Positions 1 through 64,000 of a stretch of 64,000 nt of DNA are shown piece after piece. This DNA comes from Pseudonocardia autotrophica. GTDB taxonomy: Bacteria; Actinomycetota; Actinomycetes; Mycobacteriales; Pseudonocardiaceae. Within the stretch, counting starts at the first letter, position 1, and every line of letters starts with the position of its first letter. Where the stretch lies: positions 3,534,001 to 3,598,000 of the forward strand of contig NZ_AP018920.1 of assembly GCF_003945385.1 (NCBI RefSeq), in the 5' to 3' direction. Both the position numbers and the translations under genes were made by a program. The notes under the pieces were generated by a model, which was not told the DNA's origin, ran no database searches, and saw only the letters and a program-made list of their open reading frames with translations.

Positions 1-721
1 CCAGCCGGTCCGGCCAGACCGACGCCTCGACGCGCAGCCCGGTCACCCCGGCGTCGATCCGGCGCCGCCAGTCCGGCAGCGACCACGGCGCCTCGAAATC
101 CACGATCCCGACGACCCCGCGGGCCGACGCCGCCCGCACCGCCTCGGCGACGAACCCGTCGAGTACCTCGGCCGGGACGTCCTGCAGGGCGACGGTGATC
201 GCGAAGAACTCCGACTCGCGGATCCGTCCGGTCGGGTGCCCCCGATGCCCGAAGCGGGCCGCGGCGGCCCCGTTCAGCCAGCCCTGGTGCAGGTCACCGG
301 AGACCAGCACGACCGGGACGTCACCGGCCGCCGAGACCGACACGGCATCGAGCAGCGAGCGGTGCGCCTCGTCGGGCCACAGCGCGTCCCGGAAGCCGAA
401 CCCGATCAGGACCTCCCCGGGCGCCGGCGGGTCCGCGGCGATCCGGTCGGCCACCAGCGCGGCGCAGTCCGCCGCCGACCGGGCCCCGGACAGGTCGAGC
501 CTGCGCCGGGCGAGCGACCACTGGGCCATGTGCACGTGGTGGTCCCACAGCCCGGGCAGCAGGGCGCGGCCGTCGCACTCGACGATCTCGGCCCAGCCGG
601 GATCCAGGCCCGGACCGACGGCCACCACCCGCTGCCCGGACAGCAGCACGTCCACCGGCTCGCCGAGTGCGTCGCAGCCGGGCAGCAGCGGACGGACCGA
701 GCGCAGCAGCACCGGCGTCAT
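1..721 (-). CDS. Amidohydrolase family 3 protein, 3' end cut by window edge
   Basis: Reading the minus strand from an ATG at 721 gives an open frame to the window edge, about 240 residues. It has the N-terminal composite beta domain of metal-dependent amidohydrolases, then [11 protein letters not shown] (about residues 57-67), the HxH metal-binding motif that follows the first strand of the TIM barrel. Later stretches such as [10 protein letters not shown] and the spacing fit the YtcJ-like (amidohydrolase 3) group, which hydrolyse amide bonds of mostly unknown substrates. Its ATG overlaps the stop of the upstream PAP2/kinase gene (ATGA), so the two are probably co-transcribed and translationally coupled. 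Family is fairly sure; substrate is unknown because the C-terminal half lies outside the window. Confidence 0.75.
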
Positions 722-2295
722 CCCTGGTAGGGGCGGTCGCGCCCGGTCCAGCGGTCCTCGTCGCGCCGGTAGACCGGGATCGGCCGCTCGGCGACCCGGA
801 AGGTGTAGCGGCCGGCCTCCTCGACCACCTCGCCGTCGGTCGCCAGCATGCTCGGCTCGTGCAGCTCCACGTCCAGCCGCGCCACCTCGCTCTGGTGGTA
901 CACGCGGCTGTGACCGAGCGCGCCGAGGATCAGGGCCAGCACCACCCGCAGCCGGGAGAACCGGACGTCGGCGCGCAGCCAGCGGACGTCGAGCAGGCCC
1001 GAGTCCAGCGTCGGCCGCCAGGCGGGCACCGCGCCACGCGGGTGGTACGGGCCGTTGCCGACGAACAGGAACCACACCTTGTACCAGCGGCCGGCGATCT
1101 TCACGCTGATCTTCTCGGAGCGCTGCAGCACGGTGATCAGCGCCGCCGCGAACGCCGGCCACTTGCCGTAGCGCGGCTGCCACTGCTCGCGCAGCCGCAC
1201 CAGCTCCGGGTAGGAGCCGATCGAGGCGGTGTTGATGAAGTAGCGGGTGCTGGTGACCGAGACGTCCTCCGGGTCGTCCAGGCGTCCCGGGTGCGACTCC
1301 ACCAGAGCCAGGTCGACGGCGACCGCCTCACCGGCCTGGGTCGCGTCGACCGCCTCCTGGGTGTCGTAGACGCCGACGTCACGGGCGAAGTGGTTCAGCG
1401 TGCCGCCCGGCACGACGACCAGCGGCAGCCCGTAGCGGTCGGCGACCGACGCGGCGGTGGCCACCGTGCCGTCGCCGCCGGCCACCCCGACCGCGCGCAC
1501 CCACTGCCCGCGTTCCGCGATCGCGTCCTGCAGCATGTCCTCGACCTTCACCCCGTCGCCGACGACGAGATGATGCGCGGCCGGCAGCCGCTCCCGCACC
1601 TCGTCGGAGACGTCGTGATCGGGCGGCCCGGAGAACGGGTTCGACACGATGACCAGGCCGTCGCCGTTGGGCAGCACCGGCACGGTGTCGATCGGCCGGG
1701 CCCGGGCCTCGTCGGAGGGCCGGACCGGCCACCAGCGGCGGGTCAGGAGCGCGACACCCGTCCCGACGGCGGCCCCGGCGAGCACGTCGGAGGTCCAGTG
1801 CACACCCACGTGCACCCGCGACCAGCCGACCAGCGCGGCGAGCGGCACCACCACCGGTGCGGCACGCCGGTGCTCCAGGACGACGGCGGTGGCGAACGCG
1901 GCGGCCGACGCGGAGTGCCCGGACGGGAACGACGACGACGACGGCGGATCGGTCACCGTCCGGAACACCGGCAGATCGGCCGCGGCCGGGCGCCGCCGCG
2001 GCAGCAGCGGCTTGAGGATCGCGTTCGCCGTCAGGCTGGTCAGCGCGATCGAGGCGACGCCGCGCAGGGCCGCTTTGCGGCCCGCGCCGCGCCGCGCCGC
2101 GAGAATCCCGGCGATCGCGAACCACAGCAGACTGTGATCGGCCGTCCGGGTGAGACGTCGCAGCGTCGGGTCCACCCGGCTCGGCGGCCGGCTCGCGATG
2201 AAATCGGTGATGCCCTGGTCGAGCTGGGAGACGGTCGCAATACCTCCGTCCACCCGGCGGGACCGACGTGCGACGCGCTCGAACCATCCGCTCAC
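718..2295 (-). CDS. PAP2 phosphatase / diacylglycerol kinase-like fusion
   Basis: A 525-residue protein with two lipid-handling domains. The N-terminal half is a membrane PAP2 phosphatase with all three signature motifs visible: [16 protein letters not shown], and [12 protein letters not shown] with the catalytic His and Asp. The C-terminal half is a diacylglycerol/sphingosine kinase fold, with NPFSG, the nucleotide loop [10 protein letters not shown] and [11 protein letters not shown]. Such fusions are known in actinobacteria and are thought to act on phosphatidate or polyprenyl phosphates at the membrane; the substrate here is inferred. The start chosen is the GTG at 2295 (VSGWFERV). The open frame continues far upstream, but only as an antisense shadow of pafA. 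It is divergent from pafA with 42 bp between starts. Confidence 0.87.
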
Positions 2296-2337
2296 AACAC
2301 TGACAGTAGAGGGGGTCGGGCGCCTACCCTGAACGGC

Positions 2338-3699
2338 ATGCAGCGTCGGATCTTCGGGATCGAGACGGAGTTCGGTGTCACGTGCACCTTCCACGGGCAG
2401 CGTCGGCTGTCCCCGGACGAGGTGGCCCGCTACCTGTTCCGGCGGGTGGTGTCGTGGGGCCGCTCCTCCAACGTGTTCCTCCGCAACGGTGCCCGGCTCT
2501 ATCTCGACGTCGGCTCCCATCCCGAGTACGCCACCGCCGAGTGCGACTCGCTGACCCAGCTCGTCGCGCACGACAAAGCGGGCGAACGCATCCTCGAGGA
2601 CCTCCTGGTCGACGCCGAACGCAGGCTGGTCGACGAGGGCATCGGCGGTGACATCTACCTGTTCAAGAACAACACCGACTCGGCGGGCAACTCCTACGGC
2701 TGCCACGAGAACTATCTGGTCGCCCGGCAGGGCGAGTTCTCCCGGATCGCCGACGTGCTGCTGCCGTTCCTGGTGACGCGCCAGCTGATCTGCGGTGCCG
2801 GCAAGGTGCTGCAGACCCCGCGCGGCGCGGTGTACTGCCTGTCCCAGCGGGCCGAGCACATCTGGGAGGGCGTCTCCTCGGCGACCACCCGGTCCCGGCC
2901 GATCATCAACACCCGCGACGAGCCGCACGCCGACGCCGAGCGCTACCGCAGGCTGCACGTCATCGTCGGCGACTCGAACATGTCCGAGGTGACGACCCTG
3001 CTCAAGGTCGGATCGGCGCACCTGGTGCTGGAGATGATCGAGGCCGGTGTCCAGTTCCGGGACTTCACCCTGGACAACCCGATCCGGGCGATCCGGGAGA
3101 TCAGCCACGACCTCACCGGGCGGCGTCCGGTCCGGATGGCGGGCGGCCGGGAGGCGAGCGCGCTGGACATCCAGCGCGAGTACCACGCCCGCGCCGTCGA
3201 GTACCTGCAGAGCCGTGGGCACTCCGACAAGGTGATGGACCGGGTCGTCGAGCTCTGGGGCCGCACACTGGACGCGGTCGAGCAGCAGAACCTCTCGCTG
3301 ATCGACCGTGAGATCGACTGGGCGATCAAGCACCGGCTGGTCGAGCGCTACCGCAACAAGCACGACATGGAGCTGTCCAGCGCCCGGATCGCCCAGCTCG
3401 ACCTGGCCTATCATGACGTGCGGCGCGGCCGCGGGCTGTTCGACATGCTTCAGCGCAAGGACCTGGTGGACCGGGTGACCGACGACGGCGAGATCGAGGC
3501 AGCCAAGGACACCCCGCCGCAGTCCACCCGGGCCAAGCTGCGCGGTGACTTCATCGCCGCCGCCCAGGCCGCGGGTCGCGACTTCACCGTGGACTGGGTG
3601 CACCTGAAGCTGAACGACCAGGCCCAGCGGACCGTGCTGTGCAAGGACCCGTTCCGCGCCGTCGACGAGCGGGTCGACCGGCTGATCGCCTCGCTGTGA
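2338..3699 (+). CDS. pafA: Pup-protein ligase PafA
   Basis: Ligates the prokaryotic ubiquitin-like protein Pup through its C-terminal Glu to lysines of target proteins, marking them for the mycobacterial-type proteasome. The 453 residues match the usual length (452 in M. tuberculosis as I recall). The N-terminus carries GIETEFGV with the Mg-binding Glu at position 9, and [11 protein letters not shown] places the catalytic-base Asp at 57, the position known in the mycobacterial enzyme. The glutamine-synthetase-like fold and small C-terminal domain ([19 protein letters not shown]) are complete. The ATG at 2338 gives the family start; the long upstream extension of the frame is a shadow. A hairpin directly follows the stop. 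Pup and the proteasome subunits would lie left of the window. Confidence 0.97.
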
Positions 3700-3702
3700 C
3701 CC

Positions 3703-3736
3703 CCTGCGGGTGGTCCTCGCGACGACCACCCGCAGG
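3703..3736. terminator. Bidirectional hairpin terminator between pafA and glutaminase
   Basis: A perfect 13-bp inverted repeat (arms 3703-3715 and 3724-3736, 8-nt loop) starts 4 bp after the pafA stop and ends 10 bp before the stop of the convergent glutaminase gene. It lacks a T tract, as is common in high-GC actinobacteria. It probably ends both transcripts. Confidence 0.75.
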
Positions 3737-3745
3737 AGAGTCGGT

Positions 3746-4753
3746 TCAGGCCTGGAGCGTGTCCGGCTGCGCGACCCGTCCGAAGCGGGACTCCGACGGG
3801 TCGGCGAACACGTGCAGGCCGAACCGGCGGGACAGCTCACGGCAGACCGCGACGCCGCGCACCGAGTTGCCGTGCCGGTCCAGGCCGGGGGAGTAGACCC
3901 CGAGGCCGAAGTACCGCGGCAGGGTGCCCATGATGCCGCCGGACACGCCGCTCTTCGCCGGGATGCCGACGTCGTGCGCCCACTCACCGGCGGCGTCGTA
4001 CATGCCGCACATGCTCATCACGCTGATCACCGTGCGCAGGTGCTCGCGGTGCAGCGCCGAGTCCCCGGTCAGCGGGTTGACACCGCCGTTGGCCAGGGTC
4101 GCGGCCATCACCGACAGCTCGGGGGTGGTGACGGTGATCGAGCAGGCCGACAGGTAGACGTAGAGGTTGTCGTCGATGTCGCCGCTGAGCATGCCGAGGC
4201 TGCGCATCAGGTACGACAGGCCCAGGTTCCGGTCGTTGGAGACCAGCTGCTCGTCGAGGATCTGCTGGTCGACGGCGAGTTCCGGGTTGCCCGTGTAAGC
4301 CCGGTAGCGCTCCAGCAGCCGCTCGACCCGCTCCTCCTTCGACGACCCCTTGACCAGGTTCGCGGCGACCAGCGCGCCGGCGTTGATCATGGGGTTGAAC
4401 GGGCGGTTGTGCACGTCGTCGAAGGTGATCGAGTTGAACGGGTCGCCGGAGGGCTCGACGCCGACCGCGTCCAGGGTGGCGTCCAGGCCGTTGTCCTCCA
4501 GCGCGAGCCCGTAGGTGAACACCTTCGAGATCGAGTGCAGCGGGAACCGGATGTCGCAGTCGCCGACCTTCCACTGGGTGCCGTCGACGTTGGTCCCGGC
4601 GAGCCCGAACTCGTCGGCGCGGGCCTCCATCTCGGCCGGGTAGTAGCTCACGACCTCCTCGCCGGGCAGCAGGCTCCCCCGGCCGGCGGTGCAGGTGTTG
4701 CGCAGGTCCTCGAGCTGCTCCTGGACCAGCTCGCGTTCCTTCTGGGCGACCAT
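3746..4753 (-). CDS. glsA: Glutaminase A (first of a tandem pair)
   Basis: Hydrolyses L-glutamine to glutamate and ammonia with a serine beta-lactamase-like fold. The 335-residue protein has the catalytic SxxK (HSISKVFTYG), NRPFNPMINAGAL, QLVSNDRNLGLSYLMRSLG, and the late motif GIPAKSGVSGGI, all typical of the family. The ATG at 4753 is preceded by a good Shine-Dalgarno (GGGAGGG), which decides the start; an open frame upstream is an antisense shadow of the neighbour. It follows a close paralogue on the same strand with a 62-bp gap, so the pair likely arose by duplication and may be co-transcribed. Both are inserted between pafA and pafB, a joint where I know of no glutaminase in mycobacteria. 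Confidence 0.93.
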   Translation of the reverse strand: MVAQKERELVQEQLEDLRNTCTAGRGSLLPGEEVVSYYPAEMEARADEFGLAGTNVDGTQWKVGDCDIRFPLHSISKVFTYGLALEDNGLDATLDAVGVEPSGDPFNSITFDDVHNRPFNPMINAGALVAANLVKGSSKEERVERLLERYRAYTGNPELAVDQQILDEQLVSNDRNLGLSYLMRSLGMLSGDIDDNLYVYLSACSITVTTPELSVMAATLANGGVNPLTGDSALHREHLRTVISVMSMCGMYDAAGEWAHDVGIPAKSGVSGGIMGTLPRYFGLGVYSPGLDRHGNSVRGVAVCRELSRRFGLHVFADPSESRFGRVAQPDTLQA

Positions 4754-4815
4754 GTCGTCCCTCCCCGTCGACGATGTGGACCACCGCAACGTAGAGGCCC
4801 GGCGGCCGGTCCGCG

Positions 4816-5862
4816 CTACAGACCCTCGGGCAGCCAGCCGTCCCCGGAGGGATACATCTCGGTGGCGTCGTCGCGCCGGCCGGGACGCACGATCCGGCCC
4901 AGCCGCGACTCCGACGGATCGGCGAAGACGTGCAGTCCGAACCGGTCCGACAGCGCCCGGCAGACCGCGACCCCGCGGGCGGAGTTGCCGTGCCGGTCCA
5001 GGCCGGGGGAGTGGACGCCGACCCCGATGGCGTCCGGGATGACGGCCAGGATCGCGCCGGACACGCTGGACTTGGCCGGGATGCCGACGTCGTAGTGCCA
5101 CTGCCCGGCGGCGTCGTACATGCCGCACATGCTCATCACGCTGAGCACGTCGCGGGTGTAGGTGCGGGGCAGCGCCGGGACGCCGGTGAACGGGTTCGCG
5201 CCGCCGCGGGCGATCGTGGCGGCCATCGTGGAGAGCTCGACGCTGGTGACGCACACCGAGCAGGCGGCCAGGTAGACGTAGAGGTTGTCCTCGATGTTGC
5301 CGTGCAGCATGCCGAGGCTGCGCATCAGGTAGGACAGCGAGACGTTGCGGTCGTTGGAGACGAGCTGCTCGGCGAGGATGTCCTCGTCGACGGTCAGGTC
5401 GGGGTTCCCGGCGTAGATCCGCAGCCGGGTGAGCAGCCGCTCGACCTTCTCCTCCTTGGACGCGCCGTGCACCAGGTTCACCGCGACCAGCGCGCCGGCG
5501 TTGATCATGGGGTTGAACGGGCGGTTGTTGACCTCGTCGAAGCTGATCGAGTTGAACGGGTCGCCGGAGGGCTCCACCCCGACCCGGAGCATGACCTCCT
5601 CGCGGCCGTTGTCCTCCAGGGCGAGCCCGTAGGTGAACACCTTCGAGATCGAGTGCAGCGGGAACCGGACCTCGGCGTCACCGACCTGCCACTGCGTGCC
5701 GTCCACGTCGGTCGCCGCCAGCCCGAACACGTGCGAGCCGGCCGCCATCGACGGCGGGTAGTAGGAGACGACCCGGCCGTCCGGGATGCCACCCGGACGG
5801 CCCACGACCTGATGCAGCTCCTCGAGCTGCTGCTGGACGATCTCGCGCTCGGTCTGCTCCAT
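4816..5862 (-). CDS. Glutaminase A paralogue (second of tandem pair)
   Basis: A 348-residue paralogue of the adjacent glutaminase with the same landmarks: HSISKVFTYGLALEDNG, NRPFNPMINAGALVAVN, QLVSNDRNVSLSYLMRSLG and GIPAKSSVSGAI. The two differ mainly at the N-terminus, in the 60 residues after the SNDRN motif, and in a C-terminal tail here ending WLPEGL. Catalytic residues appear intact in both copies, so subfunctionalisation is more likely than decay. The ATG at 5862 has GGAGG upstream. It is the promoter-proximal gene of the pair. Why two copies are kept (acid or ammonia response, differing affinity) cannot be read from sequence. Confidence 0.92.
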   Translation of the reverse strand: MEQTEREIVQQQLEELHQVVGRPGGIPDGRVVSYYPPSMAAGSHVFGLAATDVDGTQWQVGDAEVRFPLHSISKVFTYGLALEDNGREEVMLRVGVEPSGDPFNSISFDEVNNRPFNPMINAGALVAVNLVHGASKEEKVERLLTRLRIYAGNPDLTVDEDILAEQLVSNDRNVSLSYLMRSLGMLHGNIEDNLYVYLAACSVCVTSVELSTMAATIARGGANPFTGVPALPRTYTRDVLSVMSMCGMYDAAGQWHYDVGIPAKSSVSGAILAVIPDAIGVGVHSPGLDRHGNSARGVAVCRALSDRFGLHVFADPSESRLGRIVRPGRRDDATEMYPSGDGWLPEGL

Positions 5863-5943
5863 CCCGCCCCCTCCGCCGTGCTCGGCGCGGGGGCCCGTCC
5901 CGCCGCGACCGGTGCGCAGCGGAACCTAGATCACGCGGACGGC

Positions 5944-6183
5944 TCACTCGATCCCGGGCATGATCCTCCGCCGGAGCTCGGCCAGCTCGTCCTGCACCTC
6001 GGGGTCGGCGGGGCCGGCCTTCTCCGGCGCGGGCGCGATCCCCATCGCGCGCAGCAGCCCGGTGGCCGCGGCCGCCGGGTCACCGGTCTCGCCGAGAACC
6101 GGATGCAGTCCCTGTTCGGCAAGGTGGTTGAACACCAGGTTCACCACGGTCCACGGGTTGTACGTCTCCTGGTCCGGGGTCAT
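5944..6183 (-). CDS. Small conserved-looking protein upstream of pafB
   Basis: A 79-residue soluble protein starting at an ATG (6183) with GGAGG seven to eight bases upstream. It contains NPWTVVNLVFNHLAEQGLHPVLGE, split here as NPWTVVNLVF and HLAEQGLHPVLGE, then a linker and a charged helix DPEVQDELAELRRRIMPG. There are no membrane segments or cysteines. It is divergent from pafB across a 150-bp gap, so it may share a control region with the PafBC regulators. I do not recognise a named family. The strong ribosome site and codon usage make it a real gene. Confidence 0.65.
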   Translation of the reverse strand: MTPDQETYNPWTVVNLVFNHLAEQGLHPVLGETGDPAAAATGLLRAMGIAPAPEKAGPADPEVQDELAELRRRIMPGIE

Positions 6184-6333
6184 TCCGCCACCTCCACGTC
6201 CGGCGTCGTCGCCGACCACGAGCCTTTCCCCAACGGGCAGGGCAGTCAACAGCCCTGTCGCAGGATGAGACACCCGGTCACCGGCTGCGCGGGGCGCCCG
6301 GTGCCGCCCGGTGCGCGCGGATACGATGCCGTC

Positions 6334-7323
6334 GTGTCCTCCGCCCGCGCCGAGCGACTGGTGAACCTGGTGCTCTGCCTGATGTCGACCCGGCAGTTCC
6401 TGTCCGCGGAACGGATCCGGGCGACCGTGCCGGGCTACGCCGAGGCGGCGAGTGACGAGGCGTTCTTCCGGATGTTCGAGCGGGACAAGGCGGAGCTGCG
6501 CGAGCTGGGCGTCCCGCTGGAGACCGGGCACACCTCGGCGTTCGACACCGTGGAGGGCTACCGGATCGCCCGCGCCGACTACGAGCTGGGCGAGATCGAG
6601 CTGGCGCCGGACGAGGCGACGGTGGTGGCGCTGGCCGGGAACCTGTGGGACACCCCGGATCTCGCCGGTGCCGCGCACGGTGCGCTGGTGAAGCTGCGGG
6701 CGGCCGGGGTGGAGGTCGCGGAGAGCCCGGCCGCCACGGTCCGGACCGGCCTGCACGCCGGTGAGCCGGCGCTCGCCCCGCTGCTGGCGGCGACCAGGGC
6801 CGGCCGTGCCGTGATCTTCTCGCACCGCCGAGGCGGGCCGGCCGGTGAGCCGACCCGGCGCGAGGTGGAGCCCTGGGGTGTCGTCTCGTTCCGCGGCCGC
6901 TGGTACCTGGTCGGCCACGACCGCGGCCGGGACGACGTGCGCTGCTTCCGGCTCTCCCGGATCCAGGGCGAGATCCGGCCGACCGGGCCCGAGGGTGCGG
7001 TGCGGGTCCCGGACGGCGTCGATCTGCGGGCGCTCGTGCGCGCCTCGGCCGGGCCGCCGCCGGTCTCCGGGACGGCCCTGGTCTGGGTGGCCAGGGATCG
7101 CGCGGCCGGGCTGCGCAGGCTGGGCCGGGAGCGCGGGCCCGCCGAGCACGCCGGGCGCGCCGGCGTCACGATCGAGCTGGACGTGCGGGACCGGGACACG
7201 GTCGCGCGCTGGCTGGCCGGGCACGGCCCGGACGTCGCGGTGCTGGATCCGCCGGAGCTGGCCGGCGCGGTCCGCTCACTGTGGGCGGGTGCCGCGGCGA
7301 TCGCGGCCGAGGCCGCCCGGTGA
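6334..7323 (+). CDS. pafB: WYL-domain DNA-damage regulator PafB
   Basis: One half of the PafBC transcription activator, which in mycobacteria switches on the LexA/RecA-independent DNA-damage response. The 329-residue protein has an N-terminal winged helix (RLVNLVLCLMSTRQFLSAERIR), a linker helix region, a WYL domain (EVEPWGVVSFRGRWYLVGHDRGRDDVR) and a C-terminal extension. The start is GTG at 6334 (VSSARAERLVN), giving the usual length. It overlaps pafC by GTGA, so the two are translationally coupled, as expected for subunits of one heterodimer. The WYL domain is thought to sense nucleic acid. Confidence 0.93.
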   Translation: MSSARAERLVNLVLCLMSTRQFLSAERIRATVPGYAEAASDEAFFRMFERDKAELRELGVPLETGHTSAFDTVEGYRIARADYELGEIELAPDEATVVALAGNLWDTPDLAGAAHGALVKLRAAGVEVAESPAATVRTGLHAGEPALAPLLAATRAGRAVIFSHRRGGPAGEPTRREVEPWGVVSFRGRWYLVGHDRGRDDVRCFRLSRIQGEIRPTGPEGAVRVPDGVDLRALVRASAGPPPVSGTALVWVARDRAAGLRRLGRERGPAEHAGRAGVTIELDVRDRDTVARWLAGHGPDVAVLDPPELAGAVRSLWAGAAAIAAEAAR

Positions 7324-8312
7324 CCCGGCACGGCGTCGCCCAGCGGTTGCCCCGGTTGCTCTCCCTGGTGCCCTACCTGCGGGCCCGGCCCGGCGTCCCG
7401 GTCGCCGAGGCGGCCGCCGACTTCGGGGTCGACGAGAAGCAGCTGCGCCGCGACCTGGAGCTGCTCTGGATGTGCGGGCTGCCCGGCTACGGCCCCGGTG
7501 ACCTGGTGGACCTGTCGTTCGCCGGGGACACCGTGGACGTCGTGTTCGACGCCGGCCTGACCCGGCCGCTGCGGCTCACCACCAGCGAGGCGACGGCGCT
7601 GCTGGTCGCGCTGCGGATGCTGCACCAGACACCGGGCGTCGTCGACTCGGATGCGGTCGCCAGGGCGATCGGGAAGATCGAGGCCGCGGTCGGGACGGCG
7701 GGGGAGCGGGCCGGCGTGGTGAGCGTCGAGTCCGGGACCGGGGAGCGGGAGAGCACCACGGTCGTGCGGGGGGCGCTGGACCGGGGGCGCGCGCTGCGCA
7801 TCGTCTACTTCACGGCGGGCCGGGACGCGGTGTCGCGGCGCGACGTCGATCCGATGCGGCTGGTCGTCGCCGAGGGGCGCGGCTACCTGGAGGCGTGGTG
7901 CCGCCGCGCGGAGGGTGTCCGGATGTTCCGGCTGGACCGGGTCGAGCAGGCCGAGGAGCTCCCGGAGCCGGCCCGCCCGCACCCGGAGGCCGAGCCGACC
8001 GACGTCACGCACGGATTGTTCAGCCCGCGGTCCGGGCACCGGTTCGCGGTGCTGGAACTCGATCCGGAAGCGCACTGGGTCGCGGAGTACTACCCGGTGG
8101 ACGAGGTGCGGGCGCCGCAGGAGCGCGCCGGCGAGCTGCTTCCCGGCGCAGGTGGCGTGCTGCGGGTGCTGATCCGGTTCGCCGATCCGGACTGGCTGGT
8201 CCGGCTGGTACTGGGGCTGGGCGGGCGGGCCCGGATCGTCGAGCCCGCCGAGCTGGCCGGGGTGGTCCGGGAGCGCGCCCGGCAGGCCCTGGCGCTGACT
8301 GACGGAGCGTGA
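7320..8312 (+). CDS. pafC: WYL-domain DNA-damage regulator PafC
   Basis: Partner of PafB, 330 residues, starting at a GTG that overlaps the pafB stop. N-terminal helix-turn-helix QRLPRLLSLVPYLRARPG..VAEAAADFGVDEKQLRRDLELLWMCG is followed by a beta-rich middle, the WYL domain and a WCX-type C-terminal domain (HWVAEYYPVDEV...). The fusion-like arrangement of adjacent coupled pafB and pafC is standard in actinobacteria, some of which carry them as one gene. Despite the name, the pair is not part of the Pup ligase; the name reflects genome position. Confidence 0.93.
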   Translation: MTRHGVAQRLPRLLSLVPYLRARPGVPVAEAAADFGVDEKQLRRDLELLWMCGLPGYGPGDLVDLSFAGDTVDVVFDAGLTRPLRLTTSEATALLVALRMLHQTPGVVDSDAVARAIGKIEAAVGTAGERAGVVSVESGTGERESTTVVRGALDRGRALRIVYFTAGRDAVSRRDVDPMRLVVAEGRGYLEAWCRRAEGVRMFRLDRVEQAEELPEPARPHPEAEPTDVTHGLFSPRSGHRFAVLELDPEAHWVAEYYPVDEVRAPQERAGELLPGAGGVLRVLIRFADPDWLVRLVLGLGGRARIVEPAELAGVVRERARQALALTDGA

Positions 8313-8448
8313 CAGTACGATCACGGTGCGTTTCGTCGCGAGCTCGTGAACTCGCGATGACGATCGCTTGGTTCCTGCCGGGCACACGGGGACGGCACAG
8401 GTGCCGTGCGTAGACTCGGCCAGGTCGAGATCGACGGAGGTTGACACC

Positions 8449-8757
8449 ATGCCTGGTGGATACGAGTGGCTCATCATCATCGCCGTACTGCTGCTGCTGT
8501 TCGGCGCGAAGAAGCTCCCCGAGATGGCGCGGTCGATCGGCCAGTCCGCCCGGGTGTTCAAGGGTGAGATGAAGGGCCTGAAGGACGACGACGACCGCGC
8601 TCAGGCGGCGTCCGCCGAGCAGGCCCCGGAGAAGCCCGCCGAGAAGACCCCCGAGAAGCCTGTCGTGTCGGAGCTGCCGGCCGGATCGGTCCCGCAGCAC
8701 CAGGCCGAGCCGGCCCCGCAGCAGCCGCAGGAGCGCGGCGCGGGTTCCACGAACTGA
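8449..8757 (+). CDS. tatA: Twin-arginine translocase subunit TatA
   Basis: 102-residue component of the Tat pathway that exports folded proteins. It has one N-terminal membrane helix (YEWLIIIAVLLLLFGAKK), the hinge and amphipathic helix FGAKKLPEMARSIGQSARVFKGEMKG split by the conserved FGxKKLPE motif, and an acidic, Pro/Gln-rich unstructured tail. ATG at 8449 follows a GGAGG 9 bp upstream. tatC starts 13 bp after its stop, so the two form one unit downstream of pafBC. TatB is not present in the window and is normally encoded elsewhere in actinobacteria. Confidence 0.95.
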   Translation: MPGGYEWLIIIAVLLLLFGAKKLPEMARSIGQSARVFKGEMKGLKDDDDRAQAASAEQAPEKPAEKTPEKPVVSELPAGSVPQHQAEPAPQQPQERGAGSTN

Positions 8758-8770
8758 GGTATCCAGCGCT

Positions 8771-9808
8771 GTGAAGTCGCCGTTCCGTCGGAAGCGCACC
8801 GTCAATCCCGACGGGACCATGACGCTGATCGAGCACCTCTACGAGCTGCGCAACCGGCTCGGGATCTCGCTCGCCGCGATCGCGGTGACCACGGTGTTCG
8901 GCTACATCTGGTTCGAGGTGTCGTTCTTCGGCTGGCCCAGCCTGGGCCAGCTGCTGAAGGACCCGTACTGCTCGCTCCCAGCGACCTCGCGGGCGTCGTT
9001 CAACGCCGACCCGAACTCGTGCACGCTGCTCGGTACGACGCCGTTCGACCAGTTCATGCTGCGACTGAAGGTCGGCGCGACAGCCGGGGTGATCCTGGCC
9101 TGTCCGATCTGGCTCTACCAGTTCTGGGGCTTCATCACCCCGGGGCTGCTGAAGAAGGAGCGGCGCTACGCGCTCAGCTTCGTCTCGGTCGCGGCGCTGC
9201 TGTTCGTCACCGGTGCGGTGCTCGCATACCTGATCATCCCGCAGGCGCTCGGCTTCCTGCTCACCATCGGTAGTGAGATCCAGACGACGGCGCTCACCGG
9301 TTCCTCGTACTTCTCGTTGGTCGTCAACCTCATCGTGATCTTCGGGGTCAGTTTCCTGATCCCGCTGGTGGTGGTCGCGCTCAACGCGGCCGGGGTGGTC
9401 AGCTACGCGGCACTGGCGAAGTCCCGCCGCGGCCTGATCTTCGGTCTGTTCGTCTTCGCCGCGATCGCGACCCCCGGGCAGGACCCGATCTCGATGCTGG
9501 CGCTGGCGTTCGCGCTGACGCTGCTGTTCGAGGGCGCCATCCAGATCTGCCGCATCAACGACCGCCGCAAGGCCCGCAAGCGGGTCGAGGAGGGCTGGGA
9601 CGGGCTGGACCCGGACACCCCCTCGCAGATCGACACCACGCCGTCGCCGATCGACGGGCCGTCCCGGATCGACGACCCGGCCGGGGCCGGGGGCAGCACC
9701 GGCAGCACCCGGACCGCCGCACCGCCGGTGGCGAGCCGCCCGGCCGATCCCGCGCCGCCGCCGCGCCGCCGCGACGACCCGGCGCCGGGCTACGACGACA
9801 TCACCTGA
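8771..9808 (+). CDS. tatC: Sec-independent translocase subunit TatC
   Basis: Receptor for twin-arginine signal peptides, 345 residues, with six membrane helices. Diagnostic stretches are MTLIEHLYELRNRLGISL near the N-terminus, LRLKVGATAGVILACPIWLYQFWGFITPGL in the middle (FxPGL motif) and the last helices before residue 260. The C-terminal 80 residues are a disordered Pro/Asp/Thr tail longer than in E. coli. The start is GTG at 8771. The stop codon lies inside a 15-bp tandem duplication, and a run of seven 15-bp repeats follows 42 bp later. Confidence 0.95.
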   Translation: MKSPFRRKRTVNPDGTMTLIEHLYELRNRLGISLAAIAVTTVFGYIWFEVSFFGWPSLGQLLKDPYCSLPATSRASFNADPNSCTLLGTTPFDQFMLRLKVGATAGVILACPIWLYQFWGFITPGLLKKERRYALSFVSVAALLFVTGAVLAYLIIPQALGFLLTIGSEIQTTALTGSSYFSLVVNLIVIFGVSFLIPLVVVALNAAGVVSYAALAKSRRGLIFGLFVFAAIATPGQDPISMLALAFALTLLFEGAIQICRINDRRKARKRVEEGWDGLDPDTPSQIDTTPSPIDGPSRIDDPAGAGGSTGSTRTAAPPVASRPADPAPPPRRRDDPAPGYDDIT

Positions 9809-9824
9809 GACGACATCACCTGAG
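9795..9824. repeat. 15-bp perfect tandem duplication spanning the tatC stop
   Basis: ACGACATCACCTGAG occurs twice in a row (9795-9809 and 9810-9824). Each copy carries an in-frame TGA, so the duplication leaves a backup stop codon. It resembles the other short duplications at gene ends in this window. Confidence 0.9.
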
Positions 9825-9849
9825 CCCCGGCACGCGAGACCTGGCACCC

Positions 9850-9954
9850 GTGCCCCCGCAGTCGGTGCCCCCGCAGACGGTGCCCCCGCAGACGGTGCCC
9901 CCGCAGACGGTGTCGCTGCAGACCGTGCCCCCGCAGACCGTGCCCCCGCACAAC
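9850..9954. repeat. Seven in-phase 15-bp repeats between tatC and the PyrH-like gene
   Basis: Unit GTGCCCCCGCAGACG, seven contiguous copies of exactly 15 bp; copies 2-4 are identical, copy 5 is diverged (TCGCTG) and the last ends CACAAC. There is no spacer, so it is a minisatellite rather than CRISPR. The frame is open on both strands but no start or ribosome site makes it convincing as protein. Confidence 0.92.
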
Positions 9955-10033
9955 AGGTGGCCGCGGACACGTCCGTAGGCTCGGGCCGGACCGGGAACGG
10001 TGGGCAGCACAGGCGAGGAGTGGGTCGGGGCGC

Positions 10034-10780
10034 ATGAAGTACAACCGGGTGGTCATCAAGCTCAGCGGGCAGGCGATGGCCGGTGACGACGGCTTCGGAT
10101 TCTCGGCCCCGGCGCTGACCCACCTGGCCTCCCAGATCCAGCAGGTCCGGGAGTTGGGTGTGCAGATCGCCGTCGTCGTCGGCGGCGGCAACGTCTTCCG
10201 CGGGAACCGCTCCGATTCCTGGGGCATCGACCGCGTCGAGGCCGACAACATCGGCATGCTCGGCACCGTCATCAACAGCCTGCTGCTGCGCGGCAAGCTC
10301 TCCGCGGGCGGCGAGGACAACGTCCGGGTGATGACCGCGATCCCGATCAACGCGGTGGCCGAGCCGTTCCTGCGGCTGCGCGCCAAGCGGCACCTCGACA
10401 AGGACGCCATCCTGATCTTCTCCGGCGGGAACGGGCAGCCCTTCATCACCACCGACTACCCGAGTGTGCAGCGGGCGCTGGAGATCGGCGCGGACGCCCT
10501 GCTGGTCGCCAAGCACGGCGTCGACGGCGTCTACGACACCGACCCCCGCAAGGACTCCGACGCCCGCCGCTACGAGCGGCTGCCCTACGACGAGGTGCTC
10601 TCCCGGCGGCTCGCCGTGATGGACCAGACCGCGTTCATCCTGGCCCGCGATCACGGCCTGCCGCTGCACGTGTTCGACATCGAGAAGGACGGCCTGATGG
10701 CCGCGATCTGCCGCGGCGAGCACCACGGCACCGAGATCAACTCCGACATCGTGGAACCGGAGTTCGCGCAGGACGCGTGA
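10034..10780 (+). CDS. UMP kinase-family (PyrH-like) amino-acid-kinase-fold protein
   Basis: 248 residues starting at ATG 10034. Family features include VVIKLSGQAMAG (phosphate-binding start), VVVGGGNVFRGNR, DNIGMLGTVINSLLLRG, AEPFLRLRAKRHLDK and GADALLVAKHGVDGVYDTDP, which match bacterial UMP kinase motif by motif. It is clearly diverged from housekeeping PyrH (SGGNGQPFITTDY replaces the usual GxGxPYFSTD pattern), and it does not lie in the tsf-pyrH-frr context. It is therefore probably a second, specialised copy that may phosphorylate UMP or a related nucleotide. It interrupts the tatC-helY adjacency seen in mycobacteria. Alternative: this lineage's only PyrH, moved. A genome search would decide. 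Confidence 0.8.
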   Translation: MKYNRVVIKLSGQAMAGDDGFGFSAPALTHLASQIQQVRELGVQIAVVVGGGNVFRGNRSDSWGIDRVEADNIGMLGTVINSLLLRGKLSAGGEDNVRVMTAIPINAVAEPFLRLRAKRHLDKDAILIFSGGNGQPFITTDYPSVQRALEIGADALLVAKHGVDGVYDTDPRKDSDARRYERLPYDEVLSRRLAVMDQTAFILARDHGLPLHVFDIEKDGLMAAICRGEHHGTEINSDIVEPEFAQDA

Positions 10781-10838
10781 GCGGGGCCGCGGGGCTGCGG
10801 GGCTGCGGGAACCCACCGGTCCGCGGCCCGCGCGTCTC

Positions 10839-10879
10839 GTCACACCCGTCACGACGGCGAACCGTCGGGGGTGTGTGAC
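10839..10879. terminator. Long hairpin between the PyrH-like gene and helY
   Basis: Arms beginning GTCACACCCGTC and ending GGGGTGTGTGAC fold back with an internal ACGACGG/CCGTCG pairing and a CGAA loop. It sits 58 bp after the PyrH-like stop and 11 bp before the helY GTG. It may end the upstream transcript or structure the helY leader. Confidence 0.5.
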
Positions 10880-10890
10880 AGCCTGGGTCC

Positions 10891-13836
10891 GTGAGTACCC
10901 GTGCAGGGAGCAGTGACCCGGCCGCCGCCTACGCGGCGGCGAAGGCCCGGGCGGCGCATCCCCGACTCGCCGAGTTCACCGGCCTGCTGCCGTTCGAGCT
11001 GGACGGTTTCCAGCGGGACGCCTGCGAGGCCCTGGAGGACGGGCACGGCGTGTTGCTGTGTGCGCCCACCGGCGCCGGGAAGACGGTCGCCGGCGAGTTC
11101 GCGGTGCACCTGGCGCTCTCCGAGGGCCGCAAGTGCTTCTACACCACCCCGATCAAGGCGCTGTCGAACCAGAAGTACGCCGATCTCGTCGACCGCTACG
11201 GCGCCGACGCGGTCGGCCTGCTGACCGGCGACACAGCCGTCAACGGGGACGCACAGGTGGTCGTGATGACCACCGAGGTGCTCCGGAACATGATCTACGC
11301 CGACTCCGATGCCGCGGCGAACCGCCGGCTCGACCACCTCGGCTACGTCGTGATGGACGAGGTGCACTACCTCGCCGACCGGTTCCGCGGCGCGGTCTGG
11401 GAGGAGGTCATCCTCCAGCTGCCCGAGCACGTCGCCGTGGTCGGGCTGTCGGCGACGGTGAGCAACGCCGAGGAGTTCGGCGACTGGCTGGTCGAGGTGC
11501 GCGGCGACACCACCGTGGTCGTCGACGAGCACCGGCCGGTCCCGCTGTGGCAGCACATGATGGTCGGCAACCGGCTGTTCGACCTGTTCGGTGAGCGCAC
11601 GCCGGGCGCCGGGCCGGCGGAGCTCGCCGTCGATCCGGATCTGGTCCGCTACACCCGGGAGATGCAGCGGCGGGATGTCACCGGATCACGGGCCGCCGAC
11701 CGGGCCGGGGATCGTGGCCCGCGGCACGGTGGCGGGCGGGGCCGCGGCGGGCCGCGGGACCGTAACCGCACCCGCGGCGGGCGCGACGCCCGCAACGACT
11801 CGACCGCCGTCGTCGGGCGCGGCCCGCGGCCCGGTGGCCCCGGCTGGCCCGGTGGGTTCCGGCCGCCGTCGCGGGTGCAGGTGATCGACCGGCTGAACCG
11901 GGAGGGGCTGCTCCCGGCGATCACGTTCGTGTTCTCGCGGGCCGGGTGCGAGGCCGCCGTCGGACAGTGTGTGCGGTCCGGCATCCGGCTCACCGAGCCC
12001 GACGAGGTCGAGGAGATCCGCCGGATCGTCGAGAAGCACACCGGTGACCTCCCGCAGGACGATCTCGGCGTGCTCGGGTACTGGGAGTGGCGGGAGGCCC
12101 TCGAACGCGGCGTCGCCGCCCACCACGCCGGGCTGCTGCCGTCGTTCAAGGAGACCGTCGAGGAGCTGTTCGTCGCCGGCCTGGTGCGGTGCGTCTTCGC
12201 GACCGAGACCCTGGCGCTGGGCATCAACATGCCGGCCCGCACCGTGGTGCTGGAGCGGCTCGTCAAGTACAACGGCGAGGCACACGTCGACCTGACCCCG
12301 GGGGAGTACACCCAGCTCACCGGCCGGGCCGGGCGGCGCGGGATCGACGTCGAGGGGCACGCGGTCGTGCTGTGGGCGCCCGGTATGGATCCGGAGCAGG
12401 TCGCCGGGCTGGCGTCCACCCGGACCTACCCGCTGCACAGCTCGTTCCGCCCGGTCTACAACATGTCGGTCAACCTGGTCGGGAGGCTCGGCACCGACGC
12501 CGCCCGCGAGCTGCTGGAGCGCTCGTTCGGGCAGTTCCAGGCAGACCGCTCGGTGGTCGGCCTGGCCCGCCGGATCGACCGCAACGCCGAGGCGCTCGCG
12601 GGCTACCGGGAGTCGATGACCTGTCATCTCGGCGACTTCGCCGAGTACGCCGACCTGCGCAGGCGGCTCAGCGAGCGGGAGAAGTCGCTGCGCAGGCAGA
12701 ACACCGCCGTCGCGCGGGAGGAGACCGCCGAGTCGCTGCGCGAGCTGCGCCCCGGCGACGTGATCGCCATCCCGTCCGGCAGGCGGGCCGGGATCGCGGT
12801 CGTCCTCGACCCGGGGGTGGGTGCGTTGTCGGCGAACGGCCGCGACGACCCCGAGCCGCGGCCGCTGGTGTGCACCGAGGACCGGTGGGCGGGCAGGCTG
12901 TCCGCTGCGGACTTCCCGGGCGTGGTCGAGGTGCTGGGCCGGATCAAGCTGCCCCGGCGGGTCGAGCACCGCTCCCCGCAGGTCCGCCGTGATCTCGCGT
13001 CGTCGCTGCGGAACTCCCGCATCCGCCCGACCGACGGCGCCGGCCGTCGGGGCAAGCACGGCGTGCAGGACGATCCCGAGTTGGTCACGCTGCGCCGGGC
13101 GCTGCGGGTACATCCCTGCCACGGGTGCGACGACCGGGAGGCGCACGCCCGGTGGGCCGAGCGGTACCAGCGGCTGGAACGTGAGACCGAGTCGCTGCGG
13201 CAGAAGGTCCGCGCGACGACGAACTCGCTGGCGCGGGCCTTCGACCGGATCCGGGCGCTGCTCTCCGAGCGCGGCTACCTGGTCCCGGCGGAGGAGGCGG
13301 GCGCCGGCGAGGACGAGGTGACCGCGCACGGCCGGGTGCTCGCCCGGCTGTGGGGCGAGTCCGATCTGCTCGCTGCGGAGTGCCTGCGGCACGGAGCCTG
13401 GGACGGTCTCGAACCCGACGAGCTGGCGGCCGTGGTGTCGGCGCTGGTGTACGAGTCGCGCCGGGACGACGCGCCGATGCCGCGGCTGCCCACCGGGCCG
13501 GTGGCCGACGCGCTGGAGCGGACCGTCGGCTTGTGGGACGAGCTGGACGCCGACCAGCGCAGGCACAAGGCCGAGCGCACCCGGGCCCCCGATCTGGCGT
13601 TCGCCTGGCCGATGCACCGCTGGGCGCGCGGGGAGTCCCTCGCACAGGTTCTGGAGGCCGCCGAACGCAACGGGCACGAGCTGTCCGCGGGCGACTTCGT
13701 ACGCTGGGCCCGACAGGTGCTCGACCTGCTCGACCAGATCGCCGGTGTCGCCGGCCGGTCGAGCGGCGTCGGGCGGGCCGCGCACCGGGCGTCCGGTGCG
13801 GTGCGCCGCGGCGTCGTCGCGGCCGGCATGCAATGA
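10891..13836 (+). CDS. helY: Ski2/Mtr4-like ATP-dependent RNA helicase HelY
   Basis: 981-residue superfamily 2 helicase. Walker A is APTGAGKT (residues 58-65), motif Ia TPIKALSNQKY, motif II DEVH (MDEVHYLADRFRG), motif III GLSATVS, motif V TETLALGINMPARTVV and motif VI QLTGRAGRRGID. The C-terminal third is the DSHCT domain of exosome-type helicases, so RNA unwinding or turnover is the expected role. It is about 75 residues longer than the mycobacterial protein as I recall; most of that is an Arg/Gly-rich insert at residues about 263-327 with GGGRGRGGPRDR and RGGRD, resembling an RGG RNA-binding tail placed between the two RecA domains. The start is GTG at 10891. Confidence 0.92.
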   Translation: MSTRAGSSDPAAAYAAAKARAAHPRLAEFTGLLPFELDGFQRDACEALEDGHGVLLCAPTGAGKTVAGEFAVHLALSEGRKCFYTTPIKALSNQKYADLVDRYGADAVGLLTGDTAVNGDAQVVVMTTEVLRNMIYADSDAAANRRLDHLGYVVMDEVHYLADRFRGAVWEEVILQLPEHVAVVGLSATVSNAEEFGDWLVEVRGDTTVVVDEHRPVPLWQHMMVGNRLFDLFGERTPGAGPAELAVDPDLVRYTREMQRRDVTGSRAADRAGDRGPRHGGGRGRGGPRDRNRTRGGRDARNDSTAVVGRGPRPGGPGWPGGFRPPSRVQVIDRLNREGLLPAITFVFSRAGCEAAVGQCVRSGIRLTEPDEVEEIRRIVEKHTGDLPQDDLGVLGYWEWREALERGVAAHHAGLLPSFKETVEELFVAGLVRCVFATETLALGINMPARTVVLERLVKYNGEAHVDLTPGEYTQLTGRAGRRGIDVEGHAVVLWAPGMDPEQVAGLASTRTYPLHSSFRPVYNMSVNLVGRLGTDAARELLERSFGQFQADRSVVGLARRIDRNAEALAGYRESMTCHLGDFAEYADLRRRLSEREKSLRRQNTAVAREETAESLRELRPGDVIAIPSGRRAGIAVVLDPGVGALSANGRDDPEPRPLVCTEDRWAGRLSAADFPGVVEVLGRIKLPRRVEHRSPQVRRDLASSLRNSRIRPTDGAGRRGKHGVQDDPELVTLRRALRVHPCHGCDDREAHARWAERYQRLERETESLRQKVRATTNSLARAFDRIRALLSERGYLVPAEEAGAGEDEVTAHGRVLARLWGESDLLAAECLRHGAWDGLEPDELAAVVSALVYESRRDDAPMPRLPTGPVADALERTVGLWDELDADQRRHKAERTRAPDLAFAWPMHRWARGESLAQVLEAAERNGHELSAGDFVRWARQVLDLLDQIAGVAGRSSGVGRAAHRASGAVRRGVVAAGMQ

Positions 13837-13888
13837 GGCGCCCGGTGCGACACCTCCGGGCGGACGACGGACGGGCGAGAGGTCGGCG

Positions 13889-14917
13889 ATGAGCAACCCG
13901 CAGGGACCGGACCGGCATACCGCGCACGACGCGGATGCCACCGAGCAGACGGGGGAGATCCCGGCGTGGGGTACCCCTCCGCCGGGCGGGTGGGGTGCCG
14001 ACCCGGAGTCGACCGGGGCATGGTCCCCCGAGCGGGACGGTTCCGACACCGGTGCCGCGCCGGCCGACACCGGCGCGTGGGCGCAGCAGGAATCGGGCGC
14101 CGCCGGCTGGGGCGCACAGCAGGATCCGGCCGCGACCGGCTGGGGTGCGCAGCAGGACGGTGCCGCTGAGGGCTGGGGCACGCAGCAGAACCCCGCCACC
14201 GGCGACTGGCCCGCACAGCCGGACAACGGTGCCGGAGGCTGGGGTGCGCAACAGGATCCCGCCGCCGGAGGCTGGGGCGCACAGCAGGATCCCGCCGCGG
14301 CGGGCTGGGGCACGCAGCAGGACGGTGCCGCCGGTGGCTGGGGCGGCGCACAGCCGGTCGGCACGGCCGGGGCACCCCCGCAGCAGGAGGGCGCGCTCTG
14401 GGGCGACGAGGCGCCGTCGCAGGACGACACCTGGGCGGTGCCGACCGGGCGCCGCCGCAGGCGCCGGGCGGCCGACGAGCCGGCCGACGCGGTACCCGCG
14501 TCGTCCCCGGCGTCGGCCTGGGCCGGGGACACCACCACCGCGCAGCCCGCCGACGGCGGCTGGGGCGCCGACCAGCCGTGGGCGCCGCCGGAGCAGGTGA
14601 AGAAGCCCTCCGGTGCCCGCACCTGGATCCTGATCGGGGGTGCCGTGCTGCTGGTCGCCGTGCTGGCGCTGTCCGCGTTCGTCTGGCCGGCCTGGGCGAT
14701 CACCCGGCATCTCGACCAGACCGCGCTGCAGGCCGGGGTGAACCAGGTCCTCACCGAGGACTACGGGCTCGAGGTCGGCGCCGTGCAGTGCCCGGACGAC
14801 GTCGTCGTGTCGGCCGGGACGGCGTTCTCCTGCCAGGCGGTGGTGGACGGCGAGCAGGTCGAGGTCCCGGGCCTGGTCACCTCCGACGAGGGCGACTACC
14901 AGATCAACCGGGTGTGA
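13889..14917 (+). CDS. DUF4333-type membrane protein with Gly-Trp-Gly-Gln repeats
   Basis: 342 residues. Residues 1-235 are disordered and carry about eight copies of a 10-14-residue unit of the form GWGxQQDPAA. An Arg-rich patch (GRRRRRRAADE) and one membrane helix (about residues 246-270, WILIGGAVLLVAVLALSAFV) follow. The last 70 residues are a small extracytoplasmic DUF4333-like domain with two cysteines (VQCPDDV and FSCQAVV) that could form a disulfide. It follows helY by 52 bp, the position of a similar membrane protein downstream of helY in mycobacteria. The repeats vary by whole units, so length probably varies between strains. Role unknown; an N-in topology is inferred from the Arg patch. 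Confidence 0.8.
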   Translation: MSNPQGPDRHTAHDADATEQTGEIPAWGTPPPGGWGADPESTGAWSPERDGSDTGAAPADTGAWAQQESGAAGWGAQQDPAATGWGAQQDGAAEGWGTQQNPATGDWPAQPDNGAGGWGAQQDPAAGGWGAQQDPAAAGWGTQQDGAAGGWGGAQPVGTAGAPPQQEGALWGDEAPSQDDTWAVPTGRRRRRRAADEPADAVPASSPASAWAGDTTTAQPADGGWGADQPWAPPEQVKKPSGARTWILIGGAVLLVAVLALSAFVWPAWAITRHLDQTALQAGVNQVLTEDYGLEVGAVQCPDDVVVSAGTAFSCQAVVDGEQVEVPGLVTSDEGDYQINRV

Positions 14918-14967
14918 GCGGGGAATCCGGTGGCGGCCCGCGGCGGCACCGGGAAGGCTCCGTGGAC

Positions 14968-16182
14968 GTGAGCGCAGAGCACCACGTCCAGGTCCTGACC
15001 GATCCCGCAGACCGGCGGGCCGCCTACGACGTCTTCGTCCGGACCCTGCACCGCGGCCCCGTCCAGGAGGCCGACTGGGAGTCGCACGGCCAGTCCCCGG
15101 ACGAGCACTGGCTGGGTGTGCGCGGTGCCGACGGCGAGATGGTCGGCAGTGCGTTCTCCTTCCCGACCCGGCTGACCCTTCCCGGCGGCGGCCGGGTGCC
15201 CGCGGCTGCGGTGAGCGCGGTGGGGGTGCGCGCCGACCACACCCGGGCCGGCCGGCTGACGGCTCTGATGCACGCCCAGCTGACCGCGGCCCGGGAGCGC
15301 GGCGACGCCGCGACCGTGCTGCGGGCCAGTGAGGCCGCGATCTACGGCCGGTTCGGCTACGGGATCGCCTCCCGCGGTGACCACGTGCAGATCGCCGCCC
15401 GCCCGCAGTGGCGCCGAGGAGCACCCGAGCCCGGCCGGGTCCGGATGCTCGGTGCGGCGGAGGCCATGAAGCTGCTGCCCGAGCTGCAGGAGCGGCTGGC
15501 CGCGACGCGGCCCGGCGCGCTCACCCGCAACGCGCGGTGGTGGCGACGGGGCATCGACCCGGGCGGCAAGTCGGCCGGTGACTACCGGGGCATCGCGCTG
15601 CACACCGGACCGGACGGCGACGACGGGTTCGCCGTCTGGGGCATCCGGGAGGGCGAGCGGTTCGGCCGCGACGAGATCGTCGTGCACGACCTGTGGGCGG
15701 CGTCGCCGTCGGCCACCGCGGGCCTGTGGCGGTTCCTCACCGGGATCGACTTGGTGTCCGGGGTGACCGCCTGGTCCCGCCCCCGCGACGAGGACCTCGA
15801 CCTGATGCTCGACGACCCGCGACTGCACCGGATCACCGGCCGCGGCGACGACCTGTGGCTGCGGATCGTCGACGTCCCGGCCGCGTTCGGTGCTCGTGCC
15901 TGGGGCGCCGGTGAGCCGGTGGTGCTCCGGCTGCACGATCCGCTGTTCGACGACGCGGGCACCTGGCGGCTCGGCCCGGAGGGCGCCGCCCCCGCCGGTG
16001 ACGCGATGCCGGACCTGGAGTGCGGCCTGGAGTCGCTCGCACCGGCGTTCCTGGGGGACCGGGCGCCGTCGGCGCTGGTCGCGGCCGGCCGCTGGAGCGA
16101 GCACACCGCCGGTGCGGCCGCCCGGGCGGACGCGCTGTTCGCGGTGCCCGGCGCGGCGCCGTGGTGCGGCACGTTCTTCTGA
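14968..16182 (+). CDS. Eis-like GNAT N-acetyltransferase
   Basis: 404 residues in the tripartite Eis family: GNAT domain (acetyl-CoA motif GVRADHTRAGRLTALMHAQL), second degenerate GNAT domain, and C-terminal sterol-carrier-like domain. The last residues, APWCGTFF, end in an aromatic carboxyl terminus as in Eis, where that carboxylate takes part in catalysis. Mycobacterial Eis acetylates amines of aminoglycosides and of host or self proteins; the substrate here is unknown. GGGAAGG lies upstream of two GTG candidates; spacing favours 14968 over 14962. It is convergent with the PucR-type regulator and followed by a hairpin and a repeat array. Confidence 0.87.
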   Translation: MSAEHHVQVLTDPADRRAAYDVFVRTLHRGPVQEADWESHGQSPDEHWLGVRGADGEMVGSAFSFPTRLTLPGGGRVPAAAVSAVGVRADHTRAGRLTALMHAQLTAARERGDAATVLRASEAAIYGRFGYGIASRGDHVQIAARPQWRRGAPEPGRVRMLGAAEAMKLLPELQERLAATRPGALTRNARWWRRGIDPGGKSAGDYRGIALHTGPDGDDGFAVWGIREGERFGRDEIVVHDLWAASPSATAGLWRFLTGIDLVSGVTAWSRPRDEDLDLMLDDPRLHRITGRGDDLWLRIVDVPAAFGARAWGAGEPVVLRLHDPLFDDAGTWRLGPEGAAPAGDAMPDLECGLESLAPAFLGDRAPSALVAAGRWSEHTAGAAARADALFAVPGAAPWCGTFF

Positions 16183-16205
16183 GGCCGGGAGCAGCTGCTC
16201 CGGCC
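16183..16205. terminator. Palindromic terminator after the Eis-like gene
   Basis: GGCCGGGAGC-AGCT-GCTCCGGCC begins right after the stop codon, a nine-pair stem with a four-base loop plus flanking GC pairs. No T tract. It probably terminates the acetyltransferase transcript. Confidence 0.6.
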
Positions 16206-16224
16206 GGCCGGTGATGCCCGGTCC

Positions 16225-16314
16225 GGCTGCGCTGCTCACACCGGCTGCGCTGCGCGGGTCGGCAGTGCTGCCCACACCGGGAGTGCTGCCCACACCGGGA
16301 GTGCTGCGCACACC
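16225..16314. repeat. Five in-phase 18-bp repeats between convergent genes
   Basis: Unit close to GGGAGTGCTGCCCACACC, five copies of exactly 18 bp (16225, 16243, 16261, 16279, 16297) plus a partial sixth reaching the stop region of the PucR-type gene. The three right-hand copies are nearly identical and the left two are more diverged (GGCTGCGCTG). Confidence 0.9.
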
Positions 16315-16325
16315 GGCAGTGCCGC

Positions 16326-17405
16326 TCAGGCCGGTGGTGGCGCCGGGCCCTCGGCGTAGGTGAGCGCCACCGTCAACGCCGCGAGATCGGCCGGATCGGC
16401 CGGGTCCCGCCCGGTCACCGCCTGGATCCGGCTGATCCGCTTCCGGACCGAGTTCGGGTGCAGATACATCCGCCGTCCGCACTCCCGGACCGACCCGGCG
16501 CAGGCGACGAGCGTGCGGATCGTCGCGAGCAGCTCGGTGCCGTGTACCCGGTCGTGCCGGGCCAGCGGTTCCCACAGGTGCTCGTGGAAGGGCTGCAGGT
16601 AGGCCGCCGGGAGGCAGCGGGCGAGCGAGTCCAGCGATGCCAGGTCCGCCGCCGTCGCCGGGCGGCCCCGGGACCGGGCGAGATCGAAAGCCGCGACGGC
16701 CTGCCCGAGCAGCCGCGGCAGGTCGGCGGGCCGCCCCGGCCCGCTCGTCCCCACGGCCGGGCCGGTTCCGGCCGGCAGGCTCTCCCCGACCCGGTGCACC
16801 ACGACGATCCGGTCACCGAGATCGGCGACCAGCATCCGGCCCGACGGTGACACCGGTGGCCCCGGCGACGGCCCGCGGGCGTGCACGGTCACCTGTAGCG
16901 CATGGTGGTCGCCGTCCAGCCCCGGAGCGCGCTGCAGGAGCACCTCGGTACCGGCCCGGCCGAGGCGCACCAGTTCGACCAGGTGCCCGTGCTGCCGACG
17001 CTGCTGGTGGTCCATCCGCTCGCGGGACAGCTGCTCGGTGAAGTGGATGAACGGCACGTCGGTCGGGATCTCGAACACCGGGATCCCGCGCCGGTTCGCC
17101 TCCCGCACCAGCACCACCGGTGCCCGCGCGTGCACCACGCCGATCGCGTACCCGATCGCCGCCGGCCGGGTCGGCGCCAGCGCCGTCACGAACGCCCGGG
17201 CCGCGGCATCGTCGACCATGGACAGCCCTGTCACCAGGACCAGCTCCGAACCGCGCAGATAGGGCGACGGGTCGAGCAGGTCGGTCGCCTGAGCCCAGCG
17301 CACGGGGCGGTCCAGCCCGACGTCCGCACCGACCAGCCGCAGCCCCGGTGCCCAGCCCAGCACCTCCCGCACCGGAATGGGCGGTTCATCGGGTTCGACG
17401 GGCAT
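16326..17405 (-). CDS. PucR-family transcriptional regulator
   Basis: 359 residues. An N-terminal PucR ligand domain (VREVLGWAPGLRLVGADVGLDRPVRWAQATDLLDP...LVLVTGLS) is followed by a GGDEF-like middle and a C-terminal CdaR/PucR helix-turn-helix (VRECGRRMYLHPNSVRKRISRIQAVTGRDP). Family members respond to purine-catabolism or related small molecules and usually control divergent or neighbouring catabolic genes. It is divergent from a cytosine-type permease and an amidohydrolase, with 199 bp between starts and a strong palindrome in that gap, so it most likely regulates that pair. Confidence 0.9.
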   Translation of the reverse strand: MPVEPDEPPIPVREVLGWAPGLRLVGADVGLDRPVRWAQATDLLDPSPYLRGSELVLVTGLSMVDDAAARAFVTALAPTRPAAIGYAIGVVHARAPVVLVREANRRGIPVFEIPTDVPFIHFTEQLSRERMDHQQRRQHGHLVELVRLGRAGTEVLLQRAPGLDGDHHALQVTVHARGPSPGPPVSPSGRMLVADLGDRIVVVHRVGESLPAGTGPAVGTSGPGRPADLPRLLGQAVAAFDLARSRGRPATAADLASLDSLARCLPAAYLQPFHEHLWEPLARHDRVHGTELLATIRTLVACAGSVRECGRRMYLHPNSVRKRISRIQAVTGRDPADPADLAALTVALTYAEGPAPPPA

Positions 17406-17468
17406 GCCGAGACGCTAGGAGCGCGGCGTCACGCGCAGGTGAACGCGGTTGTCCGTGATGTTGCGCAG

Positions 17469-17488
17469 CGGTGTGCGATCGGACACCG
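17469..17488. promoter_or_regulatory. Candidate operator for the PucR-type regulator
   Basis: A 20-bp near-perfect palindrome CGGTGTGCGATCGGACACCG, symmetrical except for one pair and with CGATCG at its centre. It lies in the divergent gap, 64 bp from the regulator start and 116 bp before the permease start. It suits binding by a dimeric regulator. Confidence 0.5.
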
Positions 17489-17604
17489 GCCCGTGCCGGA
17501 TCGGGTGCGACCGGCCAGAACCGGGGCCCGGCCCTGGTGGCGGCCGGGCCTGGACCCGTCCCATCGGGGGGACCCCATCGCCCGAATCCGTCCCGAGGTG
17601 CCCC

Positions 17605-18894
17605 GTGGTCTCTCCGCCGTCCTCCACCGCGCCGCAGCGCCCGGCCGTGCTCGACCGGGACCGTCCGCTGGAGCGGATACCGGTCGCCGAACGCAAGGGG
17701 GTCGCCTCGGTCGCGGTCGTGATCGCCGGGTTCGGCTTCTTCACCCCGACGATGATCACCGGCGGTGCGGTCGCGTCGGAGTTCTCCTTCGCGACGTTCG
17801 CGGTGCTCGCCCTGACCGCCGCCGCCGTGCTCGCGCTCTACATCGCCGCACTGGGGATCGCCGCGGGCCGCACCGGGCTGACGACCGTCCTGCTCTCCCG
17901 GCTGGTGCTGGGGCGGATCGGCGGGAAGTGGGCGTCGATCCTGCTCGGTGGCACCCAGATCGGCTGGTACGGCATCACCATCGCGGTGCTCGGCGACCTG
18001 CTCGGTACGGCGCTGGGGGTCCCGACCTGGCCGGTGGTGCTGCTCGGCGGGATCGCGATGGCGGTCACCGCCTACTACGGCTTCCGCGGCATCGAGCTCC
18101 TGTCCTGGATCTCGGTACCGCTGATGACGGCGCTCTGCGTCTGGATCGCGGTGGGCGCGGTCGGCAACGCCGGCGGCTGGTCGGGACTGCTGGCCCAGGA
18201 CGGAGCGGGAACGCTCAGCGTCGGCGCCGCCCTCACCCTGCTGATCGGCACCTTCGTCAGCGGTGGCACCCAGATCGGCAACTGGACCCGGTTCGCCGCG
18301 GGCGGCCGGCTCGCGTTCGGTGTCACCGCGGTGACGATCATGGTCGTGCAGTCGGCGATGCTGCTCTTCGGCGGTATCGGCGCCACCGGGTTCGGCGAGC
18401 CGGACTTCTCCGGCATCCTGATCATGACCGGCTCGATCGGCCTGGCCGTCTTCCTGATCATCTCGAACCTCTGGACGACGAACGACAACGCCGCCTACGC
18501 CTTCGGGGTCGCCGGCGCCGAGCTGACCGGGCGCCCGGACAAGCGCCCCTTCATCGTGGGCGGGGTCGCGCTGGCGATCGTGCTGGCGCTCACCGGCGTC
18601 ACCGACGGCCTCACGACCTTCCTGGTGGTGCTCGGTGTGCTGATCCCGCCGCTGGGCGGGGCGATCATCGGCACCTTCGTCGGGCCGTGGCGGCGCCGGG
18701 ACCCCGGCACCGATCTGGACGCCGTCGGTCCGGTGCGCCTGCCGGGCCTGATCGCCTACCTGGGCGGCACCGCGGCCGCGGTCGCCGGGGCGTGGTTCGA
18801 CCTCGGCATCCCCGCGGTGCAGGGGATCGTGGTGGCGGCACTGCTCGCCGCGCTGCTCCCCGCCGCCACCGGCGCTCGGGCGGTGCAGCTCTGA
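17605..18894 (+). CDS. NCS1-family cytosine/nucleobase permease (CodB-like)
   Basis: 429-residue integral membrane protein with about 12 helices. NCS1 hallmarks include an N-terminal conserved stretch before helix 1 (LERIPVAERKGVASVAVVIAGFGFF), GGTQIGWYGITIAVLGDLLG, FVSGGTQIGNWTRFA and SNLWTTNDNAAYAFG (helix 8 NDN motif). CodB-type carriers import cytosine with sodium or protons; related ones take allantoin, hydantoin or other nucleobases. The start is GTG at 17605 behind GAGG. Its stop overlaps the deaminase start (TGATG), so transport and hydrolysis of one substrate are coupled. Confidence 0.9.
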   Translation: MVSPPSSTAPQRPAVLDRDRPLERIPVAERKGVASVAVVIAGFGFFTPTMITGGAVASEFSFATFAVLALTAAAVLALYIAALGIAAGRTGLTTVLLSRLVLGRIGGKWASILLGGTQIGWYGITIAVLGDLLGTALGVPTWPVVLLGGIAMAVTAYYGFRGIELLSWISVPLMTALCVWIAVGAVGNAGGWSGLLAQDGAGTLSVGAALTLLIGTFVSGGTQIGNWTRFAAGGRLAFGVTAVTIMVVQSAMLLFGGIGATGFGEPDFSGILIMTGSIGLAVFLIISNLWTTNDNAAYAFGVAGAELTGRPDKRPFIVGGVALAIVLALTGVTDGLTTFLVVLGVLIPPLGGAIIGTFVGPWRRRDPGTDLDAVGPVRLPGLIAYLGGTAAAVAGAWFDLGIPAVQGIVVAALLAALLPAATGARAVQL

Positions 18895-20420
18895 TGGCAC
18901 TGGTCATCCGCGACGCCGAGGTCCTGACGATGGACGCCGTCACCGGTGCCACCCCGGTCCGGCGCAGCATCCGGATCGACGGCGACACGATCACCGAGGT
19001 CGGCACCCGGGTGCGGACCGACGACACCGACACCGTGCTCGACGGACGGGACCGGCTGGTCTGCCCCGGCTTCGTCAACGCCCACACCCACTCGTGGGAG
19101 TACCTGGCGAAGGGCCGCTACGACAATCTGCCGCTCGAGCTGTGGATGCTCTACAGCTACCCGATCCTGGGCGCCCGCCCGCTGTCGCCGGACCTGATCC
19201 GGCTGCGCAGCCTGCTGTTCGCGGCCGAGTCGCTGAAGTCCGGGGTGACGACGCTGGTCGACGACGTCCTGGAGACCCCGGCCCAGGATCTCGATCAGCT
19301 CGACGCGGTCGTCGGCGCCTACGACCGGATCGGCATCCGGGCCGACGTCTCCGGACACGTGATCAACCGGCCGTTCGTCGACACGGTCCCGTACGCGGCC
19401 GACCGGCTGCCACCGGCCGTCGTGTCCACGGTGCGGTCCCGGCCGGTGCCGACCGCGCAGGAGTACCTCGACTTCAGTGCGGAGGCGCTGCGGCGGTACC
19501 GGGACCGGGCCGGTGGGCGGGTCCGCTACATGCTCGCCCCGTCCGGCCCGCAGCGCTGCACCGACGACCTGATCACCGGCGCGGCCGAGCTCGCGCCGGC
19601 GCACGACGTGTCGTGCCACATCCACGTGCTGGAGACCAAGGTGCAGGCCGTCACCGGGCGCGAGTTCCACGGCAGCACCCTGGTCGAGCACCTGCGGCGG
19701 ATCGGCGCGCTCACCCCGAACACCACGCTCGCGCACGGCATCTGGGTCACCGACGCCGACATCGACCTGCTCGCCGAGCACGGCTCCGGCGTGGCCCACA
19801 ATCCGGTGTCGAACCTCAAGCTCGGCTCCGGCATCGCACCCTGGCGGCGCTACCACCGGGCCGGCGTGACGCTCGGGCTGGGCACCGACGGCTGCTCCAG
19901 CAGCGACACCCCGCGGATGCACGACGTGCTCAAGGCGGCCGCCCTGCTGCACAAGGTCACCGGGCCCGACCACCACGACTGGCCGCGGGCCGACGAGGTG
20001 CTGCGGGCCGCGACCGCCGGAGGCGCACGGACCGCCCACCGGCACCACGAGATCGGCACGATCGCCCCCGGGATGCAGGCGGACCTGCTCCTCTACGACC
20101 TGGACACGCTCGCCTTCACCCCGCGCAACCGGGCCGAGCTGCAGCTCGTCCACTCGGAGAACGGATCGTCGCTGCGCCGGGTGCTGGTCGCCGGACGCAC
20201 CGTGGTGGAGGACGGCAGGCTGACCACCGTCGACGAGGACGCGCTGCGCGCCGAGCTCGCGGAGCTCATGCCGGGAATCCGGGCCGAGCAGGACCGCCTG
20301 GAACGGGAGAACGACGTCTTCGCCGACGCCTTCGAGTGGATGCACCGCACCTGCGCGGGGGAGGACGTCGGGGTGCACCGCTGGTCCGGCCCGGACCCGT
20401 CGCTCGCCCGGAGCCACTGA
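18894..20420 (+). CDS. TrzA/AtzA-type amidohydrolase (cytosine deaminase-like)
   Basis: 508 residues. Metal-site motifs in order: NAHTHSWEYL (HxH after the first strand), HIHVLET, and the late TLGLGTDGCSSSD containing the Asp that activates water. The C-terminal composite domain ends with LVAGRTVVEDGRL. This is the chlorohydrolase/deaminase branch of the amidohydrolases, which removes amino or other groups from pyrimidines, triazines and purines. Coupled to a CodB-like permease and facing a PucR regulator, it is probably a nucleobase or nucleobase-analogue deaminase. It differs from E. coli CodA in the HTHSWE motif, so cytosine is a guess. Confidence 0.85.
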   Translation: MALVIRDAEVLTMDAVTGATPVRRSIRIDGDTITEVGTRVRTDDTDTVLDGRDRLVCPGFVNAHTHSWEYLAKGRYDNLPLELWMLYSYPILGARPLSPDLIRLRSLLFAAESLKSGVTTLVDDVLETPAQDLDQLDAVVGAYDRIGIRADVSGHVINRPFVDTVPYAADRLPPAVVSTVRSRPVPTAQEYLDFSAEALRRYRDRAGGRVRYMLAPSGPQRCTDDLITGAAELAPAHDVSCHIHVLETKVQAVTGREFHGSTLVEHLRRIGALTPNTTLAHGIWVTDADIDLLAEHGSGVAHNPVSNLKLGSGIAPWRRYHRAGVTLGLGTDGCSSSDTPRMHDVLKAAALLHKVTGPDHHDWPRADEVLRAATAGGARTAHRHHEIGTIAPGMQADLLLYDLDTLAFTPRNRAELQLVHSENGSSLRRVLVAGRTVVEDGRLTTVDEDALRAELAELMPGIRAEQDRLERENDVFADAFEWMHRTCAGEDVGVHRWSGPDPSLARSH

Positions 20421-20439
20421 GCCTGCTGTCCGGTCCTGC

Positions 20440-22044
20440 TCAGGCCCGCCTGCGCGCTCGGACGACGGTGTCGTAGGCGGTGACCTCGTGCCCGTCCGGG
20501 TGCGGCACCGGGTGCGGTCGGGCCTGCGCGACCTGTACCTCCCACTCGGCGTCGTCGAGCTCGGCGGCGAGCTCGAGCTCGTCGGCGAACAGGTCCCGAT
20601 CGTGCGGGCGCCGCAGCGGGCCCTCCAGGTCCTTCGGGTGATGGGCGACCAGCAGCAACGTCCCGCCGGGTGCGACGGCTTCGGCGAGCCGGGCGTAGAC
20701 GGTGCGCCGCAGCTCCGCGGGCAGGTGCAGGTACTGCGCCGTGACCAGGTCGAACGCCCGCTCCGGCAGCTCATCGCCACGCAGGTCGGCCGCCTCCAGA
20801 CGGATCCGGTCGGCCTGGCCCGCCTCCCGGGCGGCACTGCCCGCACGGTCCAGGGCGACCTGCGAGACGTCGGTGCCGGTCACCTGCCAGCCGCGGGCAG
20901 CCAGCCAGATCGCGTCGGCCCCCTCGCCGCAGCCGGCGTCCAGCGCCCGGCCGGGCTGCAGCTCGGCCGCGTCGGTAACCAGCCAGCGGTTCGGGTTCCC
21001 GCTCCACAGGTGCTCCCGGGTCCCGTAGTGCGCGTCCCAGAACCCGGCGGACCACATGTCGACACCGGCATCCCGGTGCTGGTGCTGGTGCTGGTGCTGG
21101 TCGGGCTGCCGTGCGTCGGCGACGGCCCGGGCCACGTCGTCCGCGACCAGGTCCCGGGTGATCGCGGCGCCTGCGGTCACCCCGGCCGCGACGGCCAGCG
21201 GGACGGTCGCCATCGGGTCGGTGACGTTCCCGGCCGCGTACACCCCGGGCACGGTCGTCGCCCCCGTCGGATCGGCCGGCAGATGATCACCCAGCCCGGA
21301 CGGGTGCTCGACGGTGGCGAGTCCCAGGCCGTCGAGGAACCCGGCGCGTGCCCGCGCGGGCGGGGAGACGGTCAGCGCGTCGCAGGCGACGACGTCACCG
21401 GTGGTGAGCCGGACCCCGGTCAGCCGGCCGCCGTCGGACTCGACGCCGGCCACCGGCCCCTCGACGACGGTGATGCCGCGGGCGGCGAACCCGGCCCGCT
21501 GCCCGTCGTCGGGCTGCGGTCCGGTGTGCAGGAACAGCGTGACCGCGTCGGTCCAGCGGGTCAGCAGCTGCGCCTTCATCAGGTCGTGCGGGCCGGTGGA
21601 GAGCACCCCGATCCGGGTGTCGCGGTACTCCCAGGCGTGGCAGAACGGGCAGCCGAACACGGCGCCGCCCCAGTGCCCGGCCAGTCCGTCGAGATCGGGC
21701 AGCTCGTCGCTCAGCCCGGTGGTGACGAGCAGCCGGCGCCCGGTGAACCGGTCCCCGTCGGCGGTGCTCACGCCGAACCCGCCGGACGGGTCGGCGACGG
21801 CGGAACGCACGCGGGCGTCCCGCACGGTGCCGCCGTAGCCGGTCACCTCCGCCCGGCCGATCCGGCCGATCTCGGCGGGCGGCAGGCCGTCGCGGGTGAG
21901 CCAGTTGTGCACGCCCTCGGCGGGCGCGTTGCGCGGGGTGCCGTCGTCGAGCACCAGCACCTGCCAGCGGGCCCGGGAGAGGGTGAGCGCGGCGGACAGG
22001 CCGGCGGCGCCACCGCCGATGACGATCACGTCGTACGAGGTCAT
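20440..22044 (-). CDS. Thioredoxin-reductase-like flavoprotein fused to class I methyltransferase
   Basis: 534 residues, two enzymes in one chain. Residues 1-310 are an FAD/NAD(P) pyridine-nucleotide oxidoreductase: VIVIGGGAAGLSAALTLSRA, the redox pair GCPFCHAWEY (CPFC at the TrxR position) and VPGVYAAGNVTDP before the second FAD contact. Residues about 335-534 are a SAM methyltransferase with ALDAGCGEGADAIWLAARG and FDLVTAQYLHLP. They are joined by a Gln/His linker (QPDQHQHQHQHRD). The fusion is known in actinobacteria; joint function is not settled, though detoxification of reactive thiols, metalloids or small electrophiles is plausible. ATG 22044 (MTSYDVIVIG) is the natural start. It is divergent from an XRE-cupin regulator. 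Confidence 0.88.
   Translation of the reverse strand: MTSYDVIVIGGGAAGLSAALTLSRARWQVLVLDDGTPRNAPAEGVHNWLTRDGLPPAEIGRIGRAEVTGYGGTVRDARVRSAVADPSGGFGVSTADGDRFTGRRLLVTTGLSDELPDLDGLAGHWGGAVFGCPFCHAWEYRDTRIGVLSTGPHDLMKAQLLTRWTDAVTLFLHTGPQPDDGQRAGFAARGITVVEGPVAGVESDGGRLTGVRLTTGDVVACDALTVSPPARARAGFLDGLGLATVEHPSGLGDHLPADPTGATTVPGVYAAGNVTDPMATVPLAVAAGVTAGAAITRDLVADDVARAVADARQPDQHQHQHQHRDAGVDMWSAGFWDAHYGTREHLWSGNPNRWLVTDAAELQPGRALDAGCGEGADAIWLAARGWQVTGTDVSQVALDRAGSAAREAGQADRIRLEAADLRGDELPERAFDLVTAQYLHLPAELRRTVYARLAEAVAPGGTLLLVAHHPKDLEGPLRRPHDRDLFADELELAAELDDAEWEVQVAQARPHPVPHPDGHEVTAYDTVVRARRRA
21075..21101. repeat. Hexanucleotide repeat encoding the His-Gln linker
   Basis: Four contiguous GGTGCT units plus GGT on the plus strand, read on the minus strand as alternating CAC/CAG codons (HQHQHQ). 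The tract is exactly the inter-domain linker of the reductase-methyltransferase fusion and could change length in whole dipeptides without frameshift. Confidence 0.9.
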
Positions 22045-22076
22045 GTCGAACAGGGTGACGTCCTCAGGGAATGGGT

Positions 22077-22102
22077 GGCAAAATATGTTGCCGCAATGGC
22101 AA
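22077..22102. promoter_or_regulatory. Candidate operator, GGCAA/TTGCC triple array
   Basis: GGCAA-N6-TTGCC-N5-GGCAA, three alternating half-sites making two overlapping dyads in the 67-bp gap between the fusion gene and the XRE-cupin gene. The AT-rich centre (AAATATG) stands out against the GC-rich surroundings. It probably binds the divergent regulator and controls both genes. Confidence 0.6.
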
Positions 22103-22111
22103 AGTGCTGGG

Positions 22112-22693
22112 ATGGACGACGCGCTCTCGAGCACCCTGGCCGGTGTCGGCCCCCGGCTCGCCGGACTGCGCACGGCACGCGGAATGACCCTCGCCGACCT
22201 CTCCGAGGTCACCGGCATCTCGGTGAGCACGCTGTCCCGCCTGGAATCCGGCGGGCGCAGGCCCACCCTGGAGCTGCTGCTGCCGATCGCCTCGGCACAC
22301 CAGGTCCCGCTCGACGAGCTGGTCGCCGCCCCGCCGGTCGGGGACCCACGCATCCGGCTGCGGCCCCGCAAGGCACACGGCATGACCATCGTGCCGCTGA
22401 CCGAGCGGCCCGGCGGGCTGCAGGCCTACAAGATGCTGATCCCGTGGCGCGGCGAACAGCCCGATCCGCGGGTGCACGAGGGCTACGAGTGGCTCTACGT
22501 GCTCGACGGCCGGCTGCGCCTGGTCCTGGGTGGACACGACGTCGTGCTCGGTGCGGGTGAGGCGGCCGAGTTCGACACCCACGTCCCGCACTGGTTCGGC
22601 TCCGCCGTGCGGGACGAGGCGGTCGAGGTGCTGAGCCTGTTCGGCCCGCAGGGCGAGCGGGTGCACACCCGCGCCGCTCCCCGGGGCCGCTGA
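22112..22693 (+). CDS. XRE-family regulator with C-terminal cupin domain
   Basis: 193 residues. The N-terminal lambda-repressor-like helix-turn-helix is GPRLAGLRTARGMTLADLSEVTGISVSTLSRLESGGRRPTLELL in two parts (LADLSEVTGIS, STLSRLESG). The C-terminal half is a small beta-barrel cupin (HEGYEWLYVLDGRLRLVLGGHDVVLGAGEAAEFDTHVPHWFG) that would bind a small ligand or metal. The ATG at 22112 is divergent from the reductase-methyltransferase fusion with a strong operator-like array between them, so it is the likely local repressor of that gene and of itself. Confidence 0.9.
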   Translation: MDDALSSTLAGVGPRLAGLRTARGMTLADLSEVTGISVSTLSRLESGGRRPTLELLLPIASAHQVPLDELVAAPPVGDPRIRLRPRKAHGMTIVPLTERPGGLQAYKMLIPWRGEQPDPRVHEGYEWLYVLDGRLRLVLGGHDVVLGAGEAAEFDTHVPHWFGSAVRDEAVEVLSLFGPQGERVHTRAAPRGR

Positions 22694-22730
22694 CCGGCCC
22701 TGCGCCCGTCGGGGTGAGTGCCGCCCCGGA

Positions 22731-24077
22731 TCAGCTGTCGAAGAACGACGGCACGTCCACCGGGCCGCCGGCGTCGGCGAACTCGGCGGCGACGGCGTCG
22801 CGCAGTGCGGCGTCGTGCAGCAGGTCCGCGACCACCAGCGCCAGCCCGATCGCCCCGTCGACGACGCCCCGGTCCCCGCCCGGCCCGCCCGCGGCCTGCG
22901 CGAACCCGACGGTGTGCAGGGCGGTGCCGGGCTCGGCGATCGCCAGCATCGGATGGATCGCCGGGACCCGCAGCGACACGTTCCCGAGATCGGTCGATCC
23001 GGTCTCGGACTCCGGGACCACACCGCGTGGCCACACCGTGCGGCCCCGCTGCGTCTGGTGCACCGCCCAGCGTGCGGCGAGGGTCCGGTTGTGCCGGATC
23101 GGCAGGTACGGCGGATTCGGATCCCAGGTCAGGGTGTAGCCGCAGCCGGTCATCGCGGCGGCGCCGACGGCGATCGCCTGCACCCGGGTGGCGAGGTCGA
23201 GCAACGTCTCCGGGTGCTGGGAACGCAGGTAGTAGCGGGCGCCCGCCCGCTCCGGCACGACGTTCGGGGCCTGCCCGCCGTCGGTGATGATCCCGTGCAC
23301 CCGGTCTCCGTCGGGCAGGTGCTGGCGCAGCATCGCCACGCCCTGATAGGCGAGGACGACGGCGTCCAGCGCGTTGCGCCCCATGTGCGGCTGGGCCGAC
23401 GCGTGCGCGGCGACACCGTGGTAGGTGACCTCGAGCTGGCGCCGCCCCAGAAACGGGTGGTCGGCGATGTCGTGCGCGAACGGATGCACCATCACCGCGG
23501 CGTCGACCCCGTCGAACGCGCCGGCGCGGGCCATCGTCTCCTTGCCGCCGCCGCCCTCCTCGGCCGGCGTGCCGAGCAGCAGCACGGTCCCCGCCGGGGC
23601 GTCGTCGGCGGCGAGCAGCCGGGCCAGCGCCAGGAACGCGCCGACCGCGGCCGAGCAGATGACGTTGTGCCCGCAGGCGTGCCCGATCCCGGGCAGCGCG
23701 TCGTACTCGGCGAGTACCGCGATCGTCGGGCCCGTGCCGCTGCGCCCGATCTCGGCGCGCAGTGCGGTGTCCAGCCCGTACCCCCCGACCTCGGAGCTGA
23801 TCCCGTGCCGCTGCAGCAGTGCGGCGACCGCGGCGGCCGAGCGGTGCTCGGTGAACGCGGTCTCCGGATCGGCGTGCAGACCGTGCGAGAGCTCCAGCAG
23901 CTCGGCGGACAGCGCGTCCACCGCACCTGTCAGCAGCTCCCGCGCGGCGTCCGGGGCTCCGGCGTAGGGCGAGCTGATCGGCTCGGCGGCCGCGGCCCGT
24001 GCGGCGGTCTCGCGGGTGACGGCGTCGTCGTGGGCCCGGCTCGGCTGCAGCGGGGCCTCGTGCTCGGGACAGGTCAC
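22731..24077 (-). CDS. M20-family amidohydrolase (AbgB/aminobenzoyl-glutamate type)
   Basis: 448 residues, cytoplasmic dizinc peptidase/amidase of the M20D group. Motifs include AEYDALPGIGHACGHNVICSAAV (metal ligand Asp/His and the CGHN signature), TPAEEGGGGKETMARAGAF (bridging-Glu pair EE) and the dimerisation insert around HGVAAHASAQPHMGRNALDA. Family members hydrolyse N-acyl amino acids, amidated peptides or p-aminobenzoyl-glutamate. The N-terminal 40 residues are Ala/Glu-rich and unique. It stands alone between two plus-facing genes and the exonuclease; no cognate transporter is adjacent, so the substrate is open. Confidence 0.88.
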   Translation of the reverse strand: MTCPEHEAPLQPSRAHDDAVTRETAARAAAAEPISSPYAGAPDAARELLTGAVDALSAELLELSHGLHADPETAFTEHRSAAAVAALLQRHGISSEVGGYGLDTALRAEIGRSGTGPTIAVLAEYDALPGIGHACGHNVICSAAVGAFLALARLLAADDAPAGTVLLLGTPAEEGGGGKETMARAGAFDGVDAAVMVHPFAHDIADHPFLGRRQLEVTYHGVAAHASAQPHMGRNALDAVVLAYQGVAMLRQHLPDGDRVHGIITDGGQAPNVVPERAGARYYLRSQHPETLLDLATRVQAIAVGAAAMTGCGYTLTWDPNPPYLPIRHNRTLAARWAVHQTQRGRTVWPRGVVPESETGSTDLGNVSLRVPAIHPMLAIAEPGTALHTVGFAQAAGGPGGDRGVVDGAIGLALVVADLLHDAALRDAVAAEFADAGGPVDVPSFFDS

Positions 24078-24096
24078 GCCCCGATCATCGCAGGGC

Positions 24097-25074
24097 TCAG
24101 GAGGCGGCCGCGTCCAGCGCCGTACGCAGCCGCCGCACCGAGGACTCCAGGCCCCAGCGGGCGGCCAGCTCGTCGAGCCGGTCCGGATCGGCCGGTGTGC
24201 GGGGGAGCACGGTGTCCCGGTCCAGATCGACCTGCGCGTCGGTCACCACCCGTACCACCGGCTCGACGACGCCCAGGTAGTCGCTCGCCGCCATCAGCTT
24301 GGCCCGCACCCCGGACGCCATCCGCGTGTCGTCCGGGCGGGTCACCGCGGCGAGCAGCTCGCCCCAGGAGTCGAACCGCCCGACCAGGGTCGCGGCGGTC
24401 TTGGCGCCGACGCCGGGCACCCCGGGCAGACCGTCGGAGGGGTCGCCGCGCAGCATCGCCATCTCCGCGTAGGCCGCACCGGCACGTTCGGTGGGCAGCC
24501 CGAACTTGGCCGCGACCTCCGCCGGGCCCATCAGCTCGGCCCGGTTCAGCCCGCGCCCGATGTAGAGCAGCCGCACCTGCGGCTCGTCCCGGACGATCTG
24601 GATCAGGTCCCGGTCGCCCGACACCGCCAGCACCGGCCCGGTCTCCGCCCGGTGCGCGAGGGTCCCGATCACGTCGTCGGCCTCGTGCCCCTCGGCGCCG
24701 CCGGTGCAGATCCCGGCCGCGGCCAGCACCTCCATGATCACCGGGACCTGCGGGGCGAGCGTGTCCGGCACCTCCTCCGGGACGCCCGCCTCGGCGGTGC
24801 CCGTTCCACCGTCCGCCGGGTCACCCCCGACGACCCGGTGCGCCTTGTAGGACGGCAGCGCCGCCACCCGGAACGCCGGCCGCCAGTCCAGGTCGAGGCA
24901 CGCCACCAGCTCCCGTGGACGGTGCTCGGTGACCAGCCGGGAGATCATGTCGGTGAACCCGCGCACCGCATTGACCGGTGTCCCGTCGGGTGCGGTGATG
25001 CTCTCCGGCACACCGAAATAGGCACGGAAGTACATACTCGCGGAGTCCAGCAGCATCAGCGGGCGGTCGCTCAT
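24097..25074 (-). CDS. 5'-3' exonuclease (stand-alone PolI N-terminal-like)
   Basis: 325 residues of the FEN/PolI exonuclease fold without a polymerase. Active-site acidic motifs are visible: [48 protein letters not shown] and [21 protein letters not shown], the last being the helix-3-turn DNA grip. It should remove RNA primers and flaps, parallel to PolA. Mycobacteria have the same gene near helY (Rv2090 as I recall), so this is backbone. ATG 25074 chosen; an in-frame ATG 18 bp upstream (MPDSPA) is possible but lacks family support. Divergent from the GAF-ANTAR gene over 66 bp. Confidence 0.93.
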
Positions 25075-25140
25075 GGCCGGTGAGTCTGGCATTCGTACCC
25101 CTGGGGGAGCGCCCTGCCACCACCGGTTCGGCATGATGGG

Positions 25141-25980
25141 GTGGTGGAGCACAGCGGGACGGCCCCGGTGAGCCGGGGCGAGCAGGAGTGGACCGTGGAC
25201 CGCGACGGATTCGTACTGGCACAGGAGCGGACCGGGCACGCGGAGGACGGTCTGGTCGCCGCCGGCCCGCTGGCCAGGGAATTCACTGCTCTCACCGGGG
25301 AGCTGCTGTCGTCCGGCTCGGTCGCCGACATCCTCGCGAGGGTGGTGGCGGCGGTCCATCGGGTCGTCCTGGCAGCCGACCTGGTCAGCGTCACCCTGCG
25401 GGATGCCGACGGCACCTTCCACACGCCCATCGAGACCGGCCCGGCCGCGTCCGACATCGACGCCGCCCAGTACCGCAGCGGCCGCGGGCCGTGCGTGGAG
25501 TCCGCGCGGGCCGACGGCCCGGCCCTGGCCTACTCCGACGACCTGCGCTCCGAGGAACGCTGGCCGGAGTTCTCCGAGGCCGCCGTCGGGCACGGCTACC
25601 GGTCGGTGCTGGCGACCTCGCTGGTCCCGGACGCACTCCCGCCGCGGCTGCCCGGCGCCCTCAACGTCTACGCCCGTTCCGCCGGTGCGTTCGTCCCGGC
25701 CGACCGGGACCGGCTGCTGCTGCTCTCCACACACGCCACCCTGGCCCTGGCCACCTGCACCGCGGTGTCCGCCGCAGGCCTGCAGGAGGCCCAGCTGCGC
25801 CAGGCGATCGCCTCCCGCGACGTCATCGGGCAGGCCAAGGGGATCCTGATGGCACGCCGAGGGCTCACCGCGGACGCCGCGTTCGACGTGCTCCGCCGCA
25901 CCTCGCAGGATCTCAACGTCAAGCTCGTCGAGCTGGCCGGGACACTCGCCGCGCAGCCGTCCGCACTCGACAGGGAGTGA
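25141..25980 (+). CDS. GAF-ANTAR domain antitermination regulator
   Basis: 279 residues. Residues about 45-185 form a GAF sensor ([31 protein letters not shown] start, [13 protein letters not shown] middle). Residues about 205-268 form an ANTAR helix bundle ([43 protein letters not shown]...). ANTAR domains bind paired hexaloop RNA hairpins and prevent termination; the GAF part senses an unknown signal. The start is GTG 25141 or the next GTG (25144). It intervenes between the exonuclease and dipeptidase genes. No adjacent twin-hairpin target was recognised. Confidence 0.9.
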
Positions 25981-26074
25981 CCGGTGAGGACGTGACGGTT
26001 CTCGCGGACCGCAGGTCCACACCGGTACCCGGGCGGCGGTCGCACACCGCGCGTGCCCGCATACGCTGCGAACC

Positions 26075-27202
26075 ATGACCGACGCCGTCGCCATCGAGCT
26101 GCTCGCCGACCGACTCCGCCGGGCCGGTGAGCACGCCGCCGAGCAGGGCACCGACGTGCTCTTCCTGACCCCGGGTACCGACCTGCGGTACCTGACCGGA
26201 TTCGAGGGTTCGTCGCACGAGCGGCTGACCTGCCTGGTCGTCCCGGCTGCCGGGCACCGCGCCCCACCCGCGCTGGTCGTCCCGTCGCTGGAGGCACCCG
26301 GGCTCGCCGGGCTCCCGCTGGAGGCCCTCGGCATCGACCTGGTCACCTGGACCGACGGCGAGGACCCGTACCTGCTGGTCAGTGACCTCGCGGGCGGCCC
26401 GACCCGGGTCGCGGTGGACGACGACATGCAGGCCCGGCACGTGCTCGGCCTGCGGAACGCCTTCCCGGACGTGCCGCAGTCCCTCGGTGGCGCCGTGCTG
26501 CGCGAGCTGCGGATGCGCAAGGACCCGGCAGAGGTGGCCCGGCTGCGCGCCGCGGGCGAGGCCATCGACCGGGTGCACGCGCGGATCGGCGAGTGGCTGA
26601 AGCCGGGCCGCACCGAGGCCGCGGTCGCGGCCGATATCGCCGAGGCGATCGTCGCCGAGGGGCACACCGAGGCGGCGTTCATCATCGTCGGGTCCGGGCC
26701 GAACGGCGCCAGCCCGCACCACGACGTGTCCGACCGGGTGATCGAGGCCGGCGACGTCGTCGTCATCGACATCGGCGGTCCGCTCCCGGACGGCTACAAC
26801 TCCGACTGCACCCGGACCTACGCGGTGGGCGGCGAGCCCGGCGCGGACGTGCGGGAGACCTACTCGGTGCTGCAGGAGGCCCAGGAGCGCGCCGTCGCCG
26901 CGGTACGTCCCGGGGTCACCGCCGCGGCGATCGACCGTGCCGCCCGCGAGCACATCGCGGCCGCCGGGCACGGGGCGCACTTCATCCACCGGACCGGCCA
27001 CGGCATCGGCCTGGACGTGCACGAGGAGCCCTACATCGTCGATGGCAACGACCTGGTCCTCGAGGAGGGCATGGCGTTCTCCGTGGAGCCCGGCATCTAC
27101 CAGGCCGGACGGTGGGGCGCGCGGATCGAGGACATCGTCGTGGTGACCGCGGACGGTGCGGAGCGGCTCAACCGCAACTCGCGCGACCTGGTCGTCGTCT
27201 AG
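26075..27202 (+). CDS. M24-family Xaa-Pro dipeptidase (PepE/PepQ type)
   Basis: 375 residues. Creatinase N-terminal domain to about residue 140, then the pita-bread catalytic domain with all metal ligands visible: [21 protein letters not shown] (two Asp), [15 protein letters not shown] (His), [23 protein letters not shown] (two Glu). It cleaves X-Pro dipeptides, recycling proline from peptide breakdown. The ATG at 26075 gives the expected length. It corresponds to the mycobacterial pepE position next to the exonuclease gene and ends the first conserved block; transcription is likely independent of GAF-ANTAR, whose stop is 95 bp upstream. Confidence 0.92.
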
Positions 27203-27314
27203 GGAAGGCTCGCCGTGACGCCGGCGGGCGGACCGTGGAGTTCGCCCGGCCGGCAGGTCCCGGGTCGGCGAACAGCAGCGCGGCCAAGCGCCTCGCCGTC
27301 GAGGGAGGGTGTCG

Positions 27315-27893
27315 TCAGCGGTCTCGCCAGCGCAGGGGTGAGAGGCTCACCGCAGCTTCGGCGACCCGGCGAGCGGTCTCGGTGGTCAGCGTCTTGCGCC
27401 CGGAGTCGATCCAGCCGCCAACGCGCTCGACGCCGATGTCGCGGTACTCCACGGCTTGCAGAATCATCTCCAGCTTGTCGGCGTCACGTGCGCACCGGGA
27501 TTCCGGCGAGTCCCCGCTCTCGTACTCGTCGACCGCGGCCCGCACCATCGACCGGGAAGCGTCCGGGAGGGCTTCGGTCTGGTCCGCGGTGATCGCACGT
27601 GCGTCGGGCTTGACGAGATAGTCCTTGGTGGTGTGGGGGAGGTCGCCGGTTCGGACCTCCTGGCTGTCGTGGAAGATCGCGAGCAGCGATGCGCGTGCGG
27701 CATCGGCGCCTTCCTCGGCGGCGATGAGGGCTGCGAGTTGGGCGACGCGGAGGCTGTGTTCGGCGACGGACTCGGGGTCGCGTACTCCGGCGTGCCACCA
27801 GCCGGCACGGCGGATGCGTTTGAGCACGCCGAGTTCGTATCCGAATGCTGCGATGGCAGCCGAATCGTCCGGCATCGAATCGGTTCTCCTCAT
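27315..27893 (-). CDS. HD-domain phosphohydrolase (YfbR/HDDC2-like)
   Basis: 192 residues in the HD superfamily. Metal ligands are visible as H in VAEHSLRVAQLAALIAAEEG, the HD pair in LLAIFHDSQEVRTGDLPH, and a late Asp in RDADKLEMILQAVEYRDIG. The arrangement of HDSQEVRTGDLPHTTKDYL matches the 5'-deoxynucleotidase group acting on dAMP, dGMP and similar nucleotides. An alternative in-frame Met six codons in (MPDDSAA) may be the true start. It is the only minus-strand gene in this stretch and is convergent with the dipeptidase. Confidence 0.85.
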   Translation of the reverse strand: MRRTDSMPDDSAAIAAFGYELGVLKRIRRAGWWHAGVRDPESVAEHSLRVAQLAALIAAEEGADAARASLLAIFHDSQEVRTGDLPHTTKDYLVKPDARAITADQTEALPDASRSMVRAAVDEYESGDSPESRCARDADKLEMILQAVEYRDIGVERVGGWIDSGRKTLTTETARRVAEAAVSLSPLRWRDR

Positions 27894-28045
27894 GCGCCGG
27901 TGAGGCGGGCTGCGTGGAGCACCCCGATCACTTCAATGGTGGCACAGTCACGCGAGAGCTCCGTCGGGCTTCCGGCCGTCGGGCCGGCTCGACGAGGACC
28001 GCAGCCACGACTCCAGTCGCCGCGGCACCAGGGGAGTGGGTCCGG

Positions 28046-28055
28046 GGAACGTTCC
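28046..28055. promoter_or_regulatory. GGAACGTTCC palindrome upstream of the PspC-domain gene
   Basis: A perfect 10-bp palindrome about 80 bp before the PspC start, within a run rich in GGGGAAC and GGGTAACCCC. It could be a stress-regulator site or part of an ECF sigma promoter. Evidence is the symmetry only. Confidence 0.25.
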
Positions 28056-28134
28056 GGGTAACCCCTGAGTGCAGGAGCGCTCCGCCCCGCCATGGTGGAG
28101 TGCGTAACTTCCACCCACTGAGAAGGAGACACCG

Positions 28135-28335
28135 GTGAACGTCGTGCAGCCCCACCGCCTCGTCCGACCGCGCAACGGGACGGTGATCGCCGGGGTCTGC
28201 GCCGGGATCGCCGACCGGTTCGGCCTCGGTCGCAACACGGTCCGGCTCCTGTTCTTGCTGTCCTGCCTGCTGCCCGGCCCGCAGTTCGTGTTCTACCTGG
28301 TGCTGTGGTTCGTCATGCCGAAGGCCGACTTCTGA
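28135..28335 (+). CDS. Stand-alone PspC-domain envelope stress protein
   Basis: 66 residues, essentially one PspC domain: RPRNGTVIAGVCAGIADRFGLGRNTVRLLF with the conserved GVCAGIA and RLLF motifs, then a membrane helix (FLLSCLLPGPQFVFYLVLWFVMP). PspC proteins sit in the inner membrane and respond to envelope stress; single-domain versions are common in actinobacteria. AGAAGGAGA lies 8 bp upstream of the GTG. It is followed by degenerate short repeats rather than a clear terminator. Confidence 0.88.
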   Translation: MNVVQPHRLVRPRNGTVIAGVCAGIADRFGLGRNTVRLLFLLSCLLPGPQFVFYLVLWFVMPKADF

Positions 28336-28337
28336 GC

Positions 28338-28440
28338 CCGGAGCGCTCAGCCCGGAGTACAGGGTCTGGACTTCTGAGTCCGGAGTGCTGAGCTTCGGGT
28401 ACGGGGCTTTCGAGGACTGAGCTGTCGGGTACCGGTGTGG
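28338..28440. repeat. Degenerate short repeats after the PspC gene
   Basis: Imperfect copies of a 12-16-bp motif such as CCCGGAGCGCTCAG, CCCGGAGTACAGGG, TCCGGAGTGCTGAG and TTCGGGTACGGGG follow the stop. They look like an aged version of the tidy arrays elsewhere in the window. No gene seen. Confidence 0.6.
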
Positions 28441-28499
28441 CGCCACGCGCCGGCTGTGGCGCTGCGGGGGCGGTGTGGCGCCCCTGGGACGGTGCTGCC

Positions 28500-28586
28500 A
28501 TGATGTGCCGCGTGACCGATCCGACGACTGCCGCCGCGCACCGCGCCGCGTGTCGCTGTCGTCCGGGTCCGTGCCCGCTCGGTTGA
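28500..28586 (+). CDS. Cys-rich leader peptide (candidate attenuator uORF)
   Basis: A 28-codon ORF, ATG at 28500 (or the adjacent ATG 28503) to TGA 28584-28586. It begins MMCRVTDP, has a helical middle TTAAAHRA, and ends AACRCRPGPCPLG. Four of 28 codons are Cys, three of them clustered between 28551 and 28574. It ends 25 nt before a competing-hairpin region and 114 nt before the deacetylase start. Cys-codon leader peptides that couple ribosome stalling to downstream expression are known in mycobacteria; this arrangement fits, but no peptide function is implied. The upstream ATG region has no clear Shine-Dalgarno, so it may be leaderless. Confidence 0.6.
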   Translation: MMCRVTDPTTAAAHRAACRCRPGPCPLG

Positions 28587-28673
28587 CGGCTCTGCGTCCG
28601 TCGATCTGATCCCCGCTCCGGCGGCGGAGCGGGCACCGGCCCTTTCCGGTCCCGTTCCCGTCGGCCCGCTCCG
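28574..28673 (+). promoter_or_regulatory. Candidate cysteine attenuator: three arms competing for one partner
   Basis: The arm CGGAGCGGG (28625-28633) can pair perfectly with CCCGCTCCG at 28612-28620 (9-bp stem, GCGG loop). It can pair equally with a second CCCGCTCCG at 28665-28673, enclosing a small ACCGG/CCGGT hairpin (28635-28639, 28646-28650). A third partial arm, CCCGCTC, lies at 28574-28580 and overlaps the last Cys codon and end of the leader ORF. These structures exclude one another, as in attenuators where ribosome position selects terminator or antiterminator. Confidence 0.55.
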
Positions 28674-28700
28674 GGCCCCGCACGCGAAGCGATCACACAG

Positions 28701-29513
28701 GTGCACACCCCCGATCTGTCCGGCGAGACCGTTCTCGCCCTGCACGCCCACCCCGACGACGAGTCGATCTTCACCGGGCTGACCCTGCGCCGGCTGGCCG
28801 ACGCCGGCGCGCGAGTCGTCCTCGTGATGGCCACCGGCGGCGATCTCGGCGGTTCCCGGCTCCCGCTCCAGCCCGGCGAGGCCGTCACCGACCGGCGCCG
28901 CCGCGAGCTGGAGGACGCCGCCGCGCTGCTCGGCGTGTCCCGCCTGGTGCTGCTCGGGCACCGCGACTCCGGATTGCCGGGCGGCCCCGGCACCCGGCAC
29001 CCGTCGGCCCTCGCCGGCGCCGATCCGGTCGTGCTCGGCCGCACCGTCGCCGAACTGGTCGACGCCGAGGGCGCAGGCACCGTCGTGCACGACGACGACG
29101 CCGGCATCTACGGCCATCCCGACCACCGGGCGGCACACGCCGCCGGGGCCATCGCCTGCTCGCTCACCGGGGCCACCGGCTATCGGATGACGGTCGACCG
29201 GGAGCACCTCGCACTCTCCGCCCACGACCGGCATCTCGTGCACGGCGCGGCCCGCGCCGCGGGGGTCGGGTTCGGCAGGGTCACCGCCGAGATCGCGGTC
29301 GCCGTCACCGGGACCGACGCCGATCTGGCCGTCAAGCGGGACGCCATGCTCGCGCACGGCAGCCAGATCGATCCGGCCGCCGTCCCGGACGCGTCGTTCG
29401 CCGCCGCCTACGGCTACGAGTGGTTCCTGCGCGGTGAGCGCGACGGCGTCACGCCCGCGCCGGGTGTCCTCGACGCGCTGGGCAACGCGCACCTGCTCAC
29501 CGGCGCCCGCTGA
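28701..29513 (+). CDS. PIG-L/LmbE-family N-deacetylase
   Basis: 270 residues, zinc-dependent deacetylase of the PIG-L fold. The N-terminus holds ALHAHPDDESIFTGLTL, with the AHPDDE zinc and base motif, and the third ligand lies in GIYGHPDHRAAHAAG. Family members include MshB (mycothiol synthesis), Mca (mycothiol conjugate amidase) and lipid GlcNAc deacetylases. The sequence is shorter than MshB and lacks its typical N-terminal wording, so I leave the substrate open. A Cys-rich leader ORF and competing hairpins directly upstream suggest control by cysteine supply, which would suit a thiol-cofactor role. The start is GTG 28701; the ribosome site is weak. Confidence 0.88.
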   Translation: MHTPDLSGETVLALHAHPDDESIFTGLTLRRLADAGARVVLVMATGGDLGGSRLPLQPGEAVTDRRRRELEDAAALLGVSRLVLLGHRDSGLPGGPGTRHPSALAGADPVVLGRTVAELVDAEGAGTVVHDDDAGIYGHPDHRAAHAAGAIACSLTGATGYRMTVDREHLALSAHDRHLVHGAARAAGVGFGRVTAEIAVAVTGTDADLAVKRDAMLAHGSQIDPAAVPDASFAAAYGYEWFLRGERDGVTPAPGVLDALGNAHLLTGAR

Positions 29514-29730
29514 GCGGTGGCACGCGCCGCGGGACCGGTCGATCGCACCGGATTCCGGGCGAGGACTACGCTGTCCGCACAACTGCACTCCGGCGCCCGG
29601 CGGGTGCGCACCGTCATCGGCACGTCCACCGCGGGCCGTTCGGCCGGTGTGTCATGACCCGGGCTCGCAGACAGTGAGGCTGTAAGGTCGTCCGTTGCGT
29701 CGGGCACGGGCAGGGAAGGACAGGGCGAGA

Positions 29731-30504
29731 ATGGCTGAACCACCGGGCCCGGTCCTGGTCGTGGTGCCGACCTACGACGAGCGGGAGAACCTGGGGCCCG
29801 CGGTGGCGCGGCTGCACGCCTGCCTGCCCGATGTGGACGTCCTGGTGGTGGACGACGCCAGCCCGGACGGTACCGGAGAGCTGGCCGACGAGCTGGCCGC
29901 CGACGACGACCGGATCACGGTGCTGCACCGGGCCGGCAAGGACGGGCTCGGCGCTGCCTACCTCGACGGTTTCCGGCACGCGCTCATCGGTGAGCACCAG
30001 GTCGTCGTCGAGATGGACGCCGACGGCTCGCACGCCCCCGAGGACCTCCCGGCGCTGCTCGCCGCCCTGGAGGACGCCGACGTCGTGCTCGGTTCCCGGT
30101 ACGTCCCCGGTGGCCGGGTCGTGAACTGGCCGTGGCACCGCGAGGCGCTGTCGCGGGGCGGCAACCTGTACTCCCGGCTCGCGCTGGGTGTCCCGATCCG
30201 CGACATCACCGGTGGCTACCGGGTGTTCCGGCGCTCGGTCCTCGAACAGCTGCACCTGGAGTCGGTCGCCTCGCAGGGCTACTGCTTCCAGGTCGACATG
30301 GCGTGGCGCGCCGTCCGGGCCGGGTTCCGGGTCCGCGAGGTGCCGATCACCTTCGCCGAGCGGGAGCGCGGATCATCCAAGATGAGCGGCGCGATCGTGG
30401 CCGAGGCACTGTGGCGGGTCACCTGCTGGGGCCTGTCGCACCGGCTGGGCCGGGACCTTCCCCAGCACCCGGCGGGACCGGTGGCCGAGGGCGCCCGTTC
30501 CTGA
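29731..30504 (+). CDS. ppm: Polyprenol-phosphate-mannose synthase (GT2)
   Basis: 257-residue cytoplasmic-face glycosyltransferase that makes polyprenyl-P-mannose from GDP-mannose, donor for lipoglycans and protein O-mannosylation. GT2 motifs include [41 protein letters not shown] (DxD), [25 protein letters not shown] and [12 protein letters not shown] (acceptor helix). It lacks the acyltransferase half present in mycobacterial Ppm1, as in many other actinobacteria. ATG 29731 follows AGGGCGAGA. In related genomes ppm lies beside rbpA; here 13.4 kb of accessory DNA separates them. Confidence 0.93.
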
Positions 30505-30590
30505 CCGGGCACGGCGCATTCACGCTGCCGCCGCAGCGGTGACACCGCACAGCCGGCCCCGGACGCGCCTCGGCGCCGTACCCGTCGGTC

Positions 30591-31406
30591 TCAACCGGAG
30601 CCGGGGCCTGCCCCGCCCGGCCGGTGCGGGCCGTGCTCGCCCCGGCCGTCGATGAGCGCGGCGAGCCCGTCGAGGATGCGCGCGAGGCCGAAGTCCAGCG
30701 CATCGTCCTGCCCTGCGTCCCGCGAAGCTTCGGCGAAGGCGGCCCGGACATGCGGATAGTCGTCGCCGTGCTCGGTGAGGATTCCGCTCATCACCGTGGC
30801 CAGATCGCGTTCTGTGACCGCCGCGGGATCCGGTGCGCTCGCACCCTGCTGGGCCAGGTTGCGGACGTGTCCGAGGACGAGCACGACGGCGTCCAGGCGC
30901 TCGGCTCCGGACAGGCCGGTGTGTGACAGGGCGCCGACCCCCGTCTCGAGCCAGCCGAGCTCGTTCGGCCCCAGTACCCGTACACCGGTCGAGATCTCCA
31001 GCGTCCACGGACGGCGGCTGAAGATCGCGAACAGGGCCGTCGCCCAGGTCCGCAGGCGCAGCCGCCAGTCCTGCGGTGCCGCGTAGGTGGGGGGCGGCGG
31101 GCCGATGGCCGCGTCCAGCATCAGGGCGGTGAGCTCGGCCTTGCCCGGGACGTGCCGGTAGAGCGCCATCTTGGCGCACCCCAGCTCGTCGGAGAGGCGC
31201 TGCATGGACAGCGCCGCAAGCCCTTCGGCATCCCCGATCGCGAGTGCGGTCCCGACGATCAGCTCCCGGCTGAGCTTGGGCTTCGGGCCCCGCCGCTGCC
31301 CCGGGGACGGCCCCCAGAGCACCGTCGCCGTCCGCGTCTGTCCGGCGCCGCCGGCGGTTGTCACCGGCCCGTCCATCCGCGGCCTCCTGTCGTCGGGCTT
31401 GCCCAT
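30591..31406 (-). CDS. TetR-family repressor
   Basis: 271 residues. The N-terminal helix-turn-helix is ELIVGTALAIGDAEGLAALSMQRLSDELGCAKMALYRHVPGKAEL, preceded by a basic 45-residue extension (GQRRGPKPKLSR). The C-terminal domain is the all-helical TetR ligand pocket of the TetR_C-type clade seen in tetracycline and drug regulators. It is divergent from an FAD monooxygenase, with a 72-bp gap containing a dyad centred at 31430.5, so it most likely represses that gene and itself until a ligand binds. An earlier Met (MDGPVT) could also be the start. Confidence 0.9.
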   Translation of the reverse strand: MGKPDDRRPRMDGPVTTAGGAGQTRTATVLWGPSPGQRRGPKPKLSRELIVGTALAIGDAEGLAALSMQRLSDELGCAKMALYRHVPGKAELTALMLDAAIGPPPPTYAAPQDWRLRLRTWATALFAIFSRRPWTLEISTGVRVLGPNELGWLETGVGALSHTGLSGAERLDAVVLVLGHVRNLAQQGASAPDPAAVTERDLATVMSGILTEHGDDYPHVRAAFAEASRDAGQDDALDFGLARILDGLAALIDGRGEHGPHRPGGAGPGSG

Positions 31407-31410
31407 CGGA

Positions 31411-31450
31411 CTGTGTCTACCATACGCTAATTAGTGTCCATCGGACGCAG
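31411..31450. promoter_or_regulatory. TetR operator candidate in the divergent gap
   Basis: Inner near-palindrome ACGCTAATTAGTGT (31424-31437, one mismatched pair) shares its centre with outer arms CTGTGTC (31411-31417) and GACGCAG (31444-31450). The AT-rich core is unusual in this genome. It lies 28 bp before the monooxygenase start. Confidence 0.65.
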
Positions 31451-31478
31451 TTAGTCGTCGCGCAGAAGGAGCTTCCCC

Positions 31479-32687
31479 ATGCCCACCCCACGAGTTCTGA
31501 TCTCGGGCGCGAGCATCGCCGGCCCGGCACTCGCCCTGTGGCTCGGCCGCCAGGGCTACGACGTCACGGTGGTCGAGAAGGCGCCCGCGTTGCGCCGCGG
31601 CGGGCAGGCGGTCGATTTCAAGGGCGCGACCCACCTCTCGGTGCTGGAGCGCATGGGCGTCCTGGAGCAGGTGCGCGCACAACGAACGGTGCCCACCGAC
31701 ACGATGTTCGTCGACGGCCGAGGCCGGGAGCTGGCGACGATGCCCGGCGAGTTCACCGGCGGCGATCTGGAGATCCGGCGGGGAGATCTCGCCCGCATCC
31801 TGTACGACGCGACGGCCGATGACTGCACCTACATCTTCGGCGACTCCGTCACCGGCCTGGTGCAGACGCCCGACGGCGTGCAGGTCACGTTCGAGCGAGC
31901 CGCTCCCGCCACCTTCGATCTCGTGGTCGGAGCGGACGGCATCCACTCCGCCGTCCGCCGGCTGACATTCGGTCCGGAGGAGAATTTCGTGACGCACTCG
32001 GGCTACTACTACGCGCTCGTCGATCCCGCACCGGGCGCCCGCACCCGGCCGGCGGCAGAGAACCGTGCGGCCGGGCGGATGTACAACGAACCCGGCCGGA
32101 TGGCCGCCATCGACGGCCCCGGCGACCCCGCCTTCTTCGTCTTCGCCGCACCGCCGCTGAACTTCGACCGGTTCGACCAGGACCAGCAACGAGCGGTCCT
32201 CGCCGAGGCCTACGACGGTGCCGGATGGGAGGTTCCCGGATACCTCACCGACGTTCTGCCCACCGCCGACGTCCATCTCGACTCGATCAGCAGGGTCGGG
32301 ATGGACCGCTACACGCGCGGCCGGGTCGCCCTGCTCGGTGACGCCGCGTACGGCAACACCCTCGGCGGGTTCGGCAGCGGACTGGCCGTCGTGGGTGCCT
32401 GTGTGCTCGCGGGGGAGCTCGCCGCCGCGCACGGCGACCCGGGCATCGCGTTCGCGCGATACCAGGAACTCATGCACGACTACGCGAAGATCGCCCGCAA
32501 GGCCGCCCCCGGACCGTTCCTGGCACCGCCCACGTGCACCCGGATCCGCCTGCGCAACTGGATCTTCAAGTACCGGCCGCTGCGGAGCATGATGATGAAG
32601 CTCGGCGACGACTACGCCACCGACATCGAGCTCCCCGACTACCCGCGCATCGGGACCACCGGATACCGCGCGGACCACAACGGCTGA
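31479..32687 (+). CDS. FAD-dependent aromatic/antibiotic-type monooxygenase
   Basis: 402 residues in the class A flavin hydroxylase family that includes PHBH, Tet(X)-like and rifamycin monooxygenases. Motifs are GASIAGPALALWLGRQGYDVTVVEKAP (dinucleotide GxGxxG variant with GASIAG), DLVVGADGIHSAVRR (DG motif) and GRVALLGDAAYGNTLGGFGSGLAVVGA (GD motif), the last binding FAD ribose and pyrophosphate. There is no C-terminal thioredoxin extension. Control by a divergent TetR suggests induction by its substrate, possibly a polycyclic antibiotic or aromatic. The ATG at 31479 has AGGAG upstream. Confidence 0.88.
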   Translation: MPTPRVLISGASIAGPALALWLGRQGYDVTVVEKAPALRRGGQAVDFKGATHLSVLERMGVLEQVRAQRTVPTDTMFVDGRGRELATMPGEFTGGDLEIRRGDLARILYDATADDCTYIFGDSVTGLVQTPDGVQVTFERAAPATFDLVVGADGIHSAVRRLTFGPEENFVTHSGYYYALVDPAPGARTRPAAENRAAGRMYNEPGRMAAIDGPGDPAFFVFAAPPLNFDRFDQDQQRAVLAEAYDGAGWEVPGYLTDVLPTADVHLDSISRVGMDRYTRGRVALLGDAAYGNTLGGFGSGLAVVGACVLAGELAAAHGDPGIAFARYQELMHDYAKIARKAAPGPFLAPPTCTRIRLRNWIFKYRPLRSMMMKLGDDYATDIELPDYPRIGTTGYRADHNG

Positions 32688-32715
32688 CGCCGGGAGCCGA
32701 CGGGAGGGCCCTCGG

Positions 32716-33357
32716 TCACAGCCCCGCTTCGACCGCGAGCAATCCGGCCTGGGTGCGGTTGGCGCAACCGAGCTTGACCAGCATCCGGGAGACATAGGTC
32801 TTGACGGTGGCCTCGGAGAGGAACAGCGCACCGGCCACGTCGGCGTTGCTCATCCCGCGCCCGAGGCACCGCAGCACCTCGGTCTCCCGATCGGTGAGCT
32901 CGGTGATCCGGGCCCGTGCCTCGGCGGCGCGGTCCAGATGCCCGGTCGAGGCGTGCACGAGACGCCGGGCGGCCTCGGCGGACAGCACGGTGTGCCCGTC
33001 GGCGGCGACCCGCACCAGCCCGATCAGGTCCTGCGGGGGTGTGGTCTTGACCAGGAATCCCGAGGCGCCGAGGCGCAGCGCCCGCAGGACGTACTCGTCG
33101 GCGTCGAAGGTGGTCAGTGCGACGACCGGGGGAGCGGAGACCATCGCGGCGATCCGCTCGATCGCGGTGAGCCCGTCGACGCCGGGCATCCGCAGGTCCA
33201 TCAGGACGAGATCGGGACGCTCGCGCAGGACGACCTCGACCGCTTCGGCACCGTCGTGCGCGACGCCGGCGACGGTGATGTCCCCGGCCTGCTCGAGGAT
33301 CGTCGTGAGGTGCGTGCAGACCATCGGCTCGTCGTCGACGAGCACCAGACGGATCAT
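32716..33357 (-). CDS. NarL/FixJ-type response regulator
   Basis: 213 residues. The receiver domain has the acidic pair VDDE, phospho-acceptor Asp in LVLMDLRMPGVDG, Thr in VALTTFDADEYV and Lys in GFLVKTTPPQDL. The LuxR-type C-terminal helix-turn-helix is ELTDRETEVLRCLGRGMSNADVAGALFLSEATVKTYVSRML. It is divergent from a small membrane protein, ABC transporter and sensor kinase operon (start gap 140 bp) and most likely works with that kinase, though encoded on the other strand. Confidence 0.93.
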   Translation of the reverse strand: MIRLVLVDDEPMVCTHLTTILEQAGDITVAGVAHDGAEAVEVVLRERPDLVLMDLRMPGVDGLTAIERIAAMVSAPPVVALTTFDADEYVLRALRLGASGFLVKTTPPQDLIGLVRVAADGHTVLSAEAARRLVHASTGHLDRAAEARARITELTDRETEVLRCLGRGMSNADVAGALFLSEATVKTYVSRMLVKLGCANRTQAGLLAVEAGL

Positions 33358-33497
33358 GCCCGCAGTATCGCAGCGCCGCGGGCGGTAGACCGACGGAGAC
33401 CCGGAGGATCAACTTTTTGTGGATCCCCGGGCGGGTCCGGGCGGCGACGGTGGAGGAGCGCGGATCACAGCGGTCCGCCGGACACAGGAGGTTCACC

Positions 33498-33716
33498 GTG
33501 CCCGCATCGACCGACCCGGCCACCGATACCCGATGGGCGCCCTGGTGGCGGTACGTGCTCGTGCTCGCGGTGGCGAACGCCGTCGCCCAGACGACGCTGC
33601 TGGGGAGCACCGGACCGGTGCTGAACGCGCTGGCCAGCATCGTGCTGAACGTGGTCCTGTTCATCGGCGTCACCCTATGGTGGCGGCGCCGGCACCGCGC
33701 GGGGCCGCGACGATGA
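33498..33716 (+). CDS. Small two-helix membrane protein heading an ABC operon
   Basis: 72 residues, starting GTG 33498 behind AGGAGGT. Two hydrophobic helices (YVLVLAVANAVAQTTLL and SIVLNVVLFIGVTLWW) are separated by a short loop and followed by an Arg/His-rich tail. Its stop overlaps the ABC ATPase start (ATGA), so it is translated with the exporter. Not recognised as a named family. Could be an accessory exporter subunit or a membrane input for the kinase. Confidence 0.7.
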   Translation: MPASTDPATDTRWAPWWRYVLVLAVANAVAQTTLLGSTGPVLNALASIVLNVVLFIGVTLWWRRRHRAGPRR

Positions 33717-34645
33717 TCGAGGTCCGCGATCTGACCAGGGTCTACCGCGCGACGACGGCGGTCGAGGACCTCTCGTTCCGGGTGCAGCCGGGAACGGTCA
33801 CCGGATTCCTCGGCCCGAACGGTGCCGGGAAGTCGACCACCATGCGCATGATGGTCGGGCTGGAACGCCCGACCCGGGGGTGGGCGCACATCGACGGACG
33901 CCCGATCGCCGAGCTCGCCTCACCGCTGCGCGAGGTCGGTGTGCTGCTCGACGCCGACGCCTGCCCGGCCGGGATGACCGCACGCGGCCACCTGCGCTGG
34001 CTCGCCCGCGCGGCGGGCGTCGGCACCGGCCGGATCGGCACCGGGCGGATCGGCACCGTCCTGGAGCGGGTCGGCCTGGGCGGGGCGGGTGACCGGCGGA
34101 TCGGGACGATGTCGCTGGGGATGCGGCAGCGGGTCGGCCTCGCCGCCGCGCTGCTCGCCGATCCGGCGACGCTGATCCTCGACGAGCCGGTCAACGGGCT
34201 CGACCCGGACGGGGTGCGCTGGTTGCGTGGCCTGTTGCGCGATCTCGCGGCGGAGGGGCGGACCGTGCTGCTGTCGAGCCACCTGATGAGCGAGATGGAG
34301 CAGACCGCCGATCGGGTCGTCGTGATCGGGCGTGGGCGCCTGGTCGCCGAGCTCGACCTGGCCGACATGCGTCGCGCGGCGGTGCCGGTCCGGCTGCGCA
34401 CGGTCGATCCGGACCGGGTCCTCGCCGAGCTCCGGGACCGGGTGGCGTCGGTCGCGACCAGGGCCGTCGACGGCGACGCGCTGGAGGTCGTCGGTGCGAC
34501 CCCGGACGAGATCGGTGTCGCCGCGCACGCGGTCGGGAGCGCGGTGCTGGAGCTCGCGCCGCGCGCGCGATCGCTCGAGGAGATCTACCTGCAACTGACC
34601 GACGACGCGGTCGACTACCGGGCCGGTACGGAGGTGTCCCGATGA
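33713..34645 (+). CDS. ABC transporter ATP-binding protein (exporter type)
   Basis: 310 residues. Walker A GPNGAGKSTT, Q-loop region, signature MSLGMRQRVGLAAALL (LGMRQ variant), Walker B LILDEPVNGLD and switch His (LLSSHLMSEME) are all present, followed by a roughly 90-residue C-terminal domain. The type matches BcrA/NatA-like exporters for antibiotics or cell-envelope agents. It overlaps the permease start (ATGA). Between the ATPase helical and signature regions is a five-residue tandem duplication GTGRI GTGRI caused by a 15-bp repeat; it lies in a variable loop and should not block activity. Confidence 0.93.
   Translation: MIEVRDLTRVYRATTAVEDLSFRVQPGTVTGFLGPNGAGKSTTMRMMVGLERPTRGWAHIDGRPIAELASPLREVGVLLDADACPAGMTARGHLRWLARAAGVGTGRIGTGRIGTVLERVGLGGAGDRRIGTMSLGMRQRVGLAAALLADPATLILDEPVNGLDPDGVRWLRGLLRDLAAEGRTVLLSSHLMSEMEQTADRVVVIGRGRLVAELDLADMRRAAVPVRLRTVDPDRVLAELRDRVASVATRAVDGDALEVVGATPDEIGVAAHAVGSAVLELAPRARSLEEIYLQLTDDAVDYRAGTEVSR
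34022..34051. repeat. 15-bp tandem duplication inside the ABC ATPase gene
   Basis: GGCACCGGCCGGATC followed by GGCACCGGGCGGATC, then GGCACCGTC. In frame, it adds one GTGRI pentapeptide to the helical domain. It is another member of the short-duplication pattern, here within coding sequence. Confidence 0.85.
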
Positions 34646-35457
34646 ACGGGCTCGCAGGCGAGCAGGAGGTGGGAGTGCGACCGGGCTTCGGTGCGGTGGT
34701 CGCCTCGGAGTGGATCAAGCTCTGGGCGGTCCGGTCGACCTGGCACCTGCTGGGCGTGGTCCTGGCGCTCACCGTGGGGCTCAGCGCGGTGATGGCGTTC
34801 TTCGGCAGCGCCGGTGATCTCGCGGCGGCGCAGGCCGATGGTGAGTACAACGTCGTCCTGTTCAGTGCAGGTCTGGGCGTCTGGGTGTACTGCTACTTCG
34901 GCGCGGCGCTGGTGGCGTCCGAGTTCGGCGGAACGGGCTACTACACCTTCGTGGCCACACCGGGCCGGGGACGTGTGCTGGCCGCGAAGGCCCTGATCGT
35001 CGCCGCCTGCGGTCCGGTACTCGGATCGGCGATCGCGGTGAGCGCAGTGCTGCTGACCCAGGTCGGGCTCACCGCCACCGGGGCGGTGCCGCTGGACCTG
35101 GCCGACCCGACCCTGTGGCGGGCCGCGCTGGGATACGTGGTGCTCTCGATGACCGTCCAAGGGGTGCTGGCCGCGCTCGTCGCGGTGCTGGTGCGCAACG
35201 CCATCGGCGCACTCGGTGTGGTCCTGCTGCTGCTCAACGCGCTGCCGGTGATGCTGGCGGAGTTCCTCGGGGAGACCTACCGGAACTCGATCCCCCGGTT
35301 CATGCCGGGCGCCGCGGTGGAGAGCGTCGCGGGCCTGTCGGTGCCGGGATCCGCCGGATATCTCCCGACCGGGGTGGCCGCGACCGTGCTGGCGGCATGG
35401 GTCGGGATCGCCTGGATCGCCGCGCACCGCCGGCTCGCCACGTCCGACATCCGCTGA
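34642..35457 (+). CDS. ABC-2 type exporter permease
   Basis: 271 residues with about six membrane helices, for example LGVVLALTVGLSAVMAFF and GVVLLLLNALPVMLAEFLG. The N-terminal amphipathic stretch ASEWIKLWAVRSTWHL is typical of ABC-2 permeases paired with BcrA/NatA-like ATPases (SEWIKLRSxRST motif). It pairs with the coupled ATPase as a two-component exporter, likely for a membrane-active compound. The kinase gene starts 43 bp after its stop. Confidence 0.9.
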   Translation: MNGLAGEQEVGVRPGFGAVVASEWIKLWAVRSTWHLLGVVLALTVGLSAVMAFFGSAGDLAAAQADGEYNVVLFSAGLGVWVYCYFGAALVASEFGGTGYYTFVATPGRGRVLAAKALIVAACGPVLGSAIAVSAVLLTQVGLTATGAVPLDLADPTLWRAALGYVVLSMTVQGVLAALVAVLVRNAIGALGVVLLLLNALPVMLAEFLGETYRNSIPRFMPGAAVESVAGLSVPGSAGYLPTGVAATVLAAWVGIAWIAAHRRLATSDIR

Positions 35458-35499
35458 CATGTCCCACGGATCCGGCGCGAGTGCGCAAGGCTGGGCGTC

Positions 35500-36717
35500 A
35501 TGACGGCCGGGACGGCGGACGACTCCACGCTCTCACCGCGGCCGATGCTGCGGCTACCGGCACTCGTGCTGCTGGCGGTGGTGTTCAGCGCCGCGGACAT
35601 CAGCGTCTACCTGGCCGGCCGGCCCACCGACGGGGCGGCGGGCCCGTGGATCGGCCTGATCCTGCCGCTGCTGGTCGGCCTGTCGCTGCCGTTGCTGCGG
35701 ATCGTGCCGCGCGCGGTCGTGGCGCTGACCGTGGTGGTGTCGCTGGCGATGGCGTGGTCCGAGGCCTTCGCGCCCGGGCTGCTCGTGCCCGCCGACCCGG
35801 CCAGTCCGATGTCGATCCCACGAGCGACCCCCGTCATCGTCATCTGGCTCGTCCTGACCGAGCGTCCGCGGATCGCCTATCCACTGGTCGTGCTGCTCTC
35901 GGCGCTCGCAGCGCGGATCTGGGCCCCGGCCTGGGACGTGAGCTCGTTCGGCCTGCTCAGCACGCTGCTGCCCGCGGCGGCCGCGCTCTGGCTCGACGCC
36001 CGCGCCCGCCTGGAGGCGTCGTTGCGCGACCGTGCCGAGCGGGCCGAGCGCGAGCAGGTGCTGATCGCCGGGCGGGTCCGCGCCGAGGAACGCCGGCGGC
36101 TCGCGGCCGAGATGCACGACGTCGTGACCCACCGCATCAGCGGGATGGTGCTGCAGGCCTCGGCCCTGGGCGCGACCACGAGCGATCCGAACGTGCGGGA
36201 GGCCGTCGACGACCTGCGGGACGCGGGCACCCGGGCGCTGCAGGAGCTGCGCGACCTGATCGGCGTGCTGCACGAGGACGGCTGCCCGCGACCGGCCGCG
36301 CGGGACACCGTCGGTCCTCCCGGCGAGATCGCCGACCTGACCCGCGACACCACCGGCGTCGGTGCCGTGACGCTCGACGTCGACGGCACTCCGGAGCAGG
36401 TCAGCCCGACGGTGGCCCGCACCGCGTACCGGGTCGTCCAGGAAGCACTCACCAACGCGCGTAAGCACGCGCCGGGCGCCGACGTCTCGGTCACCATCCG
36501 GTACGGACCCGATCTCGTCCGGGTCGGCGTCCGGACCTCGGCCGCACGACGGCCGCCGGACGCCGCACTCGTCGCCAGCGGCGGCGGGCGGGGCCTGCAC
36601 GGTCTGGAACAACGGCTGTCGCTGATCGGGGCGACCCTCGATCACGGCACGCTCGACGACGGCGGCTACGTCGTCGACGCCCGGCTGCCGTTCTTCGTGC
36701 CGACGGGAACCGCGTGA
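35500..36717 (+). CDS. Sensor histidine kinase (HisKA_3, NarL-partner type)
   Basis: 405 residues. About four to five N-terminal membrane helices without a sizeable extracellular loop (intramembrane-sensing look), then the dimerisation box EERRRLAAEMHDVVTHRISGMVLQ with phosphorylatable His in AAEMHDVV. The HATPase domain has VVQEALTNARKHAPG and GGGRGLHGLEQRLSLIGA. Intramembrane kinases next to BcrAB-like exporters typically sense envelope antibiotics, and the regulator encoded divergently upstream is the obvious partner. Confidence 0.92.
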   Translation: MTAGTADDSTLSPRPMLRLPALVLLAVVFSAADISVYLAGRPTDGAAGPWIGLILPLLVGLSLPLLRIVPRAVVALTVVVSLAMAWSEAFAPGLLVPADPASPMSIPRATPVIVIWLVLTERPRIAYPLVVLLSALAARIWAPAWDVSSFGLLSTLLPAAAALWLDARARLEASLRDRAERAEREQVLIAGRVRAEERRRLAAEMHDVVTHRISGMVLQASALGATTSDPNVREAVDDLRDAGTRALQELRDLIGVLHEDGCPRPAARDTVGPPGEIADLTRDTTGVGAVTLDVDGTPEQVSPTVARTAYRVVQEALTNARKHAPGADVSVTIRYGPDLVRVGVRTSAARRPPDAALVASGGGRGLHGLEQRLSLIGATLDHGTLDDGGYVVDARLPFFVPTGTA

Positions 36718-36905
36718 TCGGACGCTCGGGCCGACCCGGCCGGTCCGGGACGGCCGGAACCGCTGGTGCTCGCCGCGGGCAGCACATGACACTGTCGACG
36801 CAGAGTGGTGGACGGCCCGGACGCCGACGCCACGGGTCGTGCAGCCGGCACGACCGGAATGGATGCGGCCCGTGTTGCCGCAGGCGAAGAGGGAGCCGAA
36901 CGCTG

Positions 36906-37691
36906 ATGCCGGTCCTGGACACCCATGGCCCGCCGATCTACTACGAGACCCACGGCCGGGGGCACCCACTGGTCCTCGTGCACGCCATCAGCGCCGGAGC
37001 GGGCATGTGGTCGGCGCAGGTCGAGCGATTCTCACGGGACCACCGGGTGGTGGTCTTCGATGCCCGGGGCGTCGGCCGGTCCGGGCCGATCCGGGGATGG
37101 CGGCGGGTCCGCGACCGGATGGCCGACGACATCGCACGGTTGCTGGCCCATCTCGGGGAGGAACGAGCGACGATCTGCGGGGTCAGCTTCGGCGGCGTCA
37201 TCGCCCAGCACTTCGCTGCTCGTCATCCGGAACGTGTCGAGCGACTCGTCGTCGTCGACTCCTACGGTGACACCCGCCCCACCTCGGTGGGCAAGGCACT
37301 GTGGCTCGCCTCGGTCTACGCAGGCTCGGTCTCCAATCTCCTCCCGCCCGCCGCACTGTCACGCGTCCTGCGCGATCAGTACCGCCGGTGGCCGCATGCG
37401 GCCGACTACCTCTCCGAGGCGGTGACGAGGCTCAGACCACTCGACGCGCTCAAGACCCGGTGTGCGATCAACCTCGTCAACTACCCACCCGCGCTCAACG
37501 CCGCGGAGTACCCGATCCTGGGCGTCGTCGGCGAGAACTCCTGGCCACGATCGATCACCTTCATGGAGGAGCTCCGACGAGCCGTGCCCCGCACACGTCT
37601 GGTCCGGGTCGCCGACTCCAACGACCCCACACCCCTGTGCCAACCGGATGCGTTCAACGCCGTACTCGCCGATTTCCTCGACGCCCGGTAG
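36906..37691 (+). CDS. Alpha/beta hydrolase
   Basis: 261 residues. Oxyanion stretch LVLVHAISAGAGMW, nucleophile elbow GVSFGG with catalytic Ser, and an acid position around LGVVGENSW. The expected catalytic His should lie near the C-terminus, but the stretch VRVADSNDPTPLCQPDAFN has no His where such enzymes normally carry one (usually GHxxxxE). That makes catalysis doubtful or the fold atypical. The ATG at 36906 is weakly supported. It lies 188 bp from the kinase and 352 bp from the dehydrogenase, so it is probably a single-gene unit. Confidence 0.78.
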   Translation: MPVLDTHGPPIYYETHGRGHPLVLVHAISAGAGMWSAQVERFSRDHRVVVFDARGVGRSGPIRGWRRVRDRMADDIARLLAHLGEERATICGVSFGGVIAQHFAARHPERVERLVVVDSYGDTRPTSVGKALWLASVYAGSVSNLLPPAALSRVLRDQYRRWPHAADYLSEAVTRLRPLDALKTRCAINLVNYPPALNAAEYPILGVVGENSWPRSITFMEELRRAVPRTRLVRVADSNDPTPLCQPDAFNAVLADFLDAR

Positions 37692-38043
37692 CGCGCGGCG
37701 CCGGTCCCGCGGAGTTCCGGTGGCCATCTCCGTTCCGGGAACCGACGTGCGGCCGGACAGCAGGATCCGACCTGCCGAGATCCCGTGCGTGCGCGACACA
37801 CCGCCCGCGGGACGTGGCCCACGTGCAGCAGCCCGCTGGTCGCAACACTGATGCAACCCTGGCGGGCAGCTGCGGCGGGCTGTGAACTGCGCCATGTGTC
37901 GCCCACCGTTGCCGGCCCCGCGCTCGACATCGTCGCGCCATGAACCGATCGGGGCCCGGGTGTCTCCGGTCCGGATCTTCCGGCGCCCGCTCGTCCGACG
38001 CAGTTCGAACAGAGTCGTCTCGTTCTTCGGAGGTTGAATCCAG
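37692..38043. other. 352-bp gap, likely SDR promoter region
   Basis: No convincing gene. Pieces of open frame here have no ribosome site and poor codon pattern. The right end has a strong GGAGGT (38030-38035) for the downstream dehydrogenase, and an AT-richer stretch GTTCGAACAGAG just before it may hold the promoter. Confidence 0.5.
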
Positions 38044-38808
38044 ATGAGTGTTGCATTGGTGACCGGAGCCGGACGCGGGATCGGCCGCGCCATCGCCGTG
38101 CGGCTCGCCGCCGACGGCCACGACGTCGCGGTCAACGACGTCGACGAGGGCGCCGCGACCACCGTCGCCGCGGAGATCGCGGCGGCCGGCCACCGGTCGG
38201 TGGCGGTCCCGTTCGACGTGTCGTCCCGCGATCAGGTCTTCGACGGGGTCGCCGCTGTCGTCGACCAGCTCGGTGGGCTCGGCGTCATGGTCAACAACGC
38301 TGGGATCGCCCAGGTCAAGACGTTGCTCGAACTGACCCCGGCGGACCTGCGGACCATGTTCGACGTCAACGTCTTCGGCACCGTGTACGGGATGCAGGCC
38401 GCCGCGGAGCAGATGAAGGAACACGGCGGCGGAAAGATCATCAACGCCGCCTCCATCGCGGGCCATTCCGGATTCGACTTCCTCGGTCACTACTCCGCGA
38501 GCAAGTTCGCGGTGCGTGCGCTCACCCAGGCCGGCGCGAAGGAACTCGCCCCGCACAAGATCACCGTGAACGCCTACTGCCCGGGCATCGTGGGCACCGA
38601 CATGTGGGATCTCATCGACGAGAAGATGGGCCCCTACCTGGGCAATGCCCGCGGCGAGACACTCGAGCAGTACACCCAGCTGATCGCGCTCAAGCGGGTG
38701 CAGACCCCGGACGACGTGGCCGGCTTCGTCTCCTATCTCGCCGGACCGGACTCGGACTACATGACGGGCCAGTCGGTGATGATCGACGGCGGCATCGTGA
38801 TGGTCTGA
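38044..38808 (+). CDS. SDR oxidoreductase, acetoin/diacetyl reductase type
   Basis: 254 residues, classical short-chain dehydrogenase: cofactor loop VTGAGRGIGRAI, NNAGIAQVK, catalytic Ser (ASIAGH), and YSASKFAV with Tyr and Lys. The string VNAYCPGIVGTDMW followed by IDE and an ALKRVQTPDDVAGFVSYLAG end resembles meso-2,3-butanediol/acetoin dehydrogenases (BudC group). Paired 71 bp upstream of a BDH-like alcohol dehydrogenase, it probably reduces diacetyl or acetoin. Other C4 diols or sugar alcohols are possible substrates. Confidence 0.87.
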   Translation: MSVALVTGAGRGIGRAIAVRLAADGHDVAVNDVDEGAATTVAAEIAAAGHRSVAVPFDVSSRDQVFDGVAAVVDQLGGLGVMVNNAGIAQVKTLLELTPADLRTMFDVNVFGTVYGMQAAAEQMKEHGGGKIINAASIAGHSGFDFLGHYSASKFAVRALTQAGAKELAPHKITVNAYCPGIVGTDMWDLIDEKMGPYLGNARGETLEQYTQLIALKRVQTPDDVAGFVSYLAGPDSDYMTGQSVMIDGGIVMV

Positions 38809-38879
38809 CGAGCCGTATTTCCGACGTCCATCCGCGCGCTACCCGAGCGGGGCACGGCCCCTGAGACGAAGGAGCAACC

Positions 38880-39935
38880 ATGAAGGCCGCACGCTTCCAC
38901 GGACGCGGCGACGTCCGCGTCGAAGAGCTCGCCGAGCCCCACCCGGGCCCGAACCAGGTGCAGATCGCCGTCGAGTGGTGCGGCATCTGCGGGACCGACC
39001 TGCACGAGTACCTCGACGGCCCGATCTTCGCACCGACCCCGGCGAGCCCGCACCCGCTCACCGGTGGCGCCGTCCCGATCACGCTGGGGCACGAGTTCTC
39101 CGGCGTCGTCGCCGAGATCGGCAGCGGCGTCACCGGGCTCGCGGAGGGCGATCGCGTCGTCGTCGAGCCCTACGACGTCTGCGGGTCGTGCGTCGCGTGC
39201 CGCGACGGGCGCTACAACACCTGCCGCAATCTCGGGTTCATCGGCCTGGACGGAGACCAGGGCGGGTTCGCCGAGCGGATGGTCGTGGACGCGCGGTGGG
39301 TACACCGGATCGACGGGCTCACCCCCGAGCAGGGAGCGCTGGTGGAGCCGCTCGCCGTCGGCTACCACGCCGCCAAGCTCTCCGGCCTGCCCGCGGGTGG
39401 GACGGCGGCCGTGTTCGGCTCCGGCCCGATCGGGCTGGTCACCGCCGCCGCGTTGCGCGCCACCGGGGCCGGCACGATCATCGTCGTCGAGCCGGCCGAG
39501 GCGCGTAAGCAGAAGGCGCCCGGCGCGGGCGCCGACCACGTCCTCGATCCCACCCAGGTCGACGTCGCCGAGGCGATCCGCGATCTCACCGAGGGGCGCG
39601 GCGCCGACGTGACCTTCGAATGCGCCGGGATCGACGCCGTGCTCGCCTCCGCCGTCGCGAGCACCCGCCCGGGCGGCACCTGCGTCAACGTCTCGATCTG
39701 GGGCCACCCGGCGACCTTCGATGTGAACTCGCTGGTGTTCTCCGAGATCAACCTCGTGGGCTCGCTGGCCTACGCCAACCGGCACGAGGAGGTGATCGAG
39801 CTCATCCGGTCCGGCACCGTGGACGTCGACCAGTTCATCACCGGGCGGATCGGGCTCGAGGACATCGTCGAGCGTGGCTTCCACGAGCTCATCGAGCACA
39901 AGGAGTCCAACGTGAAGATCCTGGTTCAGCCCTGA
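38880..39935 (+). CDS. Zinc alcohol dehydrogenase, (R,R)-butanediol dehydrogenase type
   Basis: 351 residues in the medium-chain family. Catalytic zinc site CGICGTDLHEYLDGP with GHEFSG, structural zinc cysteines in CGSCVACRDGRYNTC, and cofactor site VFGSGPIGLVTAAALRATGA with an acidic VVEP after the second strand, so NAD is favoured. The insertion before GHEFSG (FAPTPASPHPLTG) is characteristic of butanediol dehydrogenases. With the SDR upstream it forms a two-gene acetoin/2,3-butanediol module. Stop codons of this gene and the convergent MerR gene are 1 bp apart. Confidence 0.9.
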   Translation: MKAARFHGRGDVRVEELAEPHPGPNQVQIAVEWCGICGTDLHEYLDGPIFAPTPASPHPLTGGAVPITLGHEFSGVVAEIGSGVTGLAEGDRVVVEPYDVCGSCVACRDGRYNTCRNLGFIGLDGDQGGFAERMVVDARWVHRIDGLTPEQGALVEPLAVGYHAAKLSGLPAGGTAAVFGSGPIGLVTAAALRATGAGTIIVVEPAEARKQKAPGAGADHVLDPTQVDVAEAIRDLTEGRGADVTFECAGIDAVLASAVASTRPGGTCVNVSIWGHPATFDVNSLVFSEINLVGSLAYANRHEEVIELIRSGTVDVDQFITGRIGLEDIVERGFHELIEHKESNVKILVQP

Positions 39936-39936
39936 C

Positions 39937-40659
39937 TCACGAGCGGGCGCGCTGCCAGTACAGGGCCGTCATCCGGCGCAGCACGTCGAGCTGAGCGGGG
40001 TTGTAGATCTCCCGTGACACCTGGTCGACGGTGCGCCGGAACCTGCGGGGGGCGGACGAGCCCAGCTCGGTGATGCCGGGGTGCTCCTGCTGCAGTGTGC
40101 GTACCCGTACGGCCAGACGTGCGGCGAGATCGTCCCGGACGGCCTCGTCGGCGTCGGCCGGGAGCTGCTCGAAGTCGTCGTCGACCTGGCTGTCGGCGGT
40201 GGAGGTCACCAGGTCCGCGTAGACCTGGCGCTCGCCGGGGTCGAGCAGCCTGCCCAGGACGGCGGTCAGCCGGCGGTCGGCGTCGGACAGCGGGGCGGCG
40301 GCGGTCGCCGCGAACTCCGGCGGCAGATCCGTCGCGAGCTCCGTCTCGAGCATCGTCGCGACCTCGGCGCGGGCTGCGCTCAACCGCTCCATCTGCCGGG
40401 CCAGCTCGGCGTCGAGAGCACGCAACGCGTCCACCGGGTGCTCGTCGTCGTCACCCAGCTCGGCGATGGCGTGCAAGCCAACGCCGAGCTCGGCCAGACG
40501 GGTGATCCGCAGCAGCCGGATCAGGTGGGGCACGCCGTACTGCTTGTAGCCGTTGCTGCGCCGCTCCGGCTCGGGCAGCAGCCCGATGTGGTGGTAGTGC
40601 CGCACCGCGCGCGGTGTGGTCCCCGCCAGCTCGGCGATCTCCCTGGTGCTCCACGACAT
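39937..40659 (-). CDS. MerR-family regulator
   Basis: 240 residues. N-terminal winged helix WSTREIAELAGTTPRAVRHYHHIGLLPEPERRSNGYKQYGVPHLIRLLRI with the two helix-turn-helix elements, a coiled-coil dimerisation helix, then an unusually long effector region of about 130 residues. There is no metal-binding Cys pattern, so a small organic effector is more likely than a metal. It is divergent from the CPBP protease (162 bp) and convergent with the dehydrogenase; its target could be either. Confidence 0.88.
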   Translation of the reverse strand: MSWSTREIAELAGTTPRAVRHYHHIGLLPEPERRSNGYKQYGVPHLIRLLRITRLAELGVGLHAIAELGDDDEHPVDALRALDAELARQMERLSAARAEVATMLETELATDLPPEFAATAAAPLSDADRRLTAVLGRLLDPGERQVYADLVTSTADSQVDDDFEQLPADADEAVRDDLAARLAVRVRTLQQEHPGITELGSSAPRRFRRTVDQVSREIYNPAQLDVLRRMTALYWQRARS

Positions 40660-40820
40660 CGCGGTCCTCCCCGGCCGGCTCCGCCCCTGCTTCCGCCTGC
40701 GCCCGCCAGCTTGCCGTACCGGTGATTCCCGGGCCGGACTTGAGTGTGACGTCGGGTCAACGTGTCCACTGCTCGGCGGCCGCGGACGTGCGCCGCGGGA
40801 ACCGAGGAACGGGAGGACGC

Positions 40821-41726
40821 ATGACAGTCGACACCGGGGGACGTGCTCCGAACAGCGCCGCGGAGGCCGGCGACATCGAGTACCACCGGGCTCTGGTCTC
40901 CGAACGCCGCCGGGTGTGGCGCGGCATCGCCGCCATCGGGCTGGTGCTCGCCGGCCTGTTCGGCTTCGGATCGGTGATCACCTGGCTGGCCGCCCAGGTC
41001 GATCTCTCGATGGGGCGGGTCAATCCGACGCTCGGCGGTGACGACGTCACGGTGCTCTTCCAGGCCGCCGGGGCGATCTCGATCGCGTTGCTGATCCCGT
41101 GGAGCATGCTCGTACAGCGTTGGCTGTACGGGGTCCGCGGGCGGACCCTCGTCTCGGTCGTCGGCCGGTTCCGGTTCGACGTGTTCGGGCGGGCGCTGCT
41201 GGTCGTCGGTCCGGTGTCCGTGCTGTGTGTCGTCGTGGTCTCGCTCCTCGGGCCGGTGGAGCCCACGGGATTCAGCACCGTCGACCTGATCGGGCTCCTC
41301 GCCGTCACCCTGCTGCTCACACCGTTGCAGGCGGCGGGGGAGGAGTTCGGGTTCCGCGGCCTGGTCTTCCGGGTCGCGGGCAGCTGGAACCGCAACCCGC
41401 GGACCGCGCTGGTCGTGGGTGTCGCGGTGTCGGCCGTACTGTTCGCCGTGATCCACTTCCGGAGCGACCTGTGGCTGAACATCCACTATCTCGCCCTCGG
41501 CGTGGGCGCGGCCGTCGTCACCTGGCGGACCGGCGGGCTCGAGACGGCCGTCGTCCTGCACGCGCTGAACAACACCCTCGCCTTCGCGTTCGCGCTGGTG
41601 ATCCACACCGACCTGCTCGGCGGTGGCACCGGGCCGGTGCTGCTGGTCCTGGTCGTCCCGACGGTGGTGGCCGTCCTGCACGCCCACGGCCGCTCCAGGA
41701 CGACCCTCTCCCGGTCGACGACGTGA
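40821..41726 (+). CDS. CPBP (Abi/CAAX) intramembrane protease
   Basis: 301 residues with about eight membrane helices. Metalloprotease motifs: PLQAAGEEFGFRGLVFR (EExxxR), LFAVIHFRSDLWLN (FxxxH) and LHALNNTLAFAFAL (HxxxN). CPBP proteins include Rce1-like prenyl proteases, bacteriocin self-immunity proteins and membrane stress factors. ATG 40821 has GGGAGGA upstream. Its TGA overlaps the ATG of a chorismate-mutase remnant (TGATG), so that remnant is probably translated behind it. Confidence 0.9.
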   Translation: MTVDTGGRAPNSAAEAGDIEYHRALVSERRRVWRGIAAIGLVLAGLFGFGSVITWLAAQVDLSMGRVNPTLGGDDVTVLFQAAGAISIALLIPWSMLVQRWLYGVRGRTLVSVVGRFRFDVFGRALLVVGPVSVLCVVVVSLLGPVEPTGFSTVDLIGLLAVTLLLTPLQAAGEEFGFRGLVFRVAGSWNRNPRTALVVGVAVSAVLFAVIHFRSDLWLNIHYLALGVGAAVVTWRTGGLETAVVLHALNNTLAFAFALVIHTDLLGGGTGPVLLVLVVPTVVAVLHAHGRSRTTLSRSTT

Positions 41727-41962
41727 TGTGGGCTCGGGCGTCGGGCTATCGGGCCCGACCGGAAGCCGCGACCTACAAGCGGGACGATGCCGCGGTCCGT
41801 GCTCCCGCCCGACGGGCAGCGCTCATGGCCAGGCTGCGCGAGCGAGGGATGGAAACCGGTCTCTCACCGTCGGTGGTCGACGCCACCTGGACGGCGATGA
41901 TCGACGCGTTCGTCGGCCTGGAGTTGAACGAGCACCGGCAGCAGCGAGGGGACCGAGCGTGA
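41726..41962 (+). pseudogene. Truncated chorismate mutase (AroQ-type) remnant
   Basis: The 78-residue frame after the CPBP stop carries the C-terminal two thirds of an AroQ-type chorismate mutase: YKRDDAAVRAPARRAALMARL, then SPSVVDATWTAMIDAFVGLEL, matching the last two helices. The first long helix with its catalytic Arg is absent; instead the frame opens with an unrelated MWARASGYRARPEAA. The overlap TGATG with the protease stop suggests a deletion joined the two genes. Active-site residues from helix 1 are gone, so catalysis is unlikely. Called from motif memory, not alignment. Confidence 0.6.
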
Positions 41963-42001
41963 TGGGCCTGGCTGCCGAGGCACGGTGAGCCCGGTTCGAG
42001 C

Positions 42002-43204
42002 TCAGCCGTCCCATCTCCGCACAGCAGGTCGGGGGCGCAGGGTCAGGATGATCCCGGCGCCCAGCATGCCGAACACGCTCAGCATCGTCAGCGCAGGCGT
42101 GTAGCTGCCCGACTGCTCGACGGCGTAGCCGACGAGGACGGGGCCGATCGCCGCTCCGGCACCGATGGCGGTGAACAGCAGGCCGAGCATCGTCCCGAGG
42201 CGTTCGATCCCGAACCGCTCGGCCAGCACCACGGGGATGAGCGCGCTGTAGCCGCCGTAGGCCAAACCGATGACGACCGCGAAGACGAGCATCCCCGCGA
42301 AACCGCTCGCTGCCATCCACACCAGACAGCTCAGGCCGACCGCCACATGGCAGCCCTGGTACATCACCAGCGCCCCCAGCCGGCCGGCAGCGGCGGTGAT
42401 CGCCAACCGGCCGACGATGCTGCTGATCCCGATCACCGAGATCAACGTCGCCGCCGTTCCCGGCGTGCTGCCGAGCCACTCGGCGGCGGCGGCCAGATGC
42501 GCGAACGGCACGTACATGACAGTGCTGAGGAGCAGGGTCGAGAGGTAGATGGTGCCGAAGCCGCGGGTGTCAACACGTGACACGGGACCGGTCCGGTCGG
42601 CTGAGCACGGTGGCCGTCCGATCGCCCACGCCGCGAGCAGCAACAGTGCCGCGCCACCGATGGCGTACGTCTCGTAGGCCTGACGCCAGCCGAATCCGGC
42701 GACCATCGCCTCCGACAGCGGTGCGGTGACCACGGTGCCGATTCCGACCCCGGCCACCACGACGCCGGTGGCGATCGCGCGGTAGCGGTCGAACCAGCGC
42801 CCGATCGCGGTCACCACCGGCACGTAGACGAACGCGAGCCCCAGTCCGACGCCCAGCCCGTAGGTCACGTAGGCCTGCCACAGGTCCTGCGCGATCGAGG
42901 TCAGGTACAGCCCGATCCCGATACAGCTCGCACCCGCGACGAGCAGCACCTGCGGCCCGATCCGGTCGGCCAGTGGCCCGGTCAGGGCGCTCATCCCGAA
43001 GCCGAACAGCATCGTGATCGAGAAGACCACCGACCCGGCCCCCATGCCGGTCCCGAAGGTCGCCGACATCGGGCCGAAGAACTGCCCGTAGCCGTAGGCG
43101 ATGCCGTAGACCACGGTCGCGGCGAGTGTCGCGCCGGCCGCCGCCGTCCAGGCGCGCCACGAATCGAGCCGCGGCTCGGCCACCGCGGGTCCGGCGATGC
43201 TCAT
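42002..43204 (-). CDS. MFS transporter (monocarboxylate/OxlT-like)
   Basis: 400 residues, 12 helices. Helix 2-3 loop LTGPLADRIGPQVLLVAG and the second-half loop are MFS signatures; the opening YGIAYGYGQFFGPMSATFG and FGFGMSALTGPLADRIG resemble the oxalate:formate/monocarboxylate branch. ATG 43204 overlaps the stop of a 90-residue upstream ORF (ATGA), and a FadR-type operator stands upstream of that. The substrate is probably a small organic acid; no catabolic enzyme is adjacent. Its stop lies 39 bp from the chorismate-mutase remnant. Confidence 0.87.
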   Translation of the reverse strand: MSIAGPAVAEPRLDSWRAWTAAAGATLAATVVYGIAYGYGQFFGPMSATFGTGMGAGSVVFSITMLFGFGMSALTGPLADRIGPQVLLVAGASCIGIGLYLTSIAQDLWQAYVTYGLGVGLGLAFVYVPVVTAIGRWFDRYRAIATGVVVAGVGIGTVVTAPLSEAMVAGFGWRQAYETYAIGGAALLLLAAWAIGRPPCSADRTGPVSRVDTRGFGTIYLSTLLLSTVMYVPFAHLAAAAEWLGSTPGTAATLISVIGISSIVGRLAITAAAGRLGALVMYQGCHVAVGLSCLVWMAASGFAGMLVFAVVIGLAYGGYSALIPVVLAERFGIERLGTMLGLLFTAIGAGAAIGPVLVGYAVEQSGSYTPALTMLSVFGMLGAGIILTLRPRPAVRRWDG

Positions 43205-43473
43205 GTCGCCGGGCGCCGCAGGCACTCCGGCGACGGCGTCCCCGCCGGCACGGGCGCATCCGGCCGCGGGGCGCCGGAGCGGGTGCGGATCGACAGCAGG
43301 TCTGCCCATCGCCGCGGATCGATCTCGCCGCGATCGTCCGGCAGCCGGTCGCGGATCGTCGCCGACGCCTCGTCGAGGCCCGCTGTGCGTACTGCGACGT
43401 GGGCGAGTTCCGTGTGGTCGGGCCGGTGACTCCGAGCGCAGGGTGCGCGGTTCACAGCCACCTCCGGTTGCAC
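43201..43473 (-). CDS. Small ORF coupled to the MFS transporter
   Basis: 90 codons. The middle stretch (GLDEASATIRDRLPDDRGEIDPRRWADLL) shows the typical GC3 codon pattern of real genes here, while both ends are Pro/Arg-rich. The stop overlaps the transporter ATG. A perfect inverted repeat lies 18 bp upstream of its ATG. I do not recognise a family; it may be a small cytoplasmic partner of the carrier or the end of a lost enzyme. Confidence 0.4.
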   Translation of the reverse strand: MQPEVAVNRAPCARSHRPDHTELAHVAVRTAGLDEASATIRDRLPDDRGEIDPRRWADLLSIRTRSGAPRPDAPVPAGTPSPECLRRPAT

Positions 43474-43491
43474 CTGCCGTCAAGCAAGACG

Positions 43492-43507
43492 ATTTGTCAG
43501 GACAAAT
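43492..43507. promoter_or_regulatory. FadR/GntR-type operator candidate
   Basis: ATTTGTC-AG-GACAAAT, a perfect 7-bp inverted repeat with a 2-bp centre and a TTGT...ACAA core. This is the kind of site bound by FadR-branch GntR regulators. It is the most AT-rich point in the region and lies just upstream of the MFS unit. No GntR gene is seen in the window. Confidence 0.6.
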
Positions 43508-43513
43508 TATCGC

Positions 43514-43732
43514 ATGTCCTGCTGGAGTGAAAGAACGCAGCTCTGTATCCCGCGAGCGGTGGGCTCGCCATGGCGAGGGCTGATCGATCCGGAGGCCGTC
43601 GAGCTGCTCGGGATGGGGCCCGGCGGCGGCGCGATCCTCTCCGCCGTACTCGCCGGTGTCGTCGTGCTCAGCCTCGCGCTCGACGCGGCGACCGCCGTCA
43701 CCTACGCACGCCGGCGCACTCTGGTGAGCTGA
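43514..43732 (+). CDS. Possible small membrane protein or remnant
   Basis: A 72-codon frame. The last 39 codons (from ATG 43613) encode a membrane helix (AILSAVLAGVVVLSLALDAATAV) and a basic tail YARRRTLVS. GGAGG lies 18 bp before that ATG, farther than ideal. The N-terminal part looks non-coding. It may be the tail of a lost membrane gene. Low support. Confidence 0.25.
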   Translation: MSCWSERTQLCIPRAVGSPWRGLIDPEAVELLGMGPGGGAILSAVLAGVVVLSLALDAATAVTYARRRTLVS

Positions 43733-43817
43733 TCCCGGCACCGCCGGAGGATCGGCCTCCGTGGCAACGTCGGCGGGCCGCCGCCGGGGGAGCGGCCGGA
43801 CGGTCCGGTGCCCCGAA

Positions 43818-43864
43818 CACGACGGAGCCCGGACCCCCTGTGCGGGAATCCGGGCTCCGTCGTG
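43818..43864. terminator. Strong hairpin terminator downstream of rbpA
   Basis: A 16-bp perfect stem, arms CACGACGGAGCCCGGA (43818-43833) and its complement (43849-43864), with a 15-nt loop, starts 15 bp beyond the rbpA stop. It probably works in both directions and marks the edge of the accessory block. Confidence 0.85.
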
Positions 43865-43879
43865 CGCGTGTGTCCGAGG

Positions 43880-44221
43880 TCAGGCGATCTCGGCGCGTCG
43901 CTCGCGCAGAACCTCGAGGCGCTCGTTGAGCAGCTCCTCGAGCTCGGCGATCGAACGGCGCTCGAGCAGCATGTCCCAGTGCGTACGCGGGGGCTTCTGC
44001 TTCTTCTGATCCGGCTGGGTCCCGTCGACCCGGCGACCGACGCCGCCCTGAGGCGACTCCCAGGTCGCCGGAGCCTCGGCGTCGTTCGCGAACGGCACCT
44101 CGAACTCGTAGCCGGACTCGGACACATAACGGACCATCTGCCGCGGCGCCAGGTCGTGATTGCGGTCGGTCTCGTAGCTGACAGCCCCGAGCCGGCTGCC
44201 ACGCAGAACGCGGTCGGCCAT
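43880..44221 (-). CDS. rbpA: RNA polymerase-binding protein RbpA
   Basis: 113 residues. RbpA binds the housekeeping sigma factor and RNA polymerase and stabilises the open promoter complex; it is actinobacterial. The start MADRVLRGSRLGAVSYETDRNHDLAPRQ is near-identical to the family signature, followed by the core beta domain (MVRYVSESGYEFEVPFANDAEAPATWE), a basic linker (PDQKKQKPPRTHWDMLLERRS) and the sigma-interacting C-terminal helices (IAELEELLNERLEVLRERR). It is normally next to ppm; here the accessory block intervenes. A SigR-like promoter lies upstream. Confidence 0.97.
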   Translation of the reverse strand: MADRVLRGSRLGAVSYETDRNHDLAPRQMVRYVSESGYEFEVPFANDAEAPATWESPQGGVGRRVDGTQPDQKKQKPPRTHWDMLLERRSIAELEELLNERLEVLRERRAEIA

Positions 44222-44474
44222 GCGTCGTCACCCTCCTTGCGTCTGTCGAGGCGGCGGCACCTCGACGGTTACGTCGCCGCCACCGGGTGTAACGTTCGTG
44301 GGGCTACGCTATTCCGGCGGCTGGGCGGCGATCACCACCGGTTCTTACCCGGTGGTAACCATTCCTGCGCCCGATTGGCCAGTGTTCCCTATCAGGGCCC
44401 GTTACACACGCTGATGTGACGTGTCAGCCATGTGTGTTGCTACTCACGCGGGTTCGCCGAGTGTTCATGCAAGT
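44222..44474. other. 253-bp gap between rbpA and MFS
   Basis: No gene. Besides the SigR-like element it contains TA-richer stretches (GGTTCTTACCCGGTGGTAACC, given here as TTCTTACCCGG and GGTAACC) and repeated GTTCATG. It likely carries the rbpA promoters and the end of the MFS transcript. Confidence 0.5.
44291..44315 (-). promoter_or_regulatory. SigR-like promoter for rbpA
   Basis: On the minus strand GGAAT (44315-44311) and GTT (44293-44291) are separated by 17 nt, one short of the GGAAT-N18-GTT pattern of the thiol-stress sigma factor SigR. It is 70 bp upstream of rbpA, which is SigR-controlled in Streptomyces. Confidence 0.4.
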
Positions 44475-45791
44475 TCATGTGCTTGCCCGGTCCCGAGCGG
44501 GTGCCGGCGGGCGCACCGGCAGCAGCGCGACCAGACCCAGCGCCAGGACCAGCACGATTCCGATCGTGCCCGCCCGGTCGGAGCCGAACACGTAGGTGAA
44601 CAGACCGATCAACGCGGGCGCCAGGAACGACACGGCGCGGCCCGTCGTGGCGTACAGACCGAACAGCTGGCCTTCCCGGCCCTCCGGGCAGACCCGCAGC
44701 AGGTACGAGCGCGATGACGCCTGCGCCGGGCCGACGAACAGTCCCAGCACCAGACCGAAGATCCAGAACATGGTCGGCCCGGACACCAGCAGCAGCACGA
44801 TCCCTACGGCGACCAGACCCACCAGCGACCCGACCACGACGGCCTTCGGTCCGTACCGGTCGTCGAGCCGGCCTCCGACGAGTGCTCCGGTCGCCGACAC
44901 GACGTTGATCGCCACCCCGAACAGCAGCACCTGGCCCGGATCCAGGCCGTAGACCGTCACGGCGAGCACCCCGCCGAAGGCGAAGATCGCGTTCAGGCCG
45001 TCCCGGTAGAGCGCGCTGGCCCCGAGGAAGTACACGGTGTGCGGGCTGGCCCGGTAGAGGTCGCGCAGGTCGGTGAGCAGCTTGCGGTAGGAGCCTGCGA
45101 CGCCGAGCTTCGGCGCCCCGGGCACGGCCGGCGCCGTCTCCGGCAGCAGGAAGAACATCGGCGCGGCGAACACGGCGAACCAGATCGCGGCGACCAGCAC
45201 CGAGATCCGAACGTCGAACCCGTCGGCGGTGGACACCCCGAACAACCCGCCGTCACCGGACAGGAAGCCCAGGTAGACGCCGAGCAGCAGCACGATCCCG
45301 CCGAGGTAGCCCAGAGCCCAGCCGAAGCCGGACACCCGGCCGACCGTCGAGGGCGTCGAGACCTGCGCCATCAGCGCGTAGTACGAGACCGCGGCCAGCT
45401 CGACGAAGATCGAGGCCAGGCCGAGCAGCACCAGCCCCAGCCAGAGGTAGGTCCAGTCGTCCCGGACCCAGAACATCCCGATCATGCTCAGCACGACCAG
45501 CGCGGTCCACAGCCCGGTGGCCCGCAGCCTGCGTCCCTTGCGGTCCGCGCTCTGGCCGATCACCGGCGCCATCAGTGCGATCAGCACCCCGGCGGCCGCG
45601 GTGGACCAGGCGAGCCAGCTGTTCGCACTGATCGTGCCGGGCAGGTCGGCCCCGACCGCATCGGTCAGGTAGACGGAGAACACGAAGGTCAGGGCGATGT
45701 GCTGGAAGCCCGACGAACCCCAGTCCCAGAAGCCCCATGCCCATACCCGGGATCGACGGGGTTCGGCCCCGGACAGTGTTGCTGCGGTCAC
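44475..45791 (-). CDS. MFS transporter, UMF1-like
   Basis: 438 residues, 12 helices. It begins with the conserved WAWGFWDWGSSGFQHIALTFVFSVYLT, characteristic of the UMF1/ATG22-like branch, and has the loop GQSADRKGRRLRATG between helices 2 and 3 and GGRLDDRYGPKAVVVG in the second half. Substrates of bacterial UMF1 carriers are poorly known. In related genomes an MFS of this kind follows rbpA, so it is part of the backbone. The GDPD gene lies 100 bp upstream on the same strand. Confidence 0.88.
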   Translation of the reverse strand: MTAATLSGAEPRRSRVWAWGFWDWGSSGFQHIALTFVFSVYLTDAVGADLPGTISANSWLAWSTAAAGVLIALMAPVIGQSADRKGRRLRATGLWTALVVLSMIGMFWVRDDWTYLWLGLVLLGLASIFVELAAVSYYALMAQVSTPSTVGRVSGFGWALGYLGGIVLLLGVYLGFLSGDGGLFGVSTADGFDVRISVLVAAIWFAVFAAPMFFLLPETAPAVPGAPKLGVAGSYRKLLTDLRDLYRASPHTVYFLGASALYRDGLNAIFAFGGVLAVTVYGLDPGQVLLFGVAINVVSATGALVGGRLDDRYGPKAVVVGSLVGLVAVGIVLLLVSGPTMFWIFGLVLGLFVGPAQASSRSYLLRVCPEGREGQLFGLYATTGRAVSFLAPALIGLFTYVFGSDRAGTIGIVLVLALGLVALLPVRPPAPARDRAST

Positions 45792-45829
45792 CGGGCGAGA
45801 CTATCCACGTTGCCGGGCAACGGACTCAG

Positions 45830-45899
45830 TGCGATCACGGACATGCGATCACGGACATGCGATCACGGACATGCGATCACCGACCTGCGCTCACCGCGG
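45830..45899. repeat. Five in-phase 14-bp repeats overlapping the GDPD stop
   Basis: TGCGATCACGGACA, five exact 14-bp steps from 45830; copies 1-3 are identical, 4 and 5 diverge (GACC, GCTCACCG). The last copy contains the GDPD stop codon, so the array appears to have grown outward from that gene's end. Confidence 0.92.
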
Positions 45900-46685
45900 G
45901 GCCCGCCTGCCCAGTACCTCGAGCAGCCGGTCCGGCCGGTCGGACAGCAACCCGTCGACGCCCAGATCCAGCAGTCGCTCCATCTCCGCCGGCTCGTCGA
46001 CCGTCCAGACGTGCACCTCCCGGCCGGACGCGTGGGCGGCCTCGACGAACCGCCGGTCGGACGCCACCGGGATCGGACCGAACGACGGCGGGACCTGGGC
46101 GAGCGTGCCGGACAGCGGCGGCAGCACGCGCTCGGGCACCCGGTAGGCGCGCGCCCGCAACCCGGTCACCGCGGCCTGCCCCATCGACGTGCACAGCCGC
46201 GCCCCGGCAGCGGTCCGGGCCGCGGCGAGCCGCCGATCGGAGAACGACCCCAGGCACACCCGGTCCCAGGCACCGGCCTCGTCCAACGCGGCGAGGGTCG
46301 GTCCGACCACGGCGTCGGACTTCAGCTCGATCGTGAACCGGGTGCCGGGCAGTGCGGCGAGCACGCCGGCCAGCCGGGGGAGCGGCTCCGCGCGGCTCAC
46401 CCCCCGGACCAGGACGTCGTCGAGCTCGGCGGCAGGGCGGGCGTCGATCCGCCCGGTCGCGTCGGTGGTGCGGTCCAGCGTCGGGTCGTGATGCACGAAC
46501 GGGATGCCGTCGGCGCTGGCGTGCACGTCCAGCTCGACGTAGCCCAGGCCGTGGTCGGCGGCGGCGACGAACGCGGCGAGGGTGTTCTCGCAGCCGTCCA
46601 GCTCACCGAGGTGCCAGCCGCGGTGGGCATAGGCGCGCGGGTACGGGCCCGCGAGATAGGGGTGTCGGTCGTCCGGGCCGGTCAC
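45891..46685 (-). CDS. Glycerophosphodiester phosphodiesterase
   Basis: 264 residues, GDPD TIM barrel. Conserved motifs: AYAHRGWHLGELDGCENTLAAF (HRG and ENT), YVELDVHASADGIPFVHHDPTLDRTTD (ELD and HD general acid/base), FTIELKSDAVVG, and VWTVDEP near the end. It hydrolyses glycerophosphodiesters from lipid turnover to glycerol-3-phosphate. There is no signal peptide, so it is cytoplasmic. The start is GTG 46685; a longer ATG start (46721) would overlap the LigD-like gene upstream. Confidence 0.9.
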   Translation of the reverse strand: MTGPDDRHPYLAGPYPRAYAHRGWHLGELDGCENTLAAFVAAADHGLGYVELDVHASADGIPFVHHDPTLDRTTDATGRIDARPAAELDDVLVRGVSRAEPLPRLAGVLAALPGTRFTIELKSDAVVGPTLAALDEAGAWDRVCLGSFSDRRLAAARTAAGARLCTSMGQAAVTGLRARAYRVPERVLPPLSGTLAQVPPSFGPIPVASDRRFVEAAHASGREVHVWTVDEPAEMERLLDLGVDGLLSDRPDRLLEVLGRRAPR

Positions 46686-46689
46686 GCCG

Positions 46690-48651
46690 TCAGCCTGGCA
46701 CCTCGGCGATCGCGCCACCACGGGGGAGCCGGAAACCGTCGGTGTCGATCAGGGGACGCATCAGGTCCCCGTGCGTGTCCAGCCGTCCCGGCAGGTCGTC
46801 GATGGTGAACAGCAGGTCCCCGGGTTCACGGCAGGCCGCCACCTCGTCCCAGGTCAGCGGGGTCGCGACGGTCGGTAGCTCCCGTCCGCGCAACGAGTAC
46901 GACGCGATCGTGGTCTTCGCCGTGTTGTTCTGGCTCCAGTCGACGAACACCTTCCCGCGGCGCCGCGCGCGGGTCATCACCGCGATCGTCTCCCGCGGGT
47001 GTTCGGCGGCGAGCCGCTCGGCGACCTCCCGGGCGAACTCCGAGGTCCGCTCCGGCCGGCTGACCCGCACCGGCAGGTAGAGCTGCATCCCCTTGCCCCC
47101 GGACGTCGACGGGTACACCGGCAGCCCGTGGTCGTCGAGCAGCGCACGTAGCCGCAGCGCGACCCGGCAGCAGTCCACCACCGTCGTCCCCTCGCCCGGG
47201 TCGAGATCGAACACCACCCGGTCCGGCGGATGCCGTGCGTCCCGGGCGCCGAGGCGCCACTGCGGCACGTGCAGCTCCAGCGCCGCCAGGTTCGCCGCCC
47301 AGGCCAGGCCCTCGGCGTCGGCGATCACCGCGAAGTCGGCCGACTCCGATCGCCCGCCGGGCGTCCCGACCCGGGCGGTACGCAGCCAGGACGGCGCGTG
47401 CCGGGAGACGTTCTTCTCGAAGAACGACGACGCGGCGACCCCGTCCGGCCAGCGCTTCAGGGTCGCCGGACGGCCGTCGATGTGTGGCAGCATCGCCTCG
47501 GCGACGGCCAGGTAGTGACCGAGCACGTCGGCCTTCGTGGTGCCGGTCGCCGGGTAGAGCACCTTGTGCGGGTTGGACAGCGTCGCGCGGCCGTGGCCGT
47601 CCGGCTGCGCTCCGCGGCTCCTCGATCCACCCACCGGAACCTCCCGCCAGTCCTCCGAGGGCGCACCGCCCGCCGGGTAGGCCGATCCGGAACGGACGGC
47701 GACCACCCCCGGCAGCCCCTGTGCCCGCACCGCGTCGAGCAGCGGTGCGCCCGCGTTCGGGTACAGCGGGGCCGCACGGCGCTGCGGGCCGTCCAGCGGC
47801 AGCGCCTCCAGCAGTGCGCGACGGTCGTCGAGGGGGAGTGCCCGGACGTCGCGCCCACCCGTGTGCAGCACGTCGGCGATCCACAACTCACCGCGCCCGG
47901 TGAGCTCGGCGTCGAGCAGGTGCCCGCCCGCCCCGAGCGCCGGGCCCAGCTCGCGCAGCCGGCCGGGCGGGTCGATCGGGTCGCCGGGCATGCCGTCGTC
48001 GCCGACCGGGCACAGCGTGAGCCGGCCGCCGTCGCTGCGGACCAGCACGCGGCGTCCACCGAACACCGGCCGGACCTGCCAGTCCGCACCGGCGGGGAGA
48101 CGCTGTGCCGGGCTCGGGACGGCGAGTGCGAGATCGCGGGGGAGCGGTGCACCGGGCGCGGGCGCACCGGCCGGCTGCGCCCGGGTGCGCCGCAGCAGCC
48201 AGCGGTCCCGGCGCTCACCCGGCCGGTGCAGCAGCACGAACCGGCCCGCGGCGCGCGCGCCGTGCAGGACCACGGCCACCTCGCGGTCGGTCCACTTCTC
48301 GGTGTCGTAGTGGCCGGAGTCCCACACCGACATCCGCCCGCCGCCGTACTCGCCGCGCGGGATCTCGCCCTGGAAGTCCAGGTACTCCAGCGGATGGTCC
48401 TCGGTACGGACGGCCATCCGCACGGTCTCCGAGTCCTCCGGCAGTCCCTTGGGCACCGCCCACGAGACGAGCACACCGTCGCGTTCCAGTCGTAGGTCCC
48501 AGTGCAGCGCGGTGGCGTGGTGCTCCTGGACCACGAAGCGACCGCCGCCGGGGCCATCCGGCTTCGGACCGCTCGGCGCCGGATCGGTCTCCGGGACCGG
48601 CTCCGGGGTGCGCCGCGGGTCGCGCCTGCGGCGGTACTCCTCCAGCGGCAC
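46690..48651 (-). CDS. LigD-like protein: active PE and polymerase domains, dead ligase domain
   Basis: 653 residues. Residues about 37-155 are the 3'-phosphoesterase of bacterial NHEJ LigD, with H44, H50, D52, R54 and H86 matching the known active site. Residues about 355-650 are the archaeo-eukaryotic primase-like polymerase (VVFDLDPGEGT, PSTSGGKGMQLYLPV, VFVDWSQNN). The middle (about 190-345) aligns by eye with the ligase but motif I reads VRPVFGGRRV (no KxDG), motif IV GLPGVVAVR (Lys lost) and motif V DWREVP (Lys lost); no OB domain follows. It should process and fill DNA ends but not seal them. GTG 48651 (VPLEEYRRRRD) matches the family start; ATG 48699 is an alternative. No ku gene is in the window. 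Confidence 0.87.
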   Translation of the reverse strand: MPLEEYRRRRDPRRTPEPVPETDPAPSGPKPDGPGGGRFVVQEHHATALHWDLRLERDGVLVSWAVPKGLPEDSETVRMAVRTEDHPLEYLDFQGEIPRGEYGGGRMSVWDSGHYDTEKWTDREVAVVLHGARAAGRFVLLHRPGERRDRWLLRRTRAQPAGAPAPGAPLPRDLALAVPSPAQRLPAGADWQVRPVFGGRRVLVRSDGGRLTLCPVGDDGMPGDPIDPPGRLRELGPALGAGGHLLDAELTGRGELWIADVLHTGGRDVRALPLDDRRALLEALPLDGPQRRAAPLYPNAGAPLLDAVRAQGLPGVVAVRSGSAYPAGGAPSEDWREVPVGGSRSRGAQPDGHGRATLSNPHKVLYPATGTTKADVLGHYLAVAEAMLPHIDGRPATLKRWPDGVAASSFFEKNVSRHAPSWLRTARVGTPGGRSESADFAVIADAEGLAWAANLAALELHVPQWRLGARDARHPPDRVVFDLDPGEGTTVVDCCRVALRLRALLDDHGLPVYPSTSGGKGMQLYLPVRVSRPERTSEFAREVAERLAAEHPRETIAVMTRARRRGKVFVDWSQNNTAKTTIASYSLRGRELPTVATPLTWDEVAACREPGDLLFTIDDLPGRLDTHGDLMRPLIDTDGFRLPRGGAIAEVPG

Positions 48652-48713
48652 CCGCGCAGCGTAGCGATCCGGAGGCGTCCGGGCCTTGTGGGCAAGCATG
48701 ATCGAATGTCAGC

Positions 48714-48732
48714 ATAGGGTTACCTATCCACA
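48714..48732 (+). promoter_or_regulatory. Weak IdeR/DtxR-like box before bfd
   Basis: ATAGGGTTACCTATCCACA matches 12 of 19 positions of the consensus TTAGGTTAGCCTAACCTAA. It lies 15 bp before the bfd start, where binding would repress. Confidence 0.35.
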
Positions 48733-48746
48733 AGGAAGGGGTCGCT

Positions 48747-48944
48747 GTGTTCGCATGCATCTGCGCTGCCGTCACCGAGGCGGAAGTGCGCGGCTGCGTC
48801 CGCGAGGGCGCCTCCTGTGTGGACACGATCGGCGACGCCTGCGGCGCGGGCACCGGATGCGGGAGCTGTCACGACCGGCTCCGCACGCTGCTGATCTCGG
48901 CATCCGCGGGCGACGACATCGACCGGTTGCCGGCCTCCGCCTGA
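48747..48944 (+). CDS. bfd: Bacterioferritin-associated ferredoxin (2Fe-2S)
   Basis: 65 residues. The start MFACICAAVTEAEVRGCVREG has the CxC pair, and GTGCGSCHDRL the CxxC pair, the four cluster ligands of Bfd. Bfd reduces stored ferric iron in bacterioferritin so it can be released. The GTG 48747 is preceded by AAGGAAGGGG. bfr follows after 122 bp on the same strand, so storage and release genes are adjacent. Confidence 0.92.
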   Translation: MFACICAAVTEAEVRGCVREGASCVDTIGDACGAGTGCGSCHDRLRTLLISASAGDDIDRLPASA

Positions 48945-48962
48945 CCCGGGGCTCACCGCAGC

Positions 48963-48981
48963 ACAGGTGAGCCTGCACGAC
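48963..48981 (+). promoter_or_regulatory. Half-conserved IdeR box upstream of bfr
   Basis: ACAGGTGAGCCTGCACGAC keeps the left half AGGTnAGCCT of the consensus and loses the right (11 of 19). It lies 86-104 bp before the bfr start, a distance suited to activation, as known for mycobacterial bfrB. Confidence 0.3.
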
Positions 48982-49066
48982 TGTGAGTCGGTCCTGATCG
49001 ACAGGGCCCTCTGTGCTCCGGCTTACATTCGCCGTCCACCAGTACTCGGACGAGGGGACGTCAGTC

Positions 49067-49552
49067 ATGCGCGGCGACGACGAGATCATCGGCCTGCTCA
49101 ACGAGCAGCTCACCAGCGAGCTCACGGCGATCAACCAGTACTTCCTGCACGCCAAGATGCAGCAGAACTGGGGCCTGACCAAGATGGCGGCCTACACCCG
49201 CGCCGAGTCGATCGACGAGATGCGGCACGCCGAGGAGATCACCGACCGGATCCTGTTCCTGGAGGGGCTCCCGAACTACCAGCGTCTCGGCACCCTGAAC
49301 ATCGGGCAGAGCGTGCGCGAGCAGCTGCAGGCGGACCTGGCGATCGAGGTGGCGGTCGTGGAGCGGCTGCGCCCGGGCATTGGGCTGTGCCGCGACAAGG
49401 GTGACATCACCACGGCCAACCTGTTCGAGAAGATCCTCGCCGACGAGGAGCACCACATCGACTACATCGAGACCAACCTGGAGCTGATGGACCGGCTCGG
49501 CGAGCAGCTCTACCTCGCGCAGCTGGTCGACCAGCCGCCGACGGCGGGCTGA
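49067..49552 (+). CDS. bfr: Bacterioferritin
   Basis: 161 residues, heme-containing ferritin of 24 subunits that oxidises and stores iron. Ferroxidase ligands are visible in ELTAINQYFLHA (Glu, Tyr), DEMRHAEEI (Met heme ligand, Glu, His) and ADEEHHIDYIETNLE (Glu, His). ATG 49067 with GAGGGGAC upstream gives the usual length; a longer frame from 49013 is unsupported. Downstream lies a decayed gene-poor stretch. Confidence 0.96.
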   Translation: MRGDDEIIGLLNEQLTSELTAINQYFLHAKMQQNWGLTKMAAYTRAESIDEMRHAEEITDRILFLEGLPNYQRLGTLNIGQSVREQLQADLAIEVAVVERLRPGIGLCRDKGDITTANLFEKILADEEHHIDYIETNLELMDRLGEQLYLAQLVDQPPTAG

Positions 49553-49563
49553 TCGACCATATA

Positions 49564-50021
49564 GTTATGACAGTTTTCGCGTTCCGGCGATGAACTGGGG
49601 TACGGGACACCCACGATCGTGAATGTGCTCGGTCGATGATGAACCGGCACGGCACGACGCAGTAGGGCGAGGCGGGCCGCCGCGAAGCCCGTGTCGTCAA
49701 CCTCGGAGCGCCTGAGCAGGATCCGGCGGACCGGGTGTCCGGCGATGAGCCGATACCCGGGTCGCAGTGCTGGTTGCCGACGGCAGTGCTTGCTGTCGAC
49801 GACAGTGCTTGTCGCCGACGACGCTGCTGCAGCAGGCCGGTGGCGACGCATCCGGTGATCTGGAGCGACTCGGCGAAGCTCGAGGCGTCCCGGTGGATCG
49901 ACGTGCTGCAGGAGACCGCGGGGCGCGGCCGAGGACGGTGTGGAGTGGGTGCGGCGAACCGTCGCACCCACCACCCCGTTCCGGTGCGGACATTGAGCCG
50001 ATAATGCACGTTATGACAGTT
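49564..50021. repeat. 12-bp direct repeats framing decayed DNA
   Basis: GTTATGACAGTT at 49564-49575 and again at 50010-50021, both with AT-rich left flanks (ACCATATA and ATAATGCAC). They could be the edges of a lost insertion or a pair of promoter elements. No transposase is present. Confidence 0.4.
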
Positions 50022-50084
50022 CGAGTGTTGGAGGGCTCGTCCGCCTCCGCACGGCGAGCCGGCCTGCGAGCAATCGGCGGCGGT

Positions 50085-50321
50085 CGAGCAGCCCATCGGG
50101 ATCCAGGCGGGTCGGTGCGGTGCAGATTAGAGGTCGATCGTGTCGATCCCGAGCCGGCCCAGACCGGCCTCGCGCGCGGCGCGTACGTAATCCGGGCCGG
50201 TGTCCGTCCAGCGATGTCCACCGTCACGGCGGACGCCGAAGTTGGCCGCCACGAATGCCTGGTCGCGACGGGTCCGCAACGTGTGGTCGCCCGCCAGGCT
50301 GCTCCAGGCATCCGTGATCAC
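50085..50321 (-). pseudogene. Aldo/keto reductase remnant, frameshifted
   Basis: The minus-strand frame 50321-50127 reads LRTRRDQAFVAANFGVRRD, then DYVRAAREAGLGRLGIDTIDL, matching the ATKFG and EASLRRLGxDxIDLYYxHR parts of aldo/keto reductases, and stops right after IDL. One frame over, the sequence continues LHRTDPPG, the expected next motif. So one frameshift and truncations on both sides have destroyed the gene. Confidence 0.65.
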
Positions 50322-50463
50322 GACGCCGTGCTGCTACTCCCCCTGGGCGCGCGTTCCGCCTCCCGCACCACAGCCGGCCCGGACCTCGCCGCGAAGCCGT
50401 AGGCCGCCGGGTGGCAGGGTCCAGCCTGCCCCGGGCGACCGAGCGCCGTGGACGGCCCCGGGA

Positions 50464-51483
50464 TCAGTCGAGGGTCTCAGCGATCTGCGGGACCAGCTTC
50501 TCGAGCGCATAGTCCAGGCTGAGGATCGTCCCCCAGCTGAACGCGCCCGACACGACCGGATCCTCGACCCACAACACCCGGCCCTGCTGCACCACCGGCA
50601 GCGTCGGATACACCGGGTTGTTCTCGATCTCGGGGCGCAGCTCCGGAGACGAGCCGATGTTCCACACCAGCAGGTCGCGGGACAGCTCCCCCATCAGCTC
50701 GTCGGAGACCTTGATCTCGCCGTACTGGTCGGGCGCGATTCCGGCGATCTCGGTCGGTGACTCGAAGCCCAGCTGGGTGAAGAAGAGCGCGCGGATGTCG
50801 TTGCCGCTGCGCACGACGCTGGCGCCCGGTTCGAACCGTTCGGCCACGACGGCCCGCTTGCCCGCGAAACCGGGGTGATCCCGAGCGGCCTCGGCGAACT
50901 TCTGCTCGGTGGCGGCAACCAGGTCCAGGGCCTCCTGCTCGCGCCCGAGTGCCTCTCCGGTCGCCCGCGTCGCCTCCTGCCACGTGATGGTGAAGTCGGT
51001 GAACCCCTCGTCCGGGACGACGGTCGGGGCGATCGCGGACAGCTGCTCGTACTGCTGGGCCGTGGTCCCGTTGTACAGCGAGAGGATCAGGTCGGGATCG
51101 AGGGCTGCGATCTCCTCCAGCGGCGGGGCCTCTTCGTTGCGCACTCCGCCGTTGAGCACGACCGGCTGCGCGTCACCGAGCTCGTCCTGGGCCCACGGCC
51201 AGGTGGCGTGCGGCTGATCGCCGTACCACTGGCTGACCGCGATCGGCCGGACGCCGAGGGCCAGCAGCGGGTCCTGATCGGACAGGCCCAGGGTGACCAC
51301 CCGCTGCGGCTCGGCCGGGATCTCGGTGGTGCCGTAGGCGTGGTCGATCCGGGCCGGGAACGCCCCGGTTCCCCCGGCGTCCGGCGCAGGGGCGTCGGCC
51401 GGGCCGGCGGCCCCGCAGCCGGCGACGAGCAGCAGCGCGGCAAGCGGTGCCGCGAGCGCCGCCCGGGTCAGAGCAGTGGACAT
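50464..51483 (-). CDS. Iron-siderophore ABC transporter binding lipoprotein
   Basis: 339 residues. Lipoprotein signal LAALLLVAGCG with lipobox Cys at about residue 23, then the periplasmic-binding fold of FecB/FepB type: PQRVVTLGLSDQDPLLALGVRPIAV, LDPDLIL, ATRATGEALGREQEA, and GAFSWGTILSLDYALEKLVP. It should bind a ferric siderophore outside the membrane. No permease or ATPase is adjacent, so it must use a complex encoded elsewhere. A strong iron box lies directly upstream, so it should be repressed when iron is plentiful. Confidence 0.92.
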   Translation of the reverse strand: MSTALTRAALAAPLAALLLVAGCGAAGPADAPAPDAGGTGAFPARIDHAYGTTEIPAEPQRVVTLGLSDQDPLLALGVRPIAVSQWYGDQPHATWPWAQDELGDAQPVVLNGGVRNEEAPPLEEIAALDPDLILSLYNGTTAQQYEQLSAIAPTVVPDEGFTDFTITWQEATRATGEALGREQEALDLVAATEQKFAEAARDHPGFAGKRAVVAERFEPGASVVRSGNDIRALFFTQLGFESPTEIAGIAPDQYGEIKVSDELMGELSRDLLVWNIGSSPELRPEIENNPVYPTLPVVQQGRVLWVEDPVVSGAFSWGTILSLDYALEKLVPQIAETLD

Positions 51484-51500
51484 GTTCGGCAGTCCTCTCT

Positions 51501-51519
51501 TCAGGTATGCCGAACCTAA
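51501..51519 (-). promoter_or_regulatory. IdeR/DtxR iron box
   Basis: TCAGGTATGCCGAACCTAA matches 15 of 19 positions of TTAGGTTAGCCTAACCTAA. It is 17 bp upstream of the siderophore-binding lipoprotein start and 77 bp from serA on the other side. Position and match make iron repression likely. Confidence 0.8.
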
Positions 51520-51596
51520 ACAACATGATCGTTGCGAGGCAAGAAAACCCCCTGCCCGCTGCCTGTGCCCGGACCCGGACGCCTAGGTTGGGTCGG

Positions 51597-52796
51597 GTGA
51601 AGGCTCTGCTGCTCGAAAACATCCACCCCGGCGCGGCCGAGGCGTTCCGTCGCGCGGGCATCGAGGTCGAGACGCGTGCCGGCTCGCTCAGCGGCGACGA
51701 GCTGCTCGACGCGGTGTCCGGCGTGCAGCTGCTCGGTATCCGATCCAACACCACGGTCACGGCCGACGTCCTCGACGCAGCCAAGGACCTGCTCGCCGTC
51801 GGGTGTTTCTGCATCGGCACCAACCAGGTCGAGCTGTCCGCGGCGGCCGAGCGCGGCATCGCGGTGTTCAACGCGCCCTACTCGAACACCCGCAGCGTCG
51901 TCGAGCTCGTGCTCGGCGAGATCGTGGTGCTCGCACGCCGGCTGACCGAGAAGACCCAGCGGATGCACGAGGGCGTCTGGGACAAGTCCGCGCGCGGCAG
52001 CCACGAGATCCGCGGCCGCACGCTGGGCATCGTCGGCTACGGCAACATCGGCACCCAGCTGTCGAACATGGCCGAGGCGGTCGGCCTGCGGGTGATCTTC
52101 TACGACACCGCGGACCGGCTCGCGCACGGCAACGCCCGCCGCGTACCCACCCTGGACGCGCTGCTGGAGCAGGCCGACATCGTCTCCATCCACGTCGACG
52201 GGCGCCCCGGCAACGCCGGCCTGTTCGGAGCCGAGCAGTTCGCCCGGATGAAGCCGCGGTCGATGTTCATCAACGCCTCGCGCGGCATGGTGATCGACGA
52301 GCAGGCCCTGCGCGAGAACATCCTGTCCGGGCACATCGCCGGTGCCGCGGTCGACGTGTTCCCGATCGAGCCGAAGGCACAGGGCGACGAGTTCGGCTCG
52401 CCGCTGCGCGGGCTGGACAACGTCATCCTCACCCCGCACATCGGCGGGTCCACCCAGGAGGCGCAGGAGGAGATCGGCCACTTCGTCTCCACCAAGCTCA
52501 CCGACTTCGTCACCGGCGGGGCCACCGCGCTGTCGGTGAACCTGCCCAACGTCGCCGCGCCGCGGCCGCCCGGCGTGTTCCGCACCGGCTACCTGCACAC
52601 CAGCACCCCGGGCGTGCTCGCCGAGATCAACCGGCTGCTCGCCGACGCCGGGGTGAACGTGACCGGCCAGTCGCTGTCCACCCAGGGCGACCACGGCTAC
52701 GTGCTGACCGACACCGACCGGGTGCTGCCGGACGAGGTGCTCTCGGCGCTGCGTCAGGCCCCGCAGACGGTCTGGCTGAGGTCCTACGAAATCTAG
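51597..52796 (+). CDS. serA: D-3-phosphoglycerate dehydrogenase
   Basis: 399 residues. First step of serine synthesis: oxidises 3-phosphoglycerate with NAD. Substrate-domain ends plus Rossmann motif GYGNIGTQLSNMAEAVG, catalytic Arg (NASRG), Glu (DVFPIEP) and His (LTPHIGGST). The C-terminal 70 residues form one ACT regulatory domain (GVLAEINRLLADAGVNVTGQSL), so serine feedback is expected, as in the E. coli-type short enzyme rather than the longer mycobacterial one. The start is GTG 51597. It ends SYEI inside a 16-bp repeat shared with the convergent giant gene. Confidence 0.94.
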   Translation: MKALLLENIHPGAAEAFRRAGIEVETRAGSLSGDELLDAVSGVQLLGIRSNTTVTADVLDAAKDLLAVGCFCIGTNQVELSAAAERGIAVFNAPYSNTRSVVELVLGEIVVLARRLTEKTQRMHEGVWDKSARGSHEIRGRTLGIVGYGNIGTQLSNMAEAVGLRVIFYDTADRLAHGNARRVPTLDALLEQADIVSIHVDGRPGNAGLFGAEQFARMKPRSMFINASRGMVIDEQALRENILSGHIAGAAVDVFPIEPKAQGDEFGSPLRGLDNVILTPHIGGSTQEAQEEIGHFVSTKLTDFVTGGATALSVNLPNVAAPRPPGVFRTGYLHTSTPGVLAEINRLLADAGVNVTGQSLSTQGDHGYVLTDTDRVLPDEVLSALRQAPQTVWLRSYEI

Positions 52797-52828
52797 GTCC
52801 CACGAGATCTGGGTCCTACGAGATCGGG
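52781..52828. repeat. Three 16-bp repeats spanning both convergent stops
   Basis: GGTCCTACGAAATCTA, GGTCCCACGAGATCTG and GGTCCTACGAGATCGG follow each other exactly. The first holds the serA stop codon and the third the stop codon of the giant gene on the other strand. Confidence 0.9.
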
Positions 52829-55800
52829 TACTGCCCAGGGACGGTCGAGCGGCTGCCCGGTGGTCGGCGTCCGACGGCGGTGTCGGGCCTGTGGTGGTCG
52901 TACTCGCGGAACAGCGCCGACACCACCGAGCCGGCGCCCGGGCCGCCTGGGCCGGGCATCCGGGCCAGCACCAGCTCGAACGCCAGCGCGGCGGCGTCCC
53001 GGTCGTGCGCGGCGGCGTCCCGGGAGTGCGGGGGCCCGCGCGGCGCGGCCGGGTGGTGGAACCGGTGCTCGTGGCCGAGCACCCGGCCCGGCCACGAGGG
53101 GGCGAGCCGCCGCTGCCGGAGCAGCCGGATGATCTCGGCCAGCATCGGTTCGGCCATGACGGTCCGGCCGTCGTAGGTGTGCGCGACGACCTCGTCGATC
53201 AGCGCGGGCGGGACGCCCGCGGCGACCAGCTGCTCCGCCGCGACGATCGCCATCGATCCGGCGGCGACACCGGGCAGCTCCGCGCCGATCGGCCGTCCGA
53301 GTCCTCGGGTCCGCTCTGCGCCCGCGACCAGCGCGTCGTTCTCCGCGCGGGTCAGCGGGCGCAGCGACACCGGGCCGCTGCTGACCGAGGAGTAACCGGT
53401 GGAGGCCTCGACCGCGGGTGGCCCGGCGTCGGGGCCGGCCGGTGCCGAGCCGGGATCGGCCGGATCGATGGCGATCGGGAGGCCGCGCCCGGCCAGCGCG
53501 TCCCGGACGACCGCGGCGAACGGCCCCCCGCCCGCGGCGTGCAGCCGGCGCAGGTCGGGAAGGTGGTGCGCGGCGGCGAGCAGCTCGGGGGGCAGGCTCG
53601 CCAGTGCCGCGGCGTACCCGCCGTCGCGGACACCGTGCAGGGCGCCGTCCGGGGTGGCACGCACCGGCCCGGCCCCGGGCAACTCGACGACGACCGGGCG
53701 GCCGGACCCGATCGCGGCCCGCCGCGCGGCGGTCAGTGCCCGTGCCGGGTCGGTTCCCGGGGCCCGACCGGTCACCGGGCCCCCGGCCCGCGGGGCGAAC
53801 GGCGAGGCGTGGCCGTGGCCGGTGCGCAGCCGCCAGCCGCCGTCGTCGTGGGCTGCGATCTCCTGGGCGGCGATGGCGGCGCTGAGGTCGCCGTCGAACA
53901 GGGTCAGGTGGGCGGTGCCCCGGTCCCTGGCGGTGACGGTGCGGCGCACCGTGGGCTCGTCGCGGTACCCGGTGAGCGTGCCGCGGCGGACCTCGACGAC
54001 CAGGCTCAGATCCGTGCGGGCGGTGCCGCCCTTCCCGACGAGGATCAGGGTCGTCTCGGCGCGGGTCCCGGCGACCGCGGCTCCCCGGTGCCCGGCCTGG
54101 TCGCCGCCGGAGAGCCCGATCGATCCGGGCTCCCCGCCCAGCGTCGCGCCGCGGCCCAGCGGGGCCATCCGGGCGTCGGAGGTGCTGGTGGTGGTCTGCT
54201 CCTGGAACCGACGCACGGTGCGCTTGTCCAGGTCCCGGCCCTGGAGCAGGCGCTGCGCGCCGTGCGTGTCGGCGCGCACCACGACGTCGATGACGGTGCG
54301 CCCACCGACCGGGATCCGGTGGAACGTGTGCCCCTCTCCGGAGAGCATGTCGCGCAGGAACGCGGTGAGCGCGTTCGCGGCGAAGACGTGCTCCAGATCG
54401 GCGCGGTGATCCTCGGCGCGGGTGCGGCCCAGCATGGCGCGGGCGGCGAGCGCGTCGACGACGGTGTCGACCAGGCCGGGGGCCTCGACCGCCTCGGCGC
54501 TGTACACCCGCGGCAGGACGAGCGGGCGCGGGTCGACCGGGCCGCGGGCGTCCACCCGGGCCGGAGTGCCGGAGGCCCGGTCACCGGCGGGAACGGGGGT
54601 GGCGATCCCGCCGGGGATCAGCCGGACCAGGCTGCCGTCGAGCACGACGCGGGTGGCGGCGGCGGTGCCGCGGTCGAGCAGCGCAGCACCGCCCCGGACG
54701 CTGACGGTGACCCGCACGCTCTGGGCGATCCGGTCGGATCCGCCGAACGACGCGGTGCCGTCGAGACGGGTCCGCTGGGTGCTCGTCCCGCCGCCGGCGC
54801 CCCGGCTGTGGTCGGTGGACACCGACGCGCCGAGCCCGCCCTCCCCCGGTGCCAGGTCCAGGCTGGTGCCGCCGCCGGTGGTGCGCGACCGTGACGCGCC
54901 GCGGTCGTGCTGCAGGTAGCCGTAGTCCTGGATGATCTGCCCGGCCGCGGTGGTCGTGTCGAGCAGCCGGGCGTCGTCGACGAGGCGGGCGGTGATCCAC
55001 ACCTCGACCCGGCGGAGGCGGTCCGCGCCCGGCACCGCGACGCCGTCCGGACCCGTCTCGGGGATCCGGACCGGGACCTGCAGGCTGAACCCGTCGCGGT
55101 CCAGCATCGCGTCGATCTTGCCCCACCAGCGCTTGCCGGCCAGGTCGTTCCACAACCGCTGCCACAGCAGCGGGTCGTGTTCCAGGGTGCCCGGCGGCAG
55201 CTGCGCGGCGACGGCGTCGCGGACCTGGGCGAACAGCCGGGCCGGGACCCCGCCCGCGGTGCGCAGCGTCGCGGTCTCCAGCGCCGACCGGCCCAGCCGG
55301 GTCGCGAACGGCTCGGTGAGGCTCACCCGCTGCTCGTGTCCGGCGCGGGCGGTACCGGCCCGGACCCGTCCGGCCAGGTCGTGGCGCAGCAGCACGGGGT
55401 AGCCCGCGCGACCGGCGAACAGGGTGTCCAGGCGGGCGGTCAGGGCGTCGCGGGTCCGCGCGTCGAGCCGGCCGCCGGTGCGCAGGTAGCGGTCGAGCAG
55501 GCGGTGCACCGGGGCGTCGTCGATCGCGAGGTCGCCGTGGGCGAACCGGACGATCACGTCGCGGACCTGCGCGGCGGGCAGGTCCCAGTCGCCGCGGCCG
55601 TAGAGGTCGATCGCGTCGCGCTCGGGCAGCGCGAACACGACTCGGGCGCCATGCACCGCGGCCGGGGTGCCCCCGGCGACGGCGAGCCCCATCCCCAGCG
55701 GCGCGGTGTAGAGGTAGTGCAGCCCGGTCTCGATGGTGAGCCGCTCACGGCCCCAGATGCCCAGCCAGGACCGGTTCCGGCCGCCGTCGACCGAGCGGGA

Positions 55801-58800
55801 CCCGTTCGGGCCGGCGGCGCCGGCGGTCAGCCCGGCGTTGACCGAGCGGGAACCCGAGGTCCCGGCCTGGCTGCCGCGGCTGGCCAGCGTCAGGTTGATG
55901 TCGCCGGTGACCAGCCCGGACACCCCGGCGAACCGGGCCCCGCCGAGCCCGGCGGACAGCTGCACCGGGGTGCGGCGGTGGCGCAGCCCGCGCTCCCGCA
56001 CGGCGACCGCGGTGCGGTAGCCCTCGGCGAGCAGCTCCCCGAGGTGGGCGCGGACACCCTCGACCCCGAGCAGCTCCCGCAGGTGCTGCCCGGCCGGTGA
56101 GTCCGGATCGTGGGCGCGGCCCAGCACGGAGGCGGCGACCGCGTCGAGGTCCCCGGTCTCCAGCGCGAGCGGGGTCATCCGCTGGCGCACCTGCTCCGGC
56201 ACGGACTGCGCGGCATCGGTGATCGGGTCGACGGCGGGCAGCCAGTCGCTGGGCAGGTACACCGTGGCCCGCCCGGGTGCCGACGCCAGCGGGGTCGCCG
56301 CGCCACCAGGCCCGAGGCGTTCGACGACGACCCGGTGGTCCAGCGCGAACGCCGCGGTCGTCGTCGTGGACTCCACCAGGGTGACCTGGTTGACCGTGTC
56401 CCCGACCGAGGTGCCCCAGCTGCGGCCCCGCGACCATCCGGCACCGCCGGTGATCCCGGACAGCCACCCGGCGCCCGGCTTCCACGACGCCGAGACCGAC
56501 GCCCGCGCCGACCGCGACCCGCCGCGGGAACGGCCGGAGGTGTTGGACCCGATGTCGAGCCCGACCAGCGTCCACCGCGTGGAGTGGCCCAGCCAGCGCA
56601 TCCGGTCCCAGTCGGCGTCCACCCGCACCCGCAGCGTGACGTGCTCGGGGCCGTGCATCCGGCGGTAGCGGCGCAGCGAGATGACGATGCCCTGCTGGGC
56701 GGCCTGGTCCAGGCTGCCCGCGATCCGCTCGTCGGTCAGCTGCTCGGCGACCTCGGTGGCGTTGGCCCACTGCACGGCCAGCTCGTCGCGGTCGCCCGTC
56801 CACCGGTTGCGCGTCGCGGGGGGCAGCAGGCCCTCGGCACGCAGCTGCCCGGTCACCCGGGCCCGCAGCTCCGCGGCCCCCGTCAGATCCCGGACCAGGC
56901 CGTGCCCGACCCCGCGGACCTGCCCGATCCCGGTCCCGATGAAGAACGGCTGCACCGCCCGCCGCCCGGGCGGGGCGCTGCGGCCGAGCTGTTCGCGCAG
57001 CACCGCGGCGCCCGCCCGGTCCCGGCGCACCGCGGCGGTGTCGATGCGCCGCACCGCGGCGGTGCCGACCTCCATGCCGTAGCGGAAGGCGTCCGCCTCC
57101 GGCATCCGCACCAGCATCCCGACGTCACCGGTGACAGGATCCGGGGTTTCGGCCGTCCGGTCCAGCCAGGTGATCCCGACGCTGTAGCGCAGGTCGAGCA
57201 GCTGGGCCTGGGTGTAGCCGGAGTAGCGGTGCACGCCCGGGTGGATCGCGTCGCCCCCGGCGTTCGCTCCCACCGACCACGACCGGGATCCGCCCAGGAC
57301 GCCACCCGTCTCCACCCCGAGCCGAGCGGCGACCCGCCGCAGCACCGCGGGCAGCCGGCCCGACGCCTCACCGCCCACGCTGCGCCCCGACGACCAGGAC
57401 CCGGACACCTTCGAGAACGTCACGTGCAGGTCCTCGAGGTGCTCCTTCGTGCTGCGGGTGCCGAACGCCCGGCTCGACTCCAGGCTCGCGCGCACCGTCA
57501 GTACCGCCAGCGGGCGGCCCCGGTCGTCGGACAGCACCGGCTGCCACCCCTCCGGGGCGTCGAGCAGCGTCGACAGCCGCGACGGCGACCCGCCGACCAG
57601 CAGCGTGCGCAGCTGCTCGCGGGTCGTGCTCCCGATCTCGCCGTGCCGGCCCAACCGGTCGGCGACCCGGTCGGTGAGCGTGTGCAGCCCGTCCGCCCAG
57701 ATCGGCGCCGACAGCGGCAGCGCCTCCTTCGTGCGCGGGCCACGGATCCGCTCCGGCGGGCCCCGGGCCTCGTAGGTGTGCGGGATCCAGGATCGGACGA
57801 CCGCGCCGCCGGTGTCCACCCGCACACCCTGCGACCACGCCGGACCCCGGTCCGCGCCCCGTACCGCCGCCTCCCAGTGCCCGCTCGTCTCCACCAGCAC
57901 CGACGTGCCCCGGTTGTCGACGACGCCGCCACCGACCATGAAGCCGGCCGCACCACCGGACAGCGACTCGTTGCGGCCCGCGTTCGCGCCCAGCCCGATC
58001 GTCCCGGCCGCGCCGCCGGCGTTCCCGGACAGGGTGCGGGCGACGGTCGCGGTCACCGACCCGCCGGCCTGGGTCAGATCGCCCAGCATCAGCTGCGACG
58101 CCTGCTCGGTCACGTCGACCACCTCGACGCTGCGTCCCGGCACCCACCGCAGCGCCAGCTCGACTCCACCGCCCACACCCAGCACCAGGCCCTCCGCGCC
58201 GACGGCCGAGCGCCACCGCGCGGTCAACAGGTCGTCGAGGTCCTGCGCGGACAGCCGCACCGCCGCACCGGACTCGGCCAGCAGGTCCCGGACCGTGGCC
58301 CGCAACCCGGCCAGCCCCGGCAACGCGTCGGTGGGCACCCCGGCGGGCAGCGCAGCACGGTCCGGGACGGTGTCGGCCAGCGCCACGTCCAGCGCCCGAA
58401 CCGCGGTCACGGCCCGGGCCGCCGCCGCACGGGCCGCATCGCGGGCACCGTCGCGGGCCTGCGGCGGGGTCAGCGCCACCGCCCGCAGGCTGATCCCGAG
58501 GCCCTCCAGCGCAGCCCGGGTCTCCTCGGCGGCAGCTGCGGCGGCCCGGTAGGCCCGCTCGGCCCGCACCAGCCGGGCCTGCCGCTCGCTCGCCTCGACC
58601 ACCCCGGCCCTGGCGGCGCGGCGACGCTCGGCGGCGTGCCGGTCGTCACGCCCGCGGGCGGCGCGGGCGGCGGCCAGTTCGTCGATCTCGGTCGCGACCC
58701 GCGCGGCCGCGTCCCGCTTCGCCCCTGCCCGGTGGGTCAGCTCGACGTGCATCAGCTCGATCGTGCGGGTCAGCCCGGTGACCGTGGCCGGCCGGTCGCC

Positions 58801-61800
58801 GTCCGCCGCGGCCGTGATCTCGCCGGCCACCGCGTCGAGGTCGCGATGCAGGGCGGCCCGGCCCCGCAGCTCCCCGGTGACCGGGCCGCTCGCCAGAACC
58901 TCGCCCGCCACCCCGGCCCCGGCGCCGGTGAGCACCTGGCCGGTCAGCGCGTCGGCGCCACCGTTGGCGGCCAGCACCAGGTCCGCGACGCCGACGGCCG
59001 CGGCGGCCCGGTCCCCGCCCTCACCGTGCAGCACGCCGAGCGCATCCAGTACCCCGGACAGCGCCTGCCCGCGCACCAGGCCCAGGTGCGCGCCCCACCA
59101 GGCGACGACCTCGGCCCGCACCCGCTCGGCCGGTGCACCGGCCGACATCCGGCCCTGGAGCACCAGCACCTCCTCCCGCAGGTCGGACGCCGTGACCCGG
59201 ATCCGGGCGCCGTCCGGACCGGCGGCGACGAGGCCGCCACGATGCCGGACCGGACGGCCGACGCCGAGCTGCTCCCCCGCCGCCAGCAGCTCGCCCAGGG
59301 CGGCGTCGCGGCCCGCGGCCAGTACCCGCTCCCAGCCCGGGCCGTCCATCAGCCCGGCCGGTGCGACCCCGGCGTCCAGGGCGGCGTCGAGCGCCGCGGT
59401 CAGCGCCCGCTCCGCCGGCTCCCGCCCCGGGCCACCGGGCCGGGTGTCGTCCAGGGCGCGGACCGCGCCGGCGACCGCGCGCCGCAGCCGGGCCCGCTCG
59501 GACCGGGCGTCCCGGACCTGCCGCAGGCGCTCGGCGGGGGTGCGGCTCCCGCCGCGCAGCCACACCGGCTGCCGCTGCCACGCCCGGGGCACGGTCACCG
59601 CGCGGACCGCGTCCCGGATCCCGGCACCGACCAGGTCGGCCAGCTCGGTCGCCGTCCACTCGGCCGGAGTGGCCGAACCGAGCACGACGCCCGGGTTGCG
59701 CAGCAGCGCCTCGGCGTACCCGGCCGGGGTCGCGCCGAACAGATCGGCCGGGCGGTAGCCCGCACCGTCGGTCACCAGCAGCCCGGCCGCGGCCAGCTCG
59801 GCCAGCACCCGCTCCAGCTCGCTCTCCCGCACCGCGTCCCGGGGCGGTGACAACGCCGCCAGCCAGGCCGGGACCCCCGGAGCCATCGGAGCGAGCAGAT
59901 CCCCGGCGCGTACCGGGCCGCGCGCCGGCGCGTGGAGCCGAAGCCCCCACAGCAGCCGCCACACCGTCACCGGGTCGATCGCCGGCGTGGCGGGGGCGCC
60001 GGTCGGCGGCACCGCGAGCCACCGGGTCCGATGCCGCTCGGCCGCCCGCGCCGTCGCCGCGGCCCGCCGCGCCGACACCACCAGGCCACGCAGGGTCGCC
60101 GCGCTCGCCGCACCCACCGCGGCACCGGCCCAGAGTGAGCCGCTCAGGACACCCACCAGGACCGGGAGCCCTGCCAGCGCGATCCCGCCGAGGACGGGCG
60201 TGCCGGTCGCAAGCCGCAGGCCCGATCCCACCCGCCAGGGCAGCGCGGCGATCCGGGCGGCCCACCGGATCGCGCCGTCACTCGCGGCGGCCCGGGCGAG
60301 CATGCCCCGCCAGTGACCGTCCGCCCGGATCCCGGCGGCCGCGACCAGCCGTCGGTGCCGCTCGGCCGCCCGCTCCGCATCGTCGGAGGTCCGGGCGTGT
60401 GCCACCCGGTGCGCCGAGCGGGCCAGCCAGTACCCGTCGCCCAGTGCGCCCGGCAGCCGCATCCCGGCCCCGACGGACAGCCGGACCCCGATCCGCAGGT
60501 CACGCAGCAGCAGGCCGACGGTGTCACCGAACCGCGGCGCCGCGCCGCCGGCCGGGGAGCCGGACCGGAGACGACCACCCGCGGCGGCCGCATCGCCGAT
60601 CCCGCGCACCGTGCCGGCCAGCGCCGTCCGGACACCCCGCACGGCACCGCGCAGCCCCGGGAGCAGGACCCGGCCCTGGAACGCCAGCAGCGCGACGACG
60701 ACCGAGCCGCCGACCAGCCACGTCAGCGGGCCCGGTCCGCGGCCCGGCTGCACCGGGGAAGCGGGCGGCGCCGGGTCCGCCGGCGGGGTCGGCCGCCCGG
60801 TCTCCGTGGGGCGCTCGGTGGGCGACGGCCGCTCGGTCGGGGACGGCTCGGCGAGCTCCGGGCGGCCCGGCTCCGGGCGCGCCCCGGCCGGGATCCGCAG
60901 TTCCGTGCCCGGCAGGATCAGGTCCGGGTTCGCGCCGATCACGTCCCGGTTCGCCGCGTACAGCGCCGGCCACCCGCCCGGCACGCCGTGGTGCTCCGCG
61001 ATCGCCTCCAGCCAGTCGCCCTCGCGCACGACCACCACGGGGTCGGTTCCCGAGCGCACCACCACGGCCGGTGCGACGGCGGGCGCCGGGCGCTGCTCGG
61101 CACCCGGGACGACCGTGTACGTCGGCCCCCGGCCCCCGGCGCCCGGGGAGCCGACCGCGTCCGCGGCGAACCCGAGTACCAGGGTCGCCGTGACGGCCGC
61201 GGTGACCAGCAGCCGCGCGGTCATCCGCCCGATCCGCCGGGCCCAGCCGCGCGGCGGCGCGTTCGGGGTCGCCTCCCCCGCCATCGGTGCCGGCGTGCCG
61301 GCGTCCGCGGCCGGGCCGTCCGGCGTGCCCTCGTCCCGGGCCGGCGGCACCGCCCCGGAGCGGTGCAGCAGCACGTACGCCACCCCGGCAACGGCCAGCG
61401 ACGCGGTCGTCCCGATCAGCACCGGCAGCGAGTTCAGCTGGTACAGCGCCCCGTAGAGGCCCACTCCGAGCGCGCTCGCGACCGACATGGCGAACGTCGC
61501 CCGGGCCGGAGCCGTGTGGGCCGGGTTGCGCGCGGTGCGCGCCGCGTTCCACAGGGTGTAGAGCGCCTCCCCGCCGAACCCGACGAAGGTCGCGACGACG
61601 AGCCACTTCACCGCGGCGTTCATCGACACGATCGGGTCCAGCACCGAGTTCGGGCCGAACGCCGCGGTCAGCAGCGAGATCAGGGACAGCGCGACCGCCC
61701 AGGTGCCCGCCATGGCGGCCACCCGGAAGACCTTCACGGCCCGCGGGCCGTCCAGGACCATGTCCTGCTTCCAGGTACCCAGCATCGCCGGGACCAGCGT

Positions 61801-64000
61801 CAGCAGCGCCGTCACGTCGACGACCAGGAACGCGGCGGCCGAGGCCCGGAACTCCCACGACGAGGCGGGGTTGAGGACGCCGAACACGTGCAGCGGCAGG
61901 TTCACCGTGAACGTGCCGACGACCAGGGCCGTCCGGACGGTCCGCACCCAGCGGTTCGACGACAGCAGGGACGTGGCCGCGTTCAGCGTGCCGCGCACCT
62001 GGAAGGCGACCATCGCCGCGATCGCGGGCAGCGGCGCCATCAGCATCAGCGCGGCGCCCGCACCGACCACACCCACGGTCGCGATCCAGACCAGACCGCC
62101 CGTCGTGGCCGCCCAGGCGGCGGCCGTGTTCGCGGTGCCCGCCAGGCGGGCCCGCAGCGTGTCGGCGACGGCCGGCGGGCCGCGGTTGCCGGTGCCCGAG
62201 CTCATCATCCGGGCGTGGTCGGCGGCGGCCCGGTTCGCGAGGAGCGCGGCCGTCGCGGAACCGAGGACCGCGAGCCAGCCGACGATCCCCACCGGGGCGC
62301 CCGCGGCGGCGGCCCCGCCGGCGGCGGCCCCGGTCAGCACCACGACCGCCGCGGCGGCGCGGGTCAGGACCACCACCCGGATCCCGTCCGGGCCGGAACG
62401 ATAGCGGGAGCCGAACTGGGCCATCGTGTCGTGCGGGAGTCCGCGGAGCGCGGTGAACAGCGCGTTCACGGTGGCGTCGTCCCAGCCCGTGCCGTGCCGC
62501 TCGCCCCAGGACCGCACCGCATCGGTGGCCGCCGCCCGGTCCGGCGCCCACGCGGAACGGAACAACTGCGGCAGGCCGGCGACCCCCAGCGGGCTGCGAC
62601 CGACGTCGGCGACGACCGTGCCGGCCAGCTGCCCGACGGCGTGTCGGGTCAGGTCATCGGTGTTCTGCCGCCACAGCCGGTTCAGCACGAGCAGGGTGCG
62701 CTGCACCCGGGCCGAGGGGGTGTGCCCCTGCTCCACGGTGACCCGCGGCAGAACCGGCATCGCGGCCAGCTCCGCGGCCAGCCCGTCGGCAGTGGCCCGG
62801 GCTGCCGCCGCCTGCTCGCCCCGGTGTGCGATCCCCGCCCGGGCGCGCTCGGCGTCGGCCCGCCAGCTCACCTCCTGGTTCCGGCCGGGTCCCTTCGGTG
62901 CCGGCCGGTTCGCCCGGCTGAGCAGACCGGCCTTCTGCCGGGCCTCCAGGACGGCGAGACGCTCCAGCTCGGTGGCCCGGACCGCGGCCGCCTCCTGGCG
63001 GGCGGCCAGGTCGGAGCGCTGCGCCGCGGCGCGGAACGCCTGCTGGTTGTGCTCGCCGACGGCCCGGTGCCGCGCCCGTGCCTGCTCGACCCGCTGCGCC
63101 ATCCGGCCGAAGTCGTGCCCGCCGTAGTAGGCGGTCCGCACGTCCGCGTGGTCCGCGCTCGTTCCTTCCCCGACACGGAAGCTCTCCGGGGCCCGCTTCG
63201 TGAAGGTCGTCCAGGCCCGCTCCGACATCGGCGCGACGGCCGTGGCGCTGCGCTCGGTCTGCAGCGTGGCATCGGGGTGGGTCTCGGCGACCGGTCGTAC
63301 CCACCGCTGCCTGCCGTCCGCGTCGATCACGTACGTCAGGTAGTCCGGCCGCGCCGTCCGGACGAAGTGCTCCATCCGGGTGATGTGGGACGGCTGTGCG
63401 GCGTGGAGTTTCCGCATCGTGTCCCGGTGCACCGCGGCGACCTCCCGCGAGTGCGAGAGCAGCGACCGGAAGGACATGTACTCCCAGGCCAGCCGGTAGT
63501 CGAAGACGAAGACCGTCAGCGACGGCGGCAGCGGCGACCGCGGCGGGGACTGCGGCGGGGACTGCGGGGTGTCCGAGCTGCCGAACGGCACGAGGAGGTC
63601 GCCCGGTGTCGCCCGGACCGGACCGGGTCCGGTGGGCGTCTCGCCGATCGTCCGCACGGGGTTCGTCAGCGTGGGGGTCTCGCCGATCGCCCGCAGCGTC
63701 TTCGCCCCCGCAGGAGTCCCGCCCTGCGCGCCGAGGCCGGCACGGGGCTGCCCCGCGTTCCTGACCGGGAGGGTCTCCGCGCTCGGGCGGAGCGGAGCCG
63801 ACACCGACTCCACCGCACCGGCGGAGCGGACGTTCATCGACTTCGCCGTGCCGTGGCCGGGCGGTAGCACTGCCAGATGCCCGGAGAACATCACCATGGC
63901 GGTGAAGGCGGTCAGTCCACGGAACGCGCTGGCGAACTGCCTGGGGGGCCGGGACAGGACGCCCGGCGTCGGGTAGGCAGCGCTCGCCGTCCGTTCCGCG
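52816..64000 (-). CDS. Giant LysM membrane protein with six Ser/Gly-rich beta modules, 5' end outside window
   Basis: At least 3,693 residues counted from Met at 63897, but the frame stays open to the window edge and reads RQFASAFRGLTAFTAM before that Met, so the true start is probably upstream. Residues 1-400: Pro-rich then charged coiled regions. About 505-850: seven or so membrane helices; about 893-915 another; LysM domain about 953-1003 (VVVREGDWLEAIAEHHGVP...NPDLILPGTELRIP); Pro-rich spacer; helix 1057-1079; hydrophobic 1230-1275; Ala/Arg helical region to about 1900. Then six modules (about 1905-2045, 2120-2290, 2415-2550, 2645-2765, 2955-3105, 3195-3345) each place a Ser/Thr/Gly/Arg hairpin-like insert between beta strands. 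C-terminal 300 residues unrecognised. Function unknown. Confidence 0.8.
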   Translation of the reverse strand, partial: AERTASAAYPTPGVLSRPPRQFASAFRGLTAFTAMVMFSGHLAVLPPGHGTAKSMNVRSAGAVESVSAPLRPSAETLPVRNAGQPRAGLGAQGGTPAGAKTLRAIGETPTLTNPVRTIGETPTGPGPVRATPGDLLVPFGSSDTPQSPPQSPPRSPLPPSLTVFVFDYRLAWEYMSFRSLLSHSREVAAVHRDTMRKLHAAQPSHITRMEHFVRTARPDYLTYVIDADGRQRWVRPVAETHPDATLQTERSATAVAPMSERAWTTFTKRAPESFRVGEGTSADHADVRTAYYGGHDFGRMAQRVEQARARHRAVGEHNQQAFRAAAQRSDLAARQEAAAVRATELERLAVLEARQKAGLLSRANRPAPKGPGRNQEVSWRADAERARAGIAHRGEQAAAARATADGLAAELAAMPVLPRVTVEQGHTPSARVQRTLLVLNRLWRQNTDDLTRHAVGQLAGTVVADVGRSPLGVAGLPQLFRSAWAPDRAAATDAVRSWGERHGTGWDDATVNALFTALRGLPHDTMAQFGSRYRSGPDGIRVVVLTRAAAAVVVLTGAAAGGAAAAGAPVGIVGWLAVLGSATAALLANRAAADHARMMSSGTGNRGPPAVADTLRARLAGTANTAAAWAATTGGLVWIATVGVVGAGAALMLMAPLPAIAAMVAFQVRGTLNAATSLLSSNRWVRTVRTALVVGTFTVNLPLHVFGVLNPASSWEFRASAAAFLVVDVTALLTLVPAMLGTWKQDMVLDGPRAVKVFRVAAMAGTWAVALSLISLLTAAFGPNSVLDPIVSMNAAVKWLVVATFVGFGGEALYTLWNAARTARNPAHTAPARATFAMSVASALGVGLYGALYQLNSLPVLIGTTASLAVAGVAYVLLHRSGAVPPARDEGTPDGPAADAGTPAPMAGEATPNAPPRGWARRIGRMTARLLVTAAVTATLVLGFAADAVGSPGAGGRGPTYTVVPGAEQRPAPAVAPAVVVRSGTDPVVVVREGDWLEAIAEHHGVPGGWPALYAANRDVIGANPDLILPGTELRIPAGARPEPGRPELAEPSPTERPSPTERPTETGRPTPPADPAPPASPVQPGRGPGPLTWLVGGSVVVALLAFQGRVLLPGLRGAVRGVRTALAGTVRGIGDAAAAGGRLRSGSPAGGAAPRFGDTVGLLLRDLRIGVRLSVGAGMRLPGALGDGYWLARSAHRVAHARTSDDAERAAERHRRLVAAAGIRADGHWRGMLARAAASDGAIRWAARIAALPWRVGSGLRLATGTPVLGGIALAGLPVLVGVLSGSLWAGAAVGAASAATLRGLVVSARRAAATARAAERHRTRWLAVPPTGAPATPAIDPVTVWRLLWGLRLHAPARGPVRAGDLLAPMAPGVPAWLAALSPPRDAVRESELERVLAELAAAGLLVTDGAGYRPADLFGATPAGYAEALLRNPGVVLGSATPAEWTATELADLVGAGIRDAVRAVTVPRAWQRQPVWLRGGSRTPAERLRQVRDARSERARLRRAVAGAVRALDDTRPGGPGREPAERALTAALDAALDAGVAPAGLMDGPGWERVLAAGRDAALGELLAAGEQLGVGRPVRHRGGLVAAGPDGARIRVTASDLREEVLVLQGRMSAGAPAERVRAEVVAWWGAHLGLVRGQALSGVLDALGVLHGEGGDRAAAAVGVADLVLAANGGADALTGQVLTGAGAGVAGEVLASGPVTGELRGRAALHRDLDAVAGEITAAADGDRPATVTGLTRTIELMHVELTHRAGAKRDAAARVATEIDELAAARAARGRDDRHAAERRRAARAGVVEASERQARLVRAERAYRAAAAAAEETRAALEGLGISLRAVALTPPQARDGARDAARAAAARAVTAVRALDVALADTVPDRAALPAGVPTDALPGLAGLRATVRDLLAESGAAVRLSAQDLDDLLTARWRSAVGAEGLVLGVGGGVELALRWVPGRSVEVVDVTEQASQLMLGDLTQAGGSVTATVARTLSGNAGGAAGTIGLGANAGRNESLSGGAAGFMVGGGVVDNRGTSVLVETSGHWEAAVRGADRGPAWSQGVRVDTGGAVVRSWIPHTYEARGPPERIRGPRTKEALPLSAPIWADGLHTLTDRVADRLGRHGEIGSTTREQLRTLLVGGSPSRLSTLLDAPEGWQPVLSDDRGRPLAVLTVRASLESSRAFGTRSTKEHLEDLHVTFSKVSGSWSSGRSVGGEASGRLPAVLRRVAARLGVETGGVLGGSRSWSVGANAGGDAIHPGVHRYSGYTQAQLLDLRYSVGITWLDRTAETPDPVTGDVGMLVRMPEADAFRYGMEVGTAAVRRIDTAAVRRDRAGAAVLREQLGRSAPPGRRAVQPFFIGTGIGQVRGVGHGLVRDLTGAAELRARVTGQLRAEGLLPPATRNRWTGDRDELAVQWANATEVAEQLTDERIAGSLDQAAQQGIVISLRRYRRMHGPEHVTLRVRVDADWDRMRWLGHSTRWTLVGLDIGSNTSGRSRGGSRSARASVSASWKPGAGWLSGITGGAGWSRGRSWGTSVGDTVNQVTLVESTTTTAAFALDHRVVVERLGPGGAATPLASAPGRATVYLPSDWLPAVDPITDAAQSVPEQVRQRMTPLALETGDLDAVAASVLGRAHDPDSPAGQHLRELLGVEGVRAHLGELLAEGYRTAVAVRERGLRHRRTPVQLSAGLGGARFAGVSGLVTGDINLTLASRGSQAGTSGSRSVNAGLTAGAAGPNGSRSVDGGRNRSWLGIWGRERLTIETGLHYLYTAPLGMGLAVAGGTPAAVHGARVVFALPERDAIDLYGRGDWDLPAAQVRDVIVRFAHGDLAIDDAPVHRLLDRYLRTGGRLDARTRDALTARLDTLFAGRAGYPVLLRHDLAGRVRAGTARAGHEQRVSLTEPFATRLGRSALETATLRTAGGVPARLFAQVRDAVAAQLPPGTLEHDPLLWQRLWNDLAGKRWWGKIDAMLDRDGFSLQVPVRIPETGPDGVAVPGADRLRRVEVWITARLVDDARLLDTTTAAGQIIQDYGYLQHDRGASRSRTTGGGTSLDLAPGEGGLGASVSTDHSRGAGGGTSTQRTRLDGTASFGGSDRIAQSVRVTVSVRGGAALLDRGTAAATRVVLDGSLVRLIPGGIATPVPAGDRASGTPARVDARGPVDPRPLVLPRVYSAEAVEAPGLVDTVVDALAARAMLGRTRAEDHRADLEHVFAANALTAFLRDMLSGEGHTFHRIPVGGRTVIDVVVRADTHGAQRLLQGRDLDKRTVRRFQEQTTTSTSDARMAPLGRGATLGGEPGSIGLSGGDQAGHRGAAVAGTRAETTLILVGKGGTARTDLSLVVEVRRGTLTGYRDEPTVRRTVTARDRGTAHLTLFDGDLSAAIAAQEIAAHDDGGWRLRTGHGHASPFAPRAGGPVTGRAPGTDPARALTAARRAAIGSGRPVVVELPGAGPVRATPDGALHGVRDGGYAAALASLPPELLAAAHHLPDLRRLHAAGGGPFAAVVRDALAGRGLPIAIDPADPGSAPAGPDAGPPAVEASTGYSSVSSGPVSLRPLTRAENDALVAGAERTRGLGRPIGAELPGVAAGSMAIVAAEQLVAAGVPPALIDEVVAHTYDGRTVMAEPMLAEIIRLLRQRRLAPSWPGRVLGHEHRFHHPAAPRGPPHSRDAAAHDRDAAALAFELVLARMPGPGGPGAGSVVSALFREYDHHRPDTAVGRRPPGSRSTVPGQYPIS

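Follow-up and report, generated by a model that had tools for sequence, protein, structure and literature searches.

Ahead of a gene for a PIG-L/LmbE-type deacetylase or amidase, Pseudonocardia autotrophica carries a short open reading frame (ORF) with several cysteine codons. Does this ORF act as a leader that senses the supply of cysteine and sets the expression of the enzyme, and through which RNA structures could it do so? We addressed these questions in a 64-kb window, meaning the whole stretch of 64,000 nucleotides that was analysed, and in related genomes. An earlier note on the locus had described a 28-codon Cys-rich leader followed by an RNA arm with three mutually exclusive pairings, and had stated that leaders with Cys codons regulate genes in mycobacteria. 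The latter agrees with the available text of two sources (PMC4633059, PMC9031893). Shell et al. 2015 proposed polycysteine leaderless short ORFs (sORFs) as Cys-responsive attenuators in mycobacteria, where, in the part of the paper at hand, Cys upstream ORFs (uORFs) precede cysA2, Rv0485 and nirA (PMC4633059), and passages of later papers cite Canestrari et al. 2020 for attenuators of this kind (PMC9031893, PMC9094748, PMC13236596).

Results

The leader ORF and its predicted start

The PIG-L gene lies at 28701-29513 on the forward strand, starts with GTG and shows no evident Shine-Dalgarno sequence; upstream of the leader and the PIG-L interval is a PspC gene (28135-28335). The 28-codon ATG ORF of the earlier note does exist at 28500-28586, but its ATGATG overlaps a conserved -10-like element. 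We therefore rejected ATG 28500 as the leader start and took GTG 28512 as the conserved one. With the start moved, the leader (28512-28586, forward strand, TGA stop) has 24 codons, encodes the peptide MTDPTTAAAHRAACRCRPGPCPLG and holds three Cys (codons 14, 16 and 21) instead of four. The predicted -10 element CATGAT (28499-28504, forward strand) lies 7 nt 5' of this GTG. By an admittedly loose criterion ([CTG]A, any three, T), a -10-like hexamer was present 6-8 nt 5' of the start in all 55 Pseudonocardia loci that could be read, at 7 nt in 46 of them, and it begins with CA in 52; a search of 28330-28760 gave no match to a full sigma-70 promoter. Since the hexamer is just upstream, the mRNA probably begins at the leader start codon, and the PIG-L mRNA is probably leaderless, with a predicted transcription start site at the leader GTG. 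When both strands of the window were scanned for ORFs of 15-40 codons that have a -10-like hexamer and hold three or more Cys in their last 16 codons, the leader ORF, with three nested starts, was the sole one that fitted.

Conservation of the leader within Pseudonocardia

The window PIG-L protein is 93% identical to a protein of Pseudonocardia sp. NPDC049635, and the closest named loci are Pseudonocardia. A search of 59 other genomes of the genus yielded a clear orthologue in 57; two genomes (G006 and G029) gave distant matches only, and in G021 the gene is split across two contigs. Upstream DNA was taken for the 57 orthologue loci and the window, of which 55 were readable; L011, L012 and L056, at contig ends, were left out of all leader counts, and L058-L060, from other families, out of the Pseudonocardia counts. 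Every one of the 55 readable loci has a Cys-rich leader before PIG-L. The leaders are 19-38 codons long and start with GTG in 51 cases and ATG in four. They hold 2-8 Cys each (295 Cys in 1344 residues), counts that are not blind because the score used for picking leaders rewarded Cys (and the -10 hexamer), and with adjacent Cys codons in 51 of 55 they show the Cys clustering that characterizes the polycysteine leaderless sORFs. The commonest leader type in the genus reads M[IT]DRT...CCPGCC, and a CPG core, chiefly as CCPGCC, occurs in 39 of the 55. The rare codon TGT accounts for 184 of the 295 leader Cys codons; in 29 ORFs picked from the window by script it accounts for 17 of 116. The odds ratio is 9.7, in a comparison in which the species give non-independent evidence as the leaders are related.

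The upstream neighbour of the leader varies by species, being either PspC directly or an intervening ORF that we take to be an amidohydrolase; leader and PIG-L remain paired. The strict core CCPGCCRC was matched once each in 16 of 62 genomes, and the reversed control gave two matches in the same 62. Fifteen of the 16 matches are in same-genus genomes (38 of these were scanned), all at the PIG-L leader, while the sixteenth falls within another ORF, presumably grpE. As in the window, PIG-L has no evident Shine-Dalgarno sequence in Pseudonocardia. In L049, L050 and L051 the start codon is directly preceded by GATCACCTCC, which looks like the very 3' end of 16S rRNA and is thus the reverse of a Shine-Dalgarno sequence, which would pair with that end. 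The PIG-L matches in G025, G031 and G052 each contain one in-frame stop behind an intact leader; that of G031 is close to the C-terminal end and so may simply be the end of the gene. On the downstream side, window interval 29513-29695 lacks an ORF seen in L065:3351-4964 between PIG-L and a glycosyltransferase-2 gene. Judged by spacing, many relatives have an extra ORF at this place, and the one in L065 is presumably apolipoprotein N-acyltransferase-like.

Pairings between leader and gene start in Pseudonocardia

Two pairings that could sequester the start region recur in the genus. The first, P0, joins the mRNA 5' end GUGAUCG to GAUCAC before the PIG-L start, and the second, P2, joins the Pro-Gly codons of the leader to CCCCGG or GACCC 3' of the leader stop. 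In the 55 loci, with ancestry ignored, P0 scored -15.9 kcal/mol with its own partners vs -14.8 with swapped ones and P2 scored -30.4 vs -29.0; in both cases 0 of 5000 permutations reached the value of the own partners. ATC as the second leader codon is concordant with GATCAC at 48 of 54 loci. When ancestry was allowed for (L061 being left out of the tree), about three of four independent changes in P0 went together, with a median p of 0.25. For P2, all nine nearest loci, that of the window included, form 10-11 of 11 core pairs, and L005 shows one compensatory change in which a Cys codon has become Tyr and the RNA pair is kept. In 42 other loci (L010, L015, L057, L061 and the nine nearest left out) P2 complementarity was 6.33 vs 5.66 for shuffles, of which the highest of 100 reached 6.05, and vs 6.37 for swapped partners; as it exceeds shuffles but not swapped partners, P2 is conserved without covariation there. 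Taken together, the aligned loci point to P0 and P2 as conserved sequestering pairings, for which the covariation tests are only suggestive. The alignment of relatives that the earlier note had called for thus turned up conserved pairings with weak covariation.

We then simulated a ribosome stalled on the Cys codons (L061 left out). In the nine nearest loci a stall alone raised or lowered the predicted openness of the PIG-L start in none, and a stall plus a queued ribosome raised it in eight of nine. Among the other 45 Pseudonocardia loci, 13 went up and two down upon stalling, and 23 up and five down when the queue was added, with openness changing from 0.45 to 0.54. Shuffled intervals in the stall test gave 15 of 54 up and nine down.

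The allele of the window

The window's own allele is an exception among its nearest relatives and a weak case. Of its three leader Cys codons none are adjacent, so it has no CC. GATCAC is present at 28691-28696 (forward strand), the position of the P0 partner that pairs with the mRNA 5' end GUGAUC in relatives, but P0 is mismatched here owing to ACC at leader codon 2; its weight is 0.02, as against 0.86-1.15 in the eight other nearest loci. Predicted openness of the start was 0.48 for the full RNA, 0.44 with a stall and 0.46 with a stall and a queue, and no start-sequestering helix was predicted in this allele. With its few Cys codons it may respond weakly.

P2 is in the minimum free energy fold of 28512-28703: its 5' arm (28565-28579, forward strand), made of leader Gly-Pro-Cys-Pro codons, pairs with the 3' arm AGCGGGCACCGGCCC (28628-28642, forward strand), although the stability of this fold does not exceed that of shuffles (z -1.34). 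When 28587-28703 is folded without the leader, 28626-28639 pairs instead with 28646-28658 (forward strand; z -1.03, not clearly above shuffles). Because P2 and this hairpin exclude each other, the idea of competing arms put forward for this locus was right in spirit: exclusive structures are predicted, with partners other than those claimed. The 3' arm of P2 overlaps the arm CGGAGCGGG of the earlier proposal.

Leaders before PIG-L beyond the genus

A search of 394 genomes of the class (window genome included; E up to 1e-40) returned a PIG-L match in 24 other genomes. The clearest leaders are those of family f34. One of its members, L186, shares an identical protein with Jiangella mangrovi; from this single member we call the family, by inference, Jiangella-type. 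All 20 PIG-L orthologues of f34 are preceded by a leaderless-type leader that ends in CCCCR, CCCRCR or similar, and all 20 carry CAGCAGG before the PIG-L start, a motif type that is absent in Pseudonocardia, where P0 and P2 are found instead. The stretch of Cys codons can form 7-10 unbroken pairs with CAGCAGG (G-U allowed) in 20 of 20 loci, and 16 of the 20 leaders contain an exact CCUGCUG. In the 17 loci scored (L201, L204 and L205 left out), this pairing was predicted at 0.86-1.00. A simulated stall on the Cys codons, run on all 20 loci, raised mean openness of the start from 0.28 to 0.47, with 19 up and none down. In shuffled intervals the start was already open, at 0.47, and moved to 0.51 with the whole 5' part covered (nine up, two down). 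At L186 the leader would serve PIG-L alone, since the next likely downstream gene is on the opposite strand.

Outside f34 the picture is mixed. Inspection by eye gave CSCCCCR at both f28 loci, where our script saw no -10 at the set spacing. No poly-Cys leader was present before the PIG-L orthologues L203 and L207, and none with Cys was seen by eye at L098-L101. Leaders with three Cys occur at the f10 locus L058 and in an Actinomycetales MAG (L097), and leaders with one Cys in Geodermatophilus (L096) and at the f9 loci L059 and L060. The f9 leader reads M[IT]VDGSYWVGRRAHHFDQRCR and has, with its single Cys, a different conserved core; perhaps it senses something other than Cys.

Other Cys leaders in the window genome and at mycothiol genes

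We found no second copy of the PIG-L leader in the window genome: a loose Cys pattern matched 93 times vs 83 for the reversed control, and among nine PIG-L loci of that genome only the window PIG-L has this leader. At the MshB locus an ORF of 41 codons lies about 650 nt upstream; its three Cys are scattered, and it was left uncounted. The mycobacterial gene Rv0485 is followed by mshA. Within 1.5 kb upstream of mshA at 12 same-genus loci there was no clustered Cys leader (two ORFs with two Cys each at L220 were left uncounted).

Two further leaders were observed in the window genome. At L253 (G000:C1, about 534724, minus strand) a Cys leader, MNWPLTRRRAVDLCRLAGCLCLDS, with TACCCT 7 nt upstream, precedes a DUF1416 operon, whose protein we take to be of SseC type; of the 14 other same-genus loci, each examined over 1.5 kb, 12 have this leader too. 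At L168:7961-8047 a one-Cys leader, MHALRLRLVARRHVDLNRTRSALCRRPS, precedes an operon with cysH of which the first gene is presumably sulfite reductase-like. The DUF1416 leader (RRRxVDLCRxxxCLC) resembles that of PIG-L in having a -10 hexamer 6-7 nt before its start and Cys at its C-terminus, and differs from it in its unrelated peptide motif, its three Cys and its target.

The PIG-L enzyme

The PIG-L protein belongs to PF02585 (80 bits vs a cut-off of 28.2). Like MshB and Mca, which it resembles in family, it has the LmbE metal-site motif of HxDD plus H, and the motif is kept across the proteins compared (H[AP]HPDDE in 65 of 65 proteins, GHPDH in 64 of 65). Among curated families it scores highest to MshB (TIGR03445; 76.4 bits, cut-off 224.35) and Mca (TIGR03446; 73.9 bits, cut-off 277.15). 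These scores are far below the cut-offs, and the window genome encodes a genuine MshB and a genuine Mca elsewhere (287.9 and 493.2 bits, respectively); we therefore rejected MshB or Mca as the identity of the protein. LmbE enzymes identified up to the date of a review are described, in the part of it available to us, as acting on N-acetyl- or N-acyl-glucosamine cores (PMC4101496).

Discussion

Our results point to the leader as a likely Cys-responsive attenuator of PIG-L that would act mainly at translation, a reading that draws on comparative sequence analysis and simulated folding. The earlier proposal of a Cys-sensing leader ahead of PIG-L is strongly supported by its recurrence at 55 of 55 Pseudonocardia and 20 of 20 f34 loci. 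RNA polymerase is predicted to start at GTG 28512, so that the mRNA would be leaderless and would open with the reading frame of the short, Cys-clustered peptide. With charged Cys-tRNA plentiful, ribosomes would clear the leader and the leader RNA would fold onto the PIG-L start region and close it. When Cys is short, a ribosome would halt on the Cys codons and further ribosomes would queue at the mRNA 5' end. The leader arms would then be covered, the start region would open and the enzyme would, we infer, be made. In the Jiangella-type loci the masking arm would be the Cys codons themselves, through CCUGCUG or a shifted stretch pairing with CAGCAGG, and in Pseudonocardia the mRNA 5' end together with the Pro-Gly codons. 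A related arrangement occurs in mycobacteria, for which Canestrari et al. 2020 (Mol Microbiol 114:93) reportedly found that ribosomes stalling on Cys codons lift the masking of the ribosome binding site.

Could the locus instead work by transcription attenuation, with a stalled ribosome picking between three competing arms of which one hairpin halts RNA polymerase? The arms are exactly where they had been placed (CCCGCTCCG at 28612-28620 and again at 28665-28673, CGGAGCGGG at 28625-28633 and CCCGCTC at 28574-28580); they exclude one another, and the exclusion of P2 by the hairpin after the leader stop likewise suits such a switch. Yet CGGAGCGGG occurs in one of 55 loci, that of the window genome, and CCCGCTCCG in four of 55, and the window locus is the only one of the 55 whose leader-gene interval holds a perfect hairpin of 8 bp or more (loop 3-10), so we rejected the hairpin set as the conserved switch; in relatives the leader ORF was kept and the paired arms were not. 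The hairpin CCCGCTCCG-GCGG-CGGAGCGGG (28612-28633, forward strand), partly formed in predicted folds, falls by our reading in a part of the interval that is missing from L002-L006, the interval being 114 nt in the window vs 84-94 nt in those loci and 113-117 nt in L007-L009. Across the 64 kb of the window, 9-mers that have a single reverse complement no more than 60 nt away are common (693 positions, in 177 of 320 200-nt bins), but those with at least two reverse-complement copies within 60 nt are rare (five positions). A search for intrinsic terminators (hairpin and T run) found no terminator-like site in 28330-28760, for which reason we rejected an intrinsic-terminator attenuator of the trp type and prefer translational control. 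The three-arm mechanism is thus quite improbable in our view. A known Rfam element was also rejected, with no match at the gathering score in positions 20000-40000 of the window. What had first been seen here thus holds in its main point and errs in its details; it is partly confirmed as an observation and partly supported as an interpretation.

Two other readings do without cysteine sensing by RNA. If the Cys-rich peptide itself acted, for instance as a metal- or thiol-binding micropeptide, gene order would reflect a joint function, and the frequent CPG core would be explained. We consider this very improbable, since outside the genus the peptide has a different sequence (f34 has CCCCR) and the nearest clade has 2-4 Cys; the use of rare codons and the CCG GGG codons, which are nearly fixed and have a complementary arm in non-coding sequence, suggest selection at the level of RNA, as does the L005 leader, which lost a Cys and kept the pair. 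Alternatively a leaderless upstream ORF may merely deliver ribosomes to the PIG-L start. The lack of an evident Shine-Dalgarno sequence in Pseudonocardia and the distance of 48-62 nt from leader to PIG-L start in 42 of 55 loci would fit, but mere delivery leaves the clustering of Cys, the enrichment of TGT and the CAGCAGG complement unexplained and is quite improbable.

A Cys-responsive attenuator would place the PIG-L leader next to the mycobacterial polycysteine sORFs, with which it shares a leaderless RTG start (predicted here), a cluster of Cys codons and a downstream gene. It differs from them in occurring in another genus and other families, in its PIG-L target and in its unrelated peptide sequence, and further in that Pseudonocardia shows no evident Shine-Dalgarno sequence and has a masking arm predicted to be mainly the mRNA 5' end. 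The Cys uORFs of cysA2, Rv0485 and nirA are likewise leaderless, Cys-enriched and conserved, but precede cysteine-metabolic or hypothetical genes, and PIG-L is not named among their targets in the available text of Shell et al. 2015 (PMC4633059). The literature searched gave no report of a Cys leader before a PIG-L gene in Pseudonocardia; as it names no such locus, we regard this as a known class of mechanism with a new target.

From the point of view of function, the leader would take Cys-responsive leaderless attenuation beyond mycobacteria into two further actinobacterial groups and to a new target gene. In the Jiangella-type loci the same bases would serve as sensor codons and as the arm that masks the start, a compact design. 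It would also offer a functional handle on the widespread PIG-L family, so far listed only by family in the sources named. The leader may link the enzyme to thiols, and probably the enzyme raises the supply of Cys or handles a thiol. One speculation, which we hold to be doubtful, is that PIG-L represents a third mycothiol-type LmbE enzyme that is induced on depletion of charged Cys-tRNA and cleaves mycothiol or its conjugates, so that cysteine would be released from the thiol reserve of the cell. If this were true, a cysteine-salvage branch under ribosome-stalling control would be conserved from Pseudonocardia to Jiangella. More generally, a Cys-responsive leader predicts a role of PIG-L in cysteine or thiol balance.
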